Positions 1-64,000 of a stretch of DNA of 64,000 nt are shown here, piece after piece. This stretch comes from Selaginella tamariscina. Taxonomy: Eukaryota; Streptophyta; Lycopodiopsida; Selaginellales; Selaginellaceae. The stretch is taken from positions 973,217-1,037,216 of the forward strand of contig PUQB01000005.1 of assembly GCA_003024785.1 (NCBI GenBank), given 5' to 3'. The stretch's first letter is position 1, and every line of letters starts with the position of its first letter. The position numbers and the translations under genes were made by a program. The notes under the pieces are model-generated. The model saw only the letters and a program-made list of their open reading frames with translations, ran no database searches and was not told the origin of the DNA.

Positions 1-284
1 GGGCTTCTGCTAATGAGCTTAGGTTGTTCAACCCCTGGATTCCAAGGAGAACACTCCCCTAGCCAAGTGTGCCAAAGCACACCTAGTTACAAGACCTAAC
101 CTCCCTTGAGTGGATGCCCAAGGCTTAGCACCCTAGTGCAAGCACAAGCATGCCTGTTGGCTAGAGTATCCAACCCCTTGGTGATAAACCCATGACACAA
201 CCCCAAAGGGCATGACGTCTAGCCCAGTGTCACATCTCCATGTGACACTGCCTTCCATGATGTGGGCTATCATGCCAAAGCCCT
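1..284. other. Unassigned repeat-like sequence at window edge
   Basis: I see no convincing coding sequence here. The text has the same style as the repeat copy that follows (short phrases such as tgccaac and aaccct recur), so it is probably part of the same older repeat, cut by the window edge. Confidence 0.3.
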
Positions 285-940
285 TAAATTCAAGAGTTGC
301 ACTAAGTACCACAAACGTGGCTCCTAAATGCCAACTCTAGAACCCTTTAGTGAACCCTCAGGAACCATCTGGCATCTAGAAGTTAGGGCAGCACAACAGA
401 GGGTTGTGCCTTGACGACACAAGCTAGAGCTTGCACCGGGAGAAGAGTAACGAGCTCAGTCATGAACCCAAGAACCCTCACTCCTACATACTCTACCTTA
501 TTTATGTGACGGAGCCCCCCCCCCCCCCCCCCCCCCTTTTCTTGTATGTGTAAGTGGGCTGCCAACCCCTTAGTTAATGAGATGAGTTTGCACACTAACA
601 CCTACCCCTAAACCCTAACCAAGGGGGGTGGGGGTTTTAAGGCGTGGGTTAGGGCAACCCTAGGGCTAGGTCAGTCCTAGGGGTGTTCCTAACCCTATTT
701 AACATGCCAAACTCATCTTAACTAGGACGTCAAAATTGAGGTGGGTTTTCTAGAAGGTAAGTGCTACCTTCGCTTAGAGTTTCTCGCGACATCTAAAGAT
801 AGCCGGTCGGACTACCCCTAAACACCTAAGTGCACTAAGCGAGGCTATTTTTCACTACATCTAGGGTCCGTCAACATAGTACAGTAGGTAACAACAGTCA
901 ACGTCCAAAGTAAAGGGTAGAGTCATAGTAAAAACTATGA
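285..940. repeat. Older repeat, copy A, with poly-C tract
   Basis: This block matches a second copy that is split around the LTR retrotransposon (1,735-2,182 plus 8,337-8,855). Shared landmarks in order are a gtggctcc/gtggcttg stretch with tgccaac, a gcacaac(a/g)gagggtt stretch, cctaccttatttatgtgacgga followed by a C run, gtaacaacagtca, and a terminal hairpin gtcatag-taaaaa-ctatgac at 912-931. There is no long reading frame. It could be an LTR or a non-coding transposon; I cannot name the family. Confidence 0.6.
515..536. repeat. Poly-C tract (22 C)
   Basis: A run of 22 C lies after tgacggag. The second copy of the repeat has an 18-C run at the same place (8,428-8,445). The length is likely unreliable in sequencing. 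Confidence 0.9.
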
Positions 941-1082
941 CACTAAAGAATATTCTTTCTTTAAACATATTTTATTCTAAAGAATATTTTCTTAATATTA
1001 AAAAATGTTAATTAAATAACTAAAATTGCTAATTATTAAGAAATGGGACTATATACATGCCCATTTTAGTTACAACATGCAT
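940..1082. repeat. Solo terminal fragment of the large DNA transposon
   Basis: This stretch closely matches the right end of the inner transposon (about 35,895-36,038): the same repeated gaatattc motifs, then gctaattattaagaaatgggact, ending in ttttagttacaac(a)tgcat, which is the terminal inverted repeat. Nothing of the element interior follows, so it is a solo end fragment. Confidence 0.7.
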
Positions 1083-1496
1083 ATATTAGCCGAAGTAGGA
1101 AGGAACAGGACAAATGCAGTGAGGACATTGCAGGATTTAAGGTGGGAAATAGTATTAGAAGTTAAAAATATAGCATGTAGAAAAACTACATACATAGAAT
1201 TTTCTTTAAAGTAAAGGAAATAACTCATAGGAAAGGAGTAATAAAAAAATCATGTGTACATGAAAAATCCTATAATGACAAGAAGAATCCTATAGAAACA
1301 AGAAGCAAATCGTTATGATGGTTGGTAAAGCAAGAGAGAAATAAGTTTTTACACTTGTTATTTCTTTATATTCATTTTAGTAATGCAAATGCATAATTAT
1401 GATATATTATTTAATAATATATGTTCTTATCTTGTGAGCAAAATAGCTTGTGAATGCTCTCACATGGCAATATTGACTTTAAAGATGAGATAAGTG

Positions 1497-1564
<68 letters not shown>

Positions 1565-1734
1565 ATTATAAAGACAAAATCCTGAAATGTTTTTTATATT
1601 ATGTGAACAGTTGTCATAGTTTTTACTATGACTTTTTTTTATTTTAGAGGTTGATTGTTGTTAGTTACTAAATTATGTTGATAAGCCCTAAGTGTAGAAG
1701 AAACATGCTCACTTAATTTGTCAAAGTTTTTACC
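1083..1734. other. Non-coding AT-rich stretch
   Basis: No gene is visible. It contains the AT/GA microsatellite listed separately and a second gtcatag-tttttac-ctatgac type hairpin near 1,613-1,632, inverted relative to the one at 912-931. Confidence 0.5.
1498..1561. repeat. (AT)n then (GA)n microsatellite
   Basis: About ten AT units run directly into about twenty-one GA units. Confidence 0.95.
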
Positions 1735-2182
1735 TGGTGTCACAAAGGTGGCTTGCCAGGTGCCAACCCTAGAATCCCCTCTTCGAAAACCCCATGGAAT
1801 TTGGTAAAATAACCCGTATTAGGAACTCAAGCCCTAGGAACTCAAACCCCTAGCTGACTAAGTCCACGAACGAGACTCACCTTGAGAATCAGGATACACT
1901 AATTAGTTGAGCTTTAGGTGTTGTTCCTAGCTTGGCGTGGTTGAGGCAGCCGAAGCAAGGCCTCAACCACTAGTTTTGCGGAACGTGAACTCGGGCAATG
2001 CCTTTTGAGCTTGCGAGCAGGTTTTTGAACCAAGGAATATGACTAACTCCTTGGAAGTGACGTGCCCCTATCTCAAAGGCAAGATCCTACCAACGATAAG
2101 GATAGTCTAACCCTAGGGTGGGTTGTACCCCTGTCGTGTGGAAGTTTGGGCGGCACAACGGAGGGTTGCACCTTGACAACAC
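1735..2182. repeat. Older repeat, copy B, left part
   Basis: This is similar to copy A (285-940): a gtggcttg / gtgccaaccctagaat stretch and, at its right edge, gcacaacggagggttg then ccttgacaacac. The sequence stops where the LTR retrotransposon begins and resumes at 8,337, which shows that the retrotransposon inserted into this repeat. Confidence 0.6.
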
Positions 2183-2758
2183 TGTCAAGCCACGATCCAG
2201 AAACTAGGAAGAAAGCAGGATTCCAAGAACAAGAAGGCTTGACTCAGGAATAGGACAGGGGGCAGGACAGGAACTAGGAACTCAAGAGCAAGATCAGGCG
2301 CAGGACAGGATCCAGGAACAAGACAGGAACATGATAGGATTCAAGAGCCAGACAGGAAGGCACAAGACAGGATCCAAGAACAAGACAGGAGCAGGACAGG
2401 ATTCAGGAGCGAGACAAGAAAAGAGCAAGAAGCAAGGAACAAGACAAGACAAGATTGATCGTAGTAAGACTGGTGTTGATAGTAATTGATTGTACAACAA
2501 TTAGGTCGGAGCTTTTATGCTCACAACTACAAGAGCTAATCTAGGCATGAGTGCTAAAAGTGGTTGCATGCATGTAAAGTGGCTGCATGCATGCAGAGGC
2601 TAAGATGAGTCCACATGTCCCTTATCCTCTAAGCATATCATGTGGTATATCCTGTAGGAATATCCTGTGACCGTATCCTGTATATGAAATCCTTGTAGGA
2701 ATATCCTGCAACCCATATCATGTATCCGGAATCCTACATCCTATATTCGGTCGTGACA
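2183..2758 (-). repeat. LTR (3' LTR of the minus-strand retrotransposon)
   Basis: It is 576 bp and aligns end to end with 7,742-8,331, with scattered substitutions and small indels. It contains many short imperfect aggacagga / caggaacaag repeats and atatcctgt repeats. Confidence 0.92.
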
Positions 2759-2766
2759 GCACCTCC

Positions 2767-5700
2767 TCCTTAAAGACGAGTTCCACGAGTCTTGGGACCT
2801 GGTTTAGCAGGATAATGTCGATGGAAGGTAGCAACTTTGGAAGAAGCATGGAGTAAGTTGAATCCAGGTTCCCAAGTGCAATCCGTAGGCAAATAACCTT
2901 TCCAATCCACCAAGTATTGGATGGCAGCGATGAAGATAAGAATCAAGGATGGTTGCAACTTCATACTCAGGTTCATTGTTAATGACCATAGGAGGGGGAG
3001 GAGAAGAAGCACGACCGAGAAGAGAAGAAGGATGATACGGCTCCAACAAGGAGGTGTGAAACACAAGATGAAGTTTCATCATAGATGGTAACTTGAGTCG
3101 AAAGGCTACAGGATTGACCTCCACCACAATCTTGTAAGGGCCCAATCATTAAAAATCCAACTTAGAAGAAGGCCTGTTGGTGTGAATATGTCGACGAAGA
3201 AGCCACACGAGATCACCAATCTTGTATGCAGGTGCCGGTTGACGGTGAACATTAACATGATGTTTGTATTGTTCTTGTGCCTACTGAAGATGAACCCGGA
3301 GATCATCATGTACCTGACGAAGATGCTGGAGATGATCCTGTACTACAGGAGCGGAAGAAGGAAAACCGGGAGGAGCAAAGTCAAAACGTGGATGGTGGCC
3401 TGTAAAAGTAAAGAAAGGTGTCTGTCCTGTAGATGTGTAAACGGAGTTGTTGTAGGCAAACTCTGCCATTGGAAGAAGGTTCAACTAATTGTCCTGCTGG
3501 TAACTGATGAAGCAACAAAGATACTATTCCAAGGTCTGAATTGTGTGTTCGGACTGCCCATCAGTTTGCGGATGATATCCTGAAGAAAGATCCGCTTTAA
3601 CCTGTAGACTCCGAAGAAGCTCTTGTCAAAACTTGGACATGAATTGTGGACCTCGATCGGAAACAATGCTCTCATAAAGACCACGATGTTGGAACACTTC
3701 ACGGATCACCAACTCATCAGTTGTCTGACCTGTAGTTGTCTTGTTGCAGGGTAGGAAATGAGCATGCTTAATGAAACGGTTAACCACCACAAAACTGCAT
3801 TGAATCCACGAGAAGGAAGAAGATTTGTGAGGAAATCCATAGAAATGGATCTCCAAGGAGCAGAAGGAACAGGAAGAGGACGAAGAAGACCAAAGGGTGC
3901 ATGATGAGGCATCTTTGACCTGTTACAAGTGTCACAGCTCCGTACAAACCTTTCCACAAAACCTCGCAACCCAGGCCACCAATAGTTGCGAGTCACCAAC
4001 TCCACTGTCTTGGCCACACCAAAATGTCCTGTAGCCGGGGTATCATAACAATCTTATACCACACGAGTCCTGGACATAAACGTACAGGAGACCTTCCCGG
4101 TACAGGAGTCCATCCTATATGGCAAACAACTTGTAGTTTAAACGGGAACTGGAGGAAGAGGAACTTGCAATGTCAGGATGAATGTGTGAGAACACATTCT
4201 TTGCCAAGTCGTCTGTAGCCAACTGCGAACGGATGTCCTATAAGAGTGTTGAATTTGCTGGAGCCTGATGAACCTGTAGTGCCGCAAGCCGAAAACGATC
4301 AGGACCCAACAACACTTGTCTTTGACAGTCATATGCAGGATCGCCCGGGATCGGTGCAGGTAAGAGCGCCTAGACAATGCATCTGCCTTACCATTCCGAA
4401 AACCGGGCCTGTAGACGATGACGAAATCAAAATGTGATAGGAACTTAGCCCACCTAGCCTGTCGCCGACTGAGAACTCGAGCCGTTTGAAAATACTCTAG
4501 GTTCTTGTGATCCGTAAGAACTTGTACAGGATGTGCAGCACCTTCCAGGAAATGCCGCCACTGCTCGAACGAATCCACAATGGCCTTAAGTTCCTTGTCA
4601 TGAATCTCGTAATTGATCTCTACCGAGAGGAACTTACGAGAGTGAAAAGCTACAGGATGAAGCAACTTGTCTTCTCCAACTTGTGATAGGATGGATCCTA
4701 CTGCAAAATCCGAGCATCTGCTTCAACGAAAAAGGACGAGAAGGGTCAGGATGTGCTAAAATCGGAGCTGTCGTGAAGGCATCCTTGAGTGTTGCGAATG
4801 CATGTTTCACCTTGTCGGACCAAGAGAAAACCCTTGTGCGTTTAGTGAGTTCCGTGAGTGGAAGTACACGCTTGGAGAAGTCCTGTATGAAACCGCATGT
4901 AGAAATTTGCAAAGCCAAGAAAACATTGTCCATCTCGTACAGACTTGGGCCTCTCCCACTCCATAATGGTCTTCATCTTGTGCATGTCCATGGAAACGCC
5001 AATAGGTGAGACGATGTAGCCCAAGAACTCCACATAATCCCTATTGAAAAAACACTTCCAACTTCGCGTACAAGCCATGCCGCGAAGCCACTGTAGAACT
5101 AATTGTACATGCTTGTCATATGCCGCTTGGTTTGAGAAAATCAAAATGTCGTCGAGCTAGATCACCACAACTAGTCCAAGAAGTCACAAAAGATGTGTTC
5201 ACCACGTATTGGTAAGGCCGAAAGGCATCACCGTGTACTCGAAGTGTCCATACCTTGTATGAAAGGCAGTCTTTCACTCATCGCCTGGACAAATCCGTAC
5301 AAGGTTGTAGCCCTCGTAAGTTAATCTTCGTAAAAACCTTTACCCTCGCAGCCGATCGAGAAGTTCCAGGATCAATGGCAATGGGTACCGATTCCGAATG
5401 GTGATTCATTCAAACCCCTGTAGTCCACAACCAAACGTAAACTCCCATCCTTCTTCTTGAAAAGAAGATAGGCGCTCCTGCAGGGGACTTTGAGTGATGA
5501 ATGAAGTTGGATGCCAAGTTGTCCTTGATGTACTAACGAAGAACCTCCAACTCTGTGGGTGATAATGCATAAATCGGTCCAAACGGTGGAGTCTTTTCTT
5601 TCGCAAGATCAATAGGACAGTCGTAGGACCTGTGAACAGGAAGAACTGCAGCCTTGTGCTTGTCAAAAACGTCCTTAAAGGCATGATACTTGGATGGTAG

Positions 5701-6416
5701 GGAAGAAGTAGGAGAAGGAGAAGGAGTAGGAGAAGGAGTAGGAGAAGGAGATTGAAAAACAGGAGTTGGATGCAGGAAGATAGAAGAAGGACGTAGGAGT
5801 TACTTGAAAGGCAAAAAGGTGGAAAGGAGCAGGATCAGTGGCGAGTTCATGCATGGTAGTGGTAAGAACTCGAAGAGGAGAAGGAGGGAGCTATGACTGA
5901 AAAAGAGGAAGGATCTTGGGGGTGGAACAAAAGCAGAGTAACAGAAAGAGGCAGGATTGGAAAAAACCTGTGTGGATGTTAACGAGTGTACATGATTGAA
6001 AGAATCATGTACAGGAGTCCTTGGTTGCACAGGAGTGGAGAAAGCCTAACGAATGTGCTAACGAGTGGAGCTTGTTGAGGAGGAACCTTCGACACTAATA
6101 CAGGATTGGAAGAACCTTGTACAGGAAAACGCAAACTTACAGGAGTGGAGAGAACATGCGGATGTGCTGAGGAATTGACATGAGGTGAATCCTGTCGAGG
6201 AGGAGTCTTCAACACTAGTATAGGAACAGGCACGGTCAATCCTGTAGCTTGTACTGCCTCAGATACTAAGGATATCCTACACACAAGAAGGTACAAGATT
6301 GATCTAGCTGACGGAGAGGAAAACATGAGCGTCCTAGACCTCCAGTCAATCTGCGGATTTGCAACAACGAACCATGGCATGCCAAAAATGATGGGAGTCG
6401 ACCGAGTCTTGATCAA
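2767..6416 (-). pseudogene. Ty3/gypsy pol polyprotein, broken
   Basis: Read from high to low coordinates on the minus strand, the fragments are: the end of an aspartic protease (IIFGMPWFV..NPQIDWR), reverse transcriptase pieces (around 5,700-4,950; VEFLGYIVS), RNase H ([21 protein letters not shown] and [10 protein letters not shown]; about 4,665-4,350), the integrase zinc and catalytic regions (RNYWWPGL, CDTCNRSK, AEFAYNNSV; about 4,020-3,280), and a C-terminal chromodomain (VDWKGYLPTDCTWEP; about 2,960-2,880). The chromodomain places it among chromoviruses. The frame changes many times and stops are frequent, so no functional product is expected. Some shifts may be sequence errors. Confidence 0.88.
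5701..5752. repeat. GGAGAA/GGAGTA simple repeat
   Basis: Tandem ggagaa / ggagta units lie inside the retrotransposon, in the low-conservation stretch between protease and reverse transcriptase. Confidence 0.8.
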
Positions 6417-6629
6417 GTTGAAGGAATTGAACAGTTGAATGTGCCATGACTGCAGGAGAGAGGTTCAGTAGCATGGGTAACCGCGCTAGAAGCAATCAGA
6501 CGCCCATCGGCCACCTCTACAGGAACTCATGCTTCAACTTTATGAAGCATGCATTTGCACTAATGTATAACAGGGCAAACTCCTTGAGCTCTCAATTATT
6601 AAAATGAATGTGTACAGGAAACTTGAGTG

Positions 6630-7660
6630 ATGGAATTGTATGAGCAGCACCAATGGAGCCTGCACCTATGTCCAACTTCGCGGCTCCTAGACGAAGTGGA
6701 CATTGAAGTTTTCCGACTGAACCCCAGCTTCAACTTCACGCATCTTCAACTTCCTGGCTTTAAATAGACATTTTGCCACCTGTGTCCTGCTTCACCATAA
6801 TACAAGCATAGGTTCTACAACGGCGACGTTGCTTCTTAGCAGCGGAAAGAGAGCCACGCTTGGATTTCAACCTCCATAGAAACTACTCCAGAAGGTGGTG
6901 CAGGAACATGTACACAACTACAGGATTGGTTTGCAAGAACTGCTGACGAGATCTTTCCTGACGACGCTCGACAAACGGTTGTTGCAACGAAGCTTGTTGC
7001 ATGATCTCCGCTAATTTTGGAAATCTGGTAACGTAAGAAGAAGGTCCTTCACGTCATCCCTCAACCCAAAACGAAAGTGTTCGATCAATGTAGTCTCGTC
7101 CCATGGAATGTTCGTGCAAAGTTGCTGAAATTCAGATGCATAAACGGAAGCTGGTCGGGATCCTTGAGTGAGCTTTCGTAATTTCGTGCATGCGGAACGG
7201 TACTTGTCAAGATCCCAAAGCAGGCTTCAAAGGCAGCCACAAAACCTTCAAAGTCTTCCATCAATGGGTCGTCACGCTCCAGCAAGGGGGCAACCCAAGC
7301 CCGTGGAGATCCACTTAGTAAGGATGCCAAAAGGTCAACCTTTTGTGCATTAGTCAAGTAGCGGCGTGGTTGCATGCGGATCAAGAGCCGGATCTGATTC
7401 AAGAAACTTGAAAATCAGCACAATTGCCACTGAACTTTTCTGGCATGCTGATCTTCGGCTCCGAAGAAAGGTTCGATGAAGAAGGAACCCGATGCCTGAG
7501 AGAGAGCTTGCGCAGCGCCTTGGAGGATGCATCAGCAGCTGCATGTGCCGCATTGGTGGAACCTTGCAGATCGAGACCACTTGGCGCAAATGGCTAGCTC
7601 ATGAAGCAACATTTGGTGCTCGCGTTGAAAGTGCTCAAAATCAGCCATGATCTATGAAAG
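6630..7660 (-). pseudogene. Ty3/gypsy gag, broken
   Basis: Minus-strand fragments read LLASLLSGSPRAWVAPLLER, then FVAAFEACFG and DQLPFMHLNFSNFARTF, typical of the plant gypsy capsid (retrotrans_gag) region. The start lies near 7,650, just inside the upper LTR. The zinc-knuckle region near 6,800 is degraded here but clearer in the second copy (10,674-11,812). It is frameshifted. Confidence 0.75.
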
Positions 7661-7741
7661 AAAAAGGAGGAAACGAAGGAAAAGATTCAAGGAAAAAAAG
7701 TAGCTAGGAAACGGAGAGCTATGAAAGTAGTTCTATCAAAC

Positions 7742-8331
7742 TGTCAAGCCACGATCCAGGAACCAGGAAGAAAGTAGGATTCCAAGAACAAGAAGGCTTG
7801 ACTCAGGAATAGGACAGGGGGCAGGACAGGAACTAAGAACTCAGGAGCAAGATCAGGCGTAGGACAGGGATCCAGACAAGAACAGGATAGGAACAGGATA
7901 GGATCCGGGAGCAAGACAGGAAGGCAGGACAGGATCCAGAACAAGACAGGAGCAGGATAGGATCCAGGAGCAAGACAAGGAGAGAGCAGAAGCAAGGAAC
8001 AAGACAAGAACAAGACAAGAATTGATCGTAGTAAGACTGGTGTTGATAGTAACTGATTGTACAACAATTAGGTCGGAGCTTTTATGCTCACAACTCCAAG
8101 AGCTAATCTAGGCATGAGTGCTAAAAGTGGTTGCATGCATGTAAGTGGCTGCATGCATGCAGAGGCTAAGATGAGTCCACATGTCCCCCTCTAGGCATAT
8201 CCTGTGGTATATCCTGTAGGAATATCCTGCGACCGTATCCTATATCCGGAATCCTGTAGGAATATCTGTAGGAATATCTTGCAACCCATATCCTGTATCC
8301 GGAATCTTGCATCTTGTATCGGGTCGTGACA
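7742..8331 (-). repeat. LTR (5' LTR of the minus-strand retrotransposon)
   Basis: It is 590 bp, the partner of 2,183-2,758, and is followed by the AACAC duplication. The two LTRs differ at a number of sites, so the insertion is not very recent. Confidence 0.92.
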
Positions 8332-8336
8332 AACAC

Positions 8337-8855
8337 AAGCTTAGCTTACACTAGTATGAGGTTAACGAGCTCTCTTTTGAACCTAGGAAGCCTCACTACA
8401 TATACTCTACCTTATTTATGTGACGGACCCCCCCCCCCCCCCCCCAGTTTACTTAAGTGAGTAAGTAGGCTGGCACGGAAATGCCAACCCTTAGAGAAAA
8501 TGGTTGTCCTAACCTAATCCTAAACCTAACCCCTAAAGGGGGGGGTTTGGTTAGGGCAACCCTAGGGTTAGGTCAACCCTAGGGGTGTCCCTAACCCTTA
8601 TTTTGACAAGCTATAATTTGCGAAGAACCCTAACATGGAACGTCAAAACGGGGGAGGGTTCTCTAAATGGAAGTGCTAGCTTTGGCTAGAGTTTCTTGCA
8701 AATACCTAACGACACCCGGCCGAACCACTACATACCCAAGTGCACTATGCGGGCTTGTTTCTTCTACATCTAAGGTTCGTCACATAATCCAGCAGGTAAC
8801 AACAGTCAAACCCCAAAGTAAAGGGTTGAGTCATAATAAAAACTATGACATAATT
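8337..8855. repeat. Older repeat, copy B, right part
   Basis: This continues the repeat interrupted by the retrotransposon: ctctaccttatttatgtgacgga with an 18-C run, cctagggttaggtcaaccctaggg, gtaacaacagtcaaa, and a terminal hairpin gtcataataaaaactatgac at 8,829-8,848. It matches 435-935. Confidence 0.65.
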
Positions 8856-10673
8856 CACTTGAATATCTACTAATAGTATGGTTGGGTGTCATTAGGTACT
8901 CTAGGAATTGGTATCATAAGTTTTTACTATGACTACAATGATCTTTGCACACTTGAAACTTTCATGTGTTAACAATTTGTTTATAGCACACACTTTTGCC
9001 TTCACTAAGTATTAGTTATAGGTCTAAGGGTATGACTTACCTTTAGGGATTAGTGGTGGGTCATGGTACCTCTTTCTTGGATGAGGGTGATTCCTCAAAG
9101 GATAAATAATGATGCCTTAACTTTGTTACGCGAGTATGTGTGAGGCATGTCTCCTTAGTGAGGTTATAGCATGACCTTGTTGAGGTCTCCTAGGGCATGA
9201 TCCTAAAGTCTACTCGAGTTATCCTCTAGGGTTTGGGGAATAATAATTTTAAAGGACTAGGATAGAATCGTAAGTCTTCACCTAAAATAGACTCTTGAGG
9301 TCGTCTTCAAAGATTTAACATTACTCACACTTGGTGTTAATGTTATATGGTCACTTGACAATCACGTTTTGTCACAGTTAGCTCTTCGAGTTAAAACTTT
9401 AACAATTACCCCCAAATATGTAAGGTTTAACTTAAACCATGGTTTAAACCACCAAATAAACCATGGTGGTTTAAATTAACAAATTCTAAATCAATTTATG
9501 TAATGATTTTTTAATCATTTAAAATTAAATTAAATATATAAATTTAATTATATTTTTTAATTTTATGAATACCTTTTCAATTTATTCATTATATAAATTA
9601 TTAATATATCTATTTATAATAGAAAATTAGGGTTTACTATTTATGAATAGTAAAAACCATAGTCTAAGCGAAAAATGTTAATTCACACTCGAAAACACAT
9701 TCAAGTATCCCAAGTGACACAACTCTCCAAAGAGGACTCACCCTCCACGTCTCAACCTTAACATCCAGGGAAGCATGTCGCTCTTGAGGAGGAATCACCC
9801 TCTAAACACAACAAGTATCCCAAGGAACACTACTCTTCCAAGAAGGAATCATTCTCCATGTGTGAGGTTACTGCGATTCAAAGTCACATTTGAGTTTAAG
9901 CATCAAGTCCAAGTCATGGCACATAACCCAGCCAATATAGTGCCAAGTCATGGCCCACAATCAAGTCACCTCAGACCAAACCTTGGACCCCTATAGAAGT
10001 TTGAGTTAGGTTCATTGTTTTAAATTTCACATCTTTTAACAATGATACTTCATTTTTTTTAAGAATTAATCATTTTATTCACCATCTATTTTACTAAAAG
10101 ACCCATTAATAATACCACATTTGTATGGACAAGTGTTTTTATGTAAGTCATAGAAAAGACCATATAAGCACATTAAACATAACTATACAAAAACTGATAT
10201 TAAATAATGTGACTTTTATGTTAAAAAATCATATAGAAATAAACATAGTAATTGTTATGATGTAGAAAGAATGAATATGGGGTCACAAGAGTTTAATACA
10301 ATTGGAGATTATGGAATTGAGATTAACTAATATATCTTAAATAATTAAAAAATAAAATCAAATGTAATACTATTGTATATAATTAATGAATGAAATCAAT
10401 ATATCATACCACTTGACTAAGAAATTTTATATAATAAGTTTACTCAATGTGCATGTTTAATGTCACATTAACGATTAACTTCAATTCTATTTGCCACTCA
10501 ACAAACTAACCACCCTAAATCGCTCCTCAACATTTCATTTAAATTATATTCAATGGTTATATTAAAATTCTAAATCTTATTTCAACAGCCATATTAAAAT
10601 CTTAAATCATATTTAATAGTCACTAATGTGCATCTTAACACTCATTAATGGTCATCCTAAATTATAAACCTTA
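8856..10673. other. AT-rich non-coding stretch
   Basis: No gene is visible on either strand. There is another copy of the tttttactatgac half hairpin near 8,914-8,933 and two diverged copies of an about 85-bp phrase (aagtatcccaag...ccaagaggaatcaccct) between about 9,700 and 9,870. The rest is low-complexity AT-rich sequence. Confidence 0.5.
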
Positions 10674-11812
10674 ATCTGCGGATTTGCAACAACATGAACC
10701 ATGGCATGCCCAAAATGATGGGAGTTGACCGAGTCTTTGATCAAGTTGAAGGAAATTAAACAGTTGAATGTGCCATGACTGCAGAGAGAGGTTCAGTAGC
10801 ATGACTTGGTGGGATCGTTTGGAGTTGGTAACTGCGCCAGAAGAAATCAGACACTCATCGGCCACATTGCATTTGCACCAGTGTCTAACAGGGCAAACTC
10901 CTTGAGCTCTCGATTATTAAGATGAATGTGTACAGGAAACTTGAGTGATGTAATGGTATGAGCAGCACCAATGGAGCCTGCACCTACGTCCAACTTCGCG
11001 GCTCCTTAGACGAAGTGGACATTGAAGTTTTCCGACTGAACTTCAGCTTCAACTTCACGCGTCTTGAACTTCTTGGCTTTAATAGGACATTCTGCCACCT
11101 TGTGTCTGCTCCACCACAATACAAGCATAGGTTCTCACTGCGGCGACGTTGCTTCTCAGCAGTGGAAAGGGGGCCACGCTTGGATTTCTCAACCTCCATA
11201 GGAACTACTCCAGAAGGTGGTGCAGGAACATGTACCACAGCTACAGAATTGGTTTGCAAGAATTGTTGACGGGATCTTTCCTGACGATGCTCGAACAAAC
11301 GGTTGTCGTAACGAACAGTTTGTTGCATGATCTCTACTAATGTTTGGGCATCCGCGTGACGGTAACGTAAGAAGAAGGTCCTTCACGTCATCCCTCAACC
11401 CAAAACGAAAGTGTTTGATCAATGCAGTCTCATCCCATGGAATGTTCGTGCAAAGTTGCTGAAATTCGGATGCATAGATGGATGGAAGCTGGTCGAGATC
11501 CTTGAGTGAGCTTTCGTAACTTCGTGCATGCAGAACGGTACTTATCAGGATCTCCAAAGTAGGCTTCAAAGGCAACCACGAAACCTTTAAAGTCTTCATC
11601 AATGGGTTGTCACGCTCTAGCAAGGGGCAACCCAAGCCCGTGGAGACCACTTAGTAAGGATGCCAAAAGGCTAACCTTTTGTGCATTAGTCGAGTAGGGC
11701 GTGGTTGCATGCGAATCAAGAGCCGGATCTGATTCAGGAAACCTTGGAACGATTGCCACTGAACAATATGATCCGCATGGCATCTTAAGGGCAATAGAGG
11801 TCGAGATCCAAA
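10674..11812 (-). pseudogene. Partial gag/protease copy of the same Ty3/gypsy family
   Basis: This matches 6,350-7,440 almost throughout (for example the phrases ccatggcatgcc and caaagttgctgaaattc). It keeps a clearer gag zinc-knuckle start (NLCLYCGGA) and the capsid phrase LPSIYASEFQQLCTNIP. No LTR is attached on either side, so it is a fragment. It is frameshifted. Confidence 0.85.
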
Positions 11813-13675
11813 CGGTCAAATTTTGGATCAACGTTGTGGGTCCTTGATATGCACGGATTCGACCTACTCCTCGGTCGACCCTGGCTCAGGGGTGCAAAGG
11901 TAAAGATGATTGGGAACACCAACAGATATGGTTCCGCACCAGACGGGCAATAAGGTCCATATCCACAGGCAAAACCCAGGCCCCCGCACAGAAATTTCAG
12001 GGCATTGGAGTATCAAGAGCCCGGTAGGCGCGGAGGATGGAGCGAGGGCATAACAGCGACCTTTGTAGGCCAACTTCTGGGTTGGGTCGCGCCAAGCAGG
12101 AGGCCTCACATCAGAGGCAAACCAACGTGAACAAATTAAGGATTGCAGGAGCAACCAAAGCTCGGGACTATCCAGCACTGAACGTTGGTTCACCAACCAC
12201 TAGGACAAGTCCGGAGGGCTTATGTGGACATTACCCAAGCTGAACGGCTGCCCCAATCAAGCGGAGCCACCCCAAAGCTGGTATCGATAGGGATTGACAG
12301 CTCTTTACCGGTCCTGATCCCAAAGGGAAATATCCACTACCTGAGCCAATTGGAGATCGGCCCGAGAAGTGGGGGGGGGAGAAGCTCCGGCGTAGACCCT
12401 CCCTAGTGGAAGTAGGACATGGAACCCTAGATAGGGGACATACGGGGCTAGTGTGGGGAAGAAGCGGCAGGAAAGGATCAACAGGTAAGACTGTGCAGTT
12501 AGAGCCAGGATGGGCCTCACCAGGCAGCATCAAAACCACCACAGTCTACGATAACGGACAAGTACCACGATAGACGGTCGATAGTAGCTGCACTGGTCAC
12601 CCAAATGGAGCACAAATTGAGGAGTCCCGGGGCAGAACTAGCGAACCATGGGGCGAAGCGATAGGGAAGACGGAGCAGTCGGAAGCAGGATCTCCAAAAA
12701 ACACGTGTGGCCAGCTCACAGGATCACATGGTCCACGAGGTTGGACCATAGGCGTGAGGCACGCACTACGAAGGCAATGATGGTCGAGCAGCACCATCAT
12801 TGTGTATCTAGGCGTAGGGATAGACGCGCCAGTCACCTCGGAGGACGCCACAAGGACTGCCACGACACCTACACTCGGGAAGGAGGTGCACAATGCCACA
12901 CTTCCATTACCATGACCACGGGGTGGACAGAGAGAAATCGGCCAGTGGTAATTAGAAAAATTCGCGTGCTCATCAAGGGCCAAGAATGAGCAACGGAGCT
13001 AGTATCGCCTAGGTACTCCAATTTCAAGGAATTAATCGGTAACCCGACGTTCGGCGAGTCAAGAGGCAATTGCGATTGGACGAATTCTTTGACTTCCGTG
13101 GGAGAAGTGGAGGACCCAGGATTTAATGAGAAGGCCGGACAATTTCTCCAATTAGTGGCTAGTCAAACCGGGTGTAGGGGAATACAATTCTGCATGGATG
13201 GGAGCATCGTCTTCCGCATTATGTTTGACGAACTAGCGATAGTCTTCCGGCTACCAGGGGACAGCCTAGCCCTAGGGAAATGCTCAGACACGGAAGTTCA
13301 ACGGCCCACCACCACATGAACTCATGGACTACGAGGCATACAAGCGAAGGAGGAAGCAGCCGAGTTCGTAACGCTAGTGGCCTTCATGCTCACGGGAAGA
13401 ACAAGAAGTCGGATCACCAGGCGATTGGCGAACGGTCTTTGCAGGGCGTGGAAAGAAGTTGCAATAAATTGGGCTAACTACCTTAAGCAGTACTTGATTC
13501 CGGTCTAACTAGTGAGATTCACAGAGTTTGAGCCGACACTGAGCAAAGGCTACCCACGGCTGGCCACATTGGTATTATGACTGTTAAAGGTAAAATATTA
13601 GGAGCATAGGACATCCTATTGTAGAGAGAATAAGGGTAGGAAGGTCTGTAGTAAGCATGGAAGAAAAGGTTGTGA

Positions 13676-13741
13676 AGGAGGAAATCCTTACCGAGAGGAA
13701 AGGAAAAGGAAAAGGTGAAGGAAAAGGAAAAGGTAAAGGAT
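13676..13741. repeat. GGAAAAGG purine simple repeat
   Basis: Tandem ggaaaaggtgaa / ggaaaaggtaaa units on the plus strand. Confidence 0.8.
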
Positions 13742-15537
13742 GACGTGGCGAGAGGAAGAGTAGTTAAGGGGAGTTAGGGCAACGAAGGAAGGGTCTTCAT
13801 TGAAGTTCTAGCAGGAGATAGAGGTTCTCTACACTTTGTCTCTTGTATTCATGTTAGTAATGAAAGGTGCATATTATAAGATCTTATGTGTATGTGTGTG
13901 TACTCTCAATGAATGGATCTAACAAGGCAATAGCCAAAATCCATTCTTGCCCTTGACTTCAAGAGACCAGTCATTGTGGCTTTGAGAGAAGGAGTTTTAA
14001 TATATATATGTGTGGAGAGTTGAAGGAAAGAAAGTGTGTAACCTTTCCTAAAGGTTAGGAGAAAGGAAAACCCGGTTAAACAGGAAAAAGTGGGATTTCC
14101 GGTTTTCCTGTTTAACAATGACCACAAACTCGTTTGGCCGAACGATAGTAAGAGCACCACCACCACTCCAAATGGGGGAACAGCCAGAACCCCCGGAGTC
14201 AACAGAAGAACAGGGCTCAACAGAGGAACAGGCGAAACAGGTGGAGGGTAGCCTCCTTCCGGACCAGGAATCACCAGGGTATGTAACACAGGAACCCATA
14301 CATGCGATTCCCCTTGCTATAGGATCCCCACTACCAGAATCCTCGTCAGACGCAATCGAGCAATCTAACCGAACCCAGCCAGGGAGGGAAGAAGGACAAG
14401 CCCGAGGACGAGTACGAGAGTAACTATCAACACTTTCAGGCCAACGAACGATGGACCTCCACGGTCTATATCGAGCTCGCGGGGGTCTTCAATCAGCTAG
14501 ATGAAGCCATGGTGATATTTGACGGCCTCGACCTCCAGCGGTGGCGAGGGAACACAACGACATAGTGACAGAACTCACAAAGCGACGGCAGGGAGCCCGA
14601 GAAGTTGCCCAAAGGGCTAAGGAGCTACTGAGTGAAGGGGGCCGAATGTGTATGTTGACAATGAAGAGAACAAAGGACGCCTAGGAAAGCTGGAGTGAAA
14701 GGAGGGCGAAATTCCAGTGGTTGTACAGTGAGTGCGAAACTCTCCTAGGGCTACTCAACAATGACCAGTACGCCCGCAGCTGGGTCACAGCCAGAAGGGA
14801 ACAACAGATACAGAAATGCAAAGCTCGGTTAGAACGAAGGTGTGGGGAGCTCGCTGAGGCACAAGCAGAACTAATGGCGGTCAGAAGGGAGTTACTAACA
14901 AAGACTCAACTCTCCAAAACCATTACCACACCTACAACCAGCCAACCGGGACCCCTACTCAGGAAGCCAGAAGCGAGCACCACCAGGCCAGCCGGCTCAG
15001 GACAGGACTCAGCCCGGACCATCAGGGAGCTAGAGGTACATACCCAGCTATAGGCCCAACTCCTTGTGGTAAGGGAACAAGAGTTACAATACTCCCGAAA
15101 AAGGATGCAGGACCTGGAGGATCAGCTCCAGCAAGCTCGAGAGCAATAGACAGGGTCTGAGGCAAAGCTCCGAAGGGTGATTGCGCTACGAGAGGCAACC
15201 ATCACCACATTAAAGACCACGCTAGCGGCAACAGAGAGCGAAATCGCCATGTACCAGGAGCTCCAAGGGGCAGATAACTAGGGCACATGGCCCGAGGACG
15301 TGCCAACGAATAAGTCCGGGCATTTGGTTGATGGTGGCCAGACACCGTCACACGGCCAGCCGGCAAAACGTCCACCGGCGCGGATGAGTGACGAGACAAA
15401 GCACCGGACAAGGGAGGTACTTTAGGTACGGACTGATGGCGACCAATGTTAGGCAGCGGCATAACTAGGCGAAGATCCAATCATCTGGACCAGCTACCCA
15501 AGGTATGAAGGACATCACGCTTGGGGAGGCGCATAAA

Positions 15538-15960
15538 TGTGACAGGTAGGACTCTGTCACCAGGCGGCAGACCAATGGGAGAGCGCCACCTGTAGCTAGG
15601 GTCTAGCAGTAGGTACCCACTATATAAGCCGGAAGGCGAATAGTGGGTCGGGGTAGTCAAGTCTGCGTCTTATATCTTGTTCCACTGTCGGAGATAGCTG
15701 TACTCAGATAGGCATCTTCCTTCTATTTACCTCACAAGCAGGCGTTCCCCGCTTGCCCGACTCCTGGGCCCCGCAATCCTCTCTGCCCAGTCATCTCAGT
15801 CGAACTCCCCCTTACTTGTATATGGACCCTCGCGGCGTCCGGGTAAAGGCCAACCAATACCTTCCATCACTCCTGAGGTAAGGCCTGGTTTGCCGGCTGA
15901 ACCCCCAGGGTTGGACGCTCTCAACAGCGTCATGGCGACCACTATAGCTTCCTGAGAAGC
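15538..15960 (+). repeat. Possible LTR of the GC-rich retroelement
   Basis: It starts near tgtgacaggtagg, has a TATA box at about 15,620 and a C-rich leader with a gtaag site, and ends near ctctcaaca. No second copy exists in the window, so the borders are guesses. Confidence 0.35.
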
Positions 15961-16174
15961 ATCACATCTGGCCTGCGGAGTCCCCGACGACCAAAATTTT
16001 CTAATATTAAAGGAAAAATCTTTAAATATATGTTTGAAGACATAATATTCTTTAGAATATTCTATTTTGTAATTGACCTTTTAATAAATTATAACATTCA
16101 TGGACCAAAAATTAATAACATTATAAAGTAGAAGGTATGAAATTATATAATATTACACTCCTACACACATAAAC

Positions 16175-16258
<84 letters not shown>

Positions 16259-16283
16259 GTGTGTGTGTGTGTGTGTGTGTGTA
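16175..16283. repeat. (TA)n then (GT)n microsatellite
   Basis: About 80 bp of TA repeat is followed by about 26 bp of GT repeat, directly before palindrome array 1. The inner element has a similar tract at 28,283-28,350 beside array 2. Confidence 0.95.
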
Positions 16284-16285
16284 GC

Positions 16286-17041
16286 GGGGGATTAATCCCG
16301 CCGCTCTTTGGTTAGCCTCGCAAGCGGAGGGATTAATTCCGCTACCGAGGCCCTTTATGCAGGTCATGAGTGGCGGGATTAATCTCTCCGCCCTTCAAGC
16401 AAGCTATTTGGTTAGCCTCATAAGCAGCAGGATTAATCCTGCCACCCATGAGGCTAACCGAAGAGTGGCGGGATTAATCCCGCCAGATACCACACAGGGC
16501 ATAGGCGTGCGGCAGGATTAAGCCTACCGCCCATGGTCAGAGTGCTGGGCCTAGGAGGCGGGATTAATCCCGTCACCTACGCATGCCCTGTGCGAAATCC
16601 AACGGGATTTATCCCGCCGCCAATGGCCTGTTTAAAGGGCCTAGGCGGCGGGATTAATCCTGTTGGATTCTGCACAGGGCATGGGCGTGCGACAGGATTA
16701 ATCCCACCGACCCTTCTATGCCTGGTGGAGGGATGAATCCCGCCACCCTTTTTTTTTCCTCCATTAGTGAGTCAAACCAATCCCAAATGTCTGAGACATA
16801 GAAGGTTTACAACATACCAATGGAGAGATTAAGAAGGGTGGGATTCATTTCACCATCCCTTACATGGTGGGCGAGATTAATCCCACCTTTTGGAGCCACT
16901 GAAGGGGTGTGCCAAATAAATCATGCCCAGTTCTCTTGAACCGAGAAGGGTGGCAGATTAATCCTCACATCTATTAGGGTCCAGAAAGGTGGCGAGATTA
17001 ATCCCGCCACCATTTCAAGAGGTGGCGAGATAATCCCGCCC
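16286..17041. repeat. Palindrome array 1 (about 17 copies of GGCGGGATTAATCCCGCC)
   Basis: About seventeen copies, many imperfect, of an 18-bp self-complementary core occur roughly every 40-46 bp; the copy at about 16,465 is perfect. Spacers also come in inverted pairs (for example tttggttagcctc and gaggctaacc). At 16,757-16,828 one interval is a hairpin, cctccattagt...accaatggag, also found twice in array 2. The array ends about 355 bp before the start of the ParB/methylase-like gene. Confidence 0.92.
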
Positions 17042-17146
17042 ACCTTACATGTGAATATATATGTGTATTAGTATATATAAGTTGCATATTCATTTTATTT
17101 TTATCATCTTATCATAATATTTCGAGTAAAAGCCTGATAAAATTAT

Positions 17147-17225
17147 CCAAAGCTCACATTTGTGGTGGTTCTAAAACCAAATGTTATCTGTCTTTTGCAC
17201 TATCACAAACGTGAGCTTTGGACAG
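17147..17225. promoter_or_regulatory. Inverted repeat upstream of the ParB/methylase-like gene (outer copy)
   Basis: Arms ccaaagctcacatttgtg (17,147-17,164) and cacaaacgtgagctttgg (17,204-17,223) flank about 39 bp. The same structure is kept in the inner copy at 26,544-26,626. The role is unknown; its position between array and gene suggests a regulatory or transposition site. Confidence 0.6.
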
Positions 17226-17396
17226 TTAATCCGTCCACTTCTCTCTGAGACAAAGGAGGTGTATGTGAATTTATCAGTGTATTATTTTTGTATATTCGGG
17301 TTTATACAAGTGTGTGTGCGTTTTTATATGATTTGTATTCATAGTGTATTATTTTGCAGAAGGACGATTTGATCAAAAGGAGATTCAGTCATTAGT

Positions 17397-20300
17397 ATGG
17401 AGTCGTCGTCAAATTCTGGGTAAGAATTAAAATAAAATTTTATATTCGGATATGTGCTTGAAACTAATCATTTTTGTATTCAGATGTGGAATTGAGGTAC
17501 ATTGAAGACGAGAGCAGGAGAAGAGATGGGCAGGGGGATTCTGGAATCAACTTGGTATTTTCAAACTAAACGGGAAGCGCATTGGAACAACCATGGTTGT
17601 GTCAAACTAACCTCTGTCACATCGCATGGACAAGCAAAACAATGGAAAGTAGATGTGCTAGTCAAGCATCCGAAAGCATGCTAAACCCAGATTGAACGAT
17701 GCTCGACACATATGCCTTGTTCCATCCAATGTCACGTTCTCGGATCCAGAGGTCGCCAGTTACAACATTAATTCGGGTGGTCTTGTCGACTTGTGGATAA
17801 TGATGTTCACGTGTTCACTAATGATGTTGACTGGAGTTCTTCTTCAACTCAACGAAAGCCCATCTATGGAGGGGATCCAATTAGATCTACTTCGAAGATC
17901 TTCAGACTCATCGAGTAGGTGTATTTCAGCAGATTGCTTCACAATACAGAACATCACAAGTGGAGCAATCGTCCCTCTTCACATTGAAGAAGAACACAGT
18001 GACATCATAAGAGAGATTGAGAGGGTGGCTCGGTCTCAGGTTCTTTACAGATCACGTTCAATTTGCTTAGAAAACTTTCGGGAGCTGGAAGAGTGTGCCG
18101 AGAACATTAGAACAGCATCAATCGGGGATCACACATGTTGATTCGGATCGTAAAAAAAATCATCAGTTGTTTTGTCAGCTGCACCTGTGGCATCCCATGC
18201 TGCAATAAGCCACAAGGAAATGATGTTGGATGATAGGATTTATAGTGTAGGGTTAAGTATTGCAGCGTCAACCCAAACTTCAATTACAGGCCACTCAACC
18301 AGGAACGTGTAGCTGAGCTCATGGAGAAGATGAAGGACGACAATTCTTACACCGTTCCATATAATGTGTTTTGTGCCATACTACGAAAGAAACAAAGGCG
18401 CTGACAAAGTGTGGATCACAACACCAGAACAAATCATGAAGATTCAGACGGAGAATAGAAAATCAATCAAGTACTACATCATTAGTGGCCAGCACACAAT
18501 AACGGCAGCCAACGACTTCTCGATGAACACAACAAAGGAACGATGGCAACAGCATACCCGTGAGAAGCTGACGAAAAGATCCGTTTTTAAGCCGAATCTC
18601 ACAATCGAGCAGTACCATAAGTTATCGGCGGAATGGGACGCTGCCGACACCAACCACTACAACAGCAAAATATGGGAGAAGTTCAAACACACGCGAGCTG
18701 TGGGAATCTCTTCAGCGACCACAAAGAGCTACTGCAGGAATACACAATGTGCGATGTACCGGGTAAGTAAATTGTTGGGCGGGATTTATCTCGCCGGTAT
18801 ATTAATCTGTCTTTTTTTTCAGAGAGTTGAAGAAATTGTAGCAGTTGATTTTGCCCAGGTGGGCGGGAAGGAAACATCCTTTTTGATGATGTTGATTTCT
18901 TGTCCCGAGGATAGGATCTTTGCCAAATGGTTGGGGATTATGGAATCCTTTTCAAAAGGAACACTGAAGAAGAAGCAGACAAGTGAAGGGAGCCCTCAGA
19001 GAAGTCTGCAAAGAAACCCAGTAAGACGCCGAAGGCTAAGTCTGTTCAATCTACAAAGGATGTAGACAACGATTTCAAGCTCACATGGTTGAAGCCTTTA
19101 AATGGAACAACGATGGAGGAGATGGAAGTCTTGGCTGATTTGGTGATTGATGGCAAACTACAGATTAACAACAGCAGCCCCACCTCTCCTTTTCATCTCA
19201 AGGCAATGGAGTTGAAGACGGTCAGGCACTTCAAGGAGTGGTTGGGAATACACTGCCACAAACTGGGTTGGACCTCGGCTTCAACATACGAAGAGGTCAG
19301 CAAATATTTGCATGTGACAAACGATGATATGCTTGTCGAATGGGTGAATCAATCGGAAGATCTGGGCAAGAATCTATTGCACGCCAACGCCAAAAAGGAG
19401 AACATTGCGATGATTCTCTTATGGCAGTCCTTCAGCAGCGGAGAACCGAGTTGAACCTTATAAAGGAATGCTACGAATCACGACAAGCCCTACAGATGTT
19501 TGTTGTTGGATTCGGAGACTTTATGGGGTAACATCACTGCTTGTAGGAAACCGTTTCAATTGTTCGTGATGGATCGGCGGGTGTCAAAAAATCCTTCGAC
19601 AGACAGACACTAGAGGATTTGGTGGAGAAACTTAGCCGTGCAAGCATGTACAAAGAAGGTATTTATTATTGAATTCATGCTTGCACTCTTCACTGATATT
19701 ACGTTTTCAGGTATTTATTTCTTGATTCTTGCTCATGTCACCGATACTTTTGCCTTTGCCTTTGCCAAGAAGAATAAACATCGTTGGACAGGATTTTATA
19801 TGAATGATGCTGATCCGAAGTGCATTGATACGGTTGTTCACTTGGTTGTTAGGAATGCGCCAAACAATTTCAAACTTCCAAATGACTGGCCAGGCATCTG
19901 TTTGCACTCCAACGGCCTGAACCTCCATCATACACAGGACGTATTCGGCAATGTACGTTATCCAAACATTACAAGTCAAGCGGCACGGAGCATCGTCAAC
20001 TTGATCAGGGTCCTCACAGTGATGCATGGGTTTTTGACTACTGCACTAGGGGGTCCGTCTTGAAGGAGTGTTACCTTCGGGATACATTGTGTTTGCCGTT
20101 GAAAAGGATAAGACCATGGTTGAGGACCTGAACAAGTGGATAGAGAGGTTCTCAACTGACTACCCCAACAAACCCACAGGAGTATTTGGAAAGTTCCCTC
20201 CGAGAAGTGCGATAGCTCTGAAGACGAATCTGGTTCAATGTCGGAGTCTGAGGACAAACTTCAATCAGATATTAGACCAGAAGTTATCTCGAGGAGTACA

Positions 20301-20430
20301 GAACATTCACCACTCCATTACCCATGGAAACATCAACAGAGATAGAAGATCATGAACCATCTCACAAGCGGCTAGACCTTCTTCGCCTCACTCAGAAGGT
20401 AATAGCGAAGAAGAATTGTTAATGAGTTCT
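17397..20430 (+). pseudogene. ParB-like / DNA-methylase-like fusion gene, outer copy, decayed
   Basis: This is the same gene as the minus-strand copy at 23,466-26,399 and can be followed along its whole length. The reading frame is broken repeatedly (for example around 17,685, 18,140-18,360, 19,065, 19,455 and 20,040). The ParB-like phrase SGQHTITAA is retained at about 18,485-18,515. The SAM-site-like region is degraded (a shift around 20,010 turns it into unrelated residues). Introns are in the same places, including the one at about 18,763-18,823 that contains a palindrome core. Because the inner copy is more intact, this one is called a pseudogene. Confidence 0.75.
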
Positions 20431-20639
20431 TAGAGTGACGAATAGTTGTAAATGAGTGTAACATAAGGCATTTTTGTATATTTCGTTTATATTTGTACAG
20501 AAAATAAATTCTCAAGGATTAATGAAGCTTTTAGTTCAAACATGGGTCACCACATTAACAAGGTAAATAATATACCTTGATAATTTTAAGGTCAGCTAAT
20601 TATCATTTTGCAGATGTAATGAAACATTGAGAACATGGA

Positions 20640-21561
20640 TTTTCAGCATTGCATGAGGTAAGAGAGGGGTTTGGCGACAATTTCTTGTGCCACATGTCAG
20701 AATGACAGAGTTCATGCAGGAAATGGATAATAATGCAGCTCAAAACATCGTTACCATGGGGCCACTTCAGTTTTTTCATCATCATTTTTATTGGCTTCAG
20801 TTCCGAAATCAATTTCTTCAGCTGCAATATCTGAATCTTGTAAGGATGATGTACAATTAAATGATAAAGGGATAGGCAACGATATATGTCAAGATAAATG
20901 TGAAAGGGAGCAAACAAGTGATTTGCAAAGTATTCAAGAGGCAACGCTATCCCATGTTACTCATGGCCATATTGTGTTGTTGGATGTCAATGGTGTTCTG
21001 CTTCATCGACAAAGGCCCGAGGATAGGAAAAAAGAAATCAAACAAGGAGATTTCATTCCTTGTCATGCGATATGATATTATTTTTCGTCCAGGGTTGGAT
21101 TCTCTTTCAAAAGCTTAAGGAGATGGGTGCGCTTGTGGGGATTTGGTCATGCATGCAGATTACAACTTGACACCGCTGTTGAATTTGCTTAAGAAACATT
21201 GTAGTGTTGTAGAAGAGGTGATTTCGTAAAAATTGAATTTTTGACCAACAAGTATGTTATAAACCTCTTGAATTTCATAATATAAAAAGGAAAGCAAGCC
21301 ATACTTCTTCAAGAATGAAAGATTAATTGGCTTCATAGGGATATCAATCATTAAGGATAATGAAGAACGCACATATCTTAGTGGTAAATGACTCTCCTCA
21401 GAAGGCTATGCTTAACCAAAACATTGCTTGTATCCATCCAATCACTTTCAACCATATTCTGATACCAATACCATGGATGAGCTGGTGAACTACTTGGATA
21501 CGTGCCTTAGAAAGAAGAATCTCGACAACTTTTGTGAACAATATCCACTATATCAAACATT
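20640..21561 (+). pseudogene. FCP1/NIF-type HAD phosphatase-like gene, outer copy, interrupted
   Basis: It encodes the same protein as 21,850-22,934 (minus): VLLDVNGVLLHRQRP and IIFRPGLDSL are clear. There is a frame problem around 21,070 (a short stretch of the inner copy is missing) and in the segment near 21,225. The coding sequence ends abruptly at 21,561 after CATT, where the inner transposon is inserted. The missing C-terminal part lies at 36,039-36,330. Confidence 0.8.
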
Positions 21562-21588
21562 ATGCACGTTGTAACTAAAGTGGGCATG
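21562..21588. repeat. Left terminal inverted repeat of inner transposon
   Basis: It begins ATGCACGTTGTAACTAAA and continues gtgggcatg. The same end, with one or two changes, closes the outer element at 36,595-36,621. Confidence 0.88.
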
Positions 21589-21849
21589 ATACGTGAAAAT
21601 GGGAATATAAAATAAATTACTAATTAATACTTAAGTTTTAATTATTAATTAATCATTTAATTAATATGTAATTAAGCCTTAAATATTAATTAATTAATTA
21701 ATTAATCCTTCAATAACCTTACTTAGTAAGGAATATTCCTAAAATATCTTAGAATATTCATATTATTCTAAAAATAGTTTACAATAATGAAGAAATACTA
21801 TCAAACATAATTACAAATGAAATCATTTTCTTATCAACATATTAATTTT

Positions 21850-22934
21850 TTATAAATACTTTCTTTCTATCATACAAAGAAATCTTTTCATTTTGTCTAA
21901 ATCATCACTCTCCGGATTAATCAAATCATTTTGGTCAATATCTTGATGTTGTTGCCACCACTTAACACTCTCACGAATGCAATTGGGAGTTGCCATCCTT
22001 GTTAATACATAAAATGTGATAAGAGAAGGTCTGCATAAAGGCTCATCTAAAAACTGACGTTCCTTAAGAATAATATTATAAAGCGCCCGGTTGCTATCCT
22101 TCATTTTATAAAATTCAATATCACGAGAAAGAAAAGCTTCAGGAAATGTATGATACAGTGGATACTGCTCACAAAAATTTTCGAGATTCTTCTTTCTGAG
22201 GCACGTATCCAAGTAGTTCACTAGCTCATCCATGATATCGGTATCAGAATATGGATCGAAAGTGATTAGATAAATACAAGCAATGTTTTGGTTGAGCATA
22301 GCCTTCTGAGGAGAGTCGTCTACTACTAAGATATGTGCATTCTTCGTTATCCTTAAGCGACTGATCTCCCCATGAGTCCCAATTATTCTTTCATTCTTGA
22401 AGAAGTATGGCTTGCTTTCCTTTCTTATATTGTGAAATTCGAGAGGTTTATGACACATTCGCTGGTCAAAATCCAATCTTTACGAATCACCTCTTCTGCA
22501 ACACTACAATGTTTCTTAAGTAAACTCAATAGCGGTGTTAAGTTATGAATCTGCATGCATGACCAAATCCCCACAAGCGCACCCATCTCCTTAAGCTTTT
22601 GAAAGAGACGATCCAACCCTGGACGAAAAATAATATCATATCGAAATTTACCATGACAAGGAATGAAATCTCCTTGTTTGATTTCTGTTTTTCTATCCTG
22701 GGGCCTTTGTCGATGAAGCAGAACACCATTGACATCCAACAACACAATATGGCCATGAGTAACATGAGATAGCGTTGCCTCTTGAATACTTTGCAAATCA
22801 CTTGTTTGCTCCCTTTCACATTTATCCGTTGCCACTATTTCGTTGCCTATCCCTTCATCATTTAATTGTACATCATCCTTATAAGATTCAGATATTGCAT
22901 GCGCTGAAGAAATTGATTTCGGAACTGAAGCCAA
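21850..22934 (-). CDS. FCP1/NIF-type HAD phosphatase-like protein (transposon cargo)
   Basis: The product belongs to the FCP1/SCP-like HAD group. What is seen: a first motif LLDVNGVLL (about 22,740), R-x-G region IIFRPGLDRL, a second-motif-like GIWSCM, a DQRMC motif, and a last motif VVDDSPQKAMLN. Catalytic HAD phosphatases of this group normally have DxDx(T/V); here the second Asp is Asn (DVNG). Plant relatives with D-x-N are known, so this may be a family trait and not a break. The frame shifts by one base near 22,478, splitting the gene into two overlapping frames. No ATG precedes the conserved part in frame, so an upstream exon (towards 23,080) is likely. It ends at a stop at 21,850. The neighbour upstream is the ParB/methylase-like gene on the same strand. 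Confidence 0.72.
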
Positions 22935-23465
22935 TAAAAATGATGATGCAAAAACTGAAGTGGCCCCATGGTAACGATGTTTTGAGCTGCATTATTATCC
23001 ATTTCCTGCATGAACTCTGTCATTCTGACATGTGGCACAAGAAATTATCGCCAAACCCCTCTCTTACCTCATGGCAATGCTGAAATCCATGTTCTCAATT
23101 ATTTCATTACATCTGCAAAATGATAATTAGCTGACCTTAAAATTATCAAGGTATATTATTTACCTTGTTAATGTGTGACCCATGTTTGAACTAAAAGCTT
23201 CATTAATCCTTGAGAATTTATTTTCTGTACAAATATAAAAGAAATATACAAAAATGCCTTATGTTACACTCATTTACAACTATTCATCACTCTATCAATT
23301 CATTATCAATTCTTCTTCGCTATTACCTTCTGAATGAGGCGAAGAAGGTCTAAGCCGCTTGTGAGATGGTTCAAGATCTTCTGCATCTTCTATTGATGTT
23401 TCCATGGGTCCTGGAGTGTGCGAATGTTCTGTACTCCTCGAGATAACTTCCGGTCTAATATCTGA

Positions 23466-26399
23466 TTAATGTTCGTTCTCAGACTCCGAGATTGAACCAG
23501 ATTCACCTTCAGAGCTATCGCACTTATCTGGAGGGAACTTTCTCAAATACGCCTTTATGGATTCGTTGGGGTACTCAGTTGAGACCCAATCTATCCACTT
23601 GTTCAGGTCCTCAACCATGGTCTTATCCTTCTCAACGGCAAACACACATGTATGCCGAAGGTAACACTCCTTCAAGACGGACCCCCTAGTGCAGTAGTAA
23701 AAAACCCACGCATCACTGTGAGGACCCCTGATCAAGTTGACGATGCTCCGTGCCGCTTGACTTGTAATGTTTGGATAACGTACATTGCCGAATACGTCAC
23801 TCATACCTATCGGTGTATCGATGGAGGTTCAGGGCCGTTGGAGTGCAAACAGATGCCTGGCCAGTCATTTGGAAGCTTGAAATTGTTTGGCGCATTCCTA
23901 ACAACCAAGTGAACAACAGTATCAATGCACTTGGGATTAGCATCGTTCATATAAAATCCTGTCCAACGATGTCTATTCTTCTTGGCGAAGGCGAAGGCAA
24001 AAGTATCGGTGACATGAGCAAGAATCAAGAAATAAATACCTGAAAAAGTAGGTATCAGTGAAGAGCGCAAGCATGAATTCAATAATAAATACCTTCTATG
24101 TATATGCTTGCACGGCTAAGTTTCTCCACCAGATCCTCTAGTGCCCTATCTGTCGAAAGATTTTTTGACACCCGCCGATCCATCACGAACAATTGAAACG
24201 GTTTCCTACAAGCAGTGATGTTACCCCATAAAGTCTCCGAATCTAACAACAAACATCTGTAGGGCTTGTCGTGATTCGTAGCATCCTCCTTTATAAGGTT
24301 CAATTCGGTTCTCCGCTGCTGAAGGACTGCCATAAGAGAAGGCGTCATCCCAATGTTCTCCTTTTTGGCGTTGGCGTGCAATAGATTCTTGCCTAGATCT
24401 TCCGATTGGTTCACCCATTCGACAAGCATATCATCGTTCGTCACATGCAAATATTTGCTAACCTCTTCATATGTTGAAGTCGAGGTCCAACCCAGTTTGT
24501 GGCAGTGTATTCCCAACCACTCCTTGAAATGCCTGACCGTCTTCAACTCCATTGCCTTGAGATGAAAAGGAGAGGTTGGGCTGCTGTTATTGATTTGTAG
24601 TTTGCCATCGATCACCAAATCAGCCAAGACTTCCATCTCCTCCATCGTTGTTCCATTTAAAGGCTTCAACCATGTGAGCTTGAAATCGTTGTCTACATCC
24701 TTTGTAGATTGAACAGACTTAGCCTTCGGCGTCTTACTGGGTTTCTTTGCAGACTTTTCTGAGGGCTCCCCTTCACTTGTCTGCTTCTTCTTCAGTGTTC
24801 CTTTTGAAAAGGATTCCATAATCCCCAACCATTTGGCAAAGATCCTATCTTCGGGGCAAGAAATCAACATCATCAGAAATGATGTTTCCTTCCCGCCCAC
24901 CTGGGCAAAATCAACTGCTGCAATTTCTTCAACTCTCTGAGGAAAAAGACAGATTAATATACCGGCGAGATAAATCCCGCCCAAACAATTTGCTTACCCG
25001 GTATTCCGCAGATTGTGTATTCCCTGCGGTAGCTCTTTGTGGTCGCTGAAGAGATTCCCACACGGCTCGCGTGTGTTTAAACTTCTCCCATATTTTGCTG
25101 TTGTAGTGGTTGGTGTCGGCAGCGTCCCATTCCGCCGATAACTTATGGTACTGCTCGATTGTGAGATTCGGCTTAGCTAAAAACGCCGATCTTTTTGTCA
25201 GCTTCTCACGGGTATGCTCGGAAAGTTTTGTTGCCATCGTTCCTTTGTTGTGTTCTTCGAGAAGTCGTTGGGCTGCCGTTATTGTGTGCTGGCCACTAAT
25301 GATGTAGTACTTGATAGATCTTTTATTCTCCGTCTGAATCTTCATGAGTTGTTCTGGTGTTGTGATCCAGACTTTGTCAGCACCCTTCCTTCTTTCATAG
25401 TATGGACACAAAACAGCATTATGTGGAACGGTATAAGAATTGTCGTCCTTCATCTTCTCCATGAGCTCAGCTACACGTTCCTGGTTGAGTGGCCTGTAAT
25501 TGAAGTTTGGGTTGACGCTGCAATATTTAACCCTACAAGGATAAATCTTATCATCCAACATCATTTCCTTGTGACTTATTGCAGCATGAGATGCCACAGG
25601 TGCAGCTGACAAAACGATTGATGATTTTCTTTTGCGATCCGAATCAACATGTGTGATCCCCGACTGCAGCTGTTCTAGTGTTCTCGGCACACTGCTCCAG
25701 CTCCCGAAGCTTCCTAAGCAAATTGAACGTGATCTGTAGAGAACCTGAGACCGAGCCACCTTCTCAATCTCCCTTATGATGTCGCTGTGTTCTTCTTCAA
25801 TGTCAAGAGGGAAGATTGCTCCACTTGCTGATTTTCTGTATTGTGAAACAATATCTCCTGACAATACACCTACTCGATGAGTCTGAAGATCTTCGAAGTA
25901 GACATCCAGATGGATCCCCTCCATAGATGGGCTTTCGTTGAGTTGAAGAAGAACTCCAAGGTCAACATCATTAGTGAACACGTGAACGTCATTATCCACA
26001 AGTCGACAAAACCACCCGAGATTAATGTTGTAACTGACGACCTCTGGATCCGAGAACGTGACATTGGATGGAACAAGGCATATCTGTCGAGCATCGTCCA
26101 ATCTGGGTTCGCAGCCTGCTTTCGGGTGCTTGACTAGCGAATCAACTTTCCATTGTTTTGCTTGTCCATGAGATGTGACAGAGGTTAATTTGACAGCAGC
26201 CATGGTTGCTCCAATGCGCTTCCCATTTATCTTAAAATATGGCCAAGTTGATTCCAGAATCCCCCTGCCCATCTCTTCTCCTGCTCTTGTCTTTAATGTC
26301 ACCTCAATTCCACATCTGAATACAAAAATGATTAGTTCAAGTATCCGAGTATAACAGATTTTATTTTAATTCTTACCCAGAATTTGACGACGACTCCAT
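23466..26399 (-). CDS. ParB/sulfiredoxin-fold plus DNA-methylase-like fusion protein
   Basis: A large gene of roughly 930 residues in several exons. I choose ATG 26,399 (MESSSNSG), joined by an intron (about 26,316-26,375) to the long frame beginning before 26,302; the frame is also open upstream of that ATG. The middle of the protein (25,550-25,255) reads SVNPNFNYRPLNQERVAEL and then KYYIISGQHTITAAQRLL, the pattern of the ParB N-terminal nuclease-like domain (NP.N.R ... G.H...A). A lysine-rich linker follows. The end (23,800-23,600) reads AARSIVNLI, AWVFYYCTRGSVLKE and CVFAVEKD, which resembles the C-terminal SAM-binding part of N4/N6 DNA methylases (LD.F.GSGS....GIE.D), but the glycine motif is degenerate. 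Introns are short; the one at about 24,946-25,005 holds a palindrome core. One 1-nt shift near 23,805 and an early stop at 23,466 (CAA to TAA compared with the outer copy; the frame would otherwise run to 23,295) are visible. Function is inferred from motifs only. Confidence 0.55.
24963..24981. repeat. Palindrome core inside an intron
   Basis: ggcgagataaatcccgcc differs at two positions from the array core GGCGGGATTAATCCCGCC and lies in an intron of the ParB/methylase-like gene. The outer copy has the same sequence at 18,778-18,795. Confidence 0.75.
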
Positions 26400-26543
26400 A
26401 CTAATGACTCGATCTCCTTGTTTGATCAAATCGTCCTTCTGCAAAATAATACACTATAAATATAAATTATATAAAAACGCACACACACTTGTATAAACCC
26501 GAATATACAAAAATAATACACAGAGAGAAGTAGACGTAATTAA

Positions 26544-26626
26544 CTGTCCGAAGCTCACATTTGTGTTAGTGCAAAAGAAAGATAACATTTCGTTTTAGAA
26601 CCACCACAAATGTGAGCTCTGGACAG
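26544..26626. promoter_or_regulatory. Inverted repeat upstream of the ParB/methylase-like gene (inner copy)
   Basis: Arms of about 22 bp (26,544-26,565 and 26,605-26,626; gaagctcacatttgtg / cacaaatgtgagctctgg) flank a 39-bp loop. It lies about 150 bp upstream of the gene start and is conserved with 17,147-17,225. Confidence 0.6.
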
Positions 26627-26732
26627 TTTTACATAGATTCCTAGCTTTTACTCGAAATATATGAAAGATGATAAAAGTAAATAAAATGAGATATGCAACT
26701 TATATATACTAATACACATATATATTCACATG

Positions 26733-28275
26733 GAAGGATTAATCTCGCCACCCCTTCAATGCCTCCTGAAAGAGTGGGCGGGATTAATCTCGCCACCTTT
26801 CTGGAGGCCTTGAACGGGAGTGCGGAATTAATCTTGCCACCCTTCTCGGTCTCAGAGAGAACTGGGCAGGATTTATTTCTCACACCCCTTCAGTGACTCC
26901 AGAAAGGAGGCGGGATTAATCTCGCCCACCATGTAAGGGATGGTTAAATGAATCTCGCCACCCTTCCCAGTCCCCTCCATTGGTATGTTGTAAACCTTCT
27001 ACGTCTTAGACAGAAACGTTTGGGATTGGTCCAACTCACCAATGGAGGAAAAAGGGAAGGGTGGCGAGATTCATTTCTCCAACAGGCATTGAAGACTCGG
27101 CGGGATTAATCCCGCCGCCCAGGGCCTTCACTCGGTCCCTATGCGGCGGGATTAATCCCGCCGGACGCCAATTCCTGCGCGGAATCGGGCGGGATTAATC
27201 CCGCCGCCTAGGCACTTCAGGCAGGCCAATGGCGGCGGGATTAATCCCGCCCGATTCGCAGGGAATTGGCGTCCGGCGGGATTAATCCCGCCTCCCAGGC
27301 CCTTCACTCGGGCCTTAGTCGGCGGGATTAATCCCGCCGAACGCCAATGCCCTGTGCGAAATCTTGCGGGATTAATCCCGCCGCCTAGGCCCTTCAGGCA
27401 GGCCAATGGCGGCGGGATAAATCCCGCCCGATTCCGCGCAGGGCATGCGTACGCGGCGGGATTAATCCCGCCCACCATGTAAGGGATGGTGAAATTAATC
27501 CCACCACCCTTCTCGGTTCCCTCCATTGGTATTTTGTAAACCTTCTCCGTCTCAGACAGAGTTAGTCGGGATTGATTCAACATACCAATGGGGTAATGAA
27601 GGTTCGGAGATTAATCTCGCCACCGGGTAATGAAGGTTCGGAGGCTAATCCCGCCGCCCTCTCGTAAATCATGCGCTCACACATATATATTGGCTGCGGC
27701 ATTTTTGAACAGGGATGGGTGGGGGCGGGATTAATCCCGCCGCCCAGGGAATTCACGCAGGAATGAACGGCGGGATTAATCCCGCCGCCCTCCGCGAAGG
27801 GCATGAGCGTGGGGCCGGATAAATCCCGCCGTTCATGTCCTGCGTGAATTCCCTGGGCGGCGGGATTAATCCCGCCGCTCTACGACAAACCGGAGCGGCG
27901 GGATTAATCCTGCCGCCCATTCCCTGTAAATGCCCTGCGCGGAATCCGGCGGGATTAATCCCGCCCATTAGAACCTTCACACAGGCCATTGCCGGCGAGA
28001 TAAATCCCGCCGCATTCCGCGCAGGGCATGGATGAGCGGCGGGATTAATCCCGCCGCCGAGGCCCCTCACGCAGGCTATGGGCGGCGGGATTAATCCCGC
28101 CGCTCTTCGGTTTGTCGTAGAGCGGCGGGATTAATCCCGCCGCCCATAGCCTGCGTGAAGGGCCTCGGCGGCGGGATTAATCCCGCCGCTCACCCATGCC
28201 TGAAGGGCCGGCGGATTAATCCCGCCGCCATGGCCCCAACTATAGCGGCGGGATTAATCCCGCCGCTCGAGGGGC
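26733..28275. repeat. Palindrome array 2 (over 30 copies of GGCGGGATTAATCCCGCC)
   Basis: The most regular array. From 27,098 the cores are near-perfect, with start-to-start steps of about 41-46 bp (measured GGG positions 27,102, 27,148, 27,191, 27,237, 27,278, 27,324, 27,368, 27,414, 27,458). Spacers are related in inverted pairs (gacgccaattcctg and cagggaattggcgtc). At 28,033-28,192 two units form a perfect-looking 74-bp-arm palindrome. The left part (26,733-27,080) is more diverged, as in array 1. Stretches with the hairpin cctccattggta...taccaatgg occur at 26,975-27,055 and 27,521-27,590. It lies between the divergent genes of the element. Confidence 0.95.
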
Positions 28276-28282
28276 TTAGCGA

Positions 28283-28820
28283 GATAAAAACACACACATA
28301 TATATATGTGTGTGTGTATATATATATGTATGTATGTATGTATGTATAGGAGTGTACGTGTGTGTGCAAGAGATAGATAAATAAATAAACTTATACAGTA
28401 CTGGTACACCTAATATATGTGTGTACATAGGTATATATATGTGTGTATATGTATATCGTGTGTATGCGTGTGAGCGAAACAAATAAAATCATACAGATAA
28501 ACAAACACACACACACACATATATATACACAGGAGTGTGCGTGTGTGTGCAAAGATAAAACTAATAAATAAATAAAATTATACAGATAAACACACACATA
28601 TATATGTGTGTATATAGATATATAATCTATAGAATATATAAGCATATATATAAACTAGTGTTGTATATGTATGTATAATATGTATATGGTTATATTATAT
28701 ATGTGTGTATGTGGTGTGTGTGGGTGTGTGTGTGTGTGTGTGTGTGTTGTAAAGCAGTGCGCGTGTGTGTGGGAGAGATAGATCAATAAAAAAAAATTTA
28801 CAGATACTGGTACACATATA

Positions 28821-28873
<53 letters not shown>

Positions 28874-29172
28874 GCAGTGTGCGTGTGTGTGGGAGAGATA
28901 GATCAATAAAAAAAAATTTACAGATACTGGTACACATAATATATGTATGTATATATGTATATAGGTATATATATATATGTGTATATGTATATCGTGTGTA
29001 TGCGTGTGTGAGCGAAACAAATAAAATCATACAGATAAACAAACACACACCCACACACACATATACATACACAGGAGTGTGCGTGTGTGTGCGAGAGATA
29101 AAACTAATAAATAAATTTATACGCACACTCCTATACATATATACATACATACACACACACACACACACAGAT
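28283..29172. repeat. CA/TG and TA microsatellite block with internal duplications
   Basis: Mixed (TG)n, (TA)n and (TATG)n tracts. A segment of about 200 bp at 28,398-28,600 is repeated at 28,921-29,125 (shared phrase gtgagcgaaacaaataaaat), and a 70-bp segment at 28,748-28,817 is repeated at 28,868-28,937. The open frames here are simple-sequence artefacts. Confidence 0.9.
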
Positions 29173-31391
29173 CTCACCTGTGTGCACAGCCGCCCGCCGA
29201 TTTCACAACCGCCGCCTCTTGAAACCCTAAGAATATACCTAAACCCTAAAGGAATTAAAATATATATTAACCCTAATAGAATATTCCTTTTGAGAATATA
29301 CTTAAACCCTAAAAAGAATAAAATAGATTCGCCCTAAACGAATATTCTTCATTATATTATTAGCGCGTGCGTGTGCGTGGGTGTATCACATACACCTCAA
29401 AAATATAAATCATGCAGGATTTAACATGTGTGTGTCCATGAGAGTGTTAAAGTTTCATGTGTATCAATACATACATACACATTGCATATATTAATACACA
29501 TAATATATACATACACACGTGTATACACACAGACATACACACATATTAGTACATAATATTAGAGAGACCGAGTACATATTATAGATCATGCATGGTGTAT
29601 AGTTTGAGAGAAGAGAGACAGTACATATTAACATGGATCATGCATGGTGTGTATGTATGAGAGAAGACAGAAAGTACACATATATACATACAGAGTACAC
29701 ATATATACATGCACACGTGTATACACACAGACATACATACATATTACATGAGTAAATTCATTGTGTTACATATTAGGGTTTAGGGTTTAGGGTTTAGGGT
29801 TTGCTCCCAACAAGCTTAATATAAATATTACACATGTAAATTCAATGTGTTACATACAGTCACACAGATTGGTACATATATCATACATGCGTTGAACATG
29901 ATGTTTTCAATAAAGAAGCAACCTATTTCTTCAGTTTGGTTTAGGGTTGTGCATGTGTGTGCATATGTGTTTTTGTAAGTTCTTGTAATGCGTGTGTAAA
30001 TTTATGATTGTGTTATATATGTGTGCAAAACAAACATCGAATAATTAAGAAAATAATATTAATAAACACACTAGGAACATATTTTAAATTATACATAATA
30101 TATATGATTTTATCTAATATATAGCCATATATAGTTTTAATAATATATATTAATTTAATATTGATAAAAAGGTTAACATTGAAATATTCTTGAAATAATA
30201 AGAAATTAATTGAGAAAATCCCATTAATATATACAAATGTAAATTAAGTACTCAAATAATTAACTAAATTAATTATCATAATCATGTTTAATATTGGAAT
30301 ATTCTTGGAATAATAAGAAAATAATAAAGAATATCCCATTAATATAAAGAAGATTAATTACTCAAGTATTAAGGAAATGATATTAATATATATATTATTA
30401 AAACTATATATGACTATATATTAGATAAAATGATGTATTATTATGTATAATTTAAAATATGTTCATAGTGTGTATTAATTTAATATTGATAATAAGGTTT
30501 AACACATGAATATTCTTGAAATAATAACAAATTAATTGAGAAAATCCCATTAATATATACAAATGTAGAATAATTACTGCAATAATTAAGAACAAGACTA
30601 ATTTAATTATGATAATCAGGTTTAATATTAGAATATTCTTCAAATATTAATAAAATATTAAAGAATATCCCATTGATACTAGGAAATGAAAACTAAATAC
30701 TCGAGTAATTAAGAAAATAATAATAATAAACAGACTATGAATATATTTTAAATGATACATAATAATATATCAATTTATTTATTGTATAAGTATATATTTA
30801 TATATATATATATAATATAAATATACTTGAATACTAAGAATGTAGAATATAGTCTAAAATTTCGTAATATTAAACAGCTTGAATCACTTGAATAACATTA
30901 AATGCAATTTTAAAATACTCATTGGAACTGGAGAGTATATATGTCAGAGTGTCGGATATTTGTGTCAACTCATCTTAAATTTTATTTTCTGTTCTTTTTT
31001 TAAAAATTTGAATTTCTGACATATGTATGTCGGTCTGACATGTAAATTTGAAAATGCATTTAATTTCCCACTCAAATTCAGATCTGGTTCTTTCTCCGGC
31101 AAGGTTTCTTCATTTCTGTATTTTTCACTCTTTAGATCTTCTTTTTTCTTCATAGTGATCATCTAGGGGCGAGATTAAATTGGGTGCTATTCTTTATAAG
31201 AAAGCACGGCGCCTTCAGTGCTGTTTACAAGTAAGTATTATAAACAAATTTAAAAATACTTATAAAGATTCACTCTCTTACATTCTCTCTTAAAATTACA
31301 ATTTAAGGGTTAGGAATGCATTAGGATTATAATATATTCCGTTAGGGATTTATCCCGTTTAAATATCCTTTAACTTAATATTCTAGGTTAA
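29173..31391. other. AT-rich interior of the transposon, no gene seen
   Basis: No supported coding sequence. There are several accctaaa repeats at 29,220-29,340, dispersed CA-rich tracts, and four diverged tandem copies of a unit with gaatattctt ... cccattaatat (about 30,183, 30,296, 30,508, 30,632). Confidence 0.6.
29772..29801. repeat. Interstitial plant-type telomere repeat (TTTAGGG)4
   Basis: Four consecutive ttaggg-t units on the plus strand, the Arabidopsis-type telomere sequence, internal to the transposon. It is too short to be a chromosome end. Confidence 0.9.
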
Positions 31392-32268
31392 CCGGGCCGG
31401 CGGATTAATCCGGCCATTTCTTTTTGGCCTCTTCGAAGAGGTGGCGGGATTAATCCCGCCACCATCTCCCGGCAATGCTTCTCCGCCACTGAAAAAGAGT
31501 GGCGGATTAATCCCGTCGATAACCTTCTCAACTGATGAAAGAGTTACCAGAATTTATTAGAAAGAGTTGTCGGCGGGATTAATCCCGCAACCATTTTAGA
31601 AGGCAGGGAAGGGGTGGCGGATTAATCTCGCCACCACTTCCCTGTTTTAAAGATTTGGGGACAGGATTTATCCCGAGATCTCTTTGAAATCATAGTTTTG
31701 GAGAGAGTTATGTGCGGGTTAATCCCGCCACCCATTCCCCGTCGTAAGAATTGTGGGCGGGATTAATCCCGCCTTGGACTCCCCCCGAGGAGGAAGAGGC
31801 GGCGGGATTAATCCCGCCGGCTCTTCTTTGTCGGAGGGAGTCCAAGGCGGGATTAATCCCGCCGACTCTCTCCGAAGGGGTTGAGTCGGCGGCGGGATTA
31901 ATCCCGCCGGACTCCCTTCCTCGTCGGAGAGAGTCGACGGGATTAATCCCGCCGGACTCCCCCGAGGAGGAAGAGGCGGCGGGATTAATCCGCCGACTCT
32001 CTCCGAAGGGGTTGAGTCGGCGGCGGGATTAATCCCGCTGGACTCCCTTCCTCGTCGGAGAGAGTCGGCGGGATTAATCCCGCTTGGACTCCCTCCGACA
32101 AGGAAGAGCCGGCGGGATTAATCCCACCGCCTCTTCCTCCTCGGGGGGAGTCCGGCGGGATTAATCCCGCCGACTCTCTCCGAAGGGGTTGAGTCGGCGG
32201 CGGGATTAATCCCGCCGACCGTTCCTCGTCGGAAGGATTCGTGGGCGGGATTAATCCCGCCCATCAGT
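31392..32268. repeat. Palindrome array 3 (about 20 copies, different spacers)
   Basis: The same core GGCGGGATTAATCCCGCC as arrays 1 and 2, spaced about 40-50 bp. The spacers belong to another family: gactccc...gaggaggaagagg, gactctctccgaaggggttgagtc and cttcctcgtcggagagagtc, which are themselves partly self-complementary and alternate in inverted orientation. It ends about 150 bp before the transposase-like gene. Confidence 0.94.
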
Positions 32269-32415
32269 TGTATTAATCAAACATGAGATATTATCTCTAA
32301 ACATAATTATGTATTATTGCATATGCATATTATTAAATAACCGTAATTCAGATTTCTTAGAAATATTGCATAAACAGATATCATAAATAATACAATTATT
32401 TATGTGCAGGACAAT

Positions 32416-35400
32416 ATGTTTAATACTGGAGATAAAGTATGTCTTCTTCGGAACAACGAGATAGTTGGCACTGGAACTTGTGGAAGTTCGAGATAATAAT
32501 GCATCATGTCACAATATTGCCCAAGGATCTTGTGTGTACGTATGGGTGAACACCATTTACAAGTATGTTGAGGTTCTGGGAATGGAATTTGAGGAGGGTT
32601 CTCCTGTATTGTGGAATTTGGATGAAGTCAAGGCTGACACAGAATATGCAGAGTCACAAACAAATAGTAGCACGAGTTTACCAGATGATGGCTTGCCTGC
32701 TGTAATGGATGAGGTGATTCTCTTTCTTCATGAATTGAAGTCGGAAGAGGCATCATCACAGCTATAAATCCAATGGAAGCAGTGTCAGAAGAGAAACTAG
32801 GGTCCGACTTCGTGGGTGTAGTTGTGACAGAGGTTTCACCTAATGGCACATTGTATCCTGGATCCCTCGTGAGGTGGCGAACATCTGAATTAAGACGGCA
32901 AGATGGTTCAACATATTCTGGGTTGGATTTCAATAATAACAACCCGGAAGAACAACTCATATTTGAAGAGGTTCCTTGCATTGGTCCTATTGTAAGAAAA
33001 AGGCGATTCATGGGTTGTAGATCTTCCCCTACAAGTTTCAGCAAGAGGGTAAAGATGGATCCTACATCTTCCGAAAGTGTTACGAGCATTTCCACGATTG
33101 ACTGTTGCAAGAGAAGTGTTGTCAGATGGCAGACCGGAATGAAATTACCCAATGTAGACATGTCTTTCGTATGCTCACCCAAAAGCAAAGGCATGAGTTT
33201 GTATATGCTGCACTAACTGGGTGTATTGATGGAATGGCCTCGGACACAGGTTATCAGAGTACATCCATGGTATTTAATAAGGTGGCCATCTGCTTCAAAG
33301 CTTGGTACAGTATATACGGGATCCCAAAGACCACGTTCTACCGTCGGAGGGATGAGTGGCTAGATGGAGCGCGAACCTCAGTTCATGGGAACACTGGCTT
33401 GGTCAAAACCCGCTCTCACATCATGGCAGCCATAGAGATACTCAAGGCTTTTGTGGAAGCAAATGCAGACAGGATGCCTCACAAATGCCGAACCACAAAT
33501 GCAGGGGTCAGGGAAAATCTCAAGGTTTTACCTTCAATCTACACTCAATTGAAACTGTGTGAACATGTGAACAAGTGCCTCAGTTTGATGGGGCTCCAAG
33601 CAATCTACACTGGTACCTTCAACAACATATGGAATACTCATTTTAAGGATGTGGAGATTGCAAAACACTCTAGCTTTTCTAAGTGTGACACTTGTACATC
33701 ATTGAAGGCTGCAGAGGCTTGTGCAAAAACCTTGGTGGAGATCACTACCATTCAAAGGAAGATGGAGGCCCACATGATTGCACAACAAACTTGCCGGTCT
33801 CAGTACTATGCACACCGCATGCTTTCTGTGTCACGCCCATCAGAGTACCTGTGCTTGATCCATGACAAGATGGATCATTCAAAGACTAGCATTCCAAAGC
33901 TCTTTGCAACACCAAAGTGCCTTGGAAATGTCATGAAACTTCCGATTTCATTGACAGGTGTGCTAACACATGGACATGGTTGTGAGTCATATGGACACTT
34001 TTCACTTCCACATTGGTCTAGCGACTCCAATTTCACTATTGGGTCGTTAGCCATGTGTTTCAGAAACCTTGAAGCCCACTCACAGACAAGTCCTATCAGT
34101 GATCTCAAAGTGAAGAAACAACACCTTCAACCTTTACATAATGCTCTCATGAACACATCTGCACTTGAGGCTACTTAGGAATATGAGAGGCATTGTCAGC
34201 AACCTGCACAAAAAACAGATGGCCTGTTGAGAGTTCAGGTTCAGTGGAGGGATCTAGCTCAAATAGTGTACATGTGTCCTCAACATCAAATAAGCTTCCT
34301 CGTCATTTGCTTTTACAGATGGATAATTGTGCAGCGAGAACAAAAATAGGTAAATCATTTTACTTAAGGGTTTCTCAAGCTCATACTTACTTTTATTTTC
34401 TAGATATGTGCTAGCATACTTGTCAATGCTTGTTGCCAAAGGTGTGTTTGAAACAATCACGCTCAGTTTCCTTATGGTTGGTCACACTCATGAAGATATT
34501 GATGCGTTCTTCAGCAAGGTCTTCAACTCTACAAAAAGGACAAGTGCACTTACCTTACCGCATATGATGAATCTTTTTGAAAATTGCATCTCCAAAAAAA
34601 GTTGCGCTTTGCTTGTGACTGAGGTGCCAGACTTCAAAAAATTTCTCAAGGAGTATATAAAAGAAGGGAGTGATTCTTTAGTTGGTCACCTTGTGCAGCT
34701 ACAATTCTTTTTCTCCATACGAGATGGTATACCTATTATGCAGTACAAGTTACGGCCATCAGAGCAGGAGTGGTTACCAAAAGAGGGCTTAATGCTCTTC
34801 AAAAGTGGAGAGGATGGAAAGCCACTTCTCCCAGAAGGACAACCAGACCCTATTCCATTGAGTGCCCAGCTCAAGGAACAAGAGGTTATTATTGATGGCA
34901 TCAAAAAATATGTGGCATGGGTTCAAAAATCGATGCCAAAGAATTCTGATAAGGCAACTGGTTACTCAGAACTATATAAGCATGTGGTCAACTATTGGGA
35001 GACTGTTGTTCAAGAGTTGGAAGGGCCTACTGTCACAAGTACAGAATTGCAACACCCTTTTTGGCCTAAAACAAGGTGGCGAGAGGAGATTGAAATGACA
35101 TCACTGAGCACAGACGACATAGAAGCCAGTAGTGATGTGGAGTGCAAACCCCACATTTTGTTGGACAAAGGAACCAAAAACCTAAAGCATACTTTGATTG
35201 CTGCAAGGATCTTCAAAAACTAATGATGGTTCTCATTACTCCAGATGCGTCATATAATCAGCCTATTTGGATGGGTCAAATTATCGACACACCTGAAGTA
35301 ATCACAAAAAATAGTATTGTTAAGGTTGCATGGTTCAAACCACAAAAAAGGCGACACGAGAAGGAGAGCGAAAGATATAATGGATGCCTAGAGAAAACAT

Positions 35401-35531
35401 GGTCTCCCAATCAAAAAGACCCAGCATGTTTTATAAATGTTAAATCCATTCGATATGGGTGGATGTCAAGAAGCGTTAATAAAGTCACGATTAACAAAAC
35501 TGCAAGGGAATGTATGTTTTCTGAAGCTTAA
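32416..35531 (+). CDS. DUF7869-type transposase-like protein (RNase H-like candidate), broken by indels
   Basis: The start is taken as ATG 32,416 (MFNTGDKVCLLRNNEIVG), followed by a shift into the frame at 32,465-32,767, then 32,773-33,110 and 33,105-34,178. An intron is likely at 34,350-34,403, followed by the 34,405-35,223 frame and a last shifted frame to 35,531. Features seen: a cysteine-rich CDTCTSLKAAEAC, then HDKMDHSKT (about 33,860), QMDNCAA (about 34,318) and SFLMVGHTHEDIDAFFS (about 34,470). These three acidic blocks are the hallmark of the family annotated DUF7869 in plants and animals, likely an RNase H-fold transposase. At least three 1-nt indels or stops interrupt the frame, so this copy may be inactive or carry sequence errors. 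It is the only transposase candidate in the element. Confidence 0.7.
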
Positions 35532-36038
35532 AGCAATTACAAAATTATAAAATATCATATATTTAATATTCATAATTATTATAAACTCTTTAATAATAGT
35601 ACCAAATTGTATACTTAACTATATAAATTTAAAAAATGATATGGAAGATTGACTATATTATTATAGGATTTATATATATATTATTACTACTACAAATTTT
35701 TAATTAATAATGTTATATTTAAATATTAATATTTTAATAACAACATCAATATTTATATAATGTACCTCTTATGCTCTTCCTTAATTGTTATATTAGGCAA
35801 TATATTATATAATTTAATACATTCTACTTTTATAATGTTATTAATTTTTGTTCAATGAATGCTATAATTTATTAAAGGGTAGAATACAAAATAGAATATT
35901 CTAAAGAATATTCTCTTTTCAAACATATATTCTAAAGAATATTCCTTTAATATTAGAAAATGCTAATTAAATAGCTAAAATTGCTAATTATTAGGAAATG
36001 GGACTATAGCCATGCCCAATTTTAGTTACAACTTGCAT
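35532..36038. other. AT-rich subterminal region and right terminal repeat
   Basis: No gene. From about 35,800 the sequence matches the outer element's left end (15,995-16,140, inverted), and from 35,895 the solo fragment at 940-1,082. Repeated gaatattc motifs precede the end. The terminal inverted repeat is 36,011-36,038, ending ttttagttacaacttgcat. Confidence 0.75.
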
Positions 36039-36621
36039 CATTTTTTGACGCTTTTCTTTCTTGTGATTTTGAGTTTTATAAAATGAAGGATAGCAACCGG
36101 GCACTTTACAATATTATTTTTAAGGAACGTCATTTTTTAAATGAGCCTTTATGCAGACCTGGTCTTATCACATCTTATGTATTAATAAGGATGGTAACTT
36201 CTAACTACATTTGTAAGAGTGTTAGATGGTGGTAACAATATCAAGATATTAACTAAAATGATTCAATTAATTCGGAGAGTGATGATTTAGACAAAATGAT
36301 GAGATTTCTCTATATGGTTAGGGAGAAAGTATTTATAAATAAATTAAAATGTTGATAAAAAAATGATTTCATTTGTAATTATGTTTGATAATATTTTTTA
36401 ATTATTGTAAACTATTTTTAGAACGAAGAATAATATGAATATTCTAAGATATTTTAGAAATATTCCTTACTAAGGATTAATTTATTAATTAATTAATATT
36501 TAAGGCTTAATTACATATTAATTAAATAATTAATTAATAATTAAACTTTAAGTATTAATTAGTAATTTATTTTATATTCCCATTTTCATGTATCATGCCC
36601 ATTTTAATTACAACGTGCATC
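36039..36621 (+). mobile_element. Outer transposon, right part (phosphatase 3' end and terminal repeat)
   Basis: 36,039-36,330 encodes the missing C-terminal part of the outer phosphatase gene (MKDSNRALYNIIFKERHFL; VRWW), beginning at the second CATT. It has an internal stop and substitutions. 36,330-36,621 matches, inverted, 21,562-21,850 of the inner copy and ends with the terminal repeat ttttaattacaacgtgcat at 36,621. Confidence 0.85.
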
Positions 36622-37490
36622 TTGAGAGAGAGATAATAAAAAGAGAGTTAAGTTATTATACACACACCATAATTTAAAAGAGTTAAGAAAAAAATTATCA
36701 AATATATACAATAACTCGACACAATAAGACAATAAAGAGATTTCATGTGTTCATACATTAATTTAAGTTATAAGATTAAAAAGAAAGAGAGTTATTATAT
36801 ACACATAATAACCTAAGAGAGTTAAAAGAAGTTACACAATAACTTGAAAGAGTATCACATCAAGTAGCTTAAATTACTAAATTAAAGATAACAATTAGCT
36901 TAAGGGTCTAACTTAGAAATCAATTCACCAAGTTAATCCTAAACTTGTATAGCACTATAAATCAAGCATGGATTATGTGCATGGCAGGAACATATTTACT
37001 AAACCTATATAGCATTATGAATCAAGCATGGATTATATACATGGCATAGGTGTTTATGAACATATTTACTAGGTTAAGAATAATAATTGAGTTAAATTTA
37101 GAAAATTAGAAAATTTATCATATTAAGGATAAGGGTCTAATTTAGAAATAAACTCATGAAATGAGTTTATTTCTACATTAGACCTAAGTATTCCACCGTG
37201 TATAACCCACATGTCCCATGATCAAAACATGTCTATGATACCAAGTTTTTACACTCCTACAACACCATACGTAGATGCTGCCTAACTCACTGCCCAACCT
37301 TAGAACACACTAACTCACCTTTGAGCTATAACAAGTTGAACTCCACTCCCAAAAGTTGTTGTCGCTCCAAAAATAGAGTCTCTCTAATTAGAGCCTCCCT
37401 AGCTTAAGCACAAGACCAATCACGGTCGACCTTTGACCAATACCAAGACCATGGACCAACGTCTAACTGCAACATTCCTTCCCACTCGGA
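36622..37490. other. AT-rich non-coding stretch
   Basis: No gene is seen. There are short near-duplicates (aagcatggattat(g/a)t(g/a)catggca at about 36,965 and 37,025) and agttatta...acacac phrases. Confidence 0.5.
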
Positions 37491-37499
37491 AGAAGTCAT

Positions 37500-40400
37500 T
37501 ACCCTTAAGGACAAATTGTACACTTTGCAAAGATTTATGTCAATAATTTTTTTTAAAACAAGTTGCTTTAAACATCTTCCTGGTCATATTCCTTTGACTC
37601 TTCAAGTGAATGTACTAGTACTTCTCTATGTACAAGGGCCCTCTTTAGTTGACTCACATGAAACACAGGATGTAGTTGCACTTCTTTAAGCAACCTCAAC
37701 TTGTAAGCCATAGCATTGATATTCTTAATGATTTCATATGGACCAGCATATCAAAGACCTAGCTTCTCACACTTCCCAGTCCACAATGGTTGTAGAGAAT
37801 TACACTTCAATGAGGAAGCAAAGATGACTCGCACAAATACTTTGTCTTATGCATTGAACTATCTGTAAGTGCACTTATCATTTGTTAACTTTTTAGCTCG
37901 GTCCCTTGCCTTAAGCAAATTCTTCTGACACATTAGAAGTATCTTATCCATCTGCAAGTTACGAGCTTTGACATTCTCTCTCACCACTTCCTAGTGTATT
38001 CCAACATCCGATGAAGACCTAGGATGTCTGCCTTTGTAAGCATGGAATGGACTACATTTTAGAGAGCTATGCTTGTTATTATTATAGGCAAACTCAGCCA
38101 AAGGCAAGAACTTGTCCCATTGTCCTTGCTTCTTAGCCACACACGTTCTCAACATATCCTCTAGAACCTGGTTCACACGCTCAATCTAGCCATCTGATTG
38201 CGGGTGATCTCCACTACTAAAGTTCACCTTAGTGTCGAGTCCTCTATAGAACTTCACCCAAAAAGTTGAAGTGAACTTGTGTCTTGGTCACTAACAATGT
38301 TCGATGGCATCCCATGCTCAGGATACACCTGCATTAGATACACTAATGCAAGCTCTTCATTGTTACATTCTTCTTCAAAGGAATGAACTTAGCATACTTG
38401 CTCAATAAAATCCATAGAGATACTTTCCATCTTTCCTAAGGCACTTCCAAAGGCATCAGCAGTCTAGGTTGAGCCACTCTCTCGGCCTTAATCGATTGGC
38501 ACTTAGCACAAGTGTGAACATACTCCACAATGTCTTCCTTCATGTTAGACTAGAAGAATCGACATTTCACCAAGTCATACATCTTGTTCTCTCCTCCATG
38601 TTCAGGAAATGGACTCTCATGCATCTTTTGCATGACTATTGCTACAAGCTCTATCATCTTAGGCATTACCAAGCGTTACTTGATAATAGTAAACCATTCT
38701 ACTTAGCATAAGGCTTCACCAAATTGTTGAGATGTTGTTGACAAGCTAAATCCTTAGCTTGTGCTTCGCAAATAAAAGAAATTAAACTTCCTTCAATCCT
38801 TCTAATAGCATTCAATAGTTTGATACAAGAAAGAGCATCTGCAACCACGTTCTCCTTTCACTCCTTATAATGGACAATCATAAGTCCTGAAAATTCGTGT
38901 AGAAACACTGATTAATGAGCCTGCCTAGCATTTAGATCCTTCTAATATAAGAAATGCCTCAAAGGTTTGTGATTAGTAAACACTTAAAGGGACGTCTATT
39001 ATGTAGATAGTGCCTCCAAGTGTGCAAGGTATGCACAATAGCCATCAGTTCATGATCATAAGTCAAGTACCGGCACTCTGTATCATTTAGCTTTTGACTC
39101 TCAAAAGCAATGACATGATCAGCTTGCATAAGAACTCCTCCAATGGCATAGCCACAAACACCTCATAAGACTCGTTCTCATTAATGATAACTAACATTGG
39201 TGATGTTGTCAATGCAATCTTTAAAGCTTCAAATGTTGCACTCTATCTTGCAGACCACTCAAACACAACATTCTTCCTCATCAACGATGTTAAAGGAAGA
39301 ACTAAACAACTGAAGCCTTGAATGAACTGATGATAGTAATTAGCCAAGCTCATAAAACTCATAAGCTCTTGCACGTCCTTAGGCATAGGCTAATGCCTCA
39401 CTCCATCTACCTTCTTAGGATCAAGAGTATCACTATCTTTAGAAACAATATGCCTAAGGTACTCCACATCCTCCTTAGCAAATTCACATTTTGAGAGCTT
39501 AACATATAGTTTTTTCTCCCTAAGAGTTTGTAGCATTAGGCATAAATGTTCCACATGCTCCTCTAAAGTTTTTGCTATAAATGAGAATATTATTTAAGAA
39601 GACTTCAACAAAACGATTGATATAATTAGCAAAAATGGAATTCATTAATTGCATGAAAGTCGCAGGGGCGTTCATCATACCAAACAACATAATAAGAATC
39701 TCAAAATGACCATGGCGGGTTCTTAATGATGTCTTAGCAATGTTTTGCTCTCTCACAACAATATAATGGTACCCACTCTATAAGTCAATTTTGGTGAACC
39801 ACCTTGCCCCTGCAAGCCGATCAAATAGATCATCAACTCTTGGCATAAGAAACTTATGGCATGGTAATCGATACACATCCTCATTGATTCGTCTAGAGGT
39901 TGCGCATGGGGTGGCGAGACAACCGGGATTGCACCACATGTGGGTGTTGTGGAATGGTGTGATTGGCACTTGCTTCTTCACGTCCAGCTCCAAGAAGCTC
40001 AAACGATATGGACTCATTGAAATTGGTTTAGCACCATGTTTAAGCTCAATCTCATGATCCACTTTACGAAATAGTGACACTCTTGCAGGTAGATGACAAG
40101 GAAAGACATTTTCAAACTCCCCCAACACCTCCTGAATAAGAGTTGATCGACCATCCACCTCAGTCAAACTGTTGATCTTTAACTGGTGAATAATAACCTG
40201 GTGGTCAACTGGTCCTTCACATTGGTAACATTAACTTTCTTAAAGTGGACGTAATAAAATTCATCACTCGATGGCCTTAAACATATTATATTGAATTCTT
40301 TAAAACGATAACCAATAAAAGCTTAGAAGCAAGCATATAACCAACTCTGTTGAGGACGTGGCTCCTTCCACTTATAATCACCTATACCTCCTTCTTAGTC

Positions 40401-40720
40401 CAATTAGGCCATGAATTGTACTTCTCCATCCAAGTCATCTCAAGGATGAGATCATAATGCCTTAGCTATGTTAAACCAAGTCATCCCAAGTATGAGATTA
40501 TAATGCTTTAGCCTGTTAAAAAGAATTGCTCCTTAAAGAATACATCTTTAACTTTTAGTGTAAGCTCTACATAACCACTTTGCTCTTGTGATGAGGTAGT
40601 AGCTCCTTCCCACCATGTATGGATTGTGACCCATAAGAATCGATTTTCGATCTTGGGACATGTGAGTTAAAGAAAAAGAATTCAATTAAGAATCATTAAA
40701 TAGTTAAGTTTAACTTAAGA
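37500..40720 (-). pseudogene. Second Ty3/gypsy retroelement, pol remnant
   Basis: Minus-strand fragments occur in Ty3/gypsy order: the protease-RT linker EVLGEFENVFPCHLP and KPISMSPYR (40,167-39,990), FTKIDL (39,778), RT GHFEILIMLFGMMNAPATFM and FLNNILIYS (39,720-39,570; the catalytic YVDD-like block reads FLNN), an RNase H region (about 39,200-38,900), integrase (38,700-38,000; KFLPLAEFAYNNNKHSS) and the integrase tail to about 37,500. Stops and shifts are everywhere. It is a different subfamily from the element at 2,183-8,331. LTRs were not found. Confidence 0.82.
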
Positions 40721-41098
40721 ACCATCTTAAATATAAATTAAGGGTCCCAATTTTAAATAAATTCATCAAATTCAAAATTATAATTGGGTTAAGGATTCAT
40801 TAATAATTAATTTAAACTTAAGAATAAATTTATTAATTAAAGATATAATTAAGTCAATGATTTAAATTAAAAATTAATTTATTAAATTAAGAATAATAAT
40901 TAAATTAAAGGTCCATTAATTAATAATTATTATTAAATAATTAAGGGGACTTTAATAATTATAATTGATAAATTTTAATTTTAATTTTTTTATTAAAGAT
41001 TTAATTTTTTATATGTTAGCATGGACTTACGTGGCAGATCTTACTCTGCCGTTCGATTTTTTATGTTCTTTCCGTAGCCGCCATAGCCTCACACTTGG
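40721..41098. other. AT-rich region upstream of the RopGEF gene
   Basis: Mostly taa/att low-complexity sequence. The last 80 bp become GC-richer and probably hold the promoter and leader of the RopGEF gene; I see no clear TATA box. Confidence 0.4.
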
Positions 41099-43148
41099 AT
41101 GCATGACATGTCGGAGCTCCTTGTATTCGAGGATTTGAGCGTGGATCAGAGTTCAATTTTCAGTTATGAAGAAGAAGATCGATTGGGTATTAGCACGATC
41201 AGCATGGATGGATTCAGCTCTGGCGACGGGGATGGGCCAAACAGTCCCATTGATTTGATATGTCAGCAACAGACTGCAAATGATGTCACTAGTTCCGATG
41301 ATGAGAGATCCCCGCTGGGTTGGCCTCTTGCTCGTCAACACAGGAGTCACCTCAAGCTTTCACCTGCTAACGATGCAAGCGAGACCCTTCACTTGATCAT
41401 GCCTTTCCCCTCCGCTTGGGCCAAGGACAGCAACAAAACCGCCACTGGATCACATCCGTTTCAGGTAACTAGGTATATACTTAAAAGAGCATTTCATCCT
41501 GTTTCTTATGCATGTGCATGTAGAGGCTGAGACGATGAAGGAAAGGTTTGCAACGTTGTTGCTCGGGGAGGACACGTCGGGAAGTGGCAAAGGGGTTTGC
41601 ACAGCTCTAGCCATCTCAAATGCCCTCACTAATCTCTCAGGTATCGAATATTAGGTTCTCAATGTTTCTTTGATGATCCATTTGGTGCAGCTTCTGTATT
41701 TGGTGAATTGTGGAGGCTACAGCCACTATCTGCTGAGCGGAAGGCAATGTGGACTAGAGAAATGGGCTGGCTTCTCTCAGTTTGTGACTACATCGTGGAG
41801 TTTGTGCCATCTTACAACAATAGTGCAGATGGCAGTAGCCTAGACGCGAGTGCATGAGCACGTGGTTGATAATACAGTATTGTTGATTTCTTCCTGTTTG
41901 CAGGTAATGGTGAGCAGGCCTCGGTCGGACCTTCATATCAACCTTCCAGCCTTAAGGAAGCTGGATGCGATGCTGCTGGTGAGTGTAAACGTAGTCAACT
42001 TGCATCGCATAAGGTTCATCAAAACGTTCAGGTCGCTAGTCTTTTATCTCTCACAGGAGGCACTTAACAGTTACAAGGAGACTGAATTCTGGTACGTGGA
42101 TCAAGGCGTGTCGGTGGATGCACCTATGAACCAGAATCAGGTGACAAAGAGGGAGGAAGACAAATGGTGGCTTCCAGTGCCAAAGGTCCCAGCTGGAGGT
42201 ATGTCAGAAATGTCACGTAAGGCCTTGCAGAATCAGCGCGACTGCACGAGCCAGATGCTTAAGGCGGCAATGGCCATCAACGAGCAGGTTCTTACTGAAA
42301 TGCAAGTGCCAGAAGCTTATTGGCACTCCCTTCCTAAGGTTTGACCCTTCCTGGTAGATGTATCGTGGTGCTAACTCTGTTGCAGAGCGCAAGAGTCAGC
42401 CTGGGGAGTCAATATATTGTGGGTTAAGACAGGAGCATTTATCTCTGGACGCGCTGCTTTCTTCTCTGGACTTGTCAACAGAGCACAGTGCATTAGAAGT
42501 TGCCAACCGCATTCAGTCTGCCATACATATATGGAGGCGAAAGGAGGCAAGCGATCATGGCAAGAAGAGCAACTCCAGCAAGCCGTGGTTTAAAGTCAGA
42601 GACTTGGTTACCCAGTACAGTGACAAGAGGAAGGTGCTGATTGAGCGAGCCGACGGTCTACTTCTAAGCCTGAGACAACGGTTCCCAGGTCTGCCGCAGA
42701 CGATGCTGGACGCTAGTAAGATACAAGACAACAAGGTCATCAGCATATCCGTAATCACTTGTGGTATACCATATGTAAGTTAATAATGATTGTTGAGCGT
42801 TTGCAGGATGTTGGCCAGGCAATACTGGAGAGCTATTCGAGAGTGTTGGAGAGCCTGGCATTCAGCATCCTTTCTCGCATCGAGGACGTCTTGTATATAG
42901 CGGACATGACAAAGAAAAACCAAGGGGCGACAATAAGCCATAGGTTGGGGGTGTCTCCTTCACAAGCCGGCTTTCTGTTTTCACAAGCACGCCTTTTGTC
43001 ACGCCATTTGCATCTCCAAGCTCTTCGCCTTCGTTGTCACCCACCTGTCAAAAACATGTCCACAGACGTGCATGTGGTACCGGGATCTCTCTGCAGCAGC
43101 GTTGCCGATGGGACGCCTCGGCCATCCTCGGAAGCTGCAAAGCGTTAG
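41099..43148 (+). CDS. ROPGEF: Rop guanine nucleotide exchange factor (PRONE domain)
   Basis: RopGEFs activate plant Rho-type (Rop) GTPases at the plasma membrane. Seven exons splice into one intact frame of 560 residues: 41,099-41,464, 41,526-41,640, 41,691-41,845, 41,904-41,978, 42,057-42,338, 42,388-42,735, 42,807-43,148. The PRONE domain runs from exon 2 into exon 7: [101 protein letters not shown] and [19 protein letters not shown] are all typical. The N- and C-terminal tails are variable, as usual in the family. Intron 3 must start with GC (GAC|gcgagt); reading on to the next GT would meet a stop. The acceptors before exons 2 and 6 use the second AG of an AGAG. Confidence 0.95.
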
Positions 43149-43644
43149 AGATTGTAACAACTCTACAATCGTAATGTCGAAGTAGTTTTACTCGCCTAGT
43201 TGACAAAATTGTAAGAACTAAATATTACGCGCTAAGAGTCTGGACCCCTTGCCGTTTATCGCATCGCCACCAGCTGTCCAGTTCACACGTTACGGTGAGC
43301 GAGACATGGTTTGGGAGCTAAGAGAGCGCCCTTTCCATTGGGCCAACTTTGAGATGAGACGGTCGAGCGTGCATGGAGATGTAGGCCCCCAAAGTCAAGT
43401 AGAAAACACAGCCATCGCCATACACGATCGCGACCGTTGGGCACGGACCGCATCGGACGGATAGAATTCAATCTAATCGATCCGCGCCAGACCACGCCAG
43501 CCAATCGTGTGGCAGTCGGGGTTAACAAGACACAAAAAAGGGCAAGACCTAGTGTGTGTGTTGGTTATTAGATCTGGTGCGTAATTAACACAGGAATGTG
43601 TTTGTGATCCTTAGCTAGCGCTTGAACAGAATTGACTGTGGTGC
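43149..43644. other. Intergenic region RopGEF to histone H1
   Basis: It holds the RopGEF 3' flank and the H1 promoter. No extra gene is seen; the open frames here have no recognisable content. Confidence 0.5.
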
Positions 43645-44773
43645 ATGGCGTCTGCGGAGGTGGCCCAAGTGCCTGTGATGGAGACCGTGACCACCACTGG
43701 TGTGGCTGTGACTGTGGCCACAACGGCAATGGAGGCAGTTGCGCCGCCCGTGGTCGAAGAAGCTCCGGCGCCAGAGGAGGCTGAGCAAGGCGCGGAGGAT
43801 GGCTCTTCCAAGCCGGACAAGCCGGTCAAGCCGGTCAAGGGTAAGAAGCAGCAGTTGCTGAAAAAAAGGCTGCGGCAGCTCCAAAGAAAGCAGCCAAGGA
43901 GAAGAAGGCTCCTGCTCAGCAGAAGAAGGCTCGCGCAAGGAATGCGTCAACTCATCCGCCTTATCTCGAGGTATATAAGGAAAAACTAGATGCTTGGGCG
44001 GATGATTAACGGTTTGCGTCTTGTTTCAGATGATCGTGGATGCCATTTCCAGTCTCAAGGAAAGAGGAGGTTCCAGCCAATACGCCATTGCCAAGTTTCT
44101 TGAGGACAAGTACGAGTTGCCGCCCAATTACAAGAAGATGCTGCTTATCCAGCTGCGCAACTTCACCGAGAAGGGCAAGCTCACCAAGGTCAAGGGCTCC
44201 TTCAAGCTTGCGCCCGCCGCTTCGAGGCCAGCAGCAGGCAAGCATGATGCCAGCAAGAAAACAAAGAAGGTTGCCGTTGTCAAGCCCAAGGCCTCTCCCA
44301 GGAAGAAGCAGCCCATGCGCAAGGGTAAGGCATCGTCTTCTTCCTCGCCTACTCCTGCGGCTCTCAAGGCTACCAAGGTCATCGCCAAGAAGAAGCCGGC
44401 TATAGCCAAGAAAAAGGCTGCTGCCGCAAGCAAGAAGAATGTGGATCAACCACCTGCTTCCAAGAAACGGGCTGCCCCTGCAGCTAGGAAGATGGCGTCA
44501 CCGGCAAAAAGAAAGGCAGCCCCGGCCACCAGAAAGAAGAGCGCAACGCCGGCTAGGAAGAAGAGCTCAACGCCGGCTAGGAACAAGAGCGCAACGCCAG
44601 CTAAGAAGAAGCCTATCGTTGCACGGAAGAAGCCGGGTATTGCTGCCAAGCCAGCAACCAGAACGAGGAAGGCGTCTGCCAAGCCAGCAACAAAGACAGC
44701 CAAATCTCCTGCTGCAAAGAAGTTGGCCATGAAAGTTGGTTCGCCTGCGAAGAAGGCAAGGAAGGCCAAGTAA
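43645..44773 (+). CDS. Linker histone H1
   Basis: Linker histones bind nucleosomes and linker DNA. Exon 1 (43,645-43,970) encodes an acidic/alanine-rich N-terminus and a basic stretch up to STHPPYLE. Exon 2 (44,030-44,773) continues MIVDAISSLKERGGSSQYAIAKFLEDKY and ...LLIQLRNFTEKGKLTKVKGSFKL, the winged-helix H1/H5 globular domain. A long Lys/Ala/Pro tail follows with repeated S/TPARKKS-like units. The intron inside the globular domain is 59 nt. Exon 1 has 326 nt and changes frame at a run of seven A (43,861-43,867); one more A would restore a single frame through the splice site. The protein would be about 356 residues. Confidence 0.92.
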
Positions 44774-45093
44774 CCAGGTTAAGATAATCCATCAGTCGAC
44801 GAGATCCAAGCGTGTTGTCTGATTTCTGATTTTCTTCTCTCCCTTTTCTTTTTCCCGCTGTCATCTGCAGATGAGAGGCCTCTCTCTTCTGTTACGTATA
44901 CAGAGAGTGATACTTAGATTGTACACTTCCAGACTTGTGTGTAATTACATTTGTTGGCTGAGCTTTACCAACTGAAAAACTTTTACGTTGTTGGATTTTA
45001 ATAGGTTGTGAGCATCACAGTTTCACAAAAACAGAGAAATTTAATCATTACTAGCATTTCATAACAAAGTCAAAATGAAAACTTCACTCCGCT
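44774..45093. other. Intergenic region between convergent H1 and S13 genes
   Basis: 3' flanks of two convergent genes. No further gene is seen. Confidence 0.5.
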
Positions 45094-45786
<693 letters not shown>

Positions 45787-45950
45787 GGTTGCCGCACCTC
45801 CTCTCACCAAAGCCGCCGCTCCCCAATGATAACCCTAAACCTCGACGGCTTCCAAATTATAAAACAAGACCTAGATCGGACGTACAGGATGCCACGAACC
45901 TTGCCCCAGATCCAACGGCTCCGGAGCACATAAAATTTATTTTAACCCTA

Positions 45951-46591
45951 ATGGTGCTTCTGCTGCTCAAGATCAAGGCGGACTTGGAGAATCTCACCAA
46001 TTCTGGTGCCGCAGCGCGATGTCGATGGCCCGAATTCACGTACTTTTCAAGGTAACTATCTTGGCATCCTGTTTGACATGCCTAGCACTCAACTGCATTT
46101 GTCAGGTGAAATGCGGAAGCTGTGGTGCTGTGAGCGACAAGCTCCTCGGTGTCTGCTTCGGACATGATAGAAGTTCCCAACGGCCGGGCACTGCTAATCT
46201 GGTGCAGAAGGTTTGTGCTGAGGAGTGGTCTGTTTTCGTGTTAACACCGTGCAGTGTAATTGTGTGGCAGGTGGGGCACCATATCTCTGGTGCATGGCAG
46301 GGGAATGCTTACACCTTTGAGGACAGTAAGCTAAGTTCATTCGGTCATGTGCTTCGACTGCAGAGGAATGGAGCCCATAGATTTCTCTACCAGCGGCAGT
46401 AGCACTTGGGAAGCCGAGGCGCGGTAAGTGCCGTATGTTACCTCGTTGTGAGTTATGACGCATTATGCAGCTGTCCGGAACAAAGTTCGGCAACATCGAT
46501 CTGAGCGATGGGAGTTTGTGGAAACGATGAAAAAGTCGAGGCCTCGGTTGGCATCTACAAACTGGAGCACAAGTTCGAAGTTACAAAGTAG
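45951..46591 (+). CDS. CXXC zinc-binding protein of the DUF866 family
   Basis: DUF866 (C1orf123/CXXC-motif-containing zinc-binding protein) is a small conserved eukaryotic protein of unclear function. Exon 1 reads MVLLLLKIKADLENLTNSG ... EFTYF; exon 2 (from 46,106) VKCGSCGAVSDK and RPGTANLVQK; exon 3 (about 46,271) AYTFEDSKLSSFGHVL, FDCRGMEPIDFSTSGSSTW; exon 4 (about 46,471) SGTKFGNIDLSDGS and VEASVGIYKLEHKFEV, stop 46,591. The first CxxC is seen; the second (expected at the exon 2/3 border) is disturbed. Single-base losses at the exon 1 end (TTTTC for TTTTTC), in exon 3 and in exon 4 break the frame. It is divergent from the S13 gene, 164 bp away. Confidence 0.82.
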
Positions 46592-46744
46592 CATGTCTTG
46601 TTCTAGATAAAATAACAAAAAAGCCTTTCTAAAAAACCACGTGTCCTGCGCACCTGGATATTCCCCGTCTTGCAAACCCTAATCATCAGCTGCTTATATC
46701 TGGCGATGGCGAAGTTGGGTTCGTAGGGCTGGTTCCATCCCAGG

Positions 46745-48671
46745 ATGCAACGGAAATGGAGGCTTTCGCGGCCCATGGTTGGGTGGGAACTGGCCTTGGA
46801 CGCAACCAATCTACTCTCTCTATCTGCGACGGGTGGAGGCGATCCCGGCACCTCAATCCACACGTGGGCAGTCATCGTTGCGGGAATTTTCGTTCTTATT
46901 GCTCTCACCCTCTCCAGTTTCCTGATTTTTGAGCACCTTACTTCCTACAACAAGCCCGAGGTTGGTTTGCATCCCGTTTATCTTTCCGTGGCATCATCTC
47001 TCTCTGCCCGCAGGAACAAAAGTGGCTTATCGGTATCATCTTCATGGTTCCTGTCTACTCGGTGGAATCGGTAAGTCAGCAGCAAACTTGTGTGGGTGCG
47101 TGTGCTCACTCACTCCTTGTTCAGCTGGTTTCTCTGTGGAATCCGAAGCTCTCGCTTGTGTGTGACATTCTCCGGAACTGCTATGAAGCATTCGCTCTCT
47201 ATTCTTTCGGTTGCTACCTCATTGCATGTTTAGGTGAGTGACGCAGTATCATCCTCACATATAATCATGTGACTCCAACAGGTGGCGAGGAACGAGTTGT
47301 CAACATGCTGGAGCGCCAGGCAATCGCGGGGCCGAGGACACCGCTTCTTGTCCGTAGCCGTTCGTCTGGTAAAGCTGCCGTAAAGCATCCTATCCCCTTG
47401 AATTGGTGCCTCACGCCATGGTCTCTCGGCCAAAACTTTTATGACATTGTCAAGTTTGGTATAGTCCAATATGTAAGTTCTATCCATGTATGGCTCAATT
47501 GTAGCTCTCACCTGCTCCTCTATGCAGATGATACTAAAGACTACACTGTCCTTTTTGGCTTTGTTCCTCAACATATTCGATGCATATGGAGATGGTGAAT
47601 TCAAGTGGTACTACGGGTACGCCAACTTCTTACTCACCTTGCCTTGCTCATGACGCAGGTACCCTGCAGGTACCCGTATATGACAGTGATTTTAAATTTT
47701 AGTCAAACGTGGGCTCTCTACTGTCTGGTACAGTTTTATGCGGTTACCAAGGACGACCTGCATCACATCAAGCCCCTTGCCAAATTTATCTGCTTCAAAT
47801 CTATCGTCTTTGCTACCTGGTGGCAAGGGGTGGCCATTGCTGTGCTGTTCGGCTCAGGTGCTGCGAAAGGACTCGCCCCCGAAGGCACAAAGCTGCAGTC
47901 AAGCTTACAGGACTTCATCATTTGTATAGAGGTAGAGTGGTTGGTATTTTGTGATGGCTCCTTCCTTAGTAATGGTCTTGTGCAAGCAGATGGCAGTTGC
48001 AGCTGTCGCCCATATTTACTGCTTTCCAGCGAGGCCATACCAACTCATAAACGAACTTGGCCAAGGTACAGTTGCTGTGCTTTCTGATTATGCCTCCATG
48101 GACTCGCCACTTGATCCCGATGAAGTCAAGGAGAGCGAGAGGCGGTCAATTCTGCGTTTCCTACCTCCGGAGATGGAGAACGTTGCAACGAGCTTGAAGG
48201 AGAGTGTTCAAGACGTCGTAATGGTGGGCGGGGAACAGGTAACTTTGTTTAAAACGGTAAATGGTGCTGATTCAAATCGATTGGCAGATCGTGCACGACG
48301 TGAAAGTGACAGTGTCGCAAGCTGTGGAGCCCATGGAGAAGGGGATCAACCGTTTGAACGAGACCCTCCAGGACACGCTTCAGCAGCTGCCTGGGCAGCT
48401 GCCTTGGCATGGGAAGCTCAGAGGCAAGGAAAGAGACAAGGAGAAGAAGAAGCAACAACAGAGCAAAGACGACATATGGTTGAGGGAGGAGTGGGGACGC
48501 GTGCGGGGAATCGATGATCCTTTGCTTAGTGGGAGCTTGAGCGACAGTGGATTGTCTAAGCTGAAGAAGCACAAGGATTCAGGGAGTGGCGCCGAGAGTA
48601 GTGGTGAGAGTAGCGACCAAGGCCTAGGTGGATTCAAAACAGGTGGAAAGAGGTGGACAGTGAGAAACTGA
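46745..48671 (+). CDS. LAZ1/TMEM184-type multi-pass membrane protein (DUF300)
   Basis: A member of the DUF300 family (organic solute transporter alpha/TMEM184; LAZ1 homologues in plants). Eight exons splice into an intact frame of 517 residues: 46,745-46,960, 47,014-47,067, 47,125-47,233, 47,282-47,472, 47,528-47,616, 47,670-47,931, 47,990-48,238, 48,288-48,671. Family phrases are clear: EHLTSYNKPE, GIIFMVPVYSVES, LRNCYEAFALYSFGCYL, GDGEFKWYYGYPYM, FSQTWALYCLVQFY and FKSIVFATWWQG. About seven hydrophobic segments are followed by a charged cytosolic tail rich in Lys/Ser after the last membrane segment (AVAAVAHIYCFPARPY). All introns are 46-58 nt. A few residues upstream could be added by another start; the first ATG of this frame is used. 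Confidence 0.93.
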
Positions 48672-48737
48672 ATTCTTGTTTTTGTCTCGTGTATAATTAT
48701 ACATATATATAGGGGCAGATTTTAGGGCTTTAAACCA

Positions 48738-49528
48738 ATGGCGTTGGTAGACTACTCCTCTGACGAAGAGCGGCCGGAGCTTCTGAACATGGGCGACACT
48801 GACACTGACACCGACGGCGATAAAAGCAGTTTAGGCCAAGGCCGAGATGAGCACCAAAATGTTAACTCCATCGACGATGATGATGCAGAGGCGCCGACGT
48901 CCTCGTTGCCATCACCGCTCGACGCTTTTGTTGAGGTACCATTTGCTATTGCTTGAATTCGTTCAGCTCTAACTGCTTGATAAACAGATCACCGGTCCCC
49001 CTGATTTCCTGAAGCATTCTGTGACGGATGAACAGCGTTATCAACAGCAAAAGAGAGCTACGGCGACACGTAAGTGAGGTTTTCATCCTCTCTAACTAGG
49101 AAGATACGAATTAGGTATGTGCAGAAGCGGTGCTGGAAGCGAAGCCTCAACTCCATGCGGCCGCTCCTAAGGTTAGTGCGGAAGCTGTAGCACAGGTGGC
49201 CAGCGAGATAACACGAGTGGTGAAGGCACGTGATCCTTCGGCACAGGACGCTGCTGATCTACTAAGGTACGCCTACAGAGACCAGCGAACATCAACTGAC
49301 TTCAAGCTTTTTACGTGTAGAGTGTGCGTCCATTGCGGCGTGCCCAAGACATTTTCTGGTTCCCGGATGGTGTGTCCAGTATGTAGAGACCGTTTCCGCA
49401 ATGAAGCAGAGAAGAAAAGAGCACCCAAAATCAAGGACAAAGAAAAGAGCAAGCGTATCAAAGGTCAATCAAGCCATGCAACCTGGAAATCGGAGACCGA
49501 AATGCAGTTCCGACAGCAGTTTGACTAG
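48738..49528 (+). CDS. Unknown plant protein with C2C2 zinc-ribbon-like motif
   Basis: I do not recognise a named function. Exons: 48,738-48,935 (acidic, Asp/Thr-rich start MALVDYSSDEERPEL), about 48,990-49,070 (ITGPPDFLKHSVTDEQRYQQQKRAT), and 49,126-49,528. At 49,267-49,320 there is a 54-nt stretch with GT...AG ends whose length is a multiple of three; removing it gives LLR then VCVHCGVPKTFSGSRMVCPVC, which looks more natural than the unspliced reading. C-x2-C ... C-x2-C could bind zinc. The conserved-looking end is KGQSSHATWKSETEMQFRQQFD in two parts. Its stop lies 3 bp from the convergent MED8 stop. Confidence 0.7.
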
Positions 49529-49531
49529 AGG

Positions 49532-51666
49532 TCATTGAGTTGGAGGTGGCTGCTGCTGCCTGGCTTGGCCGAAAGGCATTGTGTTGGCATTAAGTAAAGT
49601 ATTTTGACTGAGCAGGTTCGTGCTTAGAATGTTGTTGGATGTTGTTGAATTGAGTAACAGACTTTGATTTGGGTTCATCAGAGGATAATTCGCCTGTGGT
49701 AGGCTAAGACTAGTGCCGGACTGATTGCTTCCCATGTACACTGCAATAATCTTTGTTAAGAGAGGGAGGGAGGAAGACAGAGGACTTAGCTTACAAGGAT
49801 CCGTGATCATTTGTGAGGTGAGGTTGCGTTGAGATTGACCAGTCAATCCCGTCCCAAACTACAATAAACTGTGGTGAGCTCGTACAATCATTATAATCAC
49901 ATAATCTTCACCTGCATCCTTTGTGGTAAAGTAGTTGTTTGTCCTAATGCGGTGTTTGCCACCTAGAAAATAGGAATTATTACCGCCATAAATACCTTAG
50001 TGTAAACATACCATGTTGGAAGAGAGCAGAGAAGTTTGTGCATTTCCATATGGCCGCATTTGACCACCTTGACCCAGTTGTGTCTGACCTCCTAGCTGTT
50101 GCAGTTGATATTGCTGTGGAAGTTCCTCTCAAAGGTAGAAAAGGACAAAATAAGAATAAAAAATTTCATATGTCACACCTGAATATGCTGTTGAAGTTGA
50201 GCGTGCTGTTGCTGATTTAGCTGAAGGTGGCTCTATCAAAATAAGAGTTTCTTCAAAACCAAAATGTCGAGACAATTTAGAATATCACCTGGGGAGGAAA
50301 CTGTTGGATTTTAGTTTGGTGCAGCAACGGTTGGGACCCAGTCGGATTTACTTGCATCTAAGAAACCTTACTTAATCATCAAACTGTCCTTTATCACTCA
50401 CAAAACACAACCTGTGACATTGGCGATCGCAATGTTTGCTGTTGTTGCTGCTGCATCATCTGCTTCTGAATAAGCTGCTGCTGCAATTTTGATTTTTGGA
50501 TTATCGTCTGCTGTTGGGACGGAATGTCATTGAATACTCCAGGTCTCGGCGAGGTGGCGTAAGCCAAACCAGGTGCTGGATTAGCACCACCGGGGTGATC
50601 TGAAACGTGACCATTCAGATCAAAACAAATAACTAATAAATAAAGCAAACCTGATGAGGAGTTGCAGTGCGCACTCCACCACTTAAAGTCGATGACGATG
50701 ACGGTCTCGAATTGCCTGCGGCACCATGCAGTTGAGATGATGCCAAATAAGCTAAGGGATCGAGAGATTTACCATCGTCAGTGGATGCCAGCGCCGAGGC
50801 TATATGAGGAGGTGCAACAAGGGCAGTGTTTCTCTGGTCGGAGGATATCCTAAGACCTATCATGGGAATTATATCATTGGAAGAGAGAGAGGCGAAAGCT
50901 AACCAACCTTCCCCAAAGTTTGCGGCAGCATGAAGAAGTTTCTCTTGCTCCAGAATTTTGGCTGCCTGAGCCTTGTCAATTGTTGCTAACGGAGGTTGTC
51001 CTTGGCGAGCCCCAAGTCCAAAATTCTTCCGGGAATCAGACAGCACCTTGTCTATGCTATCACAAACAGTTCGAAACAGCTCTATTTGCTTCTGCGATTT
51101 GCAAACGAATGTTAAAGTCCACTACTTGGTCCCGTACAACTTGCCTGAAGCCTATCAGTTTGAACGTGCAGAGGGAGGTTAGACAGCGGTGTCAATACTT
51201 GCTCTTTTAAGGCAGCTTCTTCGGCCTCCATCTCCGGCAGTAGTTTCGACGACAACATGATTGGCAATACTGAAGCATTAGCACACTCAGAAATGATAAA
51301 GATGTAACAGCAAGTTAAGTTACTTGACGCCATTGCTGCGCTAACGTTCTTGGGGTGTACAACGAATGCTCTTAGAATTGGTTTGATGTCGTCAACAAGG
51401 CTCAGCAGCTCCACGTTGACAATCGCAAACTGGCCTAGCACGTCCGGCCTGCACAGTAAATTTCTACAGACTAATAAGCAGGAAAAAGGGATAGAATAGA
51501 CGGACCATTTGGTGGAGGAATTTGTGTGGATTGCATGGGTGATGCGAGAGATGGTAGCCTGCAAGTCGTGCATCCGGTTGCGAAAGGGCGTCAGATTGAG
51601 CTGCTGCAAAATTGGCGCCATGTCCATTTTCGCAGTCGCCTCCGTTGCCGGTGCCGCCATAGCCAT
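49532..51666 (-). CDS. MED8: Mediator complex subunit 8
   Basis: MED8 is a head-module subunit of Mediator, which links transcription factors to RNA polymerase II in the nucleus. The first exon (51,666-about 51,509) has ILQQLNLTPFRNRMHDLQATI and ends in KW; exon 2 (about 51,449-51,335) reads PDVLGQFAIVNVELLSLVDD and RAFVVHPKNVSAA; then NASVLPIMLSSKLLPEMEAEE and PLHVQTDRLQ (51,270-51,140). Downstream exons hold NFGLGARQGQPPLATIDKAQ (51,030) and a Gln-rich tail (50,520-50,400; LQQQLIQKQMM), ending at 49,532 with NTMPFGQARQQQPPP. This matches the plant form with its long Gln-rich C-terminus. It starts only 42 bp from the NMD3 start, so they share a bidirectional promoter. Confidence 0.88.
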
Positions 51667-51708
51667 AACACAACGAAACCTAGACTTCCCGATTAGGGTA
51701 ATCAGTTT

Positions 51709-53229
51709 ATGGCGGCGATATCGAACGACGCAGGGATGCTGTTCACGGTGCAGCAGACGCAGGGAACGGTGCTATGCTGCCTTTGTGGCGTGAGCATGGC
51801 TCCCAATCCGGCTAATATGTGCGTAGCGTGCTTGAGGGCGCAGGTGGATATTACCGAGGGCTTGCAGAAACAAGCCACCGTCCTCTACTGTCCTGAGTGC
51901 GAGCGCTACCTGCAACCGCCCCGCTGCTGGATCAAGGCTGCTCTAGAGTCGCGTGAGCTTCTCACTTTCTGCATCAAGCGGCTGAAGAACATAAATAAGG
52001 TACGCCTCGTAGACGCTGGCTTCATCTGGACCGAGCCCCACTCAAAACGGCTTAAGCTCAAGCTCAAGATACAAAAGGAGGTGATGCACGGGGCCATCCT
52101 GGAGCAGAGCTACATGGTGGAGTTTGTTGTACAGGATCATAAGTGCGATTCCTGCTCCCGGGCGGCCGCCAACCCCGACCAGTGGGTTGCCGCTGTCCAG
52201 GTCCGGCAAAAAGTTGACCACAAGCGCACATTTTATTTCTTAGAGCAACTCATACTCAAGCACGGGGCTGCGGCTTCAGCCATCAACATCAAGCAGATGC
52301 ATGAAGGGCTCGACTTCTTCTTTTCCAGCAGGAGTCACGCCCTCAAGTTTGTCGACTTCGTGGGAGGGGTGCCCGCGAGGAGCCGGCACGACAAGCAGCT
52401 GGTGTCCCATGACACTAAGAGCAACAGCTACAATTACAAGTTCACATTCTCGGTGGAGATATGTCCGGTTTGCAAAGATGACTTGGTTTGCCTTCCATAC
52501 AAGGTGGCCTTGGGGCTGGGCAACATTGGTCCTTTGGTCCTGTGTATCAGGATATCCAACTCTCTTATGCTCCTTGACCCGCAAACGCTGCGTGTGGCGT
52601 TTGTGGATGCTTCACAGTACTGGAGGATGCCTTACAAAGCCTTGTTGTCGAGCAGGCAGCTGGTGGAGTATGTAGTCCTGGACATTGAGGTGGATGGCCG
52701 GCTGGGTGACAGCCCGGGTAAGTATATGATAGCGCATGCGCAGGTGGTAAGGACTTCCGACTTCGGCAAGAACGATATCATATTCAACGTGCCTACACAT
52801 CTGGGGCATTTGTTACGGCCGGGAGACTTGGCACTGGGCTATGATCTGTACGCTGCCAACACCAACAATGTGGATCTGGACATGTACAAGGGGTTGGTCC
52901 TGCCTGAAGTTGTACTGGTGAAGAAAAGCTACGAGGAAAAGAGGCGGAATAGGAGAGGCAAGACAAGGCCATGGAAGTTGAAGGGCCTAGCTATGGACGT
53001 GGATGACAGCAACAAACAAGAGGAGAACCGGAGAGCTGTGGACTACGAGAAGTTCATGGAAGAACTGGAGGAGGATCCAGAGATGCGTTCTAAGATTGCT
53101 CTTTATGAGAATCCGTATTACGTGCAAACCTCCCGTCAAGAGGATGAGGACGAGTTGCCTCAGGTGCCCCTAGAGGAGCTGCTTGCCGACCTCTCTCTGG
53201 AAGATGAGGATATGGAAGATAAAAGCTAG
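51709..53229 (+). CDS. NMD3: 60S ribosomal export adaptor NMD3
   Basis: NMD3 binds the pre-60S subunit and recruits the export receptor CRM1. A single uninterrupted exon of 506 residues, unusual here because most neighbours have introns. The N-terminus carries paired cysteines (VLCCLCG, NMCVACL, YCPECERY, HKCDSCS, VEICPVC) that bind zinc in the family. Other family phrases: CWIKAALESRELLTFCIKR, EVMHGAILEQSY, LKHGAAASAINIKQMHEGLD, FFFSSRSHALKFVDFV, SHDTKSNSYNYKFTFSVEI. The end holds a basic cluster (EEKRRNRRGKTRPWKLK) and an acidic tail with leucines (LLADLSLEDEDMED), as expected for import and CRM1-export signals. The frame is intact. Confidence 0.97.
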   Translation: MAAISNDAGMLFTVQQTQGTVLCCLCGVSMAPNPANMCVACLRAQVDITEGLQKQATVLYCPECERYLQPPRCWIKAALESRELLTFCIKRLKNINKVRLVDAGFIWTEPHSKRLKLKLKIQKEVMHGAILEQSYMVEFVVQDHKCDSCSRAAANPDQWVAAVQVRQKVDHKRTFYFLEQLILKHGAAASAINIKQMHEGLDFFFSSRSHALKFVDFVGGVPARSRHDKQLVSHDTKSNSYNYKFTFSVEICPVCKDDLVCLPYKVALGLGNIGPLVLCIRISNSLMLLDPQTLRVAFVDASQYWRMPYKALLSSRQLVEYVVLDIEVDGRLGDSPGKYMIAHAQVVRTSDFGKNDIIFNVPTHLGHLLRPGDLALGYDLYAANTNNVDLDMYKGLVLPEVVLVKKSYEEKRRNRRGKTRPWKLKGLAMDVDDSNKQEENRRAVDYEKFMEELEEDPEMRSKIALYENPYYVQTSRQEDEDELPQVPLEELLADLSLEDEDMEDKS

Positions 53230-53372
53230 CGTTGATACGGACAACGTTGGAAGTCCAAATAAGAATAAAAGTTATTTATAATTTCAAACGGTTAAAGCTG
53301 TCTTTACGATCTGGGGGTAAAAAACTAAAAAAGAAGTTATGACGAATGAGCCCCCGTTTCTCGAACATTTGT

Positions 53373-56093
53373 TTATGATTTATGTTGTTTGTCGTTAACT
53401 TGGAACTGACCACGGGGAAGTTCGGACCCAGCCTATAAATGGACGATGAAAACTAGAACAAAAGATAAAGGAGAAACATGCCTTAAGGGTTAGTAGCACG
53501 TTGAGAGCAGAGCAGAGTTGATTTACTCGTCTCCTTCCACGTGATTTCAAGTAGTCATGCATAACAGTATCCACCTGTAGTACCATCCCCGGCCACTTTG
53601 TGCTATTCGGTCCATTGCCTTTTCTAGTAGCCTGCCAACCGCATGCATAAGAGAGCACGTAAGACGTTGGCACGCACTTACCAGGATCCTTTTGATCTCA
53701 CGTTCTATCTTTGAAAGAGTCATTTCGATAGATTCAATGCGTCCACTACCACCACAACAGGAGCATGTATCCGTGATTCTTGACGTGACACTCGGCCGCT
53801 CCTGACGTCAGGTTAGCCGAAAAGATTAACACTGTCAAGGTATGAAGTCTCTTACCCGAGCTCTTGTCATCTCCATGAGTCCATACTCAGAAATTTCAGA
53901 TATGGCGACTTTGGATCGGTCTCGTTCAATGGCTTTGCGCATTTCTTCCAAAACCAGCCTCTCATGACCTGGAGAAGTGTCCTGCTCGTCACACGGTGAC
54001 GGACAAGTAAGAGTACTTACCTGGGTCCTCCATGTCAATGAAATCAACAACTATAATACCACCAATATCCCGCAACCTTAGCTCCATTGCTATCTGTTAT
54101 GCCAATCAGTATGACATACTGAGGAAAATTTCTTACTTACCTGCCGGGCAGCAGCAAGGTTAACCTCTAAGACCGCCTCTCGCTGCGATGTTGCATTGCT
54201 CAACATGCCCACGCCACCATTTACGTCAATGGACACGAGAGCCTCGGTCTCCTCCAATACTATGTACGCACCATTAGACAATTCTACTCTGCACATGCGT
54301 CAGTCGGACTGGCTGTCTGGCAATGTTAAGGGAGTTCGTACCTTTTGGTAGACGACTTTTCGATTTCTACTTCCAGGTTGAATGCATCAAAGATGGGTTG
54401 TTTACCACTGTAAAGCTCCACCCGGTCGCACAGATGAGGTGCTATTTCTTGCAGGTAAGTCGTGACCTATAAAGGCAATTCAGTAAAAGGCATCGCAACC
54501 GGTAACTCAGTACCTCCTGAAAGATTTGAGGTGAATCGACTACACATCTAGCGACCTGCAGAATTGGCGGATACAGACGTAGTTTCAGAAAAGAGGAACA
54601 TTGCCAGCAGTACCTCATTGTTGAAGAGATCTCGTACTGTTCTGAGTGCCTGTCCCATGGCCCTCTGCAGTAGAACTGGCACCGGATCCTTGCCTCCAGC
54701 AGCAGCAGCAACTTCTGCTCTTTCCAGAATACTATTCCATGCCTCCAAAAGGCGTGCCAAGTCCTTCTCCAGTTCCTCACGGGTGCGACCAACAGCCTCT
54801 GACCGTATAGTCAGACCAAACCCAAGAGGCTGTAGTTCTTTAGCAAGTTGCTTCAGCCGGCTCCTCTCCAATCCAATTATCTTACGCGAAACACCGATGG
54901 TTGAAGCTTGAGGTATCGCCACCTGCACTACCCTTGTATTCTCCCAGAATGCCGCTACAGTTGCTACAGATACTTACCCAAAACCGGCCCGCCAAAGCTA
55001 CAGTTGCAGAAAGCTGCGGGCCTTTCTGTCGAAGCGCCTCCTTCTTCACTTGCACCATCATCATCATTCCTTTCCTTACTCTTCTCCATGCAGCAATTTT
55101 CCGCAGCAGGGTGGCTGGTTTTGTCACTGCTTGACCATCACTGGCTTCTTCTGCTCCATCCTTGATTTTCTCAGTTTCTGTCTCGAAGACATAAGGATAT
55201 TGGTGCATGTTGACCTCGAGTAAAGCTGTCCTAGAAGCTCCAATATCCACAAATATTCCATTCATGCCCGGAAGGAGCTGCTTCACAACGCCCAAGAAGA
55301 CGTTGCCAACCTGAAAATTGGAGTTGTTTACAGGCTCCAGAAGCAACTGTACGAGCTTCTTATTCTCCACGATAGCAATCCGTTGCATTGTGCACTCTGA
55401 CGAGTTAATAAAAATCTCCACCGTCATATCTCTGGTGTCAGCTCTCTCTTCATGGCTTTCTGCCAGGAATATGCTCTCTAACAGCCAGGGCTCCTCCCTA
55501 GGGAACACCTTTCGCTTGGGAAAGAACCTGAAATCCGGAGGGCACCTTGTTGTGGAGCCAATCGCCCGCGCCTCTATGACTTCAGCTAACGCAAAGAAGG
55601 GGTCCTCGTCCCCTGAGGCTGCCCAACAATCTCTTACGTGAAGAGATGGAGACAACACGAACACTCTTTTGGGAGACTGAGCCCAAGGCATAGGTTTATC
55701 GGCCGATTGCAGAAAGTAAGTGTACTCCAGAGAGCTCCCGTAAGGGTACCTGGAAGAACGTTAGAAGGAATGCGAGTTGCTGCACTTGGCGCTCACCTGT
55801 ATATCTATTTCCCACGAGCGGCCTTGATGTGCTGATTGTGGTTGGAGTGGCAGTGGCGACAATGGAGTATCTCTACGCCACTCTCCAAGTCTAGGCACAA
55901 TGTAAGGGCTTTGTTGTTTGTTTGTCTCCAGTTCCAGTTCTAACTTGACACTACAACCTGTGATGGTACCATTGTTCAGGAGCGTATCATCGGCCCATGG
56001 GTCCTCTACCGTGCATTTGTGCCAGCTCTGGTTACTGCACTTTGTCCTTAGACTGGTGCAGAGCAGCAGCGGAGTTGCCAAGTGCAGTGCCAT
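53373..56093 (-). CDS. RNE: Chloroplast ribonuclease E/G-like protein
   Basis: Plant RNE is a plastid endoribonuclease for polycistronic transcript processing. The start MALHLATPLLLCTSLRTK (56,093) suits a transit peptide, followed by a region that may be the starch-binding-like (CBM20) N-terminus (VKLELELETNK, GEWRRDTPLS). The middle exon (55,691-54,970) has TVEIFINSSECTMQRIAIVE and the S1-type segment GNVFLGVVKQLLPGMNGIF. Catalytic phrases are seen at 54,230 (SIDVNGG) and 54,050 (VVDFIDMED), matching the acidic metal ligands of RNase E/G. ERDRSKVAISEISEYGLMEM and CSCCGGSGRIESIE (53,750) follow. I place the stop at 53,373 (ELPRGQFQVNDKQHKS). More than eight short introns; not every junction was verified. 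Confidence 0.9.
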
Positions 56094-56269
56094 CCCATGG
56101 GCTTATCCCTAGGGTATGTTTTAGGTTGAGCCACGTCGACTCTAAGTGAGAAAACTGAAGATTATTCCAACGGGCAGCAAGTTCAGACGAAAAGAAGAGG
56201 GAGCACTTGTGTCCATCTACCTTGATAAAACGTGTTAGATAGGGTTTTCAATTATTAGGGCAGCGAGCA

Positions 56270-56985
56270 ATGGAGACGTCTCTCAGATTTGGTGACGACG
56301 ACAAGCAACTACGGCTGCACGCGAAGGAGAACTTCATGCTCGACAGCTCATTCTCCCTCCAGGTTCGTTATGCCCAACTGATATGCGCCGTCTAGACAGG
56401 GAGAAAAATGCAGATCCATGGCTACCTCAACACACGTAGCGGTGCGGTTGGATGTGTTGCGCAGCTCAAGAGGAAGTTCCTTCCAGAGGTAAGTCTGTGT
56501 ATGCATTGAATCGAGTGATTCCCAGTCTCTCTCTGTCACAGCTGCTGACAAACATGGATGTGGGTGCTAAATACGACACTGACTTGAAAGAATTCACTTA
56601 CGATGTCCGGGGCAAGAAGACGCTGCCCCTCACGGACAATGGTCTGCTCAGTGTGGATATCAAATGCGGCTTTAACTTTAATCCCCGCATGAAAGTGGTG
56701 GGCTAGGATAGCTTTTCCGTGGCTACCAAGTGTCGTAATGTACCTCATGTGCAGGGAAAAGCTAGAGGTGCGGTAGAGCTCAGCTACAAGATTTTCAACT
56801 TCACCGAAGACCAAGATTTCAAATTGAAGCTTGGCTACGATCCATTCAAGCAGGTGAGCCCAGCCACTTCTTTTTACGAATGCTTACAACAATACCGGCA
56901 GAAACCGTATTTTCAATTGAGGGAGAATAATTGGACGTTAAACGCAGGCCTCAACGGTGGCTGGAACATCATCTATGATCTATAG
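56270..56985 (+). CDS. OEP21: Chloroplast outer envelope pore protein 21
   Basis: OEP21 forms an anion-selective channel for phosphorylated carbohydrates in the plastid outer envelope. Five exons (56,270-56,362, 56,414-56,488, 56,542-56,694, 56,755-56,853, 56,902-56,985) give an intact frame of about 167 residues, the usual size. Family phrases: METSLRFGDDDKQLRLHAKE at the start, VGAKYDTDLKEFTYDVRGKK, GAVELSYKIFNFTEDQDFKL, and RENNWTLNAGLNGGWN ending in YDL. No signal peptide, in line with direct insertion of a beta-barrel. It is divergent from RNE with 176 bp between starts. Exon 3 could end three bases later. Confidence 0.94.
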
Positions 56986-57214
56986 CTTCTGAATTAAATA
57001 AATTGCACATGCTTACCTTGGTTTCTTGTTCCTCGTTCTGCGCCTGCTCGTCTTCCCCCGAATCCACTTCTGCTGTGCAGTTGTTATGAAGCATGTACTC
57101 TGACAGCAGCTGCATACACTTGTCCTTGAGCTCCAGCAGTGCAGCGGAAGAGATGGGGCCGGCCGCTTGAAGTGCGTGAGTATCCGCCTCCAATCTGAAA
57201 GTCGCCGTCGCCAT
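56969..57214 (-). CDS. Small acidic protein, unknown
   Basis: An 81-residue frame starting MATATFRLEADTHALQAAGP, with SSAALLELKDKCMQLLSEYM (helical) and an acidic stretch EVDSGEDEQAQNEEQE. I do not recognise it. A GTAAGC after ETK (about 57,020) could be a splice donor, in which case the end given here is intron. As drawn, its end overlaps the last bases of OEP21 on the other strand by 17 bp. Its start is 38 bp from the VTI1 start, suggesting a shared promoter. Confidence 0.5.
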   Translation of the reverse strand: MATATFRLEADTHALQAAGPISSAALLELKDKCMQLLSEYMLHNNCTAEVDSGEDEQAQNEEQETKVSMCNLFNSEAIDHR

Positions 57215-57252
57215 ATCTCAATATTTTTAGGGTTATGCAGAAGTGGACAACC

Positions 57253-58145
57253 ATGAGCGACATGTTCGATGCCTACGAGCGCCAGTATTGTGAGCTGTCC
57301 ACTAATCTCTCGAGAAGATGCAACATTGCTGCCATGCTCACTGGCGGTAAGCCATCCAATCCATTATCCCTAGCCGATCTGATTGTGTTGTTTTTCATTC
57401 CTGTAGAGCAAAAGAAAGCAGAAGTTGATCGAGCTGAAGTCTGGACTGGAGGATGCCCAGTCTTTGGTAAGCTATCGGCGGATTCAATGGTTCTCACGAC
57501 GAAATGCTTGTTCTAGATCCAGCGCATGGACCTGGAAGCGCGGAGTCTTCCACCCACACAGAAGGCTTCTCTCCTGGCTAAACTGAGGGAGTACAAATCG
57601 GATCTGAATAACCTCAAGCGGGATGTGCAAAAGTGTGTATCGAGTGAAGCCGCCATATCTCGCGAAGAGCTTCTCGAGGCGGGACTTGGAGACAGTCTGA
57701 TGGTAATTTGACACTTTTCTTTGCGTATGAGAGGGTTTGACACGTGTTGGTGATGGATGATACAGACATCAACAGATCAGAGAGGACGCTTGCTCGTTTC
57801 GACCGAGAAACTGAACCGATCTGGCGAGAGGATTAAAGATAGTAAGCGGACGCTGCTGGAGACGGAAGAGCTTGGGGTCTCTATTCTTCAGGACTTGCAC
57901 CAGCAGCGGCAGACTCTACTCCATACAAGAGATACGGTATGTGTGTGTCATAAACACACTCATTTATTCTCCTTTTTCCCTCTTTTCAGCTGTATGGTGT
58001 GGATGACAATGTCGGGAAGAGCAGGAAGATATTGAATTCTATGGCGAGAAGAATGAACCAGAACAAATGGATTATGGGAGGTCTCATTGGTGCGCTCTTG
58101 GCTGCCATCATACTGATTGCCTACTTTAAATGGATAAGCAAGTGA
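57253..58145 (+). CDS. VTI1: v-SNARE of the VTI1 family (Qb-SNARE)
   Basis: VTI1 proteins drive vesicle fusion at the trans-Golgi network and vacuole. Starting at MSDMFDAYERQYCELS (an ATG six codons upstream in the same frame is possible), exons cover the N-terminal helical bundle, MDLEARSLPPTQKASLLAKL and REYKSDLNNLKRDV (57,525-57,620), the SNARE motif (LVSTEKLNRSGERIKDS ... LHQQRQTLLHTRDT, LYGVDDNVGKSRKIL) and a C-terminal anchor (WIMGGLIGALLAAIILIAYF), stop 58,145. In exon 2 (57,407-57,466) the family sequence KLIELKSGLEDAQSL appears one frame off from exon 1, so one base must be added or lost in the A-rich start of that exon. Confidence 0.92.
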
Positions 58146-58219
58146 TGTATCTATCTATGTATAGTTGTGCTGTTTTAATGAAAGCGAAACTTTAACAATA
58201 AATTCTCTTTATTTAGAAG

Positions 58220-59289
58220 AGTCGTCTGGTCAGCTTGCGTTACGGTGCTTCTGGCTTCGTGCTGCTGCTTGAACGCGGCTATCGCGTGCGTGGTACTGTA
58301 AGGGACCTAGGGATAAGTAGTGAATTGATGTTCATGACGATTTAACCAATTGGTGCAGGAGATGGGCGCAAGACGCAAGGCGCATTTGAGAGGTTTACCG
58401 GGCGCCAACGAGACAATCTGCTGCAACCAGCGTCCTTCCAAGCTGCTTTCCAGGGCTGCCATGGTGTTTTTCACACAGCATCGCCCTTCTTCTTCAAGAA
58501 TGTGACAGATCTTGTTGCAGCAATTTGTGAGTGTCCTGCCTGACTCATGAATATTCTATGCAGCGGTAGCTTCTTCAGCCAGCCGTGAGAGCGACGTTGA
58601 ATGTATTGGACGCATGCTTGCAAACGGTGCGTAAGGTGGTTGTCACTTCCTCGACTGCTGCGATAGTTTACAATCCCACAAGGCAACCAGACACGGTGGT
58701 AGATGAGTCCTGTTTCAGTGATCCAGAGTTTTGCCGGCAAAACAAGGTGTCGTCCTTCGCACACTTACACAGATCCAACGAGTCTCTACTAATCTCTGTT
58801 CTCATAGGCTTGGTATATGCTGTCTAAGACGCTAGCATAGAAAGTGGCGTGGAGGTTTGTAAGAGACGAAGGTATCAATATGGTTATCGGACCTCTTCTA
58901 CAGCCAAACTTGAACACCAGCTCTGAAGTCGTGCTCGGGCCTGTGGATGGTGGGTATGCTGGGCCAGTTTGTAACGCAATCCCGCAGGCAGTAAGCAGCG
59001 AATCCAGATGGTGCAGAGGGATGGGTGGCAGTGGACAGAACCCAGCAGCGTCGGGAAGATACCTTTGGGTGGAAAGAGTTGTCCATTACATTACAGCGAC
59101 CTATTCCAACAGGGTTTTGAAAAGGCGGCATCTGTGTGGTGCAGATGCGAATGCGAGGGGACTCCCAAGGCTGCCCCAGGTGTCCACTCATAAACTCCAA
59201 ATCTTGGACTTCGATTCAAGAGCTTGGAACAAAACATTCAGAGTGTAGAAAGTCTAAAGCTCAACAACCACTTGCCTTGTCAGCTGTAA
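58220..59289 (+). pseudogene. Cinnamoyl-CoA/dihydroflavonol reductase-like gene, broken
   Basis: It resembles extended short-chain reductases of the CCR/DFR/anthocyanidin-reductase group. Seen: a shortened nucleotide-binding start (GASGFV...LLERGYRVRGTVRD) lacking the residues that follow GxxGF in active members; FQAAFQGCHGVFHTASPFFF (58,450); TLNVLDACLQTVRKVVVTSS (58,590); a catalytic WYMLSKTLA (58,812) followed at once by TAG where GAG (Glu) is expected; and a deletion between GINM and VIGPLLQP. The end SLKLNNH and stop 59,289 are recognisable in another frame. Nonsense change plus two deletions make sequence error alone unlikely. Confidence 0.8.
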
Positions 59290-59317
59290 CTGTTCTACTT
59301 TTAGGCGAAATTTGGCC

Positions 59318-60639
59318 TTATCCATTAACCTGCGATACCATGCAACACTTGGCCCGCTTATGATCGTGTGAATGTGAACAATGAAAAGTAGGCTCCTTGG
59401 CAACTGTGAGGGGTTTCATCGATCTGCCGAGCACAAAGGTATAAAAGTAAGCAATAGAGACAATGATATGGCGAACCTTTGCGGGACAAATGGTCTGTCA
59501 AAGTAAGGCATCAGCTGGGCGCGAGGGATCATCTCCTTCCTTAGCCGCTTTATCTCTTCGCGCTCTGCAAGCTGCACAGCAACGGCAAGGTCAATGCACC
59601 ACAAAGTTCTAAAGCCAAGTAACCAACCTCCTGCAGTCTCTGTTGCTCCTGCCGCTGCTGTTCAATGTACATCAACTTTGTCGCAATCTAAACATATGCA
59701 AAGGATGGTTAGAATCCGTCGCAATCAACTAGAGCGACGGGGAGCCTACATATTGGTCAAATTGAGACCTTCGAACGGATCGGTACTGAGTGCAGAGCCT
59801 TATCTCCATGGGCACAGTGTTCTCCCTCGGTGGCGGCTTAGGAACAACCTGATACTATGTCAATTCTCTTCGATTCAGTGCTCATTTTATTACCTCGGGT
59901 TCATCCGTTGTCCAGGGCAAGCCTTGTGCAATAGGAATCCTCAACTTGCTGTCTTCTTCCAGCATCTTCTGCAGCTTCTTCCTAAAGTCGTACTCTCTCT
60001 TCGCACCTCTTGCCTGCAAAGTCCCCATCATTGCTAACTTAACTAGCAGATTTGTCATCTGCATACCTCTGTCCGTAGAGTGAATGGCTGTAAGCACGTC
60101 ACCTTGGAAGACTTCCGGTGGACTTCGTAGGATTCACATGATGATAAATCCTCGTCATCAGTTTGGCCATGGTCCTCTACAGCACTCGCCAATTTCTCCG
60201 ATGGCACGTCATCCCTCACTTCCTCGTGACTCCTGTAAGTACAAACCTTCATCTTCTAGAAACTGATAAATGCCACTTACCTACAGAACCTTTCATTTCC
60301 AATGGCGATTTCATCCGCATCTCCACACGGACTCCTACACTCGTGCTCTTCATCCAGGAGGCATGAACCAATTTTTCGCTTGCTGTCACCAATCTTCCGA
60401 ATGCCACTTTCCATTTCCGCAAGGGATATCATAGTCTCAAACGCCTGCACCAAGCTTTGAACTCTCGTACCGGATATTCTTCGCCTATGGGATTGCTCCT
60501 CTCCGGGGACCCATCCGGGAGAGTCGAGAGACGATTCGATCGGCTGTTTTGCAACGGAATTGCCGAGAGCGCTGTCCCGCGGCTCAAGAAGATTAGGATC
60601 ACAATTCTCCACCGAGGATTCATTGGCACCGACGACCAT
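59318..60639 (-). CDS. TPX2-domain microtubule-associated protein
   Basis: Plant proteins with the TPX2 C-terminal domain bind microtubules. I start at ATG 60,639 (MVVGANESS). Exon 1 is Ser/Glu-rich; the second exon (about 60,235-60,068) ends KVTCLQPFTLRTE, followed by ARGAKREYDFRKKLQKMLEED (60,020), LRIPIAQGLPWTTDEPE, PPPREKTVPMEIRL (59,840), ATKLMYIEQQRQEQQRLQE (59,690) and EEIKRLRKEMIPRAQLMPYF DRPFVPQ (59,560). The last exon gives KPLTVAKEPTF and stops at 59,318. The R-K-E..P.A.P.P.FDRPF.P order is the TPX2 signature. The overall plan matches the plant family without an aurora-binding N-terminus; the exact member is not determined. Convergent with the broken reductase, 28 bp between ends. 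Confidence 0.85.
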
Positions 60640-61849
60640 TCTCAACAGTACCTGGCGACCAATCTGCTCCCTTTGGTTCTGACCTAATTCCGAAGCTTTC
60701 CGCCAACGGCTATGTGCCTAACCAACGGCTACCGCATATTCCACTCGACGTCTTGGTCATCTTGTTAATCACACTTTCCATGGTCATCTTTCTTGCTGCT
60801 CCTTCCAAATTGTCTCTGTAGTTTCACTTGTTGTTGGTTTTGTCTTTCTTTTTCTTCAGTTTTACCTTTTTACGTCTTTAATTTGAATACTTTTCTATTT
60901 TCATAATTCTAATCATGATTTTAATAGAAATCTAGTTAGATCGCTATATCATTAAGTACGTTGTTATATTTATTATACAATAATTTTACACCGTCGATTC
61001 AATCTAATTCATCGTTAGTCATTGATACCATATGTTTATAGTTGTTCGTTTATACAGTGGTTGCGCAACGACGAGGTACAAAGTTATAGTACGGTTGTGA
61101 TAGGAAAAAGAAGCTAAAACACACATTAAATAAATATATATGATTAAATGCAGTTTGGCCTTTTCAGACTTAAAAAATTAATAACGTGTAACTAAAAAAT
61201 TAATTATGAATTAATTTAATTTAAATTTTAGAAAATTATGAAATTAAATAAAAATGTTTTTACTTATTTTATATTTAACTTGTATTCAATGGTCCACATA
61301 CGTGAACTTTAATTTTTCAATGTAAACTCTGGATTGGTTAATATAAAAGAGTTGTAAAATAAAATAATTTTTTTTCTAAAACTCTGACTTCTTAATAAAC
61401 ACTTGTATCTTTTCTTTCTTAAATTCTTAATTTTTTATTTCTTTAAAATCAAAGTATTTCTTTGTAAAAGTACTAGTAAAATAAATCTATTTCACATTGA
61501 AAAATTATAACACTAAAATTTACTTTTTTAATTTTTAATTTTTAATTTAAGAATTTCTATTTACATTTTCACATATTATATTACATACATTGCTAGTTTC
61601 CCTTGGCCTATCTCTTTACAAGAACTACATTTTCAAAATTAACTTTTATGTTCAAAGCAACACACCTGTTATACTTAACATTTTAACACATTAATTATTT
61701 TTAATTTTTATTATTTAATTTAATTTAAATTAAGGCTTAATTAATTTATTAATTATTTATTTTTTCATAGATTTGATGACTATTTTTCACAATTCGAATT
61801 AAATTTTTCAATTCTAGGGTTAGGTAAAGCTAGGGCTGGGAGAAGGGGG
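60640..61849. other. AT-rich intergenic region
   Basis: No gene is seen. It separates the divergent TPX2-domain and LSM1 genes; strongly AT-rich from about 60,880 to 61,800 with many aattaa runs. Confidence 0.55.
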
Positions 61850-62435
61850 ATGTCTTGGGCTGCGCCGACAACTTCCAGACCACATCGTTAGCCGATAATC
61901 TGGACAGTAAGTTCACTGATTGTGGTTGCCAAAGCTAAGCTGGAGGTTGCAGAAAAGCTCCTGGTTATCTTACGCGACGGGAGGAAGCTTGTAGGAACTC
62001 TGCGGTCCTTTGATCAGTTTGGTAAGATCGATCTGTCTGTACTCGCTATTTATATTCTGATTTGAACACGTATGTCAGCGAACCTAGTGCTGGAGAAGGC
62101 TGTGGAGAGGATTATTGTGGGCGATCTCTTCTGCGACCTTCCCCTAGGCCTATACATCATTCGCGGCGAGAATGTGGTACTTGTTGGTGAATTGGTAATC
62201 GTCTCAACTCTCTTTCGCCAAATGATTAACCCATTTTTGAGTTCAGGATCAATCTAAGGACGAGGTGCCTGCTCATATGTTGAAAGTCTCAGTTCCTGAA
62301 ATCAAGAGAGTAAGTTACTTGCTTGGTCTTCTCTGCATCTTACGCTCTCCTTCATAGGCTCAGAAGGCCGAAAGGGATGCCACGGAACTCAAGGGCACAA
62401 TGAGAAAAAGGATGGAGTTCCTAGATTTGGATTGA
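61850..62435 (+). CDS. LSM1: U6-related Sm-like protein LSM1
   Basis: LSM1 is the defining subunit of the cytoplasmic LSM1-7 ring that promotes decapping of mRNA. Exon 1 starts MSWA and continues, one base out of frame, as [13 protein letters not shown]; exon 2 has [22 protein letters not shown] (given in two parts: [11 protein letters not shown] and [11 protein letters not shown]), the Sm1 motif; exon 3 (from about 62,079) [36 protein letters not shown], the Sm2 motif; exons 4-5 [20 protein letters not shown] and the LSM1-specific tail [13 protein letters not shown], stop 62,435. One base appears to be missing just after the MSWA codons. Introns are 45-65 nt. Confidence 0.92.
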
Positions 62436-62587
62436 TTGATACCAAACGCGCGTTCAGAACAGGAACTGTAGTTTTTACAGTGGCGAACTCTTATATATAT
62501 ATATATATTTAATGCGGACATTCTGTATTAATATTTTTTCGGCCAAAGTGTCCTTTAGGTTTTACATTGGATTAAGCGTGTGCATAA

Positions 62588-63772
62588 ATGACTCTATCAA
62601 TAGCAACGGGGGCGCTCGGCATTGTTCCGAAGAGACAGCCAAAGCAACGTCTCCAACCAAGAAAAGTTCCTGTTCTTGCTGCTTCTGCATTGCCATCCGA
62701 GTTAGTGATTGCAACTGCTAGTGAAGTGTGGAAATTGGCATGGCGGACAATGATGGAACAACTGGCTCCCAGTAAAGGTGGCGCCTATCAGAGGCCACAA
62801 GCTCAATTCCGTTATCGGCCCATCGTCCCAAACCAATCCGGTCGCTACCGCCTCTATGCGTCGCCAGTGTGCCCCTGGGCGCACAGAACTCTTATTTTAT
62901 ACTCTCTGAAGGGACTCGAAGAAGCGATTCCGCTATCCATCGCTCTACCCAGCCGCTCAGGCTTGTGGGAGTTGGATCCTGCCGCAGCCCCTCCGGGCTG
63001 CAAACGGCTCATCGATGTTTATCGGAATAGCTCAAGCGGATTCAGAGGTCGAGCCACCGTCCCAATGCTTTGGGACTCCGTTACCAAGGAGGTGGTCAAT
63101 AATGAGAGTGCCGACATCATCCATGTTCTCAACTCCGACTTCAATCAGGTCGCACGGAATCCAGACTTAGACCTTGCGCCCAATCACCTCTCTGAACAGA
63201 TTAACCACTGGAACAGACTCGTCTACGCCAACATCAACGACGGAGTGTACAAGTTGTGTTACTTTCCCTCCCATTCATAAGGAACCGACGCTTTTCTGGT
63301 TGCAGGTGCGGCTTTGCACAAAGTCAGAGCGCTTACGACCGTGCGGTTGTCAGCCTCTTCTCAACCCTACGGCTGCTGGACGACCATCTTTCAACATCCA
63401 GGTTCCTGTGTGGAGATTGCTTAACGCTTTCAGATGTGAGACTCTTCACAACCCTTTTCCGATTCGATGCTGTCTATCACATCTTATTCAAGTGTTCTAC
63501 GCAAAAGCTGTCCGAGTTTACCAACCTGTACGGCTATCTACGTGATATATATCAGGTACAACCCACCTTGCCCTGGCAAAGATGGCATACTCACTGACTG
63601 ACCGCTTCAGATACCTGGTGTGTCAACCACCTGCAACCTTCAGGCCATAATGGATGCCTACTACCAGTCATTGTTCCCTCTCAACCCTGGGGCAATACAG
63701 CCACCCATTCCCAATAACATGAAGCCGGACGCCCTGTTGGAATCACATGGCCGCTTGCGCCACAAGTTTTAA
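62588..63772 (+). CDS. Glutathionyl-hydroquinone reductase (Xi-class GST)
   Basis: These enzymes reduce glutathionyl-hydroquinones with glutathione. Three exons (62,588-63,252, 63,306-63,555, 63,611-63,772) give an intact 358-residue frame. The first ~45 residues (Arg/Pro/Ala-rich) could be a plastid transit peptide. The N-terminal thioredoxin-like domain has the catalytic Cys in SPVCPWAHR (Cys at about residue 95), followed by the family insert with FRGRATVPMLWD and VVNNESADI. The C-terminal helical domain has AYDRAVVSLFSTLRLLDDHL, RFLCGDCLTLSDVRLFTTLF and VYHILFKC. The first intron uses AA|gttgtg. The stop codon overlaps the stop of the gene on the opposite strand. Confidence 0.93.
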
Positions 63773-64000
63773 TCCTCATTTGCAACAAAAGTAGGATGTT
63801 GCCCTTCACACAGGTACCCGTCGCACGAGCCAATGCTTCCCCACTCTCTGCGCAATCTCAGAATATCATCGGTGAAGGTAGAGCCCGGAGTACCGATAAA
63901 TGATTTAGCCATAGCAGATATGGTTTTGTCCAGCATTGCTACCACCTGGAACTAGAAACGTCGGCAATTTCATAAGAACTTTGTTCGATACCTGGCTGTC
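63769..64000 (-). CDS. C-terminal end of a probable plant O-fucosyltransferase, partial
   Basis: Only the last exon and the end of an intron are in the window. The final exon (about 63,943-63,769) reads VVAMLDKTISAMAKSFIGTP, GSTFTDDILRLRREWGS, CDGYLCEGQHPTFVANED. Such an end (FIGTPGSTFT.DI.RLR, CD.YLC.GE.P.F) is what I expect in one branch of plant GDP-fucose O-fucosyltransferase-like proteins, but I judge from memory of the family and cannot verify it. The protein starts beyond 64,000. Confidence 0.5.

Follow-up and report, generated by a model that had tools for sequence, protein, structure and literature searches.

ParB-methyltransferase proteins have reportedly been found in transposons of green and red algae, in accounts attributed to Iyer (in 2011) and Petroll (in 2025). 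The closest described system comes from a brown alga: Sola1-1_Ec32 of Ectocarpus, published in 2025, is a giant Sola1 DNA transposon of 21.5 kb in which the strand opposite to the transposase carries an accessory gene encoding ParB-like and DNA-methyltransferase domains, and its authors suggested that proteins of this sort bind the transposon from which they come and modify it epigenetically (PMC12477816). The Sola superfamily as a whole is characterized, in the portion of the account available to us, by 4-bp target duplications, inverted ends of 11-1124 bp, lengths of 2-9 kb with some elements exceeding 15 kb, and a DDD transposase, and it is present in a moss (PMC10741241). Ginger elements have ends of the type TGTNR and a Gypsy-integrase-like transposase, with Ginger1 duplications of CCGG or CCGT/ACGG (PMC2836005).

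A stretch of 64,000 nucleotides from the lycophyte Selaginella tamariscina (hereafter the window, to which all coordinates refer) was analyzed for an element of this general kind, for which a reading of the letters alone (the original prediction) had claimed clear ends, a set of three genes, palindrome arrays and an insertion into a second copy of itself.

Results

The segment 21562-36038 was found to be a transposon of 14,477 bp inserted, in inverted orientation, into an older relative without the transposase region, and both the self-insertion and the relative orientation of the two copies agreed with the original prediction. The inner copy has both of its ends, with the A end on the left (terminal inverted repeat at 21562-21588, plus strand) and the B end on the right (36012-36038, minus strand), and is flanked by the target site duplication CATT at 21558-21561 and 36039-36042. 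The left junction (21561/21562) reads ...CAAACATT followed by ATGCACGTTGTAACTAAA, and the right one (36038/36039) ...TTTAGTTACAACTTGCAT followed by CATTTTTTGACG. When the outer flanks were joined minus one CATT, the resulting empty site aligned without gaps to the uninterrupted gene of the inserted copy. By self-BLAST, inner positions 27382-22145, inverted, corresponded to outer positions 16467-21561 (89.6%), and 22148-21562 to 36039-36620 (87.6%). The left part of the outer copy (15996-21561, plus strand) has lost its B end, homology beginning at 15996, about 78 bp inside that end; the right part (36039-36620, plus strand) retains its own A end at 36620, with the flank CTTG. The lone B end of another copy was located at 911-1082 (minus strand), ending at 1082, and no further homology was found to the left of it.

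The listing of copies with 4-bp flanking duplications that had been suggested as a check was run on 220 kb of flank, where three more copies with both ends were recovered, all with exact duplications (AGTG, CTTC and GAAT). The proposed ends and duplication length therefore hold beyond the window: each of the four copies that have both ends (11.4-14.8 kb) shows a 4-bp duplication and is delimited by inverted repeats of about 27 bp with ATGCA ends, and no copy with non-coinciding ends was seen among these four. The remaining copies in the flank had one end or none, so that their duplications were unreadable. The genome is rich in this family, with at least 300 DUF7869 matches, and the family looks recently amplified.

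The transposase gene that had been predicted is indeed present, encoding a DUF7869 protein (32411-35531, plus strand, intron 34350-34403), but it is broken in the inner copy by frame breaks and an in-frame stop; its approximate start was set from the length of an apparently intact DUF7869 gene of 1,021 amino acids on another contig (L030). Foldseek gave weak matches for the transposase (best E 0.042, to Tn5 transposase), a second aligner recovered an RNase H-like/integrase core in its fold, and no integrase family was found in it with Pfam. In an alignment of 112 transposase rows, two Asp residues together with D677 and D679 were conserved, and the neighboring position 676 was acidic in 111 of the rows (E in 82, D in 29). 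Judging from these sequences, the third catalytic residue would be E or D and the enzyme of the DDD/E type, DDD proper, as in Sola, being one possibility. No relative emerged when viral contigs were scanned with the transposase alignment.

The phosphatase gene of the original prediction was likewise recovered, as a NIF/FCP1-like gene in two overlapping frames (21850-22991, minus strand; Pfam PF03031, E 1e-6), yet its frame is broken in the inner copy when compared with the open frame of another copy. The usual phosphatase motif is DxDx(T/V), and DVNGV stands at its site.

The third gene is an orphan at 23466-26399 on the minus strand, opposite to the transposase. Its exons were placed at 26399-26377, 26315-24998, 24936-24093 and from 24039 onward, the last frame being 23828-23466 and the last junction unsure. 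The label ParB/methylase was a reading by eye from motif and layout, and it was backed by no search: the motif ISGQHTITAA was read as ParB and a degenerate-looking tail as methyltransferase-like, with no clear DPPY-type motif seen by eye, while no supporting match was obtained for a ParB domain in Pfam, PHROG, NCBIfam or PDB, nor a supporting match for an N4/N6 DNA methyltransferase domain. Weak matches were to other families (the best being Pfam 0.012, for one member out of five, and PDB 0.28), database searches and viral-contig scans with this gene found no relative, and a single-sequence fold of the frame was uninformative (pLDDT 33.5). Between the inner and outer copies its dN/dS was 0.21, and weight was placed on this comparison rather than on a second set, in which many values of 0.5-0.9 were probably inflated by the inclusion of decayed, frame-broken pieces.

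The predicted palindrome arrays were confirmed as two arrays plus an intron site. The 20-bp palindrome CGGCGGGATTAATCCCGCCG recurs at a spacing of about 45 bp before both the ParB-like gene and the transposase gene. Array 1, 5' of the former (26776-28265), comprises 24 sites with at most 4 mismatches and an additional weaker site at 26731; array 2, 5' of the latter (31442-32262), comprises 14 sites at the same threshold, with weaker ones at 31397 and 31499. Both share the same palindrome, and their spacers are unrelated. A single palindrome at 24963-24982 lies in the intron 24997-24937 of the ParB-like gene and was accordingly rejected as coding sequence; this intron and its palindrome recur in each of the four copies that have both ends. 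Further sites in the outer copy lie at 16284-16745, 16869, 16990 and 18777, and the scan of the window found none outside the two element copies. Altogether, dozens of regularly spaced palindromes occupy matched places in four element copies.

Other repeated palindromes were found beside the transposase gene at two of three foreign DUF7869 loci (five copies in L001, four in L003) and none in L002. No ParB-like match was found in the L001 and L003 stretches (best E 0.023, overlapping the transposase), and an apparent spacing of about 45 bp in L003 was discarded, being in fact an 89-bp tandem repeat with two palindromes. Among 49 overlapping, element-free control windows, a palindrome was present in at least two copies in 15 and in at least three copies in 3.

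Discussion

The overall account that we consider probable is that of a Sola-like giant land-plant transposon whose palindromes serve as docking sites for an element protein. A DDD/E transposase would act at the inverted ends of about 27 bp and insert the element into a 4-bp staggered target, generating the duplication, and intact copies may have moved, in trans, those that lack a functional transposase, the two in the window among them. From its layout, the accessory gene, which runs opposite to the transposase, would be the counterpart of the algal ParB-methyltransferase proteins. The arrays are putative binding sites for an element protein, which would dock at the palindromes spaced about 45 bp apart before both genes; the ParB-like protein may be the binder, marking or regulating the element, with the transposase as the next best choice.

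The reverse assignment, with the arrays as regulatory or synaptic sites of the transposase itself and the ParB-like gene as unrelated cargo, is a credible possibility, if a somewhat doubtful one. The transposase gene is directly preceded by array 2, and the palindromes adjoining DUF7869 genes in L001 and L003, where no ParB-like match occurs, fit transposase binding better. Against it, the larger of the two arrays and the intronic palindrome are found at the ParB-like gene, some 8-11 kb away from the B end, L002 lacks a repeated palindrome, and three or more copies were also reached in 3 of the control windows. Returning to the ParB-like protein as the binder, a stronger form can be put forward tentatively: the palindromes would be a parS-like address that the transposon writes for its own ParB-methyltransferase-like protein. 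In a land-plant nucleus, both promoters and an intron would then carry the element's own epigenetic or partition-like label, and arrays whose palindrome changes by family would be a general part of DUF7869 transposons.

The element is a giant DNA transposon of the cut-and-paste type and, judged by duplication length, ends and size rather than by transposase homology, most likely a Sola1-like member of the Sola superfamily. It appears rather unlikely that DUF7869 elements constitute a separate superfamily: DUF7869 is a Pfam family without assigned function, the word was absent from the literature searched, and the third catalytic residue may be E or D, but the 4-bp duplication and the size speak against it, as does the unusual layout of the accessory gene, which is that of Sola1-1_Ec32.

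Binding of the arrays by a host transcription factor, which would make them promoters or enhancers of the element genes, is more improbable still. Both arrays are 5' of genes and their half-sites end in CCCGCC, which we take to resemble E2F-type sites; however, at 20 bp the palindrome exceeds the length of a single site of that type, and its restriction within the window to the two element copies argues against a host factor. An assembly artefact at the 21561/36039 junctions can practically be dismissed, since three further copies share the same ends with different duplications.

The idea of an accessory protein is common to the present element and the green and red algal transposons. Identity with Ginger1 or Ginger2 was rejected, since the ends (ATGCA), the duplications (CATT, AGTG, CTTC, GAAT) and the lack of a Pfam integrase all differ from what is described for those elements (PMC2836005). 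With Sola, the element shares 4-bp duplications and inverted ends, and its size falls within the range of that superfamily; the transposase would be of the DDD/E type here and is DDD in Sola, and neither a three-gene load nor a palindrome array is mentioned in the portion of the Sola account available (PMC10741241). Sola1-1_Ec32 is likewise giant with its accessory gene opposite to the transposase, although here the corresponding domains were recognized by eye only; a phosphatase-like gene is not mentioned for it in the accessible part of its description, and its main text does not contain the term "palindrom" (PMC12477816). Since this brown-algal parallel was published in 2025, the transposon plan is not new in kind, and the statement in the original prediction that no plant transposon with this gene set was known is qualified by it (PMC12477816, as far as available). 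New within the literature searched is a land-plant version, with a phosphatase-like gene and 20-bp palindrome arrays before the ParB-like and transposase genes. The family supplies a candidate binding site, of which the available part of the Ectocarpus account makes no mention, and also the ends and duplications by which the mobile unit is defined. These make the self-binding proposal directly testable, and the plan, so far algal, is extended to a land plant whose genome is rich in the family.

Nested insertion, ends and copies of the element

The window holds a transposon with defined ends and a 4-bp target duplication, which is nested in an older relative, occurs in several copies and carries palindrome arrays at matched places. 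The predicted junctions at 21561/21562 and 36038/36039 were both confirmed on reading the window sequence, and self-BLAST bore out the proposed insertion of the element into a second copy of itself, placing the inner element (21562-36038), inverted, within the outer one (15996-21561 and 36039-36620, interrupted by the inner element). The CATT target duplication was likewise upheld, as the flanks, joined with one CATT removed, gave a gap-free alignment to the inner copy, in which the gene disrupted by the insertion is continuous. Regarding the two inverted-repeat termini, the outer copy retained its A end (at 36620) and lacked both the B end and the transposase region.

In the 220 kb surrounding the window (coordinates in the joined 284 kb), copies with both ends were found at 83433-98014, 226291-241067 and 251295-262723, with duplications AGTG, CTTC and GAAT, respectively. 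The same ends and an exact duplication of its own were present in each of the four both-ended copies of the 284 kb, including that of the window, a count restricted to such copies because the remaining ones in the flanks have one end or none, leaving the duplication unreadable. Element-like sequence represented 38% of the 215 kb of non-N flank, a stretch not randomly picked. Genome-wide, there were at least 300 matches to the DUF7869 transposase, and 89 of the 150 listed had an identical score (95.0 bits) over an identical span. One of these 89, L030 (a locus on another contig), showed 97.6% identity to the inner element across 6.5 kb, and the A end was 99-100% identical over its first 200 bp among the four both-ended copies; together, these values suggest a recent amplification of the family. 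An apparently intact transposase gene exists elsewhere in the genome, and copies with a broken one may have moved in trans.

Short palindromes of type AGAATATTCT adjoin the terminal repeat at the B end (35873-36038), and the lone B end at 1082 and that of L030 have similar ones. The AT-rich middle of the inner element includes four copies of a 7-base unit (29773-29802) identical to TTTAGGG, the plant telomere repeat. The window also contains a likely LTR retrotransposon (2181-8331), with direct repeats at 2181-2758 and 7740-8331 (88.7% identity), an RNase H-type reverse-transcriptase frame between them on the minus strand, and part of its interior found again at 10673-11764 (85%). To the right of the element (41844-63597) lie genes for a PRONE exchange factor (a plant-specific family according to its Pfam description), a linker histone, NMD3 and a glutathione S-transferase, a gene content indicative of a land plant.

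Accessory genes

The minus-strand gene labeled ParB/methylase-like in the original prediction was present, with short introns and open main exons, but the label itself is a by-eye reading of a GQHT-type motif and a glycine-bearing tail, and database, profile and family searches gave weak matches to other families only. Between the inner and outer copies, its dN was 0.027 and its dS 0.130 (ratio 0.21; 765 codons, 34 gapped codons excluded), with ratios of 0.31 for the second exon and 0.09 for the third; the gene was thus probably under selection during much of its history. The third exon had 0-1 changes per 286 codons between very close copies. The phosphatase-like gene matched NIF (Pfam PF03031, E 1e-6), with a dN/dS of 0.48 between inner and outer copies (359 codons, leaving out 13 with gaps and 4 stops). 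When a third copy was compared with more decayed ones, dN/dS values, probably inflated by broken frames, were 0.22-0.67 for ParB-like exons and 0.51-0.90 for the phosphatase-like exon; those of the transposase were 0.34-0.93, excluding one pair that had no amino-acid change.

Palindrome arrays

At a cut-off of at most four mismatches, array 1 of the inner copy, 5' of the ParB-like gene, comprised 24 sites of CGGCGGGATTAATCCCGCCG, and array 2, 5' of the transposase gene, comprised 14; a single site lay in an intron of the ParB-like gene. The three groups were present in all four both-ended copies (1/24/14, 1/24/13, 1/21/20 and 1/15/3 for intron, array 1 and array 2), as was the small intron that encloses the single site. 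When the inner copy's two arrays were compared, the palindrome was 92% alike (biased upward, sites being picked by consensus likeness) and the flanking 12 bases only 26-30% (a figure free of this bias), with mean spacings of 44.0 bp (sd 3.2) and 44.7 bp (sd 0.7) for neighboring sites less than 60 bp apart. Palindrome and spacing, and not the spacer, are thus conserved. In the 284 kb, 222 of 231 sites fell in element-like sequence or within about 100 bp of it (partly circular, as arrays count as element), and eight of nine transposase regions had sites at most 2.5 kb 5'; none was found over that distance for the ninth (79569-82023). The ParB-like protein would be the first choice for binding the palindromes, the transposase being the alternative, and both genes may be marked or controlled by way of the arrays.

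Three foreign DUF7869 loci, all from draft genomes filed as bacterial, were also analyzed. Palindromes of other sequence adjoined the DUF7869 gene in L001 (5 copies) and L003 (4 copies), and no repeated palindrome was found beside that of L002. Among 49 overlapping control windows, 15 had a palindrome in at least two copies and 3 in at least three, while shuffling L001 20 times gave two copies once; a link of these palindromes to such genes is suggestive only. A ParB-like match was found in none of the three loci (best E 0.023). In L003 (4985-5146), an 89-bp tandem repeat with two palindromes per unit lies 3' of the gene, close to the contig end. The contigs are filed as Synechococcales and Bacteroidetes, the named relatives of their transposases are from plants and animals, and they look like eukaryotic contamination.

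Comparison with known elements

As to the claim that no described plant transposon has such a gene set, no land-plant element of this kind was found among the literature matches listed (few subscription journals covered, Repbase outside), but a parallel for the ParB/methyltransferase-like gene exists in a brown alga. The Sola superfamily is characterized by a DDD transposase and 4-bp duplications, some of its members are longer than 15 kb, and it is represented in a moss (PMC10741241; PMC9033089). In the 21.5-kb Sola1-1_Ec32 of Ectocarpus, the strand opposite the transposase encodes a ParB/methyltransferase protein of 1104 aa (PMC12477816); in giant families generally, the transposase gene is often broken, which is taken to imply movement in trans (PMC12477816). 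The Selaginella element has the same layout, its ParB/methyltransferase-like gene lying opposite the transposase, and is therefore called Sola1-like by features, with putative membership in Sola. With that proviso, it would be a variant of the Sola1-1_Ec32 plan, new in that form.
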